From positions 62,001 to 126,000 of the forward strand of contig WFMF01000090.1 in the NCBI GenBank assembly GCA_011033025.1: DNA of 64,000 bases. The letters are read 5' to 3'. Shown here in pieces: positions 1 to 64,000 of the stretch. Under the pieces are notes generated by a model. It searched no databases. It was not told where the DNA came from and saw only the letters and a program-made list of their open reading frames with translations. Each line of letters starts with the position of its first letter. Position 1 is the first letter of the stretch. The stretch is from Beroe forskalii (lineage: Eukaryota; Ctenophora; Nuda; Beroida; Beroidae). Both the position numbers and the translations under genes were made by a program.

Positions 1-3000
1 TAGTTGTTTCTTGCATTCCTCCAGCGCTATACCTGCAATAATTCGATATGAAATAATGATAACTGATAGCGAGGTTTAAAACTTTGAAAATGATGTATCA
101 AGGAGATAAAACTTGTAGAATAAAACGTCGCAAACTTTACATTGACCTTCAAAATTATAATTGGGTAAGTTTTTGGTGAAATATTTGGTTAGTTTACATA
201 CCCCAGAAAGCGTTCGTTGTCCTAAGCTTGTAACACTTAACTCCTCCGACTAACAAGTCCTCAAATGTTGTTACAATATCTGTTATCCAGTCAAGAAGAT
301 CTGAAATATGGAAGATCAGCTGAAATCGTGAGGATTTGGTCGATTTGAATGTCTGGCTCAGGAATGAACGATGTTTTTAATCGCCCTATGTTGGAGTACC
401 GGACGAGATTAGCCCTCTATTTAAAACATATCATTATCGCTGGCATGTAGGTTTATTGTTGTCATTCATATTATTCCATTTCAGTTTTTAACTGATTATT
501 ATATACGGTATTTAGTCATTATTCAATACTCAATAGTGACACTTACATTCTGTTGTACTGTTCTTTGCTAAAATACCATTTGCAAGTTCTTCCCATCCTT
601 TGACTGAATTGTACATCGTTTCTGAAAATGTTAAGATAATCATTATATCAAAGTACCGTTTGATTGAAAATTTGCTATCTTGAATCCAAATTACTCTACT
701 GCATACAGAGAATTGAATTGAATTTACGGAGTTCATAAAATCCAAAAACATCACATGCTATATTATCGTAATTTATCATATAAGGGTACATAATTAAAAA
801 CATTAAATATACGATTCTTTTTATAATACCTAGGTCAGTAACTGTTTTGATGGTGTCAGCGAACTCTTCATTCTCAGAGAGGGCTGCTGGAAACTGATTG
901 ACCTGCCCAATGGGAGTGACGGTAGGCGGAACATAGTCAGCCAGGTTGATTGTTCCGAGTTTTCTGATTAAAGATGTGAGGGTAGTTTCCAACATGGGAA
1001 GAACTTCTAGGCATCCTGAGGTATGATTGGGAATCTTTAATAGTATGATAACCGATTATAAGCGATTGTTATGAATATCACTATATTGTCATGAAATGAA
1101 ACTAAAGTAAAATATGAAATACCTAAATAAAGCTTTTTCAAGATTTCAAAATTGGATCTACAATTTCTCACATTCTCATAACTTTTTAGTAAATAATAAT
1201 CAATCTTAACCTTTGTCTGAGAGTTCTGTTACTACGAGTTCTAATCGTTCATTGATACCCGATGTGTCAGTTACTCTGATGAGATAAATTTTTAGTAAAA
1301 CTTCACCTCATTTAAAATGACATATCGATTATAGAATACCAATGCAAAGTAGCAGTCCACTTACCCCACCCCAGCGACTCTCCCTGTTCATAAACAGCGG
1401 ACCAGAATGCCAGCCGAGGACTGAATTTATGATAGCATTACTGGATATAAAAGTTTTACTGAGTTTTACTGAGTGCTTCTCATGAGAAATGCGAAAGCTT
1501 TGCGGAACAAACCTTGCCATTTTGAATTCTGATTGGATGAAGTCAAAAACTGTAATCAGAAGTTGGACGGTGTTGGCAACTTTCTCAATTCCGGAAGAAT
1601 CGAAACCACTACATCCTGGAGAAGTGATAAAAAATCCTGAGGCTTCTAATGGAAGACTGGATGAGAGTACGATCATATAGTAGAGACTGGGAGGGGGCAG
1701 AAAATTGATTTCAGACTTGAATCAAAATGGAATTTGCGTAACGACATTCATAGGTGTTTTATGTCAGAGTACAAACTCTGAAATGCATCATACCGGAATT
1801 AGGTTTGATTAGTTGGGTGTACACATTTTGTACCGTCGCCTCCATCAGCTCATTGATTCCCTTGAACTTGACCTCTGTTATCTCGGATATCTTCTCTAGT
1901 TGACACTGCTTCTCAACGATGGCGGATGTCCAAACCTTGCCAGGTTTTTCAACAGACTTTGCAAACTCCGAGTATTCAGCAGAAAAGCGGTCAATACATT
2001 AATTCATTATAAGAGATATGATGTTGATGGTAACAAGTGATGATTTAGGATAAGAGAAGCAGTTAGAATTTTTGCTGGAGAAATTTAGTTCTGTGACTGA
2101 CATTAAGTAACGTGCACCTACCAGAAAAGGTCATAAGAGCATCCTCCATCCTCTTCTCTTGTTCCCTCTTTTCTGTTGCTTCACGTATCCTGTCGCTGAG
2201 TTGGGCCCAATGTTTGTGTTTCTCCCCAAGACCTTCCACAGCTACCACAACTTCTGCTTTCCTTCTCAACAGTCCATCAAGACTAGATTGGGTCTGTTGG
2301 ACAAAAAGTTTGGAAGTTGTAAACTCTTGATATGAATTATGCTATTGCTAATGCCTAATTCGCGTATAAATCTCATGACTTACCTATATGGCATGCGTGG
2401 TATTATACTGCGCATGTTCTATTTAAGAATTGGCAATTCGATGGGTTTTTAAAGAGAGAAAGAGAAACCAAATAACAAGTTAACTTACGGCATGCGTGGC
2501 CTTCAGCTGCTTAGCTTTGAAAGAGACGAACTCCTTGTTTCCCTTCCTATCCCGTTCCTGTAGTGACGTCATCTCTACCTTGTTATCACGCATCTCTGTC
2601 TCTAACTTACTGTACCCCGTCTGGAAAAGGTAGTAAGTAGTAAGTACCTTATTGGCGTCTAATAAGCCGGCCTTTTTAAGTTTTTAACCGGTTTTTTAGA
2701 GACCGTTCATCCTTATCGAGCCTGTAAGGAAGACTGAAGCAAAGTTAAATTCCCAACTAACTAAGTTATGTACCCCATTGAACTATACTCACTTTAGCAG
2801 CTTTAAGCTGGTCGAAGGTTTTCTCGTTGTTCCGAACTACTGTTCGGCCTTCATCTAGTTGAATGTCTGCTTGTTGCAACATTCCAGCAAAGCTCACGCA
2901 GCACTCCTCCTAAATTTTGAGGACTGGGTTAGAAAATTAGGTTTAAAATGCTAATTTATACTTATTAGTTGTATTTGGAAGTTTGATGATAAATGTGATG

Positions 3001-5635
3001 ATGTACGTTGTTGTGAAGAAAACAATATTTTACCATTTTCATCGTTCCACTTTTTCGTGTTTTCGACATTTCGTTCATCTGCACTTCTTCTTCAAGAGCC
3101 TCTTTGGCAGCATCTATATTACTCTCCAGGTTAGGGTCCATTACTTGGTCTAGTACTGTTTCGTGTATCTTCCCCAAATCTTCTACCTTCATACGACAAG
3201 GTACACAAGGTTTAATAAGGAAGGAACATCAGATAAGAGAGCTAGATCTCCATACAATAAAAGGTACACACTTTTTAAGGAACGGTAGATCAGTAAGGCA
3301 GAGATAAAAGAATTATAGGCCTTAGAAATACGAAATGAATCTTAACATGTGCATTATTGAGTCATGTCCTGATATTTCCGAAGAAAATCTTTAGTAAAAG
3401 TCTCAGTTAATTGTTTAGAGTGATCAGACATAAAGCATAAACTTACATATTCATCAATTCTACAGAGCTCCACGTCAACTTGTTGATGTTGTTCATGTTC
3501 TTGCTGAGTTACTTTGCAAGCTTCTTCGAACTCCTACGACGAAATTGGATATATTAAGCAAAGGGTTGTCGGGAGGATTTTTTTGAAATGTCCACAAAAT
3601 ATTGATGACGTAATATTTACAGTTCCCTTTGAAATTTTAACAATCAGAATTTGCCAGTAAAACAGCGCACAAAAAATTAAGTTATAATGTCAAAAGTTAA
3701 CTTCAATGGACTATTATAGTTAACATCCACGTGTATTTTTAAATGACGAAAGAATGTAGTACATACCTTGCAATATGCCCTGTTTACATCGTAGCCTTCT
3801 CTCATCTTTTGGTCTTCAGCATTATATGCATCGTTCATCTGAAAGAAAAGATTGATGTAATTTCGAATGTATTTGTATCATAATACTGAATGGTTTTGAA
3901 GCAGAAAGGTAAAGCAATGGATTTTAAAGCACCATTTTATGGCTGCTTTCAAATATTAAAAAATTTTGAATCAAGGATTTTAATTAGGAATGCGAAATTT
4001 GTATGACATATGTATGACAGTCCAACAGCAGAAATCAAAAACTTAATCTAAGAATGTAGTAACTGTTAATGTGCTGCTCTGAAAACATATAAAAAAAATT
4101 GAATTCCCCTTCATCTATATTGTACAGTCTGATACCTGATTGATAGCTCGATTGTTTCTGTCAGAAACGTCATCTTCCATCCTCTTTTTCTGTCGAGAAG
4201 CATTGACTTCCTTCTTCAGCTGATCAATTTGATCAACTTGCTCTGCTTTCTTCTCCCTGTGAACAGAGATAAGTGTTGGAAAAGTGTACAGCACAGCGGG
4301 ACAAATATGCACTGTTCAACTGTTAAGCGTTAACCAAAGCAAATAGGCAAATTTCTCCATGGAAATATATGGGAAATAAACATATGCAACAATTAAAGAA
4401 TCGTTGGAGTAATTAGTCATCAATTTAAGATACTAAATTGAACATTAGTTGTCTTACTGACTAACAGTATATTAATATATATTACTGATCGTTTTCTACC
4501 TATTTAAAGGGATGGTAAAGTTTTCAGATGCAAATTTCTAATTTTATCTTATTCTGGTAAAAATAGCTACTTCATGACCTCTAATAAGGTTCTAAACGTT
4601 TGTTTGTACAAACACGCCCTGTAATAACTCAATTGGAAACTCATTGGTTTTTGACAATAATTATGTATGGATTATGGTTCTCCAATTATACATACCAATA
4701 TTATTTTTTTGTATATTGTTATGATACCTATCTAAGACCTAGGCTATACATAGACCCTTTTTCTCGGCTTGGTGGTTATGTATAATGTATGATAAATTTT
4801 CCGAAACATATCACATACTTGTTTATATGATATTTCGGTAACACAGAATAAAATCTATTTTTGGGCCCAAAACTATACCATCCCTTTAAGATAACATATT
4901 TAAGATAGCACATAAGTTTTTCATTTAGTTCAAAATAACCTGATTATGGAAATAAATCATATTGATATGTTGAACATTTTCAAACCTAATATTGTTATTG
5001 AAGATAATGGCATTGACTAGGAAAGAAACAATCTCCAAAGTTTTAGATTTCCTGGGCTTTATCAGATCATTGAGATACAGGTCATAAGCAGGATGAAGTT
5101 CCCTGAGTTTTGCTGCCAAGGTCTTATAAAGGCGATGAAGGCTGAGGGAGCTGAAAAATAGGAGTTCAGTATTTTAAGTATGACCTGTTTTTTAACAAGA
5201 TAAGTTTCAACAAATTGGTTTGTTATTAATGCATCTGATATCAAAAACTACCTTGGAAAAGTCCAGCTATGATCCATATTTAGAGATGGCAAATCACCCA
5301 GCTGGGCTGATGTCTGGGGAAGCTTTGGCACCAAATGTTGAAGCAACTGAAAATATAGAGTGATTAACTTTAAAGAAAGTTGTTAAAGTATCACCTATTT
5401 GAATATTAATTGAAGCAACATTATGGAAGGCAAACCAAAGGTTTCTTTGAAGTGCTCTTATACATAGAAAATTAAACTTCTAAAACATGTTATGTATCCA
5501 TGCCTGGTAATAGACATCTCTGAGTTCAAGCTGCTTCTTATCAGGTGATTTCAGAATTGATAATGCTACACTACTGGGCACTCCAATGAGTTCTTCAAGA
5601 AGTCCACAACACTCATCTTCAACAAAAAATGCCAT
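1..5635 (-). CDS. NUF2: NUF2-like kinetochore coiled-coil protein, 3' end beyond window
   Basis: Multi-exon gene; I can chain 17 exons with matching phases: 5504-5635, 5252-5346, 4986-5150, 4136-4256, 3767-3838, 3447-3533, 3034-3186, 2793-2909, 2489-2620, 2102-2293, 1794-1965, 1513-1615, 1211-1275, 830-1015, 547-621, 202-300 and 1-32 (continues). The first ATG is at 5635. Residues 1 to about 130 fit the calponin-homology-like head of NUF2: MAFFVEDECCGLLEELIG, then RDVYYQLLQHL, LYKTLAAKLRELH, LYLNDLIKPRKSKT and FLVNAIIFNNNIREKK, which parallels the NUF2 signature of a DL-x-P basic stretch followed by an INF-x-FRE helix. A charged coiled coil follows. NUF2 pairs with NDC80 to bind microtubules at kinetochores (family knowledge). 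Oddities: exon 1 seems to end at a GC donor (CAG^GCATGG); about 665 residues are already present, against roughly 460 in human NUF2, so the far C-terminus may be an extension or a second gene joined by my model. Confidence 0.55.
4508..4885. mobile_element. TTAA-flanked MITE (piggyBac-like) in NUF2-like intron
   Basis: A 378-bp non-coding element with terminal inverted repeats AGGGATGGTA at the left and TACCATCCCT at the right, flanked on both sides by TTAA (4504-4507 and 4886-4889). A TTAA target duplication is the hallmark of the piggyBac superfamily. There is no transposase ORF, so it would be non-autonomous. It lies in the intron between the exons at 4136-4256 and 4986-5150. Confidence 0.6.
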
Positions 5636-6257
5636 TCTCAAATAGCTTTCATTGTCACAAAGAAAAATATGATAACGACAGCAACACAGCTGTCATACAC
5701 ATCTTAACCTATGAGGCTAAAACACAAACACACATTAAACCTAAAAATTACAGTGAGGAGGGTAACATTGAAATGTTAGCATTCACTCCTCAGAATTGAG
5801 GTCTGGACAGGAAATAAAACCTGAAAACTCCAACAGAAATTGCTGTAGAGTCTGCAATTGGATACAAATTAAAATCTTGGTTCTGCTGAGGGAAAGCACT
5901 CAGCCAATCATATAGACTGTTAAGAGTACACACTGCAGAAATTAGTAAAAATCTACAAAACTATTAAAATATTATAGTATTGTAAACTGAGATCTTAATC
6001 TCCAAAAAATTAGCTAATTTAGTGATCAACCTATAAAAAGTTTCTTAATTTGATGATTTCTTATTTTCCTGACGATTAATTAGTTGCTTACTAAATTTGT
6101 TACAATAAGGTATATCGGAATTAATTTCATATTGAACACTAAATAAAAATAGAAATAGAATAAATTTCGTACAAAATATCTGTCTACAGTTTTAAAGAGT
6201 AAACACAATTTTCACTTATTCTGAACTTTATTATGTGGAAGATGGGGGTAATTTTAT
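5636..6257. other. Upstream region of the NUF2-like gene, no gene seen
   Basis: AT-rich DNA 5' of the NUF2-like start codon. It should contain that gene's promoter and 5' UTR, but I see no recognisable core element, and no ORF or repeat that I can support. Confidence 0.3.
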
Positions 6258-6260
6258 TTA

Positions 6261-6644
6261 GCCATCCATAAAGGACGTCTTTAAAATTTTCACCATTTTA
6301 TGTCTGCCCTCCCCACTTTGTCCGAAAACGTCCTTTATTTTTAACCCCTATTTTTTAGAATGCGTCCGCATTTTCTTGAAAATCTTTTATTATTTTCTCA
6401 TGTCCATTTTCTCAAATATGGTGACAAAATAAACTTTATTCTTTGACTCAATGTCGAAAATATTAGTCAAGATTCTAAAAAACGACTACTTTCTAGTGAA
6501 AAACCAGTAAAATCGACCGAAATTTCCATAAATGCAGACGTCCGCATTTTGCCAAACACCCCCTCCCCCCTACGTCCGCAAACGTCCGCATTGGCCAGAC
6601 TCCCCCCTCCCCCCTCTTTGCGGACGTCCTTTATGGAAGGCCCC
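6261..6644. mobile_element. MITE with TTA target duplication
   Basis: About 384 bp bounded by inverted TCCATAAAGGACGTC motifs (near 6264 on the left, reverse complement near 6624 on the right) and flanked by TTA on both sides (6258-6260 and 6645-6647). The outermost few bases of the two ends differ, so this is a decayed copy. C-rich tracts lie just inside the right end. A 3-bp TTA duplication suggests PIF/Harbinger-type mobilisation; no ORF is present. Confidence 0.55.
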
Positions 6645-6737
6645 TTAATGAGATCATGACCGGGTTCAAGTCCGGGTCAATCCCATACTTTTCTGAGTTT
6701 CTTCCCTATTCAGTACTTGGTCATGATCTCATTAAAT
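6645..6737. repeat. Short inverted repeat with tRNA B-box-like core
   Basis: TTAATGAGATCATGACC at about 6645 is perfectly inverted at about 6719-6735, giving a hairpin of about 90 bp. The loop contains GGGTTCAAGTCC, which resembles a Pol III B box (GGTTCGANTCC). I see no complete tRNA fold, so this may be a tRNA-derived scrap within a MITE. Confidence 0.45.
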
Positions 6738-7480
6738 AAAATATTATAGTATTGTCTGAGAATGCACTTGGGATTACCACAATGAAATTTCTTCATACCG
6801 TAGACTAGAATAAGTTAAAAAAAATGAGCATTTCTGGAACATATTACCTTCCCACCCTAAAAATTGTTTCAAATTGAAATCCAAATTCAAAAAAGCTCTT
6901 ATCCCAAAATGAAATTGATATACATCCCTTGTTTGTATCCTGAAAGACTTCACCCTAAAACCCTACGCCACAAACCAGCAAAGAGGAATTCTTTTTCAAA
7001 TGTGTGGTTGGGTGAAATGCTGAAATTGTTAGATTCATTCCATTCATTATCATCCTTGAGTTTCAATCGTATCTCATTAACTTCATTTCATGAAGGATCA
7101 CACTAAAAATACTTAAGTATTATTTAAAAATCAAAAACCACTGAAAATAGCCTGCACAATTTTCATTTGGATCCTTTTATATTTATTTTGTTGGAGGTCA
7201 AAGACTTGACCATGCGTTGATGTCTAAATTTTCTTTAAAAAATAAGGCCAATAAAATTTATTTTATATTTATTTTTATGAGACTTGAAACCAAAATTTAA
7301 AAACACGCGATTTTTAAAACCAATAGAATATTTTTAAAGCTATTACTAAGACTACTGCTAGCTAATTATTATTTGCTAAACAGGGTATACCCCGGTTTGC
7401 GTTGCGATCGATGGACGTTGCCCGTTTATTTCTTCTCATTGAATGGCGCAAAAAAAGTTACGTCCGCGTCTGAATGAGCA
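6738..7480. other. AT-rich intergenic DNA, no gene identified
   Basis: AT-rich sequence with an isolated 80-codon ORF at 6864-7106 that has no recognisable domain or splice context. From about 7390 the composition shifts sharply towards CpG-rich sequence, leading into the minisatellite. Confidence 0.3.
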
Positions 7481-7639
7481 ACGTTGCGCCACGAGGGTAG
7501 GGTAACTTCCTACAAGCGCGCACCTTTTTTTCGAAAATGTAAAAATCACGCGAGCGTTGCCCTAACAAGAAGCCTAAACAGCGCCCTGTTCTGCGCGCGC
7601 GCGTAAGCACCTTAGGTGAAACGCGAGCGCAAAACAGGT

Positions 7640-8625
7640 CATACAACGTGGGAAAAGTTTTGGCGCAAAAAGCATACTTTTTTGTCTGACGTGACGTCGC
7701 GCGCGCGAGGGGGTCAGGCAACGCCTGGCAATACTTTTTGGCGCAAAAGCATACTTTTTGGCGCAAAATGCATACTTCTCCAGCGCAAAATATACTTTAT
7801 CCAACGCAAAAAGCATACTTTTGCGGCGCAAAAAGCACACTTTTTGCTTTTGCGGCGCGAAAAGAAAACTCTATGCGGCGCAAAAAGCATACTTTCTGCG
7901 GTGCAAAAAGCATACTCCCTGCGGCACAAAAAGCATAGCCTTTGCGGCGCAAAAAAAATAGCCATTGCGGCGCAAAAGAATAGCCATTGCGGCACAAAAA
8001 GCATACTTTGCGGCGCAAAAAGCATACTTTTTGCGGCGCAAAAAGCATACTTTTTGCGGCGCAAAAAGCATACTTTTTGCGGCGCAAAAAGCATACTTTT
8101 TGCGGCGCAAAAAACATACTTCTTAACGGCGAGAAGAGCATACTTCTTTGCGGCGCAAAAAGCATACTTTTATGCTTTTTCGGCACAAAAGTATTCTTTT
8201 TACGGCGAAAAAAGCTTACTTTTCTGCTTTTTGCGGCGCTCGAAGCATAAAGTATTCTTTTGCGCCGCAAAAAGCATACTTTCTGCTTTTGCGGCGCAAA
8301 AGCATACTTTTAATGGTGCAAGAAAGCATACTTTTTTAGCGGTGCAAAACAGCATGGTTTTTAGCGGTGCAAGAAGCATACTTTTAGCGGTGCAAGAAGC
8401 ATACTTTTTGCGGTGCAAAAAGCATACTTTTTGCGGTGCAAAAAGCATACTTTTTGCGGTGCAAGAAGCATAATTTTTGCGGTGCAAGAAGCATACTTTA
8501 TGCGGTGCAAGAAGCATACTTTTGCGGCGCAAAAAGCATGATTTTGCGGTGCAAAAAAGTATACTATTGCGGCGCAAAAAGTATACTTTGCGGTACAAAA
8601 TAGCATTTTTGCGGTACGGCACAGC
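7640..8625. repeat. CpG-rich 23-bp minisatellite
   Basis: About 1 kb of tandem units whose best-preserved copies (about 7990-8110) are 23 bp: GCGGCGC, five A, GCATAC, five T. Each unit holds two dyads (TTGCGGCGCAA and AAAAAG-CATA-CTTTTT), so both strands can fold repeatedly. Later units vary as GCGGTGC or with A-run length changes. Units of 23 bp keep several frames open, giving long low-complexity ORFs on both strands; I do not regard them as genes. Confidence 0.85.
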
Positions 8626-8639
8626 GCACTATTAATGAA

Positions 8640-10400
8640 CTAATACTAAAAGAACTTAAGCGTATTAAAAGATGCCGGTTTTATTGTGACGTCCCTCAAA
8701 GACACATCAGTTTTAACGCGTTGCTGTTGAACTTAATGGCCATTCAGTCAAATAAACGGAGAAAAGACTAGTGATTATTTTCTGGATAATGTAAAAATAT
8801 GTTCAATTCTAGAGCCGTTTCCATGTTCTTTTCGTCGAGTCGTTTGACGTAACTTCTATCCATTGCCAGGACGCAGATTCAGTCAAGTTCGAACGGGGAG
8901 GGACTATGGAGAAGATTTACTTGGATCTTGCCCTCATCTTCTTCCTTTTCCTCTTGAGCCTTCGCATTCGTTTCTTCTTCCACTTATCTCTCATGGCTAT
9001 GAAGATGTTTGCTTAGAAAAATTGTGGCAAACATCGAATGAAAATAATGGGCTACCTGTAACTACTATCTATCACGAAATAACGTCTTAAATCATTCGTA
9101 CCAAATAATCATCCATTTATTTGACGAAGGAAATAATGAAAACACCACCGAGTAGTAAGGGTCGTATGTGCTCTGGACTGTAACCCCCTGTGAACTAAAT
9201 AGTTAAGTAGGTCTGAGAACGTTTTCGAGTAGTTCATAGTCCCCAGATTCACCAAAAGATCACCGGATTCCGAGTTGGGAAACCCTTTGGACCCCTTTCT
9301 CCCGAATTGGGGCAAAACTTCGACTGCCAGTATCTCAGCTTTGATTGAGATACAGGCCACTTCGTTATACCAAACTATGCAGGATGAGCACATCATAGGC
9401 GGCGGAGCATAGTTTCAAAGTCGTAAACCCCTTAGTTTTGGAGTTATGGCGAAAACCCTTTAGCCCTACGCAGAACCCCAAATTGCCCCTTTTAATAAAT
9501 AGAATCTGAAGGACCTAGAGAACGCAACGAGGGCACTAATCTATGCAGAATCATCACATTATGGGGTAGAACATGGTTTCAAAGTCCTACCCTTTCGTTT
9601 CAGAGTATGAGCAGTCGGTGAACGTCAAACGGTGAAGAACAAATCATTGAATGGGTATGAGATTGAAACAGCAATTGAAAATACACGTCATGGTGAAATT
9701 CGGCTTACAAAAGCAATTCAACACCCAGGCCGGCTCGCTGCTCAGTGTGGTCGATCACGACAGCAACGAATTATTCTTTATTTTTGTTTTGGTAAATGGT
9801 GATTGGTGATGGAAGACTCAAATATTGCTAATAAGCTCTATTTTCAATTGAAGGTCATTTACATCACCTAAGCACTTACTGTAAGTAAGTTATAAATAAC
9901 CTGACCAAAAAATAACTAGATACAAGGAGCTAACTTTACTGAGGTTAGTAATACCAGTGTTGAGCAGTGCTTTTCCACACGTTCAATAAGCCATTTTTGA
10001 AGGCGCTTTGATCATAACTTGGTTAGTAATTATTTTTGTGGTGCCAGGTAACATTAGAAATAAGAGGCAATATGATCATGCATTAGTTTTTGGTCAGAAA
10101 CGTAGCAAAAATATGACGAAATCACATAATATGAGCATATTATACTCATAATATTATGGCGACCGGTTTTTATTTAACTTGAGGCGAGTGACATAGTCAA
10201 GAATTTTCAACGAATCAGATATTGATTTGCATAGTAATCGACGCTAATCCTAATATTCATCCAAGTCCACCAGCAAAACAATAAAACATTTGCACCTAAC
10301 TTAAGTTCAGTATTTCCTCAGCATTAATTTTAGATGCCTGTTTTGGACCGACTCACAAGACATTACAAGAGCTATGGCTTACAACTGTGATGACATTCTT
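8640..10400. other. Intergenic DNA, no gene identified
   Basis: Short ORFs at 8863-9090 (plus) and 9109-9396 (minus) have no recognisable domain and no convincing splice partners. There is no clear tandem or inverted repeat. It may be old transposon-derived sequence. Confidence 0.25.
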
Positions 10401-10439
10401 CTAAAAATTGAAAGTGATCAGAGTAAGATGTGAAACAAT

Positions 10440-11080
10440 GTTTGATCTCCCTTCAACATTTTTACATGGTGTGTGACATGGCCACGAGTGTGTCACTTAT
10501 AATGGCAAAATATGTTCCAACATTGGCAACATATGTGAACGAGTCACAAATGTAGCCAATAAATTCACAATTTTACCAATATAATGGCCACATGTGTGAC
10601 ATGTCCACAAACGTAGCCAATATAGTGGCTACATTTGTGGCAGGTTACATATGTGGACAATGATTTGGCCACATTTGTAGCATTTTCTAAAAACCACGTT
10701 TGTGGCCGCCCCCAGTGGCCACAAACGTGACGTCACATGGAAAAGAAACAATGATGGCTAAAGTATACTGTATTTCGTCGTAATGATCATTTCATCGAAA
10801 ATTGCGATGATTCTTCTCTAAATTCCTAAAGTTTCAGCTGCTATTCTTGATCAGATTCTTCTGAATGAGACATTGAAATTTCTTGTGGAAAAATGCCGTT
10901 TTTTGTCACTTTCAGACTCAATTTTCTATCATTCAAACATCCAAAGCGCTTGAAATATTAATCAGAATGTCTTGAATAATCATCCCTCTATCTGATTCAA
11001 ACGTTTTTGATGCAAAAATGTGTCTTGGTGCCCTTTTATGGGCTCACAATTGAGGTGGCTACATATGTGGCCACTGGGCA
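10440..11080. repeat. Degenerate GTGGCCACATGTG-type repeat region
   Basis: Variants of a short motif built on GGCCACATNTGTG and its complement (for example 10482, 10578, 10610, 10660, 10690, 11055) recur at irregular spacing in both orientations, leaving an imperfect palindromic region. Probably a decayed inverted-repeat element; no coding content seen. Confidence 0.4.
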
Positions 11081-11159
11081 CAAATGGGTTAAGTAAGAAG
11101 GAACGACCCTGATACTATGATACGCATACCATTACACAATTTTTCGAACTATTGGGGGC

Positions 11160-11250
11160 CAAGCCCCAACCCCCCCCCCCCGAGATTTTGGGGGGGGGGG
11201 GCATTTGAAATTTCACTATTTTGCATAAATATCACTTAAATCACATTTTA
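11160..11250. repeat. Poly-C/poly-G tract beside the left arm's outer edge
   Basis: A run of C (about 11170-11181) followed shortly by a run of G (about 11191-11202), with GGGGCCAAGCCCC just before. The runs can pair with each other or form a G-quadruplex. They sit within about 60 bp of where inverted-arm homology stops. Confidence 0.5.
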
Positions 11251-11489
11251 TTGATTGATTTAACTCTTAAAAAGATGAATTTCAATAAAATTTCGTCTAC
11301 CATTTGATGTTCAAATTTTTGAGAAAATCTAAGGTTGGGCCAAGCCCCCCCCCTAAGTTTTTCTGAAGGGGGATGGGGGTGTAATCCCATGATGAGAAAA
11401 TTATACAAATAAAAGACGGTTTAAATGCAATATATCAGGAAAATAGGAAATGTTTCAAGACATAGGATTAATCTTTTTCCATCTCTTGT

Positions 11490-14159
11490 CTAGAAGCAAG
11501 TATCACACTCAAAACCATCGATCAGTTGTTGGATGTCCTTTATAACGATTTGTCCAGGAGGAGTATCGGCCATTTCGACCCCCTGTGCCACCTTCATCTT
11601 GAGTATTTCCTTAGGAGAGAAGCAGTACCCCGAGGCTGATACCTCCCTGATAGAGTACTCAGTTGCTCCTTCCAGTTCTATTCTCAGGGAGCTCGCCAAC
11701 CCTACCATCTCCACTGTCTCTATCTGTCCAGAGGTCGTGTTTTGCGTCTCACCTCCCACAAGGTACTCCACTGTTTGATGTCCCTGCACCCCATCTTCCC
11801 AGTCTATGGCTACACTCTCCAACACACAGACCCCATCCAAGGTGATTTCAACCCACGAAGACTCCACGCTGCTCCTCCAGACTGTGTCCTGGTCTCCGTC
11901 CACAAGATGGGAGTCCATGGTGGCTACATTGCTATTCACTGGTCTTGACAAAGTCACTATGTCTCGTAATGGGTTTTCCTTGCCGTAGACAAATACTTGA
12001 CCAATGCCAAGAATGTAATCAAACTTTCCTCGATTTGAAAAAAACTTTCGCATTTTCTACAAATGTGACATCGATTCTTACCTTAGTAGTTACTCCATCC
12101 CACCCTTGAAACTCTGTTATGATTTTTCTGCCTGTCTCCTTCATCCGAAGCCACTTCTACGAAGTTACCATTGACTTCTGCACTTATCCGACATCCAGCT
12201 ATATTACGTGTTGTTTTCTTCCCCCAGGAAACTTTGAGACTCTCCACGCTGAAGGGGCCCCCAAGGTCAATCTCCACCCGGGAAGAGTTGGCGTTGTCAG
12301 TGAACCACTGAACCAGTACCTGCTCGACCTTGTCAGATATTGATTCCGACGCTGTAGACTGTCTTTACTATTGTCACTTGTGACAGGTTTGAGCCAGGCC
12401 ACGTCTCTGATCGGCTGGTTGATGTGAGTCTCCACAGTGCCAGCCATGCTGAGTTGCAGGGCACTCTCGTCTAACGTCTGAGGGGTTGTGATTTGTTCAT
12501 CCAGGTCCAAGTACACGCCGTAGTTCTGAGGGCAGATTGAGATTGCTTCTTCAATCAGTGAGAATTTGAAAGCTGGCTCAGCAACGGAAGCTAGTATCCT
12601 CATTTTCTCAGACAGGCGGTAGGAATCAGGGGTCCTTCTGCACATCGGCCATTAAGAGGAGAAAGGACGCATCTTTCTTCCAGAAGGTATAACCTATTTT
12701 CTTGTAGCTTTGGTCCCAATCCCTAACCCTATTGGCAAGCTGCCAGACTCCATCCTGGAGCCATACGAAAGCACAGTGACCTGGCTGTCCCACGGAAATT
12801 GCTGGAACTCCGAAAGCTATGGTTGCGTGCGACCCGAAAGTGCAGAAGGCCCCACAGACCCCTCCGTATATGTGGATGTTTTCGAGGCTGTACGGATGGC
12901 CCTTTGTCGGATTGCCCGTGGTATATGTCACCATATCGAAGACTGCCCCTCCTATCTTATCAGGGTTTTGGAATTTCTCAGGCACGTTTTCGCGCGCCCA
13001 GACATAGTCCGAGTCGGGGGAGCGGCCCTGCATGATAAACCTCATTTGCCATACGTTGAGGTGGAAGAATGGCTCTAGCAGCAACCCCTCCTCCGACCAC
13101 CTCAGGAAGGAGCTATACCTCGCCACACCGTCAAGCGGCTGATCCAGGTAAACCCTGTTCTCTAATCCGTTTCCAAAGCTCAGGGCAGTTGCCATTGCCA
13201 GAGTGAACTTCAGTCCTGGTTGCTTCGCCTCAGGATCCTCCTTGATTATCTTGGATAGGACGTTAATGACTCCTTCACAGTTTCTGTCGAAGATATCGCC
13301 ACTTGTGAGCAAAGCTTCCAAGGTATTCTTGTCATTGTAAATCCAGGCCACTGTCTCATCACTCAGGTTCAATGCAGCTCCCTGTTTCACCAAGCAGTCC
13401 AACAATTCCCATTGAAAGATCTCAAGGGATCCCTCGCTTTCTGCATAGCTTCTAAATTGACTGGGTGTACCAAAACCATCGACTTCTTCTCTGATATGAT
13501 TTGTTTTATCATTCAGCAAACTCTGTGTTTCTGGAAAATCGAAATGTTTTTAGTTATTAACCTAAACCGTCAACAACATTTGGGACTAGTTTGGGAATTA
13601 TCCTTATTGATAATATCGATTATAAACTGTAAATTATATCACCTTATCATGTATTGTCCATACTGATGAACAGTATATAAAAACGCGACCAGAGACTTGT
13701 TCAATTCGCCGCGCTCAATTAGAAATCCACTCACCATTACTCATTTCGTTCCTTTTGGCCCGCTTTGTTCGGATGCCTTCGTTTGCTAGGGCTTCTGCTT
13801 CCGAATCTCCATCGTAATGGCTATCGTCCAAATCATCGTAAGTCTGAATGTTTTGAGACTTTGATAAGGTTATAAAGGGGTTCGTGAATCGCTCCCATTA
13901 TCGGGGTCGAGACGCGGTCCCAAGGTGAAAAACGTATCTCTGTTGACTCTTTTAACTTGTTAAGCTCCTTCAAATATTTGGGGTTTGATGCCATATTTGT
14001 TGCAAGTATATTATAATATAGTTTGGTAATAAGATAACGTAAAGATATAAGAACCTAGTAAAAACTTAAAAAGCTCACCTCGTCGTTATGACGATCTGAT
14101 GATATCTGTGCGACTAAGAGTAACAGTAGGAACACAACCCTACTACAACTCTTCATCAT
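11490..14159 (-). pseudogene. Secreted transglutaminase-like/discoidin-like protein, frameshifted left copy
   Basis: Three exons: 14079-14159 (hydrophobic leader, MMKSCSRG then an L-rich core), 13735-13843 (acidic stretch ending in a basic RTKRAKR site that could be a proprotein cleavage site) and 11490-13530. Splice sites are canonical and in phase. Exon 3 has a transglutaminase-like core with a likely nucleophile in GGVCGAF and a likely catalytic His in VGQPGHCAFVW, then two F5/8-type-C (discoidin)-like beta domains, ending DTCF-stop. Against the plus-strand copy this copy has extra single bases near 12631, 12125 and 12045, plus an 8-bp AACCACTG-type duplication near 12302, which break the frame. 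Exons 1 and 2 are better preserved here than in the other copy. Either a decayed paralogue, or indels from assembly error. The family role is unknown; the fold suggests an extracellular peptide- or sugar-binding enzyme or a dead relative. Confidence 0.7.
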
Positions 14160-14317
14160 GACTCCTGGTTATGTAATTATGCCTCATTAGATTGCGTAAA
14201 TTGTGAGTTTGAGTGTTTTCGTGGATTTATTTTTCTTGGGTCATGCAGTCAAAAATAGACAAAAATCAGATTTGAATCCAGTCAAAGCGATAATTATGTT
14301 TGTTCAGGCTGTCTGAA

Positions 14318-15270
14318 GGTGCCGCCCCGTGTTAGGTTTAAATTTCCAGTATGTGATTATAATTATTGAGAAGTGTAAAGATATTTCCTTCGTTTGGTGT
14401 CGCCAAGGCAAGTAGGTGAATGACCCAGTGGTCATTCAGTGACCATGGTGTTTGTCATGAACCCTTGTGAACTGAGCGAGACCAAGGAATGGTGTCCGGC
14501 GCAGTGCGCGTAACTTAGATAACGGGGAGTATGAAAATGTGATTAAGTTTTCTTCCGATGTATGATATACTTTAATAGCAAACTAGAGTAGTTACTAGTT
14601 AGCTTCCCTAAAATACGTGCACCCCTAGCCCCTCGGCTCTGTTTCAAAGCCCTTGACTATATATCCAAATTAAAATCCACATACGCAGATGCAGAACGTG
14701 CACCATTTTTTGACAATTCGCGATTTTCCGACAGTTCGAGGAGACCATTACGTTTGCTGCTGCAGCAGAGAAAACAACCATTGCATGGAATCTTATTAGG
14801 GAGGGGTTAATCCCTTCAAGTAAACTGCCCACTGATATAGAACCTAATTTCAGGAAGCAAAAAGTGGATAAGTCTCTCAGTGACTTGAGATTTGCCATTT
14901 AAAAGCTAGGAATTAAGGCATTTTGTCGAGGTGCAATGGGGAATGCCCAAGTGATTGATGAATTCTATATGGGCATTTAAAGACATAACCCCACTGCAAA
15001 ACTATAAAGTATAAAATGCCCAGTCGATCTTCAATACTTCAGATGCTCTAACCTTTGCCCAGAAAAGGAGAAACCTGCTGCAGTTAAGAAGCGAATAGTG
15101 CAGAACAGGAAGGTCAGGACAGAAGGAGAGACACCTGGAGACACGTTGGTGCTGAACGGGTCATTTACCCTTTTACCCACCTGCCTGACCAAGCAGAGAA
15201 AATATTTTTGCACTTTTCGATAATCACAATCCAAACTGAAATTTTAAACCTAACACCAGCGCCCAAACCA
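14318..15270. repeat. Inverted-repeat element nested in left arm
   Basis: About 110 bp at 14325-14445 (containing GTGTTAGGTTTAAAT and TGAATGACCCAGTG) recurs inverted at about 15150-15262, bracketing about 700 bp. The interior contains an 84-codon ORF (14644-14898, minus) that is also open in the other arm (58033-58284), but it has no recognised domain. The right-arm counterpart spans about 57655-58608. Confidence 0.55.
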
Positions 15271-15689
15271 AGCTTGAAACTTTTAGCTTTTTAGTTTCAC
15301 CGTTTGGCACCTCGTACTCTTAAACCAACATATAATATTAAAAAAAACTCCAGATGGCCCCAGGGAGCCAGGGGGAATTTTAAGCGTTATGAAAGTATGA
15401 TTGTGGGTGAGACCGGAATCGTGAAGACCTGGGAAGTAGAAATTATTAACTGGTTTGCAGATCACCATCGACTGTTTTTAAAGTCTTAACACAATGCGCG
15501 AATTAGTTGGTGCTGTCATAATGGCTCTATTGTGTCTCCCTTTACCGCAAATGAGCTGCCAAAACATCAAATAATCCATTGTTGTTATTCACACTGTATA
15601 AGCCATAAGGGTGTCAAGTGCTTACACCAAGTTTTTTATCCTTTGTCCTTGTCATAGTATTACACCAGATAGAAGCCCGTGTAAGTGAC

Positions 15690-15758
15690 CCACACATGTA
15701 AAATTAACAATACTCCCATTGGTAGTATTGTTAATTTCACAAGTGTGGGTCACTGCTT
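15690..15758. repeat. Perfect-stem palindrome
   Basis: GTGACCCACAC and AAATTAACAATACT before a short loop are inverted after it (AGTATTGTTAATTT, GTGTGGGTCAC), forming a hairpin of about 65 bp. The same palindrome is in the right arm at about 57157-57225. Confidence 0.6.
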
Positions 15759-15884
15759 TGATAGCAGCTTACCCCAGATTGGACAGCTTTTTTGTTTCTC
15801 GATAAAAATCGATGAAATTTCAGTCAGTAGGTGCCATTGGTCTAACTAAGAAAATAAATCAGTATTTTTGAGTATATGTTTTAC

Positions 15885-17680
15885 GGTCGTATGAAAGTAT
15901 ACCAATGACCCCCTGCTGACCCCCAGCTGACCCCCTACTGACCCCCTGCTGACCCCCTACTGACCCCCTACTGACCCCCTGGTGAACCCCTACTGACCCC
16001 CTGGTGACCCCCTGGTGAACCCCTACTGACCCCCACTGACCCCTGCTGACCCCCCTTTGACCCCTGGTGACCCCTGGTGAACCCTGGTGACCCCTGGTGA
16101 CCCCCTGACCCCCTGGTGAACCCTTACTGACCCCCTACTGACCACTTCCTGATCATAATTCTAACATATCATGAATGTTTTAAAAGCATTTAAATAGCAC
16201 TCAGCCTTATAATGACGCTTTATTGGTCAATTGCCACTCGATCAAGGCACCTAAACGCACGCTCAAAACATAAACGAGTCAGTTATATTTTTCATGTTCG
16301 TTATGTTATTCTGTTATTCAAGTCAGTCAAATAAGTCAGGACAGTCACGTTAGTCAAGTTATTCAAGTCATTCAAGTCAGTTCTGTCAGTCAGGTCGGTC
16401 AAGTTGGTCAAGTTGGTCAAGTTAGTCAAGCCAAATTAGTCAAGCCAAATTAGTCAAGCCACTCAAGTCAAGTTACTTTGATCAAGTCATGTCATGTCAG
16501 TCATGTCAGTCATGTCAGTCAGTTACTTTGAGTCATGTCAGTCATGTCATGTCAGTCATGTCAGTCATGTCAGTCATGTCAGTCATGCTCAGTCATGTCA
16601 GTCATGTCAGTCATGTCAGTCATGTCGTCATGTCATGTCAGTCATGTGTCATGTCAGTCATGTCAGTCATGTCAGTCATGTCAGTCATGTCAGTCATGTC
16701 AGTATGTCAGTCATGTCAGTCATGTCAGTATGTCAGGGTCATGTCAGTCATGTCATCATGTCAGTCATGTCAGTCATGTCAGTCTATGCTCAGTCATGTC
16801 AGTCATGTCAGTCATGTCAGTCATGGGCCAGTCATGTCAGTCATGTCAGTATGTCAGTTGGGTGTCAGTCAATGCCAGTCAGTAGGGGTCAGTAGGGGGT
16901 TCACCAGTGGATGAGTAGCTTAACTCTGACCTTGAAGCTTGACATACTTGAATAACTTGAATGAATTGACTTTGACCTTTTGACTGTCTTGAAACGATCA
17001 AGCCAGGACTGACCCCGACCGGGATATGATTGACTTGTCTGACTTAACCGTATGGCTGACCTGACTGACTTGAATAACTTAATCGAACTAACTTCACTTG
17101 ACTGACTTGACCTGACTAACTGATCGACCTGACCGACCAGAATTTACCTGAACGACATGACTGGATGACTGATGACTGACATGACTGACATGACTGACAT
17201 GAATTGACATGACTGACATGACTGACATGACTGACATGACTGACATGACTGACATGACTGATGATGACCGGGATGACTGACATGACTGACATGTCTGACA
17301 TGACTGACATGACTGACATGACTGACATGACTGACATGACTGACATGACTGACATGACTGACATGACTGACATGACTGACATGACTGACATGACTGACAT
17401 GACTGACATGACCGACATGACCGACATTATGACTGAAGTGGTCAGTGGGGGCCAGGGGTCAGTAGGGGCCAGGGGTTCACCAGGGTCACCAGGGGGTCAG
17501 AAATGCAGGGGGTCAAGAGGGGGCTCAGCAGGGGGTCAGTAGGGGGTCAGTAGGGGTTCACCAGGGGGTCAGTAGGGGTTCACCAGGGGGTCAGTAGGGG
17601 GTCAGTAGGGGGTCAGTAGGGGGTCAGCAGGGGGTCAGTAGGGGGTCAGCAGGGGGTCATTGGTATACTTTCATACGACC
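15885..17680. mobile_element. Foldback element with tandem-repeat arms and 8-bp target duplication
   Basis: A 1796-bp insertion flanked by TGTTTTAC on both sides (15877-15884 and 17681-17688). The right arm (about 57028) has the uninterrupted site. Ends are GGTCGTATGAAAGTATACC and its complement. Inside, the left end carries about 11-bp CTGACCCCCTA-type repeats (15905-16145), then unique DNA (16145-16315), GTCAAG-type repeats (16320-16480) and TCATGTCAG repeats (16485-16860). The right end carries TGACATGAC repeats (17165-17425) and GGGGGTCAGTA repeats (17430-17660), the complement of the left. No transposase is visible. The 9-bp units give open (MTD)n and (MSV)n frames, which are not genes. 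The structure resembles Drosophila FB/Galileo elements, but relationship is unproven. Confidence 0.85.
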
Positions 17681-17692
17681 TGTTTTACCATT

Positions 17693-18316
17693 CTTGAGAA
17701 ATCGATGGGGTGGAAATCCACCCCTTTGTCCAATAAGCCAGAGGTCGTTCGAAAAAAAAGTTTCATAAAATTTCAATCTGAATGATTTATTTCACTATTT
17801 ATATGGTTTGGTACGGTGAACAAAACTCCTTTTTCGAAAATATTTGTCCGTTCAGGATTTGGGGTGGAAACTCATATCACCCCCTTTGTCCAATATGAAG
17901 TATGAAATTTCAGATACTAACAAATAAGTTTCCATTGAAAGAATAACGTGCCAATGTGATTTTTGGCGATTTCTGTGACAAAATATTCATGCTAGAACTG
18001 GTTTTAACTTCGAAAATGGTATATATTCGGGATTTGGGGTGGAAAATCACCCCTTTGTCCAATATGTGGGTACAGGTCGAAATGACGAAAATCGATCTGA
18101 GGGCCATAAAACTGAATTGTACGTAATTCTTTCATTATATCGGCATTGTATAGACGCCTTTGAACAGAATTTACAAGTTTGGAAACTGGAAAGGTTTGGG
18201 GTGATTTTCCACCCCTGTGGCACCCGAAACCTGATTTTTGAAGGATGAAATCTTTTAATATCAGAATTCATGAAAAGAAAAAACACTTCGGTTACTGAAA
18301 ATATGTTTATGTGCAC
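17693..18316 (+). repeat. GGGGTGGAAA-type repeat, left arm copy 1
   Basis: A block repeatedly containing GGGGTGGAAAATCACCCC followed by TTTGTCCAATA. It recurs inverted at 22430-23010 in the same arm, and at 53105-53700 and 55190-55760 plus 56980-57025 in the other arm. The two copies in one arm form a nested inverted repeat of at least 600 bp around about 4 kb. Conserved ORFs inside simply follow the repeat. Confidence 0.7.
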
Positions 18317-18784
18317 AAAATTATAGTTTTGGTGTCATTTATGTTAGTTGTCATTGCTCTTATTCTGTGAATAAGAGCATTTGAGATACAAAAAATAAAA
18401 TGAGAAGGATTTCTGGACCCTTGGGGTGAGTCAGACCAAAATTCTAGGTTATTGCTCTGGCAGACTTACAGTAGCGGCTTCCCAGATGTCAGAGCACCCG
18501 GTCATCTCTCTGGTACTAACAGTACTTGCAGCAGTACCACAGCAGTTCTGCCATTTTTATGATGCAGCAGTAACTCAGTGATAAGAGAATAAGATAGAGG
18601 GTACAACAGCAGCTTCAACTTCAAGTAAGCCTGTTTCATGGCAAGCCCCAGCAATACTATAAGAATACTAACATACTGGAGATTGGACGTGCTACGGCAG
18701 TAAAACGGCAGTGTCCGGTCTTTTTTCAGCTTTGCTGCACATGGTCTAGATCCGGAATGGTCATGGCAGCCTCCAGCTTCACAT

Positions 18785-20025
18785 CAGGGGCGTAGCCAGG
18801 GGGAAGGCGACACAGGCGGTCGCCTCCCCCTTTTTGGACAGAAAATGTGAAATATTTGTTAATTTTATTGTAATGAGAGCTTTGAGCCAAGCAAAATAAG
18901 GCATTCAAAAGGTTTTGAATGTAACTCGCCTCCTCCTTTTCAAAAATCTGGCTACGCCCCGTTCACATATGTTTAAAAGTTTAATGGCAGTGCTCATGAA
19001 AAACCATGTCTATTGTATTGTATTGTATTGTAGGTTCCCCAAACTCGGAAGTAAGGGGGACAGTACCCTTAAGGGCACTGCCAGCACTGGGGCCACGGGA
19101 CACCACTTATAGCGACGGCAAGTTGCCACTGGTACCCACTGGGTGCTCTGGCTTTATTGGGAACAGCATTTCAGTGACATTGGTTTGAACTTCACTGAGC
19201 AATGGGGTCCGGGTGTTAGGCCAGACAAGCCGCCTTTTGCTGCACACTACAGTTTGAGTCAACTATATCTCTGTCCAAAGCACAGAAAAATAGATTTACT
19301 CTCTCTGTCCACATTGCCATGGGTCGGTCAAAAAAGTCATAAAGGTAAGTGTAGTTTTGAAGGCGTGAGCTGGGTTGCCTTCGGTAACATAAGTGTATTT
19401 AAAAAAGTGGTACGGATTTCATTTTGAGTGGTGATTATCGAAATGTCAGGACCCTCCTGCTCTCCTTCCATTATTTTCTTGAATCAGCTGGTGTATCGTC
19501 GTCTTTATTATTATTACCTTGTGTAGGTGTGCTTCTACGTTTGTTAGTTTTTGTGAGATAGTGTTCTGTTGGGGGAAAGGCTTTTTTTTTATTTGTGGCT
19601 TTCTTTCAAAAAAAATATTGGTGTTGTTGAAAAATTTTATCATTTTGTTGATTAGATGACTACTTTGCAGATCGTCAATGCTATCAAATTGGTATTTGTT
19701 GAATATTTCTTTTCCTTTGTTGCTGAAATAAGAGCATTTACACAGTATATGATGCGCTGTTTTCTAGGCAGTTCTCTTCCCAGTTGTAGTCAACGTATTT
19801 CATTACTTCGTACAGTATTCAGTGTTCATTATAACTCTGTTTTTGTTTTTGTCATGTGATAGTTTAGGTTGTTATGATTGGATAATATTTTAATTAAAGT
19901 ACTTATTTTCTCATAGTTTAGTGTTAAGATTTTGTTTGTCATTTTATTTGTCCTGTATTTATAAGCTTTAAAAGGTTTTGAATGTAACTCGCCTCCTCCT
20001 TTTCAAAAATCTGGCTACGCCCCTG
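18785..20025. mobile_element. hAT insertion with internal rearrangement, left arm only
   Basis: Bounded by CAGGGGCGTAGCCAG and CTGGCTACGCCCCTG, typical hAT ends, with an 8-bp duplication CTTCACAT (18777-18784 and 20026-20033). The other arm has the empty site near 54711. The hAT 3' end plus about 48 bp of host flank (18905-19010) is repeated at 19971-20075. So the original insert may have been a MITE of about 178 bp, later duplicated with about 950 bp of unrelated filler between. The filler includes a short (ATTGT)n run near 19010-19032. Confidence 0.7.
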
Positions 20026-20546
20026 CTTCACATATGTTTAAAAGTTTAATGGCAGTGCTCATGAAAAACCATGTCAGTTTTATTTGAAAGTAATAACAGT
20101 ATCACCGAAGAGCCACTCAGAAGTATCAGGACTACCACAGCATTGCTGCGGTAGCGGCGGTGACCTAGCACAACGGCTGTGTCACGGAGGTTAAGTACTG
20201 CATGCAAGGGCAGCACCGTTACTCCGTTACAGCTACTACTTTTATAGCAGTGCCAGTATGACGTCGGAACAGGTGAATTGCTAATCCAATAGATTTATGG
20301 AATGACAGGTATACGATATACAGTCGACAGTAAAACTATTGGTGTGGTGCTGCAAAGGCACTGCTGCTTTACTACCACACCAGCTTTGCAGTGATATAAC
20401 AGTTAGGTACCCTGTTTCAATACTTCAATAGTGTTTTTAAGTGCCTTATTGTCAATTGAATTGTCATGATATAACATCGATGATGCAGTCACATTATTGA
20501 AATAAAGCTATAGCACTGCTTAAGAACCACCATAACTCTCTGGCAG

Positions 20547-21907
20547 TACAGTTTTATCACTTTCAGTACAGTTTTATCACTTTCAGTACAGTTTTATCAC
20601 TTTCAGTACAGTTTTATCACTTTCAGTACAGTTTTATCACTTTCATATACGTTGCTATTTTCTTGCTCTCTTATCGCAACGCTTATCAGTTAAAGATTTG
20701 CAATTGCTACACATCGTGCAACCCTGTAGCATTGAAATGCGTACATCGCAGTCGGACCCTGAGGACTTTGAGAACTGAAGAAGAGCAGTGTGGATCATCC
20801 AGGAGGCACTGCAGGAGCTCGGTGTGGAGAGGACGGGGCAACTCAGCCCCTTCGCAATCAGCAAGCTGAAGAAAGACAGAATGTCCGAGTTATTGCTTGA
20901 TACACTCTGTATGCTGGATGACCTGACGTGCAGTGTTGTGGACAGCTCATACGCCCCCCGTGGAGTGACTGCAGAGCTTCTGGAAGCTCACAGGAAGATT
21001 ATCTCTCTCCAGTCAGAGCTGCTGGAGTGCAAGCAGGAGAAGTTGGACTCAGTGAAGACTGTTGTACAGTCATCAGTGTGCGAGACCGTGAAAGAAGAGA
21101 TGAAATCATTCAGTGCAGTTGTCCAGAGTAGTACAGGAGGCTCACAGAAGCCATTGAGCCAGTCTGTGCTGAAGAAAGTCGTTCAGGACGTCGTTAAGAC
21201 TGAAGATCGCAGCAAGAACGTCATGATTTTCGGACTGAGTGACGAGGCGAATGGAGGACACGAGTGCCAAGGGTCAGCGAGCTGTTCGATGCGTTGGGGA
21301 GAAACCACGAATCGACGTCTGCAGAGTGGGGAAACATGTTCCTCGGTGCCTCACCGAGACCGGTGAAGGTAGTGACTACGTCCTCCACCGTAGCAGATCA
21401 GCTGATGCAGAAGGGGGAGACTCAGTCATCTGGAGAAGTACAAGAGGGTGTACGTGAATCCCGACCGTTCACTGGAGCAGAGGGAGGAACGCAGGAGCTG
21501 GTGAAGGAGGTCAAGCGGTTAACGGATTTTGGACAAGGACAAGCGTCACTTCATCAGAATGGAAGGTGTGCAGTGTCGCCCGGTCAGCAACTTGATAGCG
21601 GCGCGTATGTGTGGTTTTTGAAACGTGTGTTTTGAGTTTGAATCCTGGATTTCAACATGTGTTTTTGTGTGGACAGCAGGAGTAACTTGGCGTTCAAGTG
21701 GGCGGACACAAACTTAATTGTTTTCCCAATCATTTCAACCCCTTCCCGGTGTTTTATTAGCAGCACTTCCACACTTGTTATATGATTCCTTGATTGGCGT
21801 GCAGCACCCAATTTTTGGGTCGATTTTAATGATTATTTACTGTATATTATTTTTGTTTAGAAGCCCTCTGCGGTACCCTTCATGGGTTTTCAAACAAACA
21901 AACAAAG
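20547..21907 (+). mobile_element. LINE-derived insertion with ORF1-like remnant
   Basis: This segment is absent from the other arm, where CTCTGGCAG joins TGACTGGG directly. It opens with five copies of a 20-bp unit (TTTCAGTACAGTTTTATCAC, 20545-20645), like a LINE 5' monomer array, and ends in (CAAA)n-type sequence. The coding part (about 20788-21600) resembles non-LTR ORF1: a leucine-rich amphipathic region, EDRSKNVMIFGLSDE, then after frameshifts RPVKVVTTSS and a PDRSLEQRE-like stretch. ORF2 is missing, so this is an internally deleted or truncated, non-functional copy. No clear target duplication is seen. Confidence 0.6.
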
Positions 21908-22429
21908 TGACTGGGTCTTCTCAAGATCTACCTGCTTTGGTTCTCAGTGACGCGATTTTTGATGTTTGCTACTGCCGTTTGAATACTATCGGACAACCAT
22001 GCAGACTGAAGCTTGAATCTGCCATTGTAGACTCTGTCATATCGCTGTGCTGTGGTGAATACAATGTACCAGCAGTTAACTGTACCATGCTACCATAGCA
22101 TTACTGCGTTGGCCTGCCACATGACTGCTGTGGTACTGCTAAAGTGCCAAAGTGATGTCGGGGTGCCCCATTGGAATGTATCAGGGAGGGCAATACTAAC
22201 AGTCTGTGACAGCAATCACTACTTAGATGACCAAACAGCTTACCCCCTAGAATTCGTGGGCCGACTCTCCCCAGAGGTTCGAAAATACTTCTCATTACCT
22301 TCTTTGTTCCACAAATATCTTCAAATGCTCTTATTTGCAGAAGAAGAGCAATGACAACAACATAAATGACACCAAAACTATAATTTTTGTGCACATAAAC
22401 TCATAAACATATTTTCAGCTTTTCAGTAA

Positions 22430-23340
22430 CCGAAGTGTTTTTTTCATGAATTCTGATATTAAAGATTTCATCCTTCAAAAATCAGGGTCTCCGGTGCCAA
22501 AGGGGTGGAAAATCATCCCAAACCTTTCCAAACTTGTAAATTCTATTCAAAGGCGTCTATACAATGCCGATATAATGAAAAAATTACGTACAATTCAGTT
22601 TTATGGCCCTCAGATCGATTTTCGTCATTTCGACCTGTACCCACATATTGGTTTTAACTTCGAATATATACCATTTTCGAAGTTAAAACCAGTTCTAGCA
22701 TGAATATTTTGTCACAGAAATCGCCAAAAATCACATTGGCGTGTTATTCTTTCAATGGAAACTTATTTGTTAATTATCTGAAATTCCATACTTCATATTG
22801 GACAAAGGGGTGATTTTCCACCCCGAAATCTGAACGGACAAATATTGTCGAAAAGGAGTTTTGTTCACCGTACCAAACCATATAAATAGTGAAATAAATC
22901 ATTCAGATTGAAATTTTATGAAACTTTTTTTCGAAACGACCTCTGGCTTTATTGTACAAGGGGTGGATTTCCACCCCACCATATTGCCTGGTGCTATATA
23001 GGTCTCAAATTTGAGCTCCACAGAAATGAAAATTGGTACTATGAAAATTTAATCTTTCTGCTACAAAGCAACCGTTTTGACGCCATATATGTCGAAATTA
23101 TGAGTACAGTTAGCACGTCAAAGTGATCGAATTGAAATTTCGGATTTTGACCATTTTTGAGGCCACCGTGCAGCAAAACTATTTTATAAAATCCTAAAAT
23201 TTTTTCTCTTCTGAAAAAATTTGATCCTTCTTCTATGTATAAAGATAGTTTCCAGCAATAGAGAAGTTACCAGCTCAACGACAGTTAACCATACTTTGAG
23301 GGTCTATTTTCCACCCCTTTGGCATATCGGGGTTAAACGG
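22430..23340 (-). repeat. GGGGTGGAAA-type repeat, left arm copy 2
   Basis: Inverted partner of 17693-18316, extended by about 300 bp that match 52780-53110 of the other arm. Contains GGTGGAAAATCATCCC and ACAAAGGGGTGATTTTCC blocks. No gene content. Confidence 0.65.
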
Positions 23341-23909
23341 GCTCCTATCACAATAATTGTTCTATAATTGCATGGGGAAACAGCCGCTATCTGAACATTA
23401 TGAAGGTGATTGAAACGGTTGTTCCAGTGGGGGGAACCTCCCCGAGGAATAAAATAGGGAATATCGTTTAAAAAAAATCCACTGTGGGCAACCCTTCCTT
23501 TTTTGGGGATTTTAAAAATATCGCCAAAAAAGGTTTAATTTGGGGAAAAAAAACGTAATTGTGTAAAAAAGTTAAATTTAATAACCCTTTACCAAATCTC
23601 AAATGGGACCATTTTTGTTTTTTCGAACCTTTGAAATTTTTATTTTTTTCCGTTTTTGTTTATTTTCACTTACCCCTTTTTTTTCCTTTTATTTTTTGAC
23701 CACGGGGTTTTGAAACTTTTAAATGCCCATTTCCTTTTAATTTTGGCATTTTTTCAAAAATGAAATGGTCCATTTTGTTTTATTCCGATTTAAAAAGGAT
23801 TTTTTTGTTTTGGATTTTACATTTTTGAAATGGACCTTTTTTCCATTTCGTCTATTATGCTTAGGATGCCCAAAATATCTTTTTTTTGGTTTTGGGGGTC
23901 GTTTTGAAG

Positions 23910-26900
23910 GGCACAATTATAAATTATTATGAACTACAGTGCGTAATAAATCCGGATTTTGGCACTTCAGTGCGTAACAATTTATTGCGAACGGTACCCT
24001 GGTACCTATAGGGTTTTTGAATACATTGCAAAAAAATGCCTGGAAGGTGCATAATGTTACATTATGATAGAAAAACATAACAAAACCACGCTCAAAGTTT
24101 TTCTCTATCACTTAGCCTGGCACAGGTGTCATAACAACTGAGAATGCGAATTGTCATGATATAAGCAAGTACACCTGGTGCGTTATCAGTATATTTCATA
24201 TGTCAATTGAGGCACATGCCAGCGCCCACTGGGCGTTTTCAATCAATCATATTCTCACAGACTGAGATTAATCATGAGCAATGACAGACTTCAGGGATTG
24301 GGTTATTCAATAAGAACCTCATAGGTTATTATTAACGAAAGAGGTCTTAACGAAAAGAGTTTTTAAAGTGTATTTTATTTTTGGCTAAGGACATCATCTG
24401 ATGTATGAGATTGATTGTCAGTAAAGAACACCATTTTATCATCAAAAAGCGAATAATCGAAAACTCTTATCGTCATGATCCAACTCATTCACGGCAAAAC
24501 GGTTTTCAGCAGAATAAGATGAGAAAACACCTCATATCTTATAGAATATAGATAATCACATCGATAATCGATACGTATGGGGCCTTTGGGGTTACTATAA
24601 TGTCCTTATAATGTTCTTATTATGTCCTGAAGGGGGTGTAAGAGAAAGTTGCAAGAAGAAATGTGTAATAGTGCAACCTGTTGTGACTCCATTACCATTA
24701 TATATCTTCATCCTCACTTAATGAGATACAGCAATGGTGAGAATGTGCTAGGTAGGAGAGGAGCCTTCCATTGCTACTCAAACAATGGACTCAGTCGGCA
24801 GAGGTAATTATATTGATTCTATCGAAGATAAAATTAAACCTGTAATGTGCGTTACAGTTTCGTGCAGTTATTTCATGGAATATTGCTGGCAATTTGAAGG
24901 GTCCTATGAATAATATGGAAGTATACCAATTAACCATGGCGAGTCATTTGCTTAAGTCTTAACATATTGGCTGACCCCTTTTTCATATATTTCAATATAT
25001 AGACAGGTATACGATAAATTAATTTAATAATGAATTTGGAAGAAATATCAGAAAATAAATCCATGCGTGAAACAATGTTACACCTGGATATAAACTTATA
25101 AATCAGCGTTAAGCAGCGCGGTGACTTGCGTTCTCCTATCAAAGCTATATAGGAAATTACAGCGGGTACTATAGTGTTGCCTTATTCAGTATTATAATAG
25201 TCCCTTGTCATGCAGATGAAAAGGATCGCTCACGAGTACCAGAGCACGGGAGATCATTATAATCCAAATATCTCTCTGGAGGAAAGCTAGTGGGATAGTG
25301 TACGCAGTGATGTTGCAGTCGGGTTTTGTAATAGAAACTTGGTGGCGTGAGAATAGCTCTGCAATGCACCTGCCATGCATGATAATATATGGTAGATTCA
25401 CGTTCATGAAGTTACACAATGGGAACAACTAGAACTGCAGGTTATGACAGATGGATTAGTCTCACGCGGAACTCGTATACTGATTGCTCTGATAAATGAT
25501 AATCGTATATTCCTGTCTGCTACTCAATTATTACTCCGATTATTGCTTCGAATACTCCTGTCTGCATGCAGCATCCGTTATATGACATAAACAATAAAAT
25601 CTGTTAACCGATTATACTACTTTTAGTTCATTAACATATTGAAATCCAAAGTTATATTAACTTCCATGACCATCGTTTATTGTTATCATCGGTTAATTGA
25701 TTCGGTGGTGACGGTCGTTCGAGAGCCATGACAAGTATAGCACTTGTAAGCTCTCAAACCCTGCAGGTCAGTCGACGTTTGGGATTACGAGGAGTGTCGG
25801 GACTGTCCGACTTCCGGAGGTGTTGAACCTCCGTCACCAACCGAGTCCGGAATGAGCAGGAAAGGCTAAATGAGTCTTGGCTATGTTATTACATTGGTCA
25901 AATAGCAATGGCCTGACCGTGCAGACATACACCAAGAAGTACAGACAATAAAAAGGAGGTACAGTGTTGGACAAGAACTATAGGTTTATAGGAGGAACAG
26001 AGGGCGTTGGTGGGATGCATCTACTCTCTGAACAATGGACAAACACTCCCTAATGTCTAGATGTCTACATATAAACAAATTATAGAGCCTATAGTGGATC
26101 AGTAGAGCCTATAGTGGATAAGTGGAACGTCTGATTCGTTCTGTCATTGGCCAATATGGAAGGTTTAATTGACAGATTGTCATAAGTTTTCGCGTAGACA
26201 GATGTTCAAGTCTACTTCTCGACACGACCCCATGACAACTTGTGATTTGTTGCTGGTATAGCACTGCGCTCCAAAGTTGGCACTATATTAGTACTTCGGA
26301 AGTATTAACAGTTAATGGTTTATCACTCAGTATGCTTTAGCTAATGAATCACAATGAATTATGAAGAAAATTGGCAAAACTGAAACATTTTGATGGTTTC
26401 ATTAGGGACTGGACTATCCATCTATATCAAATTAACACTAATTGGGTATTACGAATATTTTCATTTCATAACGTTTTCTTAGAAAATAACAAAGTAATCA
26501 ACTCAGACGGAGTGAGAAGAGGGATGGGCATAGCAACACAAGATTGTACGACTGTAACAGTTTACACTGAACTCGAAACAAAGTTCATGACAAAAGAGGG
26601 TCTTATTAAGCAATTATCGCTTGATAGAATGCCCTGAGTTTAACTCAACCATGCTAATAGCATGGTTGAGGGGGATGGAAATGACGCGTCACCACCTCAA
26701 GAGGTGTCTCGTGAGTACAATGAACAGGTCTCGTGGGAACTAAATCCAGGAGACAAGATCCTAGACATGCCTTGTTTATAACACCTCTCAAATAAATGAA
26801 CTTGGTTATGAGTTAAAAGGAAAGTTTTTTTTATAAGCATTCCTCAGTGCCTTTTTGAAAACAGGGGGATAGGGAAAGATTCCCGTAAAAATCTTTTTAA

Positions 26901-28207
26901 TTGAAGATTTTTCAAAAACGTTAAATTTATTGATTAGGACGTCCAAGGACTATCTGTAATAATAAACGATCTGCAGAAGAAACGCTAATCGAAAAGGAGG
27001 TGAAATTATAACCAAAGAACTCAACAAAAACATACAAATATCAAAATATTTGTACCGGAAATTGCATTGCAGAAAAGCAAAAACATACCATTTACTATCA
27101 ATTCATTCATACCAGAATCGAATTGTGGAGAAACACAGAGATGTGCCATCATTTATACACGGTTCAAGAGTCAAAACCCGAAAATGACGTGATTTGGAGC
27201 GGCGATAAAGTAAATTGGGAAATTACCGCGTCATTCCGATAGCATATATATTGTGTTCCGTGTTGGCAAAGAATGACGTGACTGAGAACGTAGAAGTGCA
27301 CAATTGACAATACCATTACAACAAGAAGCGTATACATCTATTACCAGAAGGTGCAGAGCGAAGCCTGAACGGGATGAACCCTGAGTCGATGATCATGACG
27401 ATTGCAATAGAAGAAAAACACTCACTACAATAAAATGAATGATGTTAACGTATAAGACGGTTGGCCTGCTTTGAACCCCATGAGTCGATGAGGGGTTATG
27501 ATTCAGATATGCAAATCTATGAACAGAAAAATCAGATTTCATTATTATCTGAAATACCCAAAATGAATGATGTTAACGTTTGATGATACGAAAATCCGGT
27601 TAAGGTAAGGGAATTTGAGAGTGTAACACCCCACCAGACGAGGCACAATAGATTACATTAGAAACTTGTTTTTATAGGAGGTTACGACGGGAATCCGGCC
27701 GCCTGTGGTTTGGGGAAGTTGTATGACTCATGAGTGCCAGAATCTAGCCTTCAGGCAGGTAATGGTGAGGGGGGGGGGTTGAGTAAATTCAGATATGCAA
27801 CTGATGAATAATGACCCCACTAGACGAGGGTACAATAGATTACATTAGAGGATTACCTTGTTGAAGGCAGGAGGTTACGACGGGCATCTCATTAGCGGCG
27901 CCTGTGGTAGATCTGGGGTTCACCAGTTGTGAATACCATGGCAGCTGGAGATACCGCGGCTGCTGTGAATCTAGCAATATCTTCTTTTTCTTCTCTTTGT
28001 GAAATGAGTGGGTAGTCTTTGTTATAGTGGCAGTCTGTTTGTGGGCAGGTGGGGTGGTGACCAAAGCGGCCAGGCGATCTATCTTCCAGATGAGCAATTT
28101 CTAAAATATACAGTTCAGTCTTTCAATATTCGCAAAGCTGAAGGCAGTTATTGTCCCTCTGGAAGTGGAGCTCTGTCAAATAAATTAATAAATAATAATA
28201 GTCTCTG
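23910..28207. other. Spacer DNA without recognisable gene
   Basis: Mostly AT-rich DNA between the left arm and the last SNAPC4 exon. It includes a perfect 12-bp hairpin CTCAACCATGCT-AAT-AGCATGGTTGAG (about 26643-26670), a GC-richer stretch at 25720-25870, and a diverged tandem duplication (27625-27720 and 27812-27915, sharing GACGAGG, ACAATAGATTACATTAGA and GGAGGTTACGACGGG). Isolated short ORFs here have no domain support. Confidence 0.3.
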
Positions 28208-31200
28208 TCACACCGGTGTTTCGCCCATGACAAGGGGCCACGAGAAGAGAGATTTGAAGCGAGCAGCCAGCAGCTGGAACTCATCATCCTCTAGCACCTC
28301 ATCAGGAAGCTCGACTTGTTTCAGGGAATCTGTGCCTGGAAAAGGGATTAATTAGACTGCTGTTATCGTAAATAATCAACTTCACAGATGTTACACTCAG
28401 TGCAATACTATACTATTCATCGATAGCAGCCAGAATGCAAGTTGGCCATTTTTGACACTTAAAGGCTTCTGTGCAGTGAAATAGGCATCCCAGATGGTTG
28501 GAAACAGTCTTATATGAAAGAACTCATTGATATCTATCATTTGCAACAAAAATTATCAAAATCCGACCTTGCGTTAAGATTTTATGAGGTTAAAACCACC
28601 TAAAAAGTCGCTTTCGATTTGTGACATGCGACTCGATTTTCCCTCACAAAAGAGCTCATAACTCAAAAACTAAAAGAGATACAGCCTTGGGACCTATCTC
28701 AAAAATTCGAGAAGACCCTCTTACATAAGAAGAGTCTTCACTGGAAAGGTCAAGTCCTTCGTGGCCCGGTTGAGGTTATCGAAGGCGGTGTACGCGCGGT
28801 GTTGTCCCTCAGGGGTTAATCTTAGGCCCGTTTTCCGAAAACCGGGTTTTTGGATGTCGCGACTCAAATTTAGCCTCAAGACCTGACAGAAGCCAATGAA
28901 AACATATTTTTTGTACCAAGATGAAGCTGAAACTGTCAAGGATCACCCTCAAACCAAAAATTTTGCACAATGGAATGAATTTTGGCTCTCAGGTGAGGTT
29001 AAGTGGATGTCCTCCCGGAATTTCATCTTAAAATTTCCTTGTTTTTGCCTCAAATGAACGCAAGGTCAAAACTCCAAACTTTAAACGAAGAAGTATATTC
29101 TGACCTCTTGATTAATATACATTTTTTAAGAGACTGAAGCACCTTGTGTTAAAATGGCTAAAAACTATAAAATCCAGGTTTTCAGATGTCAAACACAGTT
29201 TAGCCTCAAGACAGCAACAAAGCCAATGAAAAACAGATTCTTGATGGCAAAAAATGAAGCTGAAACTATGGATCAATTTCAAACCCAAATTTTTCACAAT
29301 GGGATGGATTGTGACTCTCAGGAGAGGTTATGACTTCTCTCCGGGGATTTTATCAAAAATTCAGGCCATTTTTTAGCCTCAAATGGACAACGCAAGGTCA
29401 AACTCCCAAATTTGACCAAGGAAGTATATTTTGACCTTTTGATTGAGACTGATAACTTTGGGAGGACTCAAACACTTCTTTGATGTTTGAAGTGGCTAAA
29501 AACAGTAAAATCCAGGTTTTTTTGAGATGTCGCGACAAAATTTAGCCCTCAAAACAGCAACAAAAAGCAAGTAAAACATATTCTTGATACCAAAATGAAG
29601 CTGAAACTGTCTAAGATCACATCAAATCAAAATTTTACTCATTAGGATTTGTTGGCAGATCTCAGGTGAGGATAAGTGTCTTCCTTCCCATGTTTTTATC
29701 AAAAATTGGATTTTGTGTTAGCCTCAAATCGACAACGCAAGGTCACAAATTCTAAATTTTTGACCTAAAAGGTGGATTTTGACCTCCAGATCAAGAAAAA
29801 AAATACTTTTGGAGGACAAAAACACTCCCTTTGATGCATTAAGTGGCCAAAAGCTGTGAAATAAGGCATTTTTGCTCAAATCAGCCTCATATTTAACCTC
29901 ACAGCTGCCACAAATATGGGAATATCATGTTCAAAAAGTTTTTGGTCACCACAGATGTCCAAACTAACTTTTTATGTGAAAAGATTGGCATTATAACCTT
30001 TTTGAAAAAATGATGTATAAATAAGCCAATGTCACAAATTCCTTACATTCTGGCTGCTATCAATGTATTAGCGGTAAGAATAAATCAGCAGCCAGCAGGG
30101 GCGGAGGAGATCTGTGTACCTGTCTGTTCCGTGAGTTTGTGTACCTGTCTATTCCGTGAGTTTGTGTACCTGCCTGTTCTGTGAGTTTGTGTACCTGCCT
30201 GTTCTGTGAGTTTGTTAACCTGTCTGTTCCGTGAGTTTGTGTACCTGTCTGTTACGTGAGTTTGTGTACGTGTCTATTCCGTGAGTTTGTGTACCTGTCT
30301 GTTCTGTGAGTTTGTTAACCTGTCTGTTCCATGAGTTTGTGTACCTGTCTGTTCCGTGAGTTTGTGTACCTGTCTGTTCTGTGAGTTTGTGTACCTGTCT
30401 CTTCAGTGAGTTTGTGTACCTGTCTGTTCCGTGAGTTTGTGTACCTGTCTGTTCCGTGAGTTTGTGTACCTGTCTGTTCCGTGAGTTTGTGTACCTGTCT
30501 GTTCTGTGAGTTTGTGTACCTGTCTGTTCTGTGAGTTTGTTAACCTGTCTGTTCCATGAGTTTGTGTACCTGTCTGTTCCGTGAGTTTGTGTACCTGTCT
30601 GTTCTGTGAGTTTGTGTACCTGTCTGTTCCGTGAGTTTGTGTACCTGTCTGTTCCGTGAGTTTGTGTACCTGTCTGTTCTGTGAGTTTGTGTACCTGTCT
30701 GTTCTGTGAGTTTGTGTACCTGTCTGTTCAGTGAGTTTGTGTACCTGTCTGTTCTGTGAGTTTGGGGACCTGTCTGTTCCGTGAGTTTGTGTACCTGTCT
30801 GTTCCGTGAGTTTGTGTACCTGTCTGTTCTGTGAGTTTGTGTACCTGTCTGTTCCGTGGGTTTGTGTACCTGTCTGTTCTGTGAGTTTGCGTACCTGTTT
30901 GTTCAGTGAGTTTGCGAACCAGTCTATACAGTTGGTTTGTGTACCTGTCTGTTCTGTGAGTTTGTGTGCCTGTCTGTTCTGTGAGTTTGGGGACCTCGTC
31001 CAGGAGGAGGGATCTGAAAGCTGACACTGTGGTGACAGAGGGCGGCGTGTAGTACATCTTAAACTCCGATCCGTTACCCACCTCAAACGCCTGCGGAGTT
31101 GAAGCTTAAATAGTATCAAATTCAAAGCAGTGGGCCAAGCAATGACAGGACTTTAAATGAAACTGGGAATGGTGTATTTTGAATATGGGTCTATTCCTCT

Positions 31201-34200
31201 ATTATTCAATTTTTGCAAAAGAACTTCACACTGGATCTTTTATCAGAAGTCAACAGGTAACACACTTTGAACTATAACCTCTCATTCTTCAAGTCGAGAT
31301 ACAAGTATTTCACTTGTGATACATGGTACAGCGACACACACCATACAGACACCATGCATGACAGTTACCTTTCTGTAGATGCTGCCAGCATCGTTCCTCA
31401 AGAGAGAGTAGATGTCGCCTTCCAAGGAAGTGATCTTGTCAGCTGTTGACATCTTCACCACCGCCTCCTCCCTTCCCTCCTCCTCCTCAACCTCTTCATT
31501 ATTATTCCCTAACTGCTGGACTCTTCTCTTCAGCTGCGATTTGTACAGCGCTGTCTTGCCGTCGATGGCATGGGCTCGTTCCAGCAGGTCTGTTATCCGT
31601 GCCTTGGCTTCCTCATCAGGTAACAGGTCCTTTAGTTCTTCTCTCAGTTTGACGTTCAGGTAACGCTTGGGTTTGATCAGTTCGTTGAGGAAAGTCCGTT
31701 CCCAGGACAGGGTTACTCGCTTTATGGTGCAGTTGAGGAGGCTCCGGATTCGCTCCCACCTTCTGAAAAGCAGGGGAGCGGTGTACCGATCCTGCATCCC
31801 TTTCTTTACCGTGGACCAGTTCTTTTCGCCGTGTTTAGCTACCAGCTGCATCAACTGGAACGATTCCTCAACGGTCCAGTGCCGCGTGCCGCCGTTACTA
31901 CCCGATATTTCCTTAGCCATCAGGATCCTTACTCTCTCCCGAACTTGGGCACGAGTCCTCTGCTTCTGCACATCTTTGATCTTCTGCCAATCGTAGCCGT
32001 GCTCCGAGATAATAGCCATGATCTCAGCATCTTCCTCCTGAGTCCACTTGCCACGCTTAATCTGCGGACATATGGAGTACCTCCACCGCTGCAAGCACTG
32101 GTCGCTGTTCTTGTCGCCCAGGTAGTAGGACAAGTCAGCGAAGGACGCGTCCCCGTAGATCATGACAGCGTCCATGAGGTGCTTGTCGTCCGCCACCGAG
32201 AACGTCGTGGACACCTTCTTCCTCGTTCTCTGGTAGCGCTGGAGACACTGCCACGGCTTCCGGCCTGACTTCATCAGACTCGCCACCAACTGCCAGTTGT
32301 TGGTGCCGTGGATAGCCACCAGTTCCTCCATCTTCTGGTCCTCCTTGGCACTCCAATCCGCCTTCTTGACGGAGGGTGCCAGGTGGTTGTTCCACTGGTT
32401 GATGATGTCAGGACGGGATCTCCCGCAACCCAGCGACTTCATGGACTCCACCACCTCCTGCCAGTGGTGGTCGGTCCAGACATCAATGTCACTGTCAGAG
32501 AGGAGCTGGTCCAGAGTGGAGCTCTGCAGCTTCTCGTGGTACAGGTCGGCTTCGTCTTTTGCCTTCCTGAACAGAAACCGCTTAGTGGATCTTATTACTT
32601 TATCAATTGAAACAATGCGACTTCAGCAGTTATAAGCCTAGTTTGAAATAATTAACTATAACATCGAGTAATTGTAACTGCCAATTTCACTTTATACGAC
32701 ACAGATCTATCTGCCGATGAGACTTACGTTGACATGAAATCCGTCATTTTCTCGTCGATTATCGCAGATTTGAGGCATTCTTGAAGGTTGTTCCTGTCAC
32801 CTTTACCCCATCCGTAGTCGTAGAATAACACCTGTCGTAAGGTTAGGAAAAATATTATAATCGGGACACGCAACAGATCTTAAAGTGTCTTTTTGCTGCT
32901 AAAAATCAACGTGCGGGAAAGAAACTATCGAAAGAATCGAAAGATTAGTTACAAAAGAGCGAATAAAAGAATAAGCAGAACAAAATAAACATGAATATAT
33001 GTCAAACGAAACACCTGTCTAACAACAAAAACAATAAATACCATGCTGCGGGGGTTTTGCGAGAGTCTGATCAGGTCAGCGTTCATGAGGGGTCCATCCT
33101 TGTAGAAGTTGCTGAAGTAGGGCGGTTTGAACCGCTGCAGGGAGATCGTCTTGCAGAAGGGAGGCCGGGTTCCCAGGTTAGTTTCCATGTACCCACGGGA
33201 AATGAGGAACATGTGGTCCTGCTCGTCACTAATTTCCGTCTGAGAATATCATTCGTAAGAGGGTATCATCAGTCATTGAAAAAAGCTAAAAAGGAATAAA
33301 GCGTTACGAAGTGTAAACGTGTAAGCAAGTTGTAGAGCAAAACGCGAAAGTACCTGTTTTTCCTTGTTTTTGGCGAGTCTGCGCTCGATCTCCGCCGTCA
33401 TCTTGACGAGGAAGTCCTGGTATTGGAGGTTCATCTCGAGGACATCGTACAACTTCTCCACATCAATAGCGGCGTCAGACTCCACAAAGTTATGCATTTC
33501 TTTGAAGTAGTCGTCTTCCTCTTCCTCTTGTTGCTCAGGGTACGTTACACTGTCCTCTGCCTGTGGGGTGGTACGTTATACTGTCCTCTGCCTGTGGGGT
33601 GGTACGTTACACTGTCCTCTGCCTGGAGTGATACACGGTAAGGTTTACATACATACAATTCAGTTAATTCACACGGGCTCCTTCCGTCTGGGAACCCGTT
33701 TAAGTCGGGTTGAATGTGATACAAACAAAGGTAATATAAAGTTATAGTGACAGATAACCAAGAAGTTCATGTCAAAAGTGTGCAACAATAAATTGTAGTC
33801 TGCATTTGAGAATGATCTAAATCTTGAAAGTTAGTTACAATGTTGCCACCCCTATCACATTCCCACAAACCGTGATCGTGTGATCTTCCTGGAACTGATG
33901 GTAATCTGACCCTGGTATGTTATCCTCCATCACCACTCCACCACCCGCCTCTGTAGTCATGCTCTTAGCTAACACCGTGTCAATACGCCGGAGCAAGGCC
34001 TCGTTGTCTCGTAACATGGCATCTGTGTCAAGGTCCTCGTCTTCTCCAGCTATCTCCACATCTGCGGAGGATGGATCTGGAAGAGTTGCTGATGTGTCCA
34101 GGTCAGTGATGTCTTCTGGTGGAGTAGGTTCAGTTTTAATTGGAAGGAGTTGAGAGGGTAGGGCGTCTACTGGCTCCACTACAGGGCGGTCGTCATCTTG

Positions 34201-34603
34201 TTCCTGAAAAGTGGATATTATTGAGGTTATCAAAGTTACCAGTTGGAATGATCACGAAAATCAAAATTTATACAAATCAGAATGAACACAAGTCAAAGAC
34301 TGATCTGAGGAGTTTTTCAAAAGTATCAGCAATTCCTATTCAATTTCCTATAAGCAATCTTCCATTTTAATACTTTCCTGAACTTTATCCTGAAACTTAT
34401 CCTGACCTTTGAAGTCCTCCCATTTTAAAATCCTGGCTCCTATTTCAAACTCCTGGCTCCTATTTCGAACTAACCTGGTAGTTGGTGTCAGACATCAAGT
34501 CCTCCTCATCCATATCATCCATGTCCTCATCCTCCCCCAGAGCAGCATTGAGCCGCGCAATGTCCGCTTCCACATCCTTCAGGAACTGCTCGTGCGACTT
34601 CAT
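28208..34603 (-). CDS. SNAPC4: SNAPC4 (SNAP190) homologue, Myb subunit of snRNA-activating complex
   Basis: Eight exons chain in phase: 34475-34603 (start MKSHEQFLKDVEAD), 33871-34203, 33354-33560, 33042-33239, 32728-32831, 31369-32566, about 30970-31090 and 28208-28335 (ends GETPV-stop); about 775 residues. Exons 1-2 are acidic. Exon 4 has the conserved RFKPPYFSNFYKDGP segment (human: MKPYFKD). Exon 6 holds 4.5 Myb-type repeats, e.g. HWQEVVESMKSLG, ADWSAKEDQKMEELV, GKWTQEEDAEIMAII and RHWTVEESFQLMQLV, each with spaced Trp and an R-x-x-x-QC-x-R-type third helix. The last exon has RFKSLFSWPL. In the family, SNAPC4 binds the proximal sequence element of Pol II and Pol III snRNA promoters in the nucleus. 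It lacks the long human C-terminal tail. Exon 7 runs into a 25-bp minisatellite, so its donor is ambiguous; the acceptor of exon 3 is triplicated. Confidence 0.85.
28790..29960. repeat. Tandem repeat of about 335 bp in the last SNAPC4 intron
   Basis: About 3.3 diverged copies with a period near 331-345 bp. Shared blocks include GCCTCAAGAC, GCCAATGAAAA, AAATGAAGCTGAAACT, CTCAGGTGAGGTTA and ACGCAAGGTCA (for example 28867, 29210, 29550, 29880). Divergence increases towards the right. No coding content. Confidence 0.7.
30113..30994. repeat. 25-bp minisatellite starting at SNAPC4 exon 7 donor
   Basis: About 35 units of 25 bp. On the minus (gene) strand each reads ACTCACNGAACAGACAG then GTACACAA, so each holds a donor-like CAGACAG^GTACAC. 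The array begins inside exon 7 and runs into the intron. The first unit has GC (^GCACAC) at 30969; the first in-phase GT donor is 75 bp further on (exon end 30895). Low-complexity ORFs through it on both strands are by-products. Confidence 0.9.
33541..33627. repeat. 31-bp acceptor-junction triplication, SNAPC4 exon 3
   Basis: Three copies (starting at 33541, 33572 and 33603) of a 31-bp unit that on the gene strand reads CCCCACAG^GCAGAGGACAGT, i.e. the polypyrimidine end, AG and first exon bases of exon 3. The copy nearest the exon gives an in-frame acceptor at 33560/33561. Confidence 0.8.
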
Positions 34604-36433
34604 CTCATATTCATCTCACTATCTCAACATGGCACCTAGCATCAGTAATACGGAGATTAGTTCGGGTTAATCAATAATGGTGCGTAATGCATAATTTTGT
34701 CGTTATTAATTAATCATCGCCATAATTTGGTAATGAAAGTGCAAGATTGGTATTTGCAACTTCAGATACCTATATGTTCTAGCTTATTATTCAATTGTAG
34801 CATAGAAACACCACCGTAAACGATTAACAAAGGTAAGAATCAGATAGTTTATAAATTATACGTTATTAAATTAATAGTATGAATATAGTATAACTTAGAG
34901 TTACTCATAATACTAAACTGACTTAAATATAAATTATAGTGATAAATTTACAAGATTAATATCTGTACACACTAGACAATATGGACCCGCATATATTACC
35001 ATCTGTACAATGTACATGTATTATAAATACACTAAAAATGAATAAAATATTGTGAAAAATAAATATTAATTGGCTGCCATAAAAATAAATACTTCCGTTC
35101 AGTGTCATAAAAATGTCAGAGTATGCATTGCTTATTAAAAAAACTGTCATAAAAATTTAAAAAGGTTTTAGCCAGTTCTAATATAATTTAAAAAGGTCGT
35201 ACGAAAAGGTCGTGGTAATCTACTTCTCCCCGATCTCCATGGTTCACACTTACACTCCGTCACGGCCCACTCGTACTTCCAGATATATAAGTAATATGTA
35301 ATATTGAATGCGTCATTGGTCTGCTCAGAGCCAGGCACTATCCCTTGACCCTTCTTAGGAGAATTCTCCAACGAACCTCATTCCCGAATGGTTCTTCTCT
35401 GTACACAATCACAGCACAGTTCACACCACATAACCACCTTCAACTCTTCACACCTCAAAGCCTTGGGCAAGCTTTAGGTTTCACACCTTAAAGGCCTCCG
35501 TATTTTTCACACTTCATAGGCCTAGACTTTGACAAGCTTTTAACACCTCAAAGGCTTGGAGAAGCCTTTCACACTTTGGTCACACGCGTGAACACCAGGG
35601 TGTAAAGCTTGGGAGATTGCGGAGAGTGTAATTATTATGTACTCAGATGTACTTTAAATTATAGCTTTAAGAATTATTTTAATGCCCTTTGTTGCTCTAT
35701 GAATTTATTCATTTAATAAAGCAATGAGAACAGCTATGACCATTGGTAACACAAGGGCGTTACAACGTACCATCTAAGCTATGTGTCTCCACAATGGGTA
35801 GCACACGTGTGAGTTCATAACATAGAATAAATAATAGCTGAACAAGGGACGAGGGTAGTTGTGTTTCAGCTGATGGTCATGATAGCCATAAGTAAGTAAG
35901 TACCAAAACACATATTTCAAACTGCCAATTGCCATAAAGAAAAACATCCTTGATGCATATTGCATATGGATATCAAAATATCCGACTTGTTCACTTCGAT
36001 GTGGATCACTTTGACCGGTTGAGTTTGATGGGAGTGTCCTCTGCGCTGGAGTTGGTCAGACTGTTCCCAGACACAATGGAGACTGTGCTACTAGACCTGG
36101 TCATTTCTCCTGAAGAGATGGACTGTTAGGAAGATGTTGTAAAGAGAGTGAAAAGCAGACAAAGCATCAAAGTAGTAGGAACTACCCCTAACAGAGTGAC
36201 AGCTATTATGTGTTCAGCGCCTGACAGCTATCCAGGTAGGTACTAAGGTAGTGTGCGCTTCTTGGAAAGCACTGTGACAAATGGGGAGAACTTTCATATG
36301 ATAGGTACTTAAAAGGTCTGGGCTGGAGTGGAAATACTGTGAAATAGTTTTCATGGTTGAATAGCTGTAAGAGGACGATAGGCCGTCAAAACATGTTGGA
36401 AATTCCGGAAAAGGGGAAAATTTAAATAAATCA
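34604..36433. other. Intergenic region between SNAPC4 and the coiled-coil gene
   Basis: It should contain the SNAPC4 promoter and the 3' UTR of the upstream minus-strand gene. AT-rich. Imperfect tandem units around TTCACACCTCAAAGGCCT occur at 35440-35600. I see no ORF with domain support and no identifiable core promoter motif. Confidence 0.35.
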
Positions 36434-39400
36434 TCAACCTGATACGACTTTAGCGTACTCTTCAAATAGTTGCTCGAGACTGTTCGCTAAAACAGGTCCG
36501 AAATCATCTAGACTTAGTATCTTCGCAAGTTGACCCTTCCATACTTCCGTAATACTCCCTGAAATAGGGGCGCGGTTGGCATATGTGGTGAGGAATGCTT
36601 TGATTACACGCATTAGTATAATCAGACATTAGGCATACCTTTCTAGCGAGACTATTCGATCAGAAAAACCTGACTCATTAGCAATGTTTACATTGGTTGA
36701 GCTCATGATGTCTAACCTGACTCATTAGCAATGTTGACTTTGGTTGAGCTCATAATGTCGTGGAAGTCTGCCTCACTGAGTTGAAGGATGGAGGAGGAGA
36801 GGAGCTTAGCTCTGTCGTACTCGTGACTACTCAGACTACTAGCCACTACCCGCTTATCACGCTCCTGGTAAAAGGGAATAGGGGTGCGTTTTAAAGGGAG
36901 GGGAGGGTGTGTTTGATTAGTTAGGGAAGATTATCACTGATCAGGGACCGTCTGTGAATAAATCTACCACAAGCGTATGCTAATCTCTTCAAAAATGTGT
37001 TGTCTATAGTCCAAGAGAGGGAGGGGTGAGTTTATGGTGTGTTTTATTTACACAAAGGTTTTGTTGAACAAAACAAAGGAGAGTTCTTTAGCAAAGTTTT
37101 TACTTTTAAATATTAATGACAAAATAACGACTTTATTACTCCCACAAACCACAAAACAAGTTACCACCGATCTAATATGCGCTCTGAATGAAAAGGCGGT
37201 CGTTATGACGTCATTTACACCGTGCGCGCTGCCAAATTGTCGCAAATAACCGCCTGTTATTCGTGCGCGGGGTCTAAGACATCACATAACGTACCTCTTT
37301 GATTTTGCCGACTATCTTCTTGATAGCCTGCCGGATACACTTCTCCCACTGCAGGTTCCTCTTGCTCAGAACACTGACTTTCTTCTGCAAGCCCTCCTCT
37401 AGCCCCCGGAACTGCTTGCCTTGGTCCTCCAATTGGTGGGTTGCTAATGCCTGTAATGGCGATAGGTTAGGGAGAATTAGATGCAGTTGCATAATGCATA
37501 CATATGAATACTGAACATGGAAAAAAGGGACGAGAGTGGCATGGACCTTACAGAACATTTCAACTCGTACTGTTTACGACAGATGCTGGAAGGTATCAGC
37601 TGCTTGTGCTAACAACCTCTTGTCAGCTGCCTAGCAGTTGATATCTAAATGTGAAGTAGGGTCCTGAATAGCGTTTATACTGTATTTGCAAAACAGAGAC
37701 AGAATAAAGATTAAGGAAAATAATGCCTCTCATAAAAACCAGCAGCCAGTGTCACACTACCTGTAAATCAGCCACCATCCTATCAGTCCCCTCCTGCTAC
37801 CTGCAGATCAGCCACCATCCTATCAGTCCCCTCCTGTTACCTGTAAATCAGCCACCATCCTATCAGTCCCCTCCTGTTACCTGTAAATCAGCCACCATCC
37901 TATCAGTCCCCTCCTGTTACCTGTAAATCAGCCACCATCCTATCTCCAGATTCCTAAATCAGCCACCATCCTATCAGTCCTCCTGTTACCTTTGCGTCAG
38001 CCACCATCCTATCAGTCCCTCCCTCTAGTACCTGTTACTTGGCCACCATCCTATCAGTCCCTCCTGTTACCTGCACCTGTATCAGTCCCTCCTGCGCCAC
38101 CATCCTATCAGTCCCTCCTGTTACCTGGGATGCCACCATCCTATCAGTCCCCCTCCTGGACCTTCAGCCACCAGAGTCCATTTAAACTCGTACCATCCTT
38201 TTTACCTGGAGATCAGCCACCATCCTATCAGTTGTTATCCCCCCTGTTACCTGTAAATCAGCCACCATCCTGTTACCTGTAAATCAGCCACCTATCCTCC
38301 TGTTACCTGTAAATCAGCCACCATCCTATCAGTCCCCTCCTGTTACCTGTAAATCAGCCACCATCCTATCATGTAAATCAGCCACCATCCTATCAGTCCC
38401 TCCTGTTACCTGTAAATCAGCCACCATCCTATCAGTCCCTCCTGTTACCTGTAAATCAGCCACCATCCTATCAGTCCCCTCCTGTTACCTGTAAATCAGC
38501 CACCATCCTATCAGTCCCCTCCTGTTACCTGTAAATCAGCCACCATCCTATCAGTCCCCTCCTGTTACCTGTAAATCAGCCACCATCCTATCAGTCCCCT
38601 CCTGCTTCCTCGTCAGACTCTTGAGCTCCTTCGTCCTGCTATCCAGAACAGTCTTACAGTCTTCGTAACTTCCCTTCACCTGTTCCAGATTCACTTTGGC
38701 GTTACTCAGCTGAGCTTTCAACGTTTCTATGTAGTTCTTCCTGTTGTCAGCCAAGTCCTGCACCTTCTTCACCTTCCGGCTCATCTCTTCCATCTTGTCA
38801 CTTAGCTCGTTTTTGCTGGACTTGTATTTGGACGCTTCGCCCCTCAGGTGCTCAGCGTCAGATCGCTGCTGACGGACAATGCGCTCACTTCGCGTCAACT
38901 TCTCCTCCAGCTTCATTACCACATCTACCTTCTCTGCCAACTCTTCCTTCAACTCTGGAGAGGAGGTGATGTTATGGGTGCTGTCCACATTCGCTCATAA
39001 TTCAACCAAAATTAAAACAACTCTGGAGAGGTGATGTTATGGGTGCTGTCCACATTGGCTACGAACTCACATGGAGCAATTAATATGCGCTCAAATAAAA
39101 AGGCTGTCGTAATGACGTCATTTACACTGTGGTCTGTGCTCGCTGGCAGGTTGTTGGAAATAACCGCATATTATCCGTTCGCGGGCAATGAGCATAGAAG
39201 CATACAACAGGATTCCCGAGAAAACATTTAGTTGGAGGGTTAAAAGGTACTTATATCGTAGAACGTACTGGTAACGACAGCGTTGGTGCTGGTAACTTGA
39301 GCGGTGAGCAGGTTATTCTGGTGATTTAGCTTCTTGATCTCGTTAGTCTTATCCTGGAGAATTGCTAGCTCGCTCTGTCGCAGACCAGAAGTTTGGAGCT

Positions 39401-42400
39401 CTGATATCTGCAAAATAAGTGTTAATCAGTGTCTTCTAGAACTTAAATCAACTGGTCTCACATTACTCAGCAAGCCTCGCAGATCTCACCGATCTCCCCT
39501 TGCTGACTTGGTCTCATATTGCTAACATCGTCTCATATTTCTCACCAGGTCTCAATTAGTCTCACATTGCTCACCTGGTCTCACACTGCTCACCTGGTCT
39601 CACATTTCTCACCCGGTCTCACACTGCTCACCAGGTCTCACATTGCTCACCAGGTCTCACATTGCTCGCCAGGTCTCACATTGCTCACCAGGTCTCACCA
39701 AGTGTCACATTGCTCACCTGGTCTCACATTGCTCACCTGGTCTCACATTGCTCACCAAGTCTCACATTGCTCACCTGGTCTCACATTGCTCACCAAGTCT
39801 CACATTGCTCACCAGTTCTCACATTGCTCACCAGGTCTCACATTGCTCACCAGGTCTCACATTGCTCACCAGGTCTCACATTGCTCACCTGGTCTCACAT
39901 TACTCGCCAGGTCTCACATTGCTCACCAGGTCTCACATTGCTCACCAAGTCTCACATTGCTCACCTGGTCTCACAATGCTCACCAGTTCTCACATTGCTG
40001 ACCAGTTCTCACATTGCTCACCAGGTCTCACATTGCTCACCAGGTCTCACATTGCTCACCAGGTCTCACATTGCTCACCAGGTCTCACCAAGTGTCACAT
40101 TGCTCACCAGGTCTCCCAGGTCTCACATTGCTCACCAGGTCTCCCAGGTCTCACATTGCTCACCTGGTCTCCCAGGTCTCACATTGCTCACCTGGTCTCC
40201 CAGGTCTCACATTGCTCACCTGGTCTCCCAGGTCTCACATTGCTCACCAGGTCTCACCAAGTGTCACATTGCTCACCAGGTCTCACCAAGTGTCACATTG
40301 CTCACCAGGTCTCCCAGGTCTCACATTGCTCACCAGGTCTCCCAGGTCTCACATTGCTCACCTGGTCTCCCAGGTCTCACATTGCTCACCTGGTCTCCCA
40401 GGTCTCACATTGCTCACCAGGTCTCACATTGCTCACCAGGTCTCACCAAGTGTCACATTGCTCACCAGGTCTCCCAGGTCTCACATTGCTCACCTGGTCT
40501 CCCAGGTCTCACAATGCTCACCAGTTCTCACATTGCTCACCAGGTTTCACATTGCTCACCTGGTCTCACATTGCTCACCAGGTCTCACATTGCTCACCAG
40601 GTCTCACATTGCTCACCAGGTCTCACCAAGTGTCACATTGCTCACCTGGTCTCACATTGCTCACCAAGTCTCACATTGCTCACCTGGTCTCACATTGCTC
40701 ACCAAGTGTCACATTGCTCACCTGGTCTCCCAGGTTTCACATTGCTCACCTGGTCTCCCAGGTCTCACATTGCTCACCAGGTCTCCCAGGATTCACATTG
40801 CTCGCCTGATTTCACAAGTCTCACCTGGTCTCGGAGTGCCTGTGCCTCTTCATGAGCAAGTCTCACATCCTCGTTGAGACCTGCCACCAGGTTCTGCGAG
40901 ACAGAGACCTGCTTGAGAGCGGCTGACAGCTGCCCCTCCAGTCGGGAAACCTTGCCCTCCTCCTCTGCTATGTCCTGTAACAGTAAGTGCAGGGAGATGA
41001 TTGCAATGAGGGGAATAAAGACAAAGAAGGGGCCTATCTGCAAGAATTATGAGATTGGATTATGTCTACATAGTTGTTAGTCGTCATACTAATATTTCTA
41101 TGCGTTCTACCACAATGCCCCATTTCCAGTTCCACCTCTTACCTTAGCATGTCGATGCTTTGCTTTCGTAAGAACAGCTATCTGCTGGTTCAGTGATGCC
41201 ATCCGTATTTTCATTGCAGCCGGAGGCTTCTGTAGCACCTTGACAGGAGGCTGGGAGATGGTCTGAATGCCAGCACTTCTGGTACTGACGATCCTCACTT
41301 TCTTACTTGATTTCACAGGAGTTTTAGTTGGAGCAAGCACTTCAGGAGGAGGAGGGATATTCTCTTGGTTTTGAAGAGTCAGTTTGTCCAGGAGATTCAT
41401 GGTATTCTGGAAGTTTGTCGTTTCCTTCTGTCGAACCTGCAGGAATGAAAGTTTAGTGATGTATTGGTCATCAAATTTGTAAAAAATCTGAGTCACTGTG
41501 GACCAATAAAGGATCTTTCACATATTACGTAATCAATTTTTCCCTCTCCCCTCCGTAATCGAGCAGGGTCTCCCTCACTTTTGGTAAATAAAACAAAAGA
41601 TTCGCATCGAGCAGGGTTCGAACCTGCGCGGGCATTGCCCATCAGATTTCAAGTCTGACGCCTTAACCACTCGGCCATCGATGCTCTGCACTACTTCAAG
41701 TTACCATTTTAATAAAAAGAATGTAATTCACGACTTGCATGAACCAAAGTAGTGAACGGGATTTCAACAATCCCTGTTGACAGTATTCGTGAGTTTTGGG
41801 GTGGCAATACAAAAGTTTCGGACAATTATTGCATATCCTTGGAGCAGACCCGGTCCATCAACCATCAAAGTTTGCTGTGCTTGACTTGAGCAGCTAAGAC
41901 ATATGTTATCTGCAATCATTTCGGTTTAATAAACTTTATCAAGCAGTCACCGGGTCGAAATTTTAAATTCCGACAGTTGTAACAACTAACATTTTTGGCA
42001 AAAGTTCAACGAAAAACTGCATACCGTGAGAACTTTTTGAAATAAATTTGCGAGTGCGCGCGCGTCGTGCGCGTTGACAGAGGGCTGAAAAACAGACTTT
42101 GAAAGAATAAATGTCGTAGCGGCCTCCACGAACTAAGGGTTTTCTGTGCGACCGGCCCAATGATTAATTGGATTTTCAAGCGTATCGATGATTTCAGATA
42201 TAATATATCTTTTGTGTGGAAGTTGATATAATAAACTTCCACACAAAACAGTGACAGATATAAATTCCGGAGAATAATTCTAAATGACCTCCAAATCGTA
42301 GATTCTGTGAAATTCAATCTTGTGCAAAATGATATTATAAAACTCAACGCTGTCAAGTTTGCCTTTATAGCTTTATATTCTCCTAAACTGGGGACAACAG

Positions 42401-45344
42401 ATAGGTCATCTCAGTACAAAAACGCAGTTCATATAACTCACCAGTGAAATTGAATCTGTAGACGTTGCAACTGTGACGGTTTGTCTACTAGTTGTCTGCG
42501 TAGTCCTGTCAACCATATCACACTCGCAAGTCTCTAACTTTGCTACTTTGCTCTGTTCACTGTGTAACGCTGCCAGTAACCTGATGTTCTCTGAATTCAG
42601 TCTCTCCGAGTCACTTGATATCTCCTCTATCTGGGAGAATGTGTTACTATGCAAGGTATAGATTGATAACTTAATAAATAGGCATGTTAACTCTGGTCAT
42701 TGACCAATCGCAGCTGGCTCGGCTCTCTTTCATATCAAATATCCTGGGAATGAATTTTAATTTCAAGTGACTTATCGCAAAATAAGCCCGGATATTTTGC
42801 CCTAACTGCTTTTGTAACACAGGCACTTCCCACGCACCTTATCTCGGAGAATCTCCAGTTGGAGATTACACCCGCACACAGACTGGTGATTGGCTACTCG
42901 CAACTTCCTCTCGCACTCCTGCTGATCCACCAATAGAGCTGCCTTCATTTCTGAGACACATTTCATTTGGTAACGTTGTGATGGATTATAACGAAGAACA
43001 ACCCTACAACAATAATGAATTTAACGGAGCTAAGCATCATAATCTACAAAATGTATATAATCCTATCCATCCGTCTTAGTAGTTGATCAGCTATAATAAT
43101 ATCAATTTCATCTGATCGTCAGGCTAAAAAGTATTACGATAATATAGGGTTTTAACCATTGAAGGTGTTGATATCGGTAACGCGTTGTAGCTTCAGTTTG
43201 TCGTTTTCTTCTTCCACGCCATGTAGTTGACGCTTCATCTTAGAACACAGTCCTTTGTAGTGTTGCAAGTCAACCCAAACCTGAAAAGGTTAATTAACGT
43301 TTATCGTGGTGTTAAGATGACCAGTTGTTCTGTGATAATTGGAGTTAATTATAGAAGCCTTTAGGCTTCTATAATTCGTCATTTTGCTGTTATGAAATGT
43401 TTCCCTTAGAAGAAGAACATTTCATACCGACACAATGACGAATTTAACAACTGACAGTAGTTGGTACTAACCGTCTCGCTATCCTCATGGCGGAGAGGTT
43501 GGGGAGCTTGGACATCCCTGAAATCAAGGTGAAGTTCCTTCCATCTGTCCTTGTCCACTATCTTCAGCTCATCCAACACTTCACTGAGCGGGGAATAAGT
43601 CGGGTTTCACAGAATCCAGTAGAAGAAGATATCATCCCCAAAAACAAAACCCCAAAAGCCCTTTTTCGATATCCACCGGCTGTTTATAGGGGTTCCCCCA
43701 ACATCGTGAGTATATCATGGACACTGAGCTAGACACAGGCCCCACATTGAAATACTAAAGATACCAACCTAAGGTAATCCTGGAGGGAAGTCATTCGATC
43801 TAGTCGGTTGTCGTGAACCTCCTGTAGCTTGGTGAGAGCCACGTCCTTTTCGTGGCAGTTAATCTGGAGTTGCTTGATGAGCTTCTGACACCGGTCCATG
43901 TCCTCCGTACTACCCGTCACGTCGGCCAGGATTATATCCATCTAGTGGAAGGGATGTTAGTGATTTATTAACCATCGGCCAGGATTATATCCATCTAGTG
44001 AGGGGTACATGTGTTAGTAGTGAAGTGAGTTCTTAGGTGAAAGGGGGCGAGGCTTCTTATTGATTCGTTAAATTTCCAATTTTCAATTTACGGTAATTAC
44101 TAATTGGTAAACTATAATTTCTAATGGAAGGAAATGATTTCATTATTGGCCTTTTCAGCGAAATAACTCACCACATCTGGAATGTCGCGGAGTGCAATAG
44201 GTCGGCTGAGGTAGTCAACACACCGGTCCTTGACTTGGGACACGAGGTCCAGGTGGGTGTCGTGTTCTGCTGCCTTCTGGTCACGTGAGTGTATTGTCTC
44301 CCGCAGGAGCACGCATTCCTCACATTCCTTCTCCCGCAACCTCTCGTACTCCGACCTGCAGACAAGAGGAGCTGTCGCGGAGTTCAACAAATTCTCAGAT
44401 TTCTATTTCTAAAATCCTCCCCAAACAGTCGGGGTACATAATCCTCTTACTCTGCTAGGTTTAGCTATTGTCATCAATATAGAAGTACGATGGATTAATG
44501 AACATCACTGTTGATGATATCACTATATTGCAGCAGAATCCTGAAAAATACACTTTAAAAGTTAAAAAGACTACCTACAGTAACCGCAGTAACGACTCCC
44601 ACCTGAGGCGTTTTTCTTCCGTAACAAGGGCAGTAACTTTGTCCTCCAACTGGGAGATGGTAAGGTGGAGTTGCTCCATGGACTTCTGGTGCTGCTTCTC
44701 CTTACCGTGCTGTTCCCGCTCCAACTCCAGCAGGTCTTGCTGGGTAGACTGCACCATCCTCTCACTCTGTAGGGAGCCAATTATCATATCGAGAATATTC
44801 TTATTGAGTAATCGGTGGTAAATATGGAAATTTACGAATTGGGCCGAAATTGAGCCGGTATTGAGCCGGAATTGAGCCGAAATGATCAGTGGTTACATTT
44901 AGCTATGCTATTGATGGGTGAACAATAGGGCACCTTTTAATGCAGCTTGAAGAGAAGTTTGCAAGCATCTTTCTAAAATTGTTGAAATGATGAAAAGAGC
45001 CTTGTACTCTTGTTATAATCAGCCTGTTCAGTTATCGTGAGTTTCGAGCCCATCTTGCCCTGTCAGTTTGCCATTGAAATAACAAATTCGACCCTCGATG
45101 CTGAATACGAACATGGGACTACAATACATTTTTGATTCACCTTCTCAAGAGCCCGTAGCGCCTTCTCAGCACTAGACTCCGCCAGTTCGAGTTTCTGCCT
45201 GAGGAGGGCCGTATCCTCCTTCCTATCAGATATATTCTCCTTCAACTCCGCTATGATGAGCTTGTGAGAGTCCAGTTCGCTGTCTCGGGTGTCTAGCAGG
45301 CTCTGCAGCCGAGCTGTCTCTGCTGCCTGCTCCTCGTGATGTCT
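36434..45344 (-). CDS. Long coiled-coil protein, unidentified; 5' end not located
   Basis: Fifteen exons join in perfect phase: 45141-45344, 44603-44766, 44172-44355, 43769-43941, 43472-43583, 43157-43280, 42838-42950, 42442-42630, 41143-41436, 40825-40974, 39269-39407, 38569-38954, 37295-37450, 36717-36864 and 36434-36558 (stop). That gives about 885 residues without a start codon, so at least one 5' exon is missing. It is mostly heptad-rich coiled coil, with a non-coiled, Pro/Lys-rich segment (PPPPEVLAPTKTPVKSSKK), a RWKELHLDFRDVQ motif and a C-terminal helical stretch ILQLSEADFHDIM. Such architecture is common in centrosome and cilium proteins; that is inference and I cannot assign a family. 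Several exon junctions are duplicated or start minisatellites (see separate entries). It sits tail-to-head upstream of SNAPC4. Confidence 0.75.
36672..36765. repeat. 47-bp donor-junction duplication
   Basis: On the gene strand the exon end, AATGAGTCAG^GTTAGA, is followed 47 bp later by a diverged second copy ending AATGAGTCAG^GTTTTT. Only the first is used in my model (exon end 36717). The copy repeats about 40 bp of exon sequence within the intron. Confidence 0.75.
37165..37275. repeat. Intronic repeat with TGACGTCA, copy 1
   Basis: About 105 bp containing TAATATGCGCTC, AAAAGGC, ATGACGTCATTTACAC and AAATAACCGC, repeated in the same orientation at about 39078-39185. Both copies lie in introns of the coiled-coil gene. 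The palindrome TGACGTCA matches the CREB/ATF site, but with no evidence of function. Confidence 0.55.
37758..38568. repeat. 40-bp minisatellite starting at a donor site of the coiled-coil gene
   Basis: About 20 units, regular 40-bp copies nearest the exon and more broken ones in the middle (37930-38280). On the gene strand each unit carries GGCTGATTTACAG^GTAACAGG: the last bases of exon 38569-38954 and its donor. The array fills most of the intron up to exon 37295-37450. Confidence 0.9.
38950..39062. repeat. 68-bp acceptor-junction duplication
   Basis: The acceptor of exon 38569-38954 (CACCTCCTCTCCAG^AGTTG on the gene strand) is repeated 68 bp upstream as CACCTCTCCAG^AGTTG, together with about 30 bp of its upstream intron. 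The outer copy would read into non-exonic DNA. Confidence 0.75.
39078..39185. repeat. Intronic repeat with TGACGTCA, copy 2
   Basis: Second copy of the block at 37165-37275, about 1.9 kb away in a neighbouring intron and in the same orientation. Confidence 0.55.
39520..40824. repeat. 19-bp minisatellite starting at a donor site of the coiled-coil gene
   Basis: About 1.3 kb of units of mainly 19 bp, with interspersed shorter variants. On the gene strand each gives GAGACCTG or GAGACCAG followed by ^GTGAGCAATGT, copying the donor of exon 40825-40974 (CGAGACCAG^GTGAGAC). Long Ser/His/Leu-rich ORFs on the plus strand (39519-40877) are products of the repeat. Confidence 0.9.
41507..41600. mobile_element. 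End fragment of the TTA-type element, next to the tRNA gene
   Basis: GGATCTTTCACATATTACG followed by TAATCAATTTTT and CCGTAATC matches the left end of the element at 55764-56976, but no right end is present before the tRNA gene. A truncated, diverged copy. Confidence 0.5.
41603..41684 (-). tRNA. tRNA-Ser (anticodon UGA)
   Basis: An 82-nt cloverleaf on the minus strand. The acceptor stem GCATCGA pairs perfectly with TCGATGC. The A box is TGGCCGAGTGG and the B box GGTTCGAACCC. The anticodon loop CTTGAAA sits in a TCAGA/TCTGA stem, giving anticodon TGA. A long variable arm (TGGGCAATGCCCGCG region) marks it as serine type. A T-rich run follows the gene, as expected for a Pol III stop. It lies inside an intron of the coiled-coil gene, same strand. 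No mismatches in the stems, so it looks functional. Confidence 0.92.
42206..42246. repeat. Perfect hairpin, 15-bp stem
   Basis: TTTTGTGTGGAAGTT, a 9-base loop, then AACTTCCACACAAAA. Located in an intron of the coiled-coil gene. Confidence 0.7.
43350..43442. repeat. Nested palindromes in an intron
   Basis: ATTATAGAAGCC-TTTA-GGCTTCTATAAT is a near-perfect palindrome. It is followed by ATGAAATGTT and AACATTTCAT arms around a short loop, and by outer AATTCGTCATT / AATGACGAATT arms. Probably a small palindromic MITE. Confidence 0.55.
43922..43999. repeat. 53-bp acceptor-junction duplication
   Basis: The acceptor of exon 43769-43941 (CACTAG^ATGGATATAATCCTGG on the gene strand) is repeated 53 bp upstream, including the first 20 or so exon bases, which then break off into intron. 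Confidence 0.75.
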
Positions 45345-45380
45345 CTGAGAACGATTTGATTACTGGAAATATAATCTACT

Positions 45381-45825
45381 AGCGTTTGCCCGCGAAGATT
45401 CGCGGAAACAATCAACCTGATACCTTTGGTTCATCTTGTATCTAGCAGCCAACAGCTACTTGCTTCATGACCTCATCTTGGAATTTGTTAAGTAATTGGA
45501 TCACCATTACCGCTTACCGAGGATTACAGATATTCGCGGAAATGCACCGCACAACATACTTTGTAATTTGAGATCACCTATATAGTATTGCCTTTCCATA
45601 GCATATATTAGCATTAGTAAACGCATGATATTTATTATGCAAATAAATAATCAACGGATGGTCCAATTCAAATTTTCCTTAAATAGTAATAAGCCCCTTA
45701 ATTGGGAGAAGATTTTCCCGAAAAAAACGATCAAAAATATCAAATGCACTTCTTAAATAGTCATTTTACACAGACAGACAGACAGATGCACGAACACTCT
45801 GAAATTATTAATATAGATTAATCCT
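45381..45825 (+). mobile_element. SINE/LINE-like fragment ending in ACAGACAGACAG
   Basis: Begins CTAGCGTTTGCCCGCG with a small hairpin (CCCGCGAAGATTCGCGG) and ends ACAGACAGACAGACAG followed by TTATTAATATAGAT. This resembles non-autonomous RTE-type elements of invertebrates. A related fragment is at 48726-49078. No ORF. Confidence 0.45.
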
Positions 45826-46337
45826 TACTGTAGGCTCCTATACAGTGGGCTCCTATAATACCGTAGGCTATAGTAGGTGTGCCAGTCAGGTGTAATTAAA
45901 GAATTAGGAATTGTTTGCAATTCATGACAACTGATCAGTGATAACTCTCCATGTGAACTTTTCCCCTCTCGAATTGTGTTTTTGTTTTACAAAAAGGCAA
46001 ATGAGAGGGTTAAAAATGTACGTGGTTTGGAGGATTGTGGGAGAATTTGTGTTTACTACAGTACTACCTTTATCCGTACAATTAATTCTGAAAAAGTGAA
46101 AAGTGCCCGGGTGGGGGAGAAATCTCTTAAAAATAAAAGAAGAAACTCTAAAAATGTCGGAGAAAGTTATAAAATTTATAACATTTTATAAATGAAAACC
46201 GCTATATAACCTCATAAAATCAAAGTCGGGCATCGCTATATTAATCGAAACATTTATGTTCTATTTGAAGTTCTACCACCTCTCACACACATGCCTAAAT
46301 GGACTAAATGTTTGATACCACAAAAAATCAAAAATGA
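45826..46337. other. Intergenic DNA, no gene seen
   Basis: AT-rich; contains a 71-codon ORF at 45976-46191 without a recognisable domain. It may hide the missing 5' exon of the coiled-coil gene, which I could not find. Confidence 0.25.
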
Positions 46338-46700
46338 TCAGCCAACAAATCGAAACTTTATTTTTTCCTCAGTTTTTGTGTCTAATTTCATGCTCAAAGT
46401 TTTGAGGAAGTTCGAGCATTCTCTGCTCGCTGTGCCAAACACCGAGAACACGAGTGGCGTGCATGAGCCTCCTTCATTCTGCATCTGCATCACTCTGTTG
46501 TTGTAGGCTCGTTTCTTCCAGCTTGAGCGATGTTTTGAGAATTTGAGGGATGTGGCAGACAACGCGTTGAAAACTCTAACATCAAAGAATGCGTGTTGTC
46601 CTCTGTCTATTCCGCCAGAACCCTCTGGCTCTGATGTCAAGTCGAGCTTCGTCAGCAATAATCTGAGGCTATTTCTTCCGGAGTGGATAAAAATCCTCAT
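46338..46700 (-). pseudogene. Retrotransposon ORF fragment
   Basis: A 120-codon ORF containing FFDVRVFNALSATS, HRSSWKKRAYNNR and CTPLVFSVFG, similar to a conserved C-terminal segment I associate with reverse-transcriptase-bearing ORFs common in invertebrate genomes (DVRVFN, then a TPLVFS motif). It lacks flanking RT sequence and is surrounded by repeats, so it is a relic. Family assignment from memory, moderate confidence. Confidence 0.45.
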
Positions 46701-46734
46701 TCCCTGCCACTTTTTAAAATTATTCCACTGCGGT

Positions 46735-48075
46735 GTCCCTTTACTTGTTTACATACAAGGTACAGGTAATTTAAACCCCTTAACCCCCCCCCCCTCCCCC
46801 CTAAATTGAATCCCCTATTCCCCTAATCCCCTATTCCCCTATTGCCGGTTTTTTATATCCAATTTAAAGAAATGTTCGATTGCTAGCTGGAAAAAAAGGA
46901 GTGCAGCATTGTTTTTCATAGACAATGGTAATGATTTTAAATTGTAAATAATGGACATTTAAATGGTTGTTATTAAAAATTTTGACCAAAATCAAACACA
47001 AGGAAATGTCGCAGCTGGTTTGGAAATGCGGTGGCTGGTTTGGGGATGCAGCACGGCTGGTTTGGGAATGTGGTGGCTAGTTTGGGAAAACGATGGGATT
47101 GTGGTAATACAGCGGCTGAATTCGGATTGAGGACCGGGAACGTCGATTATGGTATTCAGCTCTATAAATTTCACGATTTTGAGTTCATCATTCATGAAAT
47201 ATTTCCAGAATCTAAGCTTATTTCGGTCGGATTGAAGCTTTTTTTTGATTTCCTATTTTGAAATTCGGCCGGGATTTTAATTCCCATATTCCTCATGTTA
47301 TTCCATTAGGGTTGCCTCCTTCACCCCCCCCCCCTCAGTGGAACAAACCGCTATCTGAACATTGATTGGTGAGACGTACCAATAATGGGATTATTGTGAA
47401 TTATTATTTTTTATTTCAAAAGGTTCAAATCATATTAGCCAATTTTGAGGGTACTTGTGGGCGTGCAATAATAAGTAATATTGCACTCCTCACATTGGCT
47501 AATACGCTAAGAGCATGGCAAATGGTCATGACGCTAATAAAATTATTGCACTCGGCTTCGCCTCGTGCAATAATTTGGTATTGTCGCACTCGGCCTGCTC
47601 CTCGTGCGACAATACAAATTATTGCACTCGGCTACGCCTCGTGCAATAATTTATATTAGCGCATTCCCAGCCATGCTCTAAGCGTATAATATATAATAAT
47701 AATATCATGATACATTGACACTTTTCCTGATATTGCATAGGTATTATGACTCTTCCAAGTAGGTACAGTTTACAGTGTAAAATTTCCTTCCATATGACTT
47801 AGGCATCTCCATTCCGCTCATGCCATAGTGACAAAGTTCCCTGCACTATCATTTAATAAATAAAATTATATGCGATGAAAATATTCATAAAGAAATGTGG
47901 GTCTCGCATTGCTTTGATGGCAGCTTACACGGGCTCCTATCATAATTGTGCTAAAATGCCATGGACAAAGGGATAAAACACTTGTAAAAACACTGGGCAC
48001 CCTTATTATAGTACGGTGTTAATTACAACAATGGTATATTTGATGTTTTGACAGCTTATTCGCGATAAAGGGAAG
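46735..48075. repeat. Third, older partial copy of arm sequence in the spacer
   Basis: 46735-46880 and 47275-47360 resemble 51585-51655 and 52600-52720 of the right arm (TTACTTGTTTAC, TTTTTTATATCCA, CCGCTATCTGAACATT). 47900-48075 resembles 57215-57385 (GCAGCTTACACGGGC, AAAGGGATAAAA, TTTGATGTTTTG). The middle of the arm unit is missing. So part of the arm is a dispersed repeat family older than the inverted duplication. Confidence 0.5.
47460..47690. repeat. Nested palindromic element
   Basis: Outer arms CGCTAAGAGCATGGC (about 47508) and GCCATGCTCTAAGCG (about 47670) are inverted. Between them ATTGCACTCGGCT-TCG-CCTCGTGCAAT occurs twice with a middle version TGTCGCACTCGG...CGTGCGACA. Several hairpins can form on either strand. 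No ORF. Confidence 0.65.
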
Positions 48076-48196
48076 CAGGTAAACAATTATTTATTCAGGT
48101 AAACAATTATTTATTAATTTCTTGGCACTTTCACAATCAATATATAGAATAAATATATTTTACATATTCTGAGAAATAGTGCTGCCTTTCTTTAAA

Positions 48197-50300
48197 ATGA
48201 GCTCTGATCTTACCTTCCAAAAAGAAAAATCCCCTCGGTAGCAGATTTCAAAATCCCCTCGGTTTCAAGCATGCTCGGAGCCAAGAACCAATTAAGTGGC
48301 AATTAAGTACAGCCCGCCGCAGGCGAAAATTTTCAAGGTTTTGCACATGAATCGGCCTCTAAGATCAATTCAGTTAATGTATAATGTGATTAAAACAGCC
48401 AGCTGTAGGCAAAAAATTGTGAAGGTTTTATACCTTAGATTGTGGCTAGGATCAATTTAGTGACATAATTGGATCAGTGCAGCCCGCCGCAGGCTAAAAA
48501 TTCTCAAGGTTTTGCTCCTGAATCTGCCTCTAAGATCAATTTAGTTTATGTATAATGTGATTAAAACAGCCAGCCGTAGGCAAAAATTGTGACTGTTTTA
48601 TACCTTAGATTGTGTCTACTTCTAGGATCAATTTAGTGACATAATTGGATCACAATAGCCCGCCGCAGGCGAAAATTTTTAAGGTTTTGTGAATCTGCCT
48701 CTAAGATCAATTTAGTTTATGTATAACTAGCAGGCCCGTTGGGCCTGCATACACAGAGCTCACTCGGCGCTGCTACGCAGCACCTCGTTCGCAAATTTCA
48801 AACCCCGCAACTCAAATCAACTAAATTATTTTTACCGCATCAAAAAATCTAATCACACCAAAAGTTATAAAGCTCCGAAATCAAAACAGCATTAAACCGT
48901 AAAGAACGCGCGCGCGATTAATATGCACGTGCAGAATATCTGTATCCATAGCAACGGCGCGACTAAGCCCGGCTTATCCTTTCTTTCTCTTGATATTTTC
49001 TTGGCAAGCTCTAATTTAATGGTGTGCGCCCGCACAGACAAACATTATTCACGTGTGAATTTACTTTATTATTAAGATGTGATTAAAACAGCCAGTCGTA
49101 GGCAAAAACAGCCAGCCGTAGGCAAAAACAGCCAGCCGTAGGCAAAAAAGGTTTTATACCTTAGATTGATTTTTGTGGATCAATTTAGTGACATAATTGG
49201 ATAACAGCAGCCCGCCGCAGGCGAAAATTTTTTTAGGATCAACTTAGGATCAATTTTGTGACATAATTGGATGACAACAGCCCGCCGCAGGCGAAAATTT
49301 TTAAGGTTTTGTGCGTGAATCTGCCTCTAAGATCAATTTAGTTAATGTATAATTTGATTAAAACAGCCAGCCATAGGCTAAAATCGTGAAGGTTTTATAC
49401 CTTAGATTGTGTCTTGGATTAATTTAGTGACATAATTGGATCACAACAGCCAGCCGCATGCGAAAATTTTTAAGGTTTTGTCCGTGAATCCGCTTCTAAG
49501 ATCAATTTGTTTATGAATGTATAATGTGATTCAAACAGCCAGCCGTAGGCAAAAAGTTGTGAAAGTATTACATCTGAGATTGTGTGAAGGATCAATTTAG
49601 TGACATTACTGAATCACATCAGCCCGCCGAAAATTTTGAAGGTTTTGTGCCTGAGTCTGCCTCTGAATCAATCTGGTAATGTTTAATTTGATTAACAAAT
49701 TTCCTTTTCCAATTAGGTGTTTTCTATCGATTAACTATCTTTGAACTTTCACAAAAATTTGAAATGGTCAGTATTTTCCTCCTGTGTAGATTATCGCTTT
49801 TCCCTCACCTTACTTCCCCTAACCTTAGATCTCATCATGAATCACCGTAATTCCCCTCACCAAACTTCCCCCCACCTCAGTTAGTTAATTCCCCTCACTT
49901 TACTGTCACTCACTTTACTGTCACTCACTTTACTGTCACTCACCTTAATTCCCCTCAGCCCATCTGACCATCGCACCATCTTCCCCTCTAGTTCACTTCC
50001 CCTTGCCTCACTACCGGCTTCCCCTCACCTAATGATCACTTCCCCTCACGTCCCTTTGTATGTTTGTATTCCCCTCACATATGCATCTTTGCAGTAAGAA
50101 TTGATATAAATTGTTGTTAGAACACATAAGTTTAAAATAAATACAAATTTTTATCAAATTTTTATTCGAGATTTCGGCACGGCATGCACGCTGCGCGTGC
50201 GTGCATCTTGACTTGAAAATCCCCTCGGTTTTGAAAAAAATCCCCTCGGTAGCAGTGCTACTCTTGCTACCCACTTTTGGAAGGTAAGGCTCTGATGATC
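48197..50300. repeat. Inverted-ended composite with tandem repeats of about 175 bp
   Basis: CTTACCTTCCAAAA followed by CCCCTCGGTAGCAG at 48211-48245 is inverted at 50215-50290. Inside are several copies (about 48307, 48479, 48655, 49205, 49268, 49440, 49617) of a unit with CAGCCCGCCGCAGGC, AAGGTTTTG, CTCTAAGATCAATTTAG, ACAGCCAGCCGTAGGC and GTGACATAATTGGAT. The part after 49740 is rich in CCCCTCACC, including three 17-bp CACTTTACTGTCACT units near 49900. No gene. Confidence 0.6.
48726..49078 (+). mobile_element. SINE-like insertion in the 175-bp array
   Basis: Interrupts a repeat unit between TTTATGTATAA and TGTGATTAAAACAGCC. Starts CTAGCAGGCCCGTTGGGCCTGC (a hairpin) and ends with CACAGACAAACATTATTC and TTATTATTAAGAT, like the fragment at 45381-45825. 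Confidence 0.5.
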
Positions 50301-51165
50301 TAAAGATTGGTAATACTCTGAGGACTGTAATGGCCTCAGCAGTCATACCACAATTAGCAGTTACTCCCATTCCACAATAAGGGAGAAAAGACAGAGAGAT
50401 CAGAGCCTGACTTCAATAGAAAGAGAAATAAAGTCGAGATGCATACAAAAAGAGATGAAGATTCTCACAGGGTGATCGTGATCCCAAAGAGCCTGATGGC
50501 TCCCCAGTCCCCAGAAGAAGAATTTTCAACGGGGTTTGGTTACAGATCAGTCAGAAGCTTCAGAACGTTGGGATACTCTGAATCATGAACGATCAGAAGG
50601 CAAGATTTCTCTAGATAACCACTGCAGACAGGGTAACTACGAAGTACTTCGGGTCTGAAATCCCAGGGGCGATTACTTCTCTGGTCCTAACTCCTACTGG
50701 AGAAAGACACACAGTTAACTTTCATACTGTGCATTTGTAATCAGTGCGCAAGCCAGCCGAGCACGACTCTATCAGCCGCGCGCTCAAGGAATCAACCTCT
50801 CCCCAGCCCTTTCGGTTACTTCGAAAATTATAACGCAAACCATGACTACAACTAACAATAACCACGACAAAACCACAATCAAGCGACATAGTCCTGCACA
50901 ACTCAACCTGATGGACTCTCAGAGCTCAGTGTTGGAGGGACATGGCCTACAAGCCATTCTTACCAAGGGATCACGGTAGTCAATCTTTGGAGGGGCCCCC
51001 GACCATTTGGTGCTTCCAGGAGCACCACCATCTGGCATCCAGATAAGGGGTTACTAGCTTGCTAGAGTGCATCCAGATGGGTCCCAGCAGAGCTCTCCGC
51101 AATGGAGAGCTGCCACCGTCACTCGCGTAAGCGGTGGCGTGTGGTCTGTGGATTTTGCACAAAAA
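50300..51165. other. Spacer DNA without recognisable gene
   Basis: GC content rises slightly (about 50440-51120), but no ORF of note, splice-bounded exon or RNA gene can be supported. The right arm's homology begins at its end. Confidence 0.25.
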
Positions 51166-51657
51166 ATGGGGGGTTATATTCAAACCCCAAAAATAAAAAC
51201 CCTATCGACACCAAAATAAGTCTATATGGGCATCCATAAGCACTGAAATAAGCACTGAAATAAGGTAAAAAAAGGTACCATTTCGAAAATGGGTCAAAAA
51301 TCCAAAGCAAAAAAAATCCATTTTAAAGTAATGCGAAGAATCAGAAACAAAAATGGTACCATTAGGTCATTTGAGAAAAATGCCAAAATTGAAAGGCAAA
51401 TGTGGTAACATTTCAAAGTTTCAAATAGCCGTGTGTCAAAAAATCAGAGACAAAATAAGGTACCAGTCGAAAATGATGCAAAAAATCAGGAACAAAAATG
51501 GTACCGTTTCAAAAAGGTTCGAAAAATCTAGAACAAAATCGATACCATTTGAGCATTTGGATGAAAGTGTACCTTAAAGCCTTAACTTGTTTACTTACAA
51601 CTTACAGTTTATTTAATCCCCTAAATTAAACCTTTATTGGCGATATTTTATATCCAC

Positions 51658-52581
51658 TAGGGTTTCCATTATCGGTAGCAATTTTTTAACGGCGATAATC
51701 GATAACTTTTTGTGAATTATCGGCGATACCGATAATTAACGGCGATAAATTTACTTCAGATTTAGACGTCAATTTATTTCAATTTTTCTCAATTTATAAA
51801 TTCGCAAACATTAGTTCAGCCACTTTGCTACGTATGATGGTCGGCGAGCTGTGCTCTAGGAACTTCTTTTCCCTCATAGCACCCTTAATGAATTATGAAA
51901 CTGATCGTTGCTATCTGGTTGAAAGATAATTCGTCAACAGCTGCAAGGGCAGCACACATTTATTCTTGGCATTTTTTCTCAGCATATTATTATGATACGA
52001 TTAACTTTTGCTGAGTTTTTGGCCTCTTTGCTTTAGACTCTTCCATCTCGGCCTGTGGACGATCAATACTGTGCTTTGCTTTGAGATGATACCACAAACT
52101 AGAATAACTGCTCTTCGAAGGTGCGCCAGATTAAGACTTCGTACACTGCTTGCAGACCACTTCCTCCCCATCTTTTGTAAAGAACTGTCATGATATGCTG
52201 TGGCTTTATATGTTGAATACAAATTGAAGTATCAATGAACGGAGACTCGGAGTAGAACGTGAGTCGAAGGTCAAACGTTTAAAAGAGTTCAGAAAAATCT
52301 AAAAATTAAACTAAGCTTGGTTGTATTTTGTTTTGATAATTATGATACACAAGACCGTGAAAAATGCTACAAATTGTTATTCAAACTGGCCCGTTGCTTT
52401 TGAATTAGTAAAAACCGTGAAATTAACTGGTTTTTACTTTATTTCAGTTAAATAATATGGTTTCAAGAATATTAAATTTTATCGGTTTATCGGCACAAAA
52501 TTATCGCCGATAACCGATAACTGATTTTGGTCCAATTATCGCCGATAATTTTATCGGCGATATTATCGGTTGGAAACCCTA
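51658..52581 (-). mobile_element. hAT element with BED-finger remnant, right arm only
   Basis: A 924-bp element with TAGGGTTTCC / GGAAACCCTA ends and an 8-bp duplication ATATCCAC (51650-51657 and 52582-52589), the hAT pattern. On the minus strand near 52050-52190 it encodes part of a BED-type zinc finger, KDGEEVVCKQC then WYHLKAKHS, interrupted by a stop codon. Subterminal regions are rich in ATTATCGGCGATA-type motifs. Non-autonomous. Confidence 0.8.
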
Positions 52582-53104
52582 ATATCCACCAAAAGTGAAG
52601 GGGTTGCCCACAGTGGATTTTTTTAAACAAGCATATTCCCTATTTTATTCCTCTGGGGAGGTTGCCCCCCTGACTGGAACAACCCGCTTACCAATCACCT
52701 CCATAATGTTCAGATAGCGGGCTGTTTCATGCAATTATAGAACAATTATTGTGATAGGAGCCCGTTTAACCCCGATATGCCAAAGGGGTGGAAAATAGAC
52801 CCTCAAAGTATGGCGCTATACTGTTAAGCTGGTAACTTCTCTATTGCTGGAAACTATCTTTATACATATAGAAGAAGGATCAAATTTTTTCAGAAGAGAA
52901 AAAATTTTAGGATTTTATAAAATAGTTTTGCTGCACGGTGGCCTCAAAAATGGTCAAAATCCGAAATTTCAATTCGATCACTTTGACGTGCCACTGTACT
53001 CATAATTTCGACATATATGGCGTCAAAACGGTTGCTTTTTGTAGCAGAAAGATTAAATTTTCATAGTACCAATTTTCATTTCATGTGGAGCTCAAATTTG
53101 AGAC

Positions 53105-53700
53105 CTATAACCTGGGCAATATGGTGGGGTGGAAATCCACCCCTTTGTCCAATAAGCCAGAGGTCGTTCGAAAAAAAAGTTTCATAAAATTTCAATCTGA
53201 ATGATTTATTTCACTATTTATATGGTTTGGTACGGTGAACAAAACTCCTTTTTCGACAATATTTGTCCGTTCAGGATTTTGGGGTGGAAAATCACCCCTT
53301 TGTCCAATATGAAGTATGGAATTTCAGATAATTAACAAATAAGTTTCCATTGAAAGAATAACACGCCAATGTGATTTTTGGCGATTTCTGTGACAAAATA
53401 TTCATGCTAGAACTGGTTTTAACTTCGAAAATGGTATATATTCGGGATTTGGGGTGGAAAATCACCCCTTTGTCCAATATGTGGGTACAGGTCGAAATGA
53501 CGAAAATCGATCTGAGGGCCATAAAACTGAATTGTACGTAATTTTTTCATTATATCGGCATTGTATAGACGCCTTTGAATAGAATTTACAAGTTTGGAAA
53601 GGTTTGGGATGATTTTCCACCCCTTTGGCACCGGAGACCCTGATTTTTGAAGGATGAAATCTTTAATATCAGGATTCATGAAAAAAACACTTCGGTTACT
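53105..53700 (+). repeat. GGGGTGGAAA-type repeat, right arm copy 1
   Basis: Counterpart of left-arm copy 2 and inverted partner of 55190-55760. Outer flanks (AGGAGCCCGTTT near 52758, GGGCTTCTATCACAATTG near 57243) are also inverted, so the full nested inverted repeat may span 52720-57260. Confidence 0.65.
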
Positions 53701-55189
53701 GAAAATATGTTTATGAGTTTATGTGCACAAAAATTATAGTTTTGGTGTCATTTATGTTGTTGTCATTGCTCTTATTCTGTGAATAAGAGCATTTGAGGAT
53801 ATTCGTGGAACAAAGAAGGTAATGAGAAGTATTCTCGAACCTCTGGGGAGAGTCGGCCCACGAATTCTAGAAGGTTAGCTGCGTTGGTCATCTAAGTAAG
53901 TAAGTAGTGATTGCTGTCACAGACTGTTAGTATTGCCCTCCCTGATACATTCTAATGGGGTACCCCGACATCACTTTGGCACTTTAGCAGTACCACAGCA
54001 GTCACGTGGCAGGCCAACGCAGTAATGCTATGGTAGCATGGTACAGTTAACTGCTGGTACATTGTATTCACCACAGCACAGCGATATGACAGAATCTACA
54101 ATGGCAGATTCAAGCTTCAGTCTGCATGGTTGTCTGATAGTATTCAAACGCTAGTAGCAAACATCAAAAATCGCGTCACTGAGAACCAAAGCAGGTAGAT
54201 CTTGAGAAGACCCAGTCACTGCCAGAGAGTTATGGTGGTTCTTAAGCAGTGCTATAGCTTTATTTCAATAATGTGACTGCATCATCGATGTTATATCATG
54301 ACAATTCAATTGACAATAAGGCACTTAAAAACACTTTTGAAACAGGGCACCTAACTGTTATATCACTGCAAAGCTGGTGTGGTAGTAAAGCAGCAGTGTC
54401 TTTGCAGCACCACACCAATAGTTTTACTGTCGACTGTATATCGTATACCTCAGTCATTCCATAAATCTATTGGATTGGCAATTCACGTGTTCCGACGTCA
54501 TACTGGCACTGCTATAAAAGTAGTAGCTGTAACGGTGCTGCCCTTGCATGCAGTACTTAACCTCCGTGACACAGCCGTTGTGCTAGGTCACCGCCGCTAC
54601 CGCAGCAATGCTGTGGTAGTCCTGATACTTCTGAGTGGCTCTTCGGTGATACTGTTATTACTTTCAAATAAAACTGACATGGTTTTTCATGAGCACTGCC
54701 ATTAAACATATGTGAAGCTGGGAGGCTGCCATGACCATTCCGCATCTAGACCATGTGCAGCAAAGCTGAAAAAAGACCGGACACTGCCGTTTTACTGCCG
54801 TAGCACGTCCAATCTCCAGTATGTTAGTATTCTTATAGTATTGCTGGGGCTTGCCATGAAACAGGCTTACTTGAAAGTTGAAGCTGCCGTTGTACCCTCT
54901 ATCTTATTCTCTTATCACTGAGTTACTGCTGCATCATAAAAATGGCAGAACTGCTGTGGTACTGCTGTGGTACTGCTTAGTACCAAAGAGATGACCGGAG
55001 TGCTCTGACATCTGGGAAGCCGCTACTGTAAGTCTGCCAGAGCAATAACCTAGAATTTTTGGTCTGACTCACCCCAGAGGTTCAGAAATCCTTCTCATTT
55101 TATTTTTTGTATCCTCAAATGCTCTTATTCACAGAATAAGAGCAATGACAACAACATAAATGACACCAAAACTATAATTTTTGTGCACA

Positions 55190-55760
55190 TAAACATATTG
55201 TCAGTAACCGAAGTGTTTTTTTTCATGAATTCTGATATTAAAGATTTCATCCTTCAAAAATCAGGGTTTCGGGTGCCACAGGGGTGGAAAATCACCCCAA
55301 ACCTTTCCAGTTTCCAAACTTGTAAATTCTGTTCAAAGGCGTCTATACAATGCCGATATAATGAAAGAATTACGTACAATTCAGTTTTATGGCCCTCAGA
55401 TCGATTTTCGTCATTTCGACCTGTACCCACATATTGGACAAAGGGGTGATTTTCCACCCCAAATCCCGAATATATACCATTTTCGAAGTTAAAACCAGTT
55501 CTAGCATGAATATTTTGTCACAGAAATCGCCAAAAATCACATTGGCACGTTATTCTTTCAATGGAAACTTATTTGTTAATTATCTAAAATTTCATACTTC
55601 ATATTGGACAAAGGGGTGATATGAGTTTCCACCCCAAAATCCTGAACGGACAAATATTTTCGAAAAAGGAGTTTTGTTCACCGTACCAAACCATATAAAT
55701 AGTGAAATAAATCATTCAGATTGAAATTTTATGAAACTTTTTTTTCGAACGACCTCTGGC
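55190..55760 (-). repeat. GGGGTGGAAA-type repeat, right arm copy 2, split by an insertion
   Basis: Continues at 56980-57025 on the far side of the element at 55764-56976. Without that insertion it reads through as the copy at 17693-18316 does. Confidence 0.7.
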
Positions 55761-55763
55761 TTA

Positions 55764-56976
55764 GGGATCGTTCACATATTACGTAATCAATTTTTGGGCA
55801 TTTTTTTACCCCCCTCCCCCACCTCCGTAATCAAACGTAATCATGGCCCAACCCCCCCTCTTTTTCGGAAAATATTACGTAATCATGGCCCAACCCCCCC
55901 CCCCCTCCTTCAGTTTTTTTGACGTCACCAAAAAACTATATTAACTGACAAAAAATTAGAGCAGTATCGTGTGTTTCAATTCAATCATCAACATCATCGA
56001 CCTGAAGATAACATTCAAAAGCTTCTTTAGTTTTTCCTACGGAAATCTCGCCTACGACAACTCCTCTGACAATGAGATGGACACCTCCTCCTTTCTCTTC
56101 CTCCAACGCATCCTCATCTGCTCATCATCCTCCTTTACCTCCAACAGATCATCCTCCTCCTCCTCCTCTACACCCGAGACCCCCAGTTCCACTAAAGAGC
56201 CAGCAATCAACGTCTTGACTTTTGGTCCCACCTCAACCTCCTTCAAAACCGATGGAACCAAAGTTCAGTATCCATGTCCTGCTCATCTGCCACCAAAGCT
56301 GACAGAACCCAAGATCCAGATCAGCCCTAGCCCCTAAGTGCCAGATCAGAGTCTGGCAACTTTACAGACAACTGCAGCTTCTTACACCTTCATCAAAAAG
56401 ATTGATTCCTGGATAATGGAGCTGCGGATGTACGCAAAGACCTGCTCTGGCATCAACTCTAGAGCTCAAGGGAAAGGAAGGCCTCAAATCCTTATATACA
56501 GAGAGGCACTAATGTGGTTTGGAAGAGTTCAACGAATGGAGTACATCCCTCCTATATGGGCAGCACTAAAGGAACTATACATTCTGAACCATATTGAGTT
56601 AGAGTAGATCATGTTTTAATCATAATTATGAAATTTTGACAATTTTTTCTGCAAATGGTTAATTTTTGGTAATAAAAAATTCGGAAATCCTTTAAATTTT
56701 CATAAAAAATTCTTGAACTTTTCATAAAATTCTTGAAATTTTCATGAAAATCCTTGAAATTTTTACGAAAATTCTTGAAATTTTCATGAAAATTCGTGAA
56801 ATTTTCATAAAAATCCTTGAAATTTTCATGAAAGTCCTTGAAATTTTCATGAAAATTTAGATATTTTGAGTACGTAATCATTGGCCAAACCCCCCCTCCC
56901 CCCCTTGTAATCAAACGTAATCATTTGGAAACCCCCTCCCCCCCCTCGGCTGATTACGTAATATGTGAACGATCCC
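55764..56976. mobile_element. TTA-flanked DNA transposon (PIF/Harbinger-like), right arm only
   Basis: A 1213-bp element with inverted ends GGGATCGTTCACATATTACG and complement, flanked by TTA (55761-55763 and 56977-56979). Uninterrupted target sites at about 17735 and 53151 read CCAATAAGCC, proving a 3-bp duplication. Just inside the ends are C-rich tracts. The interior has Ser-rich and Lys-rich ORFs at 55969-56337 and 56338-56607, in the same frame separated by one stop, with no recognised transposase domain. A minus-strand 21-bp-type repeat (GAAATTTTCATGAAAAT) fills 56690-56860. Superfamily inferred from the TWA target. Confidence 0.75.
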
Positions 56977-57654
56977 TTATTGGACAAAGGGGTGGATTTC
57001 CACCCCATCGATTTCTCAAGAATGGTAAAACATATACTCAAAAATACTGATTTATTTTCTTAGTTAGACCAATGGCACCTACTGACTGAAATTTCATCGA
57101 TTTTTATCGAGAAACAAAAAAGCTGTCCAATCTGGGGTAAGCTGCTATCAAAGCAGTGACCCACACTTGTGAAATTAACAATACTACCAATGGGAGTATT
57201 GTTAATTTTACATGTGTGGGTCACTTTGATAGCAGCTTACACGGGCTTCTATCACAATTGTAATACAATGACAAGGACAAAAGGATAAAAAACTTGGTGT
57301 AAGCACTTGACACCCTTATGGCTTATACAGTGTGAATAACAACAATGGATTATTTGATGTTTTGGCAGCTCATTTGCGGTAAAGGGAGACACAATAGAGC
57401 CATTATGACAGCACCAACTAATTCGCGCATTGTGTTAAGACTTTAAAAACAGTCGATGGTGATCTGCAAACCAGTTAATAATTTCTACTTCCCAGGTCTT
57501 CACGATTCCGGTCTCACCCACAATCATACTTTCATAACGCTTAAAATTCCCCCTGGCTCCCTGGGGCCATCTGGAGTTTTTTTTTTAAATATTATATGTT
57601 GGTTTAAGAGTACGAGGTGCCAAACGGTGAAACTAAAAAGCTAAAAGTTTCAAG

Positions 57655-58608
57655 CTTGGTTTGGGCGCTGGTGTTAGGTTTAAAATTTCAGTTTATATTG
57701 TGATTATCGAAAAGTGCAAAAATATTTTCTCTGCTTGGTCAGGCAGGTGGGTAAAAGGGTAAATGACCCGTTCAGCACCAACGTGTCTCCAGGTGTCTCT
57801 CCTTCTGTCCTGACCTTCCTGTTCTGCACTATTCGCTTCTTTTCTGCAGCAGGTTTCTCCTTTTCTGGGCAAAGGTTAGAGCATCTGAGAGAGTATTGAA
57901 GATCGACTGGGCATTTTATACTTTTATAGTTTTGCAGTGGGGTTATGTCTTTAAATGCCCATATAGAATTCATCAATCACTTGGGCATTCCCCATTGCAC
58001 CTCGACAAAATGCCTTAATTTCTAGCTTTTAAATGGCAAATCTCAAGTCACTGAGAGACTTATCCACTTTTTGCTTCCTGAAATTAGGTTCTATATCAGT
58101 GGGCAGTTTACTTGAAGGGATTAACCCCTCCCTAAGATTCCATGCAATGGTTGTTTCCTCTGCTGCAGCAGCAAACGTAATGGTCTCCTCGAACTGTCGG
58201 AAAATCGCGAATTGTCAAAAAATGGTGCACGTTCTGCATCTGCGTATGTGGATTTTAATTTGGATATATAGTCAAGGGCTTTGAAACAGAGCCGAGGGGC
58301 TAGGGGTGCACGTATTTTAGGGAAGCTAACTAGTAACTACTCTAGTTTGCTATTAAAGTATATCATACATCGGAAGAAAACTTAATCACATTTTCATACT
58401 CCCCGTTATCTAAGTTACGCGCACTGCGCCGGACACCATTCCTTGGTCTCGCTCAGTTCACAAGGGTTCATGACAAACACCATGGTCACTGAATGACCAC
58501 TGGGTCATTCACCTACTTGCCTTGGCGACACCAAACGAAGGAAATATCTTTACACTTCTCAATAATTATAATCACATACTGGAAATTTAAACCTAACACG
58601 GGGCGGCA
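57655..58608. repeat. Inverted-repeat element nested in right arm
   Basis: Counterpart of 14318-15270: GGTGTTAGGTTTAAAATTTC near 57670 is inverted near 58580. It holds the shared 83-84 codon ORF (58033-58284). Confidence 0.5.
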
Positions 58609-58741
58609 CCTTCAGACAGCCTGAACAAACATAATTATCGCTTTGACTGGATTCAAATCTGATTTTTGTCTATTTTTGACTGCATGACCCAAGAAAAATA
58701 AATCCACGAAAACACTCAAACTCACAATTTACGCAATCTAA

Positions 58742-60187
58742 GGGCCGGATTACACAACCGTTTAAGGTCGACCTTTCGCCCTAGGTGCTCCTTAAAACGG
58801 CCCAAACTTCAGCTTAAGGTCCACCTTAAAATTCCGTATTACCCAATCTGCTCCTTTAAGGCGATTTTAAAGGTGCTCCTTAGCGAGTTAGGTCGACCTT
58901 TTAAATTCCCGAAAATTCGGTATTACCCAATCTACCTCGTCCTTTAGTTGGTCCTTTAGCTGCTCCTAAACGGCGAATTTTACAGGTACCTCCAGCTCGT
59001 CCTTAAAACCAGAGGTGCTCCTCAAACCACACGTGTTATATGTGATAATAATTCGGAGTTACATCGCTGTCACAAGAGAGAGCAGATAAATTTCAATGGT
59101 TCATGTTAGCTGGAGTTTGCAGTCCTGCTGTAGATCGGTCCGAAAGCAAAAACAGCCCAAATCTCTAAACAATATACCACCATAATGTGGTGTGTTTCAT
59201 TGGAATTCCTGAATTCGTAAACGGTAAAACACTAAAACGTAAACAGTAGAACCGATAATAAGCTCTGGAATTTGGGTATGTCTCCCATATAAACGGCTCT
59301 GAGTGACGTCACAGATCTAAACGTCAATTTTTCTGTATCCTAAACCTAACCATAGCCCTAACCAAACCCTAACCTTAATCCTAACCCCAACCCTAACAAA
59401 TCCTGACCGTAACCATAACCCTAACCTAGTCCTTAAAGCGCTAGGTGCGCTTAATTATATTTTTTTCTGAGTGACGTCATTGTCATAGATAATAAAGCTC
59501 CTGTTTACATGGGACTGACCGTAATTTGTGTACAAAATTTTTATTTATATTCAATATCAATTCAGCAATTAGGGTAAATAATCAGAGCTGGCAGTGACAG
59601 GCGACAGCTTTCATGCGTTTGGGAGCTGTATGCAGTATGAACTTATGAATGCCCACTTTGGGCTCCAATCAATAAAATTGAGAATGAGTCCTGATAAGGC
59701 ATGTTTATTTTTAACGAGCCCCATCACATGCATTGCAGATATTTACTCACCAGCAGTAAACTCCATTTCACTGGCACCGAGCACATTCAAACCCATCTAT
59801 AATTTCATTTGCTAACAGATTCAATTTGCGTCTAATTTCTAAATCTAATTTCACTTCCATATGACTTTCATATATGGAGGTTTCTACCATATATGGAGCT
59901 GCTCCTTAACTGAGCTGCTCCTTTACGACCTGCTCCTAAAAATTTAAGGAGGATCTCCGTCTTTCAATTTGGGGTAATCGCAGATATTGTCAAAGGAGGA
60001 GCTGCTCCTAAGATGCTCCTTAGCGTTTGAGGACTGACCTCCTCCTTTACGGTTTAGGTCGACCTTTACGAATTGTGTAATTCCTTGATTTTGCTAAGGA
60101 GGACGTACAGGAGGTGCTCCTTAGAGCTCCTCCTTAAACTTAGAGCCTCTTAGGTCGACCTAACACGAAAATTGTGTAATCCGGCCC
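58742..60187. mobile_element. TAA-flanked MITE with GGTCGACC/CTCCTT repeats, right arm only
   Basis: A 1446-bp element with ends GGGCCGGATTACACAA and complement, flanked by TAA (58739-58741 and 60188-60190). The left arm has the empty site (GCAATCTAATGAGG, complement near 14190). Both subterminal regions carry many AGGTCGACCTT and TGCTCCTTA motifs. The middle (59340-59430) has a degenerate CCCTAA-type stretch. It lies only about 30 bp upstream of the right gene copy's start codon. Superfamily inferred as PIF/Harbinger from the TAA target; no transposase. Confidence 0.8.
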
Positions 60188-60217
60188 TAATGAGGCATAA
60201 TTACATAACCAGGAGTC

Positions 60218-62873
60218 ATGATGAAGAGTTGTAGTAGGGGTGTGTTCCTACTGTTACTCTTAGTCGCACAGATATCATCAGATCGTCATAACGACGAGGT
60301 GAGCTTTTTAAGTTTTACTAGGTTCTTATATCTTTACGTTATCTTATTACCAAACTATATTATAATATACTCTGCAACAAATATGGCATCAAACCCAAAT
60401 ATTTGAAGGAGCTTAACAAGTTAAAATAGTCAACAGAGATACGTTTTTCACCTTGGGGACCGCGTCTCGACCCCCGATAATAGGAGCGATTCACGAACCC
60501 CTTTATAAATCTTTATCAAAAGTCTCAAACATTCAGACTTACGATGATTTGGACGATAGCCATTACGATGGAGATTCGGAAGCAGAAGCCTAGCAAACGA
60601 AGGCATCCGAACAAAGCGGGCCAAAAGGAACGAAATGAGTAATGGAGAGTGGATTTCTAATTGAGCGCGGCGAATTGAACAAGTTCTGGTCGCGTTTTTT
60701 ATATACTGTTCATCAGTATGGACAATACATGATAAGGTGATATAATTTACAGTTTATAACGATATTATCAATAAGATAATTCCCAAACTAGTCCCAAATG
60801 TTGTTGACGGTTTAGTTAATAACTAAAACATTTCGATTTTTCCAGAAACACAGAGTTTGCTGAATGATAAAACAAATCATATCCAGAGAAGAAGTCGATG
60901 GTTTTGGTACACCCAGTCAATTTAGAAGCTATGCAGAAAGCGAGGGATCCTTGAGATCTTTCAATGGGAATTGTTGGACTGCTTGGTGAAACAGGGAGCT
61001 GCATTGAACCTGAGTGATGAGACAGTGGCCTGGATTTACAATGACAAGAATACCTTGGAAGCTTTGCTCACAAGTGGCGATATCTTCGACAGAAACTGTG
61101 AAGGAGTCATTAACGTCCCTATCCAAGATAATCAAGGAGGATCCTGAGGCGAAGCAACCAGGACTGAAGTTCACTCTGGCAATGGCAACTGCCCTGAGAT
61201 TTGGAAACGGATTAGAGAACAGGGTTTACCTGGATCAGCCGCTTGACGGTGTGGCGAGGTATAGCTCCTTCCTGAGGTGGTCGGAGGAGGGGTTGCTGCT
61301 AGAGCCATTCTTCCACCTCAACGTATGGCAAATGAGGTTTATCATGCAGGGCCGCTCCCCGACTCGGACTATGTCTGGGCGCGAAAACGTGCCTGAGAAA
61401 TTCCAAAACCCTGATAAGATAGGAGGGGCAGTCTTCGATATGGTGACATATACCACGGGCAATCCGACAAAGGGCCATCCGTACAGCCTCGAAAACATCC
61501 ACATATACGGAGGGGTCTGTGGGGCCTTCTGCACTTTCGGGTCGCACGCAACCATAGCTTTCGGAGTTCCAGCAACTTCCGTGGGACAGCCAGGTCACTG
61601 TGCTTTCGTATGGCTCCAGGATGGAGTCTGGCAGCTTGCCAATAGGGTTAGGGATTGGGACCAAAGCTACAAGAAAATAGGTTATACCTTCTGGAAGAAA
61701 GATGCGTCCTTTCTCCTCTTAATGGCCGATGTGCAGAAGGACCCTGATTCCTACCGCCTGTCTGAGAAAATGAGGATACTAGCTTCCGTTGCTGAGCCAG
61801 CTTTCAAATTCTCACTGATTGAAGAAGCAATCTCAATCTGCCCTCAGAACTACGGCGTGTACTTGGACCTGGATGAACAAATCACAACTCCTCAGACGTT
61901 AGACGAGAGTGCCCTGCAACTCAGCATGGCTGGCACTGTGGAGACTCACATCAACCAGCCGATCAGAGACGTGGCCTGGCTCAAACCTGTCACAAGTGAC
62001 AATAGTAAAGACAGTCTACAGCGTCGGAATCAATATCTGACAAGGTCGAGCAGGTACTGGTTCACTGACAACGCCAACTCTTCCCGGGTGGAGATTGACC
62101 TTGGGGGCCCCTTCAGCGTGGAGAGTCTCAAAGTTTCCTGGGGGAAGAAAACAACACGTAATATAGCTGGATGTCGGATAAGTGCAGAAGTCAATGGTAA
62201 CTTCGTAGAAGTGGCTTCGGATGAAGGAGACAGGCAGAAAATCATAACAGAGTTTCAAGGGTGGGATGGAGTAACTACTAAGGTAAGAATCGATGTCACA
62301 TTTGTAGAAAATGCGAAAGTTTTTTCAAATCGAGGAAAGTTTGATTACACTCTTGGCATTGGTCAAGTATTTGTCTACGGCAAGGAAAACCCATTACGAG
62401 ACATAGTGACTTTGTCAAGACCAGTGAATAGCAATGTAGCCACCATGGACTCCCATCTTGTGGACGGAGACCAGGACACAGTCTGGAGGAGCAGCGTGGA
62501 GTCTTCGTGGGTTGAAATCACCTTGGATGGGGTCTGTGTGTTGGAGAGTGTAGCCATAGACTGGGAGAGTGAGGTGCAGGGAAGCCAAACAGTGGAGTAC
62601 CTTGTGGGAGGTGAGACGCAAAACACCACATCAGGACAGATAGAGATCGTGGAGATGGTAGGGTTGGCGAGCTCCCTGAGAATAGGACTGGAAGGAGCAA
62701 CTGAGTACTCTATCAGGGAGGTATCAGCCTCGGGGTACTGCTTCTCTCCTAAGGAAATACTGAAGATGAAGGTAGCACAGGGGGTCGAAATGGCCGATAC
62801 TCCTCCTGGACAAATCGTTATAAAGGACATCCAACAACTGATCGATGGTTTTGAGTGTGATACTTGCTTCTAG
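60218..62873 (+). CDS. Secreted transglutaminase-like/discoidin-like protein, right copy (damaged 5' part)
   Basis: Exon 1 at 60218-60298 (signal peptide, donor GAG^GTGAGC), exon 2 near 60540-60650, exon 3 from 60846. From about 61130 to the stop at 62871-62873 the frame is fully open, which makes this the better copy of the C-terminal two thirds: GGVCGAF and VGQPGHCAFVW of the transglutaminase-like core, then two discoidin-like domains (e.g. RVEIDLGGPFSVESLKVSW; SSWVEITLDGVCVLES). The 5' part is damaged: a C is missing in exon 2, its donor reads GGAGAG instead of GGTGAG, and exon 3 has single-base indels near 60881, 60951 and 61115 and a compensated indel near 61355-61383. A MITE sits directly upstream. 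Expressed function uncertain; extracellular role inferred from the leader. Confidence 0.65.
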
Positions 62874-63090
62874 ACAAGAGATGGAAGAAGATTAATCCTA
62901 TGTCTTGAAACATTTCCTATGTTCCTGATATATTGCATTTAAACCGTCTTTTATTTGTATAATTTTCTAATCATTGGATTACACCCCCATCCCCCTTCAG
63001 AAAAACTTAGGGGGCCGGGGGGGCTTGGCCCAACCTTGGTAGACGAAATTTTATTGAAATTCATCTTTTTAAGAGTTAAATCAATCAGTT

Positions 63091-64000
63091 GTGAGGGACT
63101 AATTTGCAGGTTTAGCACCATCAAGACATGTGTGTTTGTCGGATACCGACCTCCTAATGCATCGTTGGAAAGTTTTGACTCCATGCTCAGCTCATTTTCC
63201 AGCTATATTCATCGTCTTAATGATGACAGCTATGATCTCATAGTGACAGGGGACTTCAACCTGCCTGCAATCGATTGGGGGACGTTATCTGTATGTCCAG
63301 GGGGCTCAATTGAACAACAGCAGTCTGCCCAATCACTTCTTTTATTCATGTCAGGCAACTTACTGAGTCAGTATGTGAAGTGCCCCACCAGAGGTACCAA
63401 TACTTTGGACTTGTTCATAACGAACAATGACAGACTTGTAACCAATGTCCGATCAGAGTCAACAACCATGTCAGATCACCAGTTAGTGGATGTCATGCTG
63501 GCTTGGAATCCGTTAGCTGAAGAGAAATCTGAGGTCCCTTCGTTTGAAAAAAGCTCCTTCAGATCACTCGACTTCTACAAAGCTGACTTTGACCTGCTTC
63601 GGAGCAAACTAGAAGAAGTAGACTGGTCGCTTCTTCGTTCCACATGCTCTTTCGAGGAGTTTCCAGCAACTTTCACGGATACACTCTTTCAAGTTTGCTC
63701 TTCATGTGTCCCACGAAAAAGTGTCCCCACTGGTCGCCCTAAAATGTTAATGCTCTACGGCGCAGGCGAAAAAGGCAACAGGCCCGTTTGCAGGGCCCTT
63801 ATTGACAGAAACGCTCAGAGGACCATATCAGAATGTGAGAAACGCTGTTGCCCTACTTCAGTATGACATCATGTGTGCCCACAACAAGAGTATGGATGAA
63901 AAGGAGGCTAGAGCTCTAGAAAAAATCAAAACCAATCCCAAGTTTTTCTACAGCTATGCTAAGTCCCTCTCAAAGATACGTTCAAGTATCAATATGCTGT
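63091..64000 (+). mobile_element. LINE fragment: AP endonuclease and start of reverse transcriptase
   Basis: The frame after about 63100 reads VFVGYRPPNAS, then LIVTGDFNLPAIDW, TNTLDLFITN and TTMSDHQLVDV, the C-terminal motifs of an AP-type endonuclease (GDFN; SDH). After a frameshift near 63800 it continues as KIKTNPKFFYSYAKS, the linker before the RT domain in CR1/L2-like LINEs. It is truncated at 5' exactly where arm homology stops and runs off the window. Clade assignment is inference. Confidence 0.75.

Follow-up and report, generated by a model that had tools for sequence, protein, structure and literature searches.

Eight splice junctions in two neighboring genes, a SNAPC4-like gene and a coiled-coil gene, are accompanied by local copies of the sequence that spans or adjoins them. 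These junction copies belong to the known kind of repeat called 'mirages' in amphioxus, with relatives in human genes. They are probably ordinary tandem duplications filtered by selection, among which those spanning a junction were tolerated.

Copied splice junctions in two adjacent genes

The region examined is a 64-kb window, that is, the whole stretch of DNA that was analyzed, from one assembly of a 216-Mb genome with animal-type genes. The SNAPC4-like gene is modeled as a single open frame over eight exons (Table 1), encoding 805 amino acids when exon 7 is ended at the first unit of the array found there. Human SNAPC4 (7xur, 7zwc) aligns with residues 192-590 of the modeled protein (E 2e-29 for 7xur), which correspond to parts of exons 3-6, and exons 1, 2, 7, and 8 were placed by frame and splice signals. 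Identity to the human protein in the Myb region amounts to 29% (71 of 242 aligned residues). The model of the coiled-coil gene comprises the last 15 predicted exons, with the 5′ end outside the model, and searches with the exon pieces and the joined protein gave no Pfam family above the cut-off. The exon phases had been described as intact in the original prediction, and both gene models indeed read as single open frames.

Other repeats are present in the window. By eye, two open frames that resemble each other closely, one on each strand (11493-13549 and 61014-62870), look like a mobile element or dispersed repeat. Inspection by eye also showed four related copies of an open frame (DFILQKSG...), distributed over both strands (18007-18267, 22407-22700, 53422-53718, and 55229-55489). 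TRF reports a dense set of arrays with 9- and 11-bp units (TCATGTCAG-like, TGACCCCCTGC, and AGGGGGTCAGT) inside 2 kb at 15902-17663, and interstitial CCTAAC-like repeats, a telomere-like sequence, at 59339-59426.

Table 1. Genes, exons, and local repeats of the two-gene region (window coordinates)
Feature	Position	Strand	Evidence
SNAPC4-like gene, 8 exons	28208..34603	-	single open frame; human SNAPC4 alignment
SNAPC4 exons 1-4	34475-34603, 33871-34203, 33354-33560, 33042-33239	-	
SNAPC4 exons 5-8	32728-32831, 31369-32566, 31090 to inside 25-bp array, 28208-28335	-	
25-bp minisatellite, SNAPC4 exon 7 end	30113..30996	-	TRF
31-bp x2.8 near-triplicate, SNAPC4 exon 3 acceptor (33560) and ~22 nt of exon	33539..33625	-	TRF, self-match
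20-bp x2.8 repeat adjoining SNAPC4 exon 1 donor (34475)	34417..34474	-	TRF, self-match
Coiled-coil gene, last 15 exons (predicted)	36434..45344 and beyond	-	open frame to stop
47-bp x2 duplicate, coiled-coil exon 14 end and donor (36717)	36667..36759	-	TRF, self-match
40-bp minisatellite, coiled-coil exon 12, modeled donor 38569	37758..38604	-	TRF
65/68-bp-spaced copy, coiled-coil exon 12 acceptor region (acceptor 38954)	38955..39061	-	self-match, not TRF
19-bp minisatellite from coiled-coil exon 10 donor (40825), ~8 nt of exon shared	~39511..40824	-	TRF
tRNA-Ser (anticodon TGA), within coiled-coil gene intron 41437-42441	41603-41684	-	
53-bp-spaced copy, coiled-coil exon 4 acceptor (43941) and ~21 nt of exon	43919..44002	-	self-match, not TRF
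Sole local repeat of the two genes away from junctions (intron interior)	44838..44879	-	TRF, self-match

Tandem arrays were called by TRF, and spaced copies by a self-match scan over all offsets between 15 and 200. The seven junction copies of the original prediction are all present by these two methods; they include the three minisatellites of 25, 40, and 19 bp, which TRF detects and the longest of which reaches up to 1.3 kb. The self-match scan recovered the seven independently of the earlier list and added the 20-bp repeat, giving eight junction copies with unit lengths of 19, 20, 25, 31, 40, 47, 53, and 65/68 bp. The affected junctions are five donors and three acceptors in three of the four scan settings. 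The copies, their edges, the open frames, and the splice-site scores given below are direct observations.

The arrays had been said to start at a 5′ splice site, which is not supported. The copied units mostly straddle the junction, and their edges are scattered, lying anywhere from 0 to ~43 nt within the exon. The 40-bp unit, for example, consists of the final 36 nt of exon 12 and 4 nt of intron. The 20-bp repeat only abuts its donor and is free of exon sequence. The 65/68-bp copy holds a 3-nt indel; its ungapped 65-bp match ends 6 bp short of the acceptor, and the match continues across the indel. Scatter of this extent argues against a process fixed at the splice site and in favor of ordinary duplication followed by a filter.

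Local duplications and exon borders

Across the whole window, 874 raw self-matches fall into 35 clusters, while sequences with bases permuted inside 100-base blocks gave 0 matches in five of five trials. In the two genes, the clusters that touch a junction are 8 of 9 when 17 of 20 or 20 of 24 bases have to match, 8 of 8 at 24 of 30, and 7 of 9 at 18 of 20, a setting in which the 19-bp array stopped short of its own donor. Junction contact was counted with a tolerance of 6 bp, chosen after the 65-bp match had been seen to end 6 bp off; at 3 bp this match is uncounted.

If clusters fell at random wherever exons stay unbroken, 1.75 of nine would be expected at junctions and at least eight would occur with a probability of ~1e-5, taking 8 of 9 as observed; both genes were chosen for the pattern, so this and the other clustering figures state the surprise at its maximum. 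The 44.9 kb of the window that lie outside the gene spans hold 26 clusters. From that density, 1.1-1.8 clusters would be predicted at the 63 junctions, where 8 are seen, and 5.6 in intron interiors, where 1 is seen. Relative to the out-of-gene sequence of the window, junction clusters are ~4-7 times as dense. Clusters lying wholly within an exon are absent from the two genes in all four scan settings, which is consistent with a loss of exon-only duplications. Within these two genes, the clustering at junctions is above simple expectation.

The excess also exceeds what a simple filter predicts, and it could point to a mutational process aimed at exon ends, in which breaks or slippage at composition steps between transcribed exons and introns, nucleosome edges, or R-loops would make junctions hot spots of duplication. 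The number of junction clusters, their density relative to sequence outside genes, and the fact that donors and acceptors are both hit are all in line with such a process. However, the unit edges are spread over the exon ends instead of being fixed at the junction, the region was selected for its pattern, and the control exons at 0.2-5.2 kb of the same window (eleven exons, eight of them shown joining in one frame) have 0 clusters at 20 junctions. R-loops in particular are disfavored by the finding that richness in G on the sense strand, which they would require, is not common to the units, the 25-bp unit being rich in A and C. A process directed at exon ends is considered unlikely.

Local duplications are common in this genome, as 30 kinase loci elsewhere in it contain 33 local duplication clusters, although in many of these loci a single frame covers the whole domain, which leaves too few junctions for a test. 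In a genome so rich in duplications, with 35 clusters in the window itself and none of the 20 control junctions affected, two striking genes might simply have caught the eye in a large scan. Selection after the fact does not readily explain why so few duplications lie in the intron interiors here, although these are the larger target, nor why the same type of structure is reported for several lancelet genes (PMC3087553, PMC3902484), and it appears a rather improbable account. One kinase gene (L019, 2268-2349) has a 36-bp tandem duplication across its coding end and stop codon, a single case that extends the same logic to a non-splicing boundary and is counted for the filter. At another kinase locus (L028, 1432-1494), ACCATCTACCACACC repeats lie shortly upstream of the apparent acceptor of a kinase exon.

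Base composition may contribute to the pattern. Six of the eight junction units have a GC content of at least 0.48 and the other two 0.38 and 0.35, compared with 0.37 for introns and 0.50 for exons. Since six of the eight are exon-like in GC, a compositional preference may add to the filter. Against this stand the two junction units that are not GC-rich, while the lone non-junction repeat, at 0.55, is.

Frame and strength of the copied splice sites

Donors were scored with a small and partly circular matrix built from the same 20 donors of these genes, whose minimum score under it is 4.8. The 40-bp array has 14 CAG/GTAACA sites (the slash marks the exon-intron border), including the exon-side one, all scoring 8.3; its exon-side units follow the consensus, and of the two units at its distal end one deviates. 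None of the 44 GT sites past the exon-side donor of this array keeps the frame. Donor scores in the 19-bp array are 10.9 on the exon side, 7.7 for the CAG/GTGAGC copies, and 9.4 for the best of the copies. Of 121 GT sites past the exon-side donor, a single one maintains the frame, namely CTT/GTGAAA, which lies 9 nt on and is no unit donor. The 47-bp duplicate has an exon-side donor scoring 10.5 and a copy scoring 6.3 that is located behind a stop, and 0 of its 3 further GT sites keep the frame. The acceptor copies end in AG 31, 62, 53, and 68 nt upstream, distances of which none is divisible by three. Because the distal unit donors and the acceptor copies break the frame, the copies, if used, would act mostly as decoys. 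From frame and score, the exon-side sites look to be those normally spliced, and the copies look like mostly harmless decoys whose use would lead to a frameshift or an early stop.

For the 25-bp array of SNAPC4 exon 7, the donor had been placed at GAG/GTCCCC (30995). This placement is wrong, since the site scores -1.3 and leaves no spare base, whereas the terminal exon requires one from exon 7. The possibility that the array is itself a terminal coding exon or 3′ UTR was also rejected, because the last exon has a good acceptor and a stop codon. Division of 25 by three leaves one, so that just every third unit is in phase, and a stop-free reading in the right frame is obtained at units 1, 4, 7, and 10. 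Of these, unit 1 offers a GC site scoring -1.3, unit 4 the donor CAG/GTACGC, with G at +5 and a score of 6.6, and units 7 and 10 the standard donor CAG/GTACAC, scoring 3.6. As unit 4 provides the best in-phase donor, exon 7 probably ends there, at 30895 (30895/30894), which would make units 1-4 coding.

The 40- and 19-bp arrays agree with the view that each array presents a multitude of competing donors, but this view is questionable for the 25-bp array, where the standard donor falls below the minimum score of the gene donors (3.6 versus 4.8). Abundant intact donors could reflect selection for redundant or decoy splice sites that makes splicing robust or regulated, as may be compared with human IFI6. 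The 14 CAG/GTAACA sites of the 40-bp array and the 18 CAG/GTGAGC and 28 CTG/GTGAGC sites of the 19-bp array speak for such selection, as do the in-frame units 7 and 10 of the 25-bp array and the IFI6 precedent (PMC4526556). The in-frame units and the 40-bp copies that equal the exon-side donor in strength also count against the filter. A position-by-position test of the 25-bp array, the one array to which it was applied, gave no clear signal of donor conservation: over 35 units the mean number of mismatches is 1.8 at donor positions and 2.0 elsewhere, and the GT itself has 0 and 1 mismatches, yet 10 of the 25 positions have 0. The exon-near units 3-4 of this array are divergent. With donor positions that vary about as much as the rest in the 25-bp array, distal unit donors out of frame at the 40-, 19-, and 47-bp sites, and CTG/GTGAGC outnumbering CAG/GTGAGC in the 19-bp array, selection on redundant splice sites, which the original prediction had entertained, is not indicated and is very unlikely.

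The arrays could also be newly gained introns of the kind produced when an exon segment bearing AGGT is duplicated in tandem (Rogers model), given that the consensus 25- and 40-bp units, and many 19-bp units, run from GT to AG. A similar arrangement exists in fission yeast, where 24-bp AGGT repeats (cited in PMC4974935) supply both intron ends. These resemble the present arrays in having a repeated AG/GT-bearing unit of similar size, but here the intron runs past the array to a separate acceptor. The next exons after the 25-, 40-, and 19-bp arrays start at 28335, 37450, and 39407, respectively. Intron gain with duplicated AGGT at both ends was rejected because the acceptors lie beyond the arrays, in non-array sequence, and this origin is scarcely credible.

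Relation to mirages and likely origin

The original prediction held that a shared mechanism would be new; the phenomenon itself has already been described as amphioxus mirages (PMC3087553, PMC3902484). Mirages are tandem repeats of intron-exon boundaries, reported for Adh3 and the globins BflGb6 and BflGb9 (PMC3087553), with PGBD5 and troponin C added later (PMC3902484). The published units measure 10-72 bp in Adh3 and up to ~160 bp in the globins, and many, although not all, copies retain the AG/GT signals (PMC3087553, PMC3902484). Boundary copies that escape homogenization, length polymorphism, and somatic instability are further features of mirages, which are reported to be without interference in regular splicing (PMC3087553). 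On the escape of boundary copies, the 25- and 40-bp arrays give a mixed picture. The present repeats have in common with mirages the local, minisatellite-like copies that span a boundary, the involvement of donors as well as acceptors in several genes, and the range of unit lengths. They differ from the mirages so described in that eight occur in two adjacent genes, with lengths of up to 1.3 kb, and in that one array probably contributes coding sequence. Regular splicing is reported in amphioxus, whereas here the intact frames are read from sequence alone.

Turri et al. reportedly described in 1995 a minisatellite in human IFI6 (6-16) that gives rise to multiple donors. Downstream repeat units of the IFI6 minisatellite are used as donors (PMC4526556). 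Like IFI6, the arrays described here are exon-end minisatellites with potential donor units, the 25-bp SNAPC4 array being the closest; the use of downstream donors is reported for IFI6, while the SNAPC4 array was judged by frame only. In human genes located in segmental duplications, De Grassi and Ciccarelli (2009) described exon-intron boundaries that carry tandem repeats (PMC2812944). Those repeats likewise have ~30-bp units over exon-intron boundaries and alter gene structure, but as described they belong to recent paralogs, have RNA support, and form short arrays (average of 4 units).

The origin of mirage-type repeats considered probable begins with small, ordinary tandem duplications, some of which would happen to take in an exon end. 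A duplication entirely within an exon would usually break the protein and be lost, while one spanning a junction would leave the exon-nearest splice site intact and be tolerated. With one copy held by selection, the pair would remain recognizable for longer. GC-rich, exon-like segments are possibly more prone to duplication, which would favor exon edges over AT-rich intron interiors. Three of the duplications would later have expanded into minisatellites, and the splice site of SNAPC4 exon 7 has probably come to lie four units inside the array, so that residues encoded by the repeat are added to the protein. Under the filter account, we infer the neutrality of the copies, the splice sites in actual use, and the history of array growth.

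A more far-reaching reading, which we regard as improbable, is that in a non-lancelet lineage a junction-directed process makes exon borders the birthplaces of minisatellites, and that the SNAPC4 array pushed its splice site outward and became coding. Mirages have been described gene by gene in the lancelet accounts, and eight in two neighboring genes represent a dense case. Lancelet genomes measure about 500 Mb; if this figure holds, a host whose genome has 216 Mb and whose SNAPC4 is so distant from the human protein more likely belongs to another lineage, which would broaden the known range of mirages. If the excess were genome-wide and the host lay outside the lancelets, duplication hot spots at exon borders would extend beyond a single lineage. 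Such hot spots, if real, could be tested as a source of new splice sites, of longer exons, and of introns of variable length, and SNAPC4 exon 7 provides a concrete site at which to look for a minisatellite becoming coding sequence.
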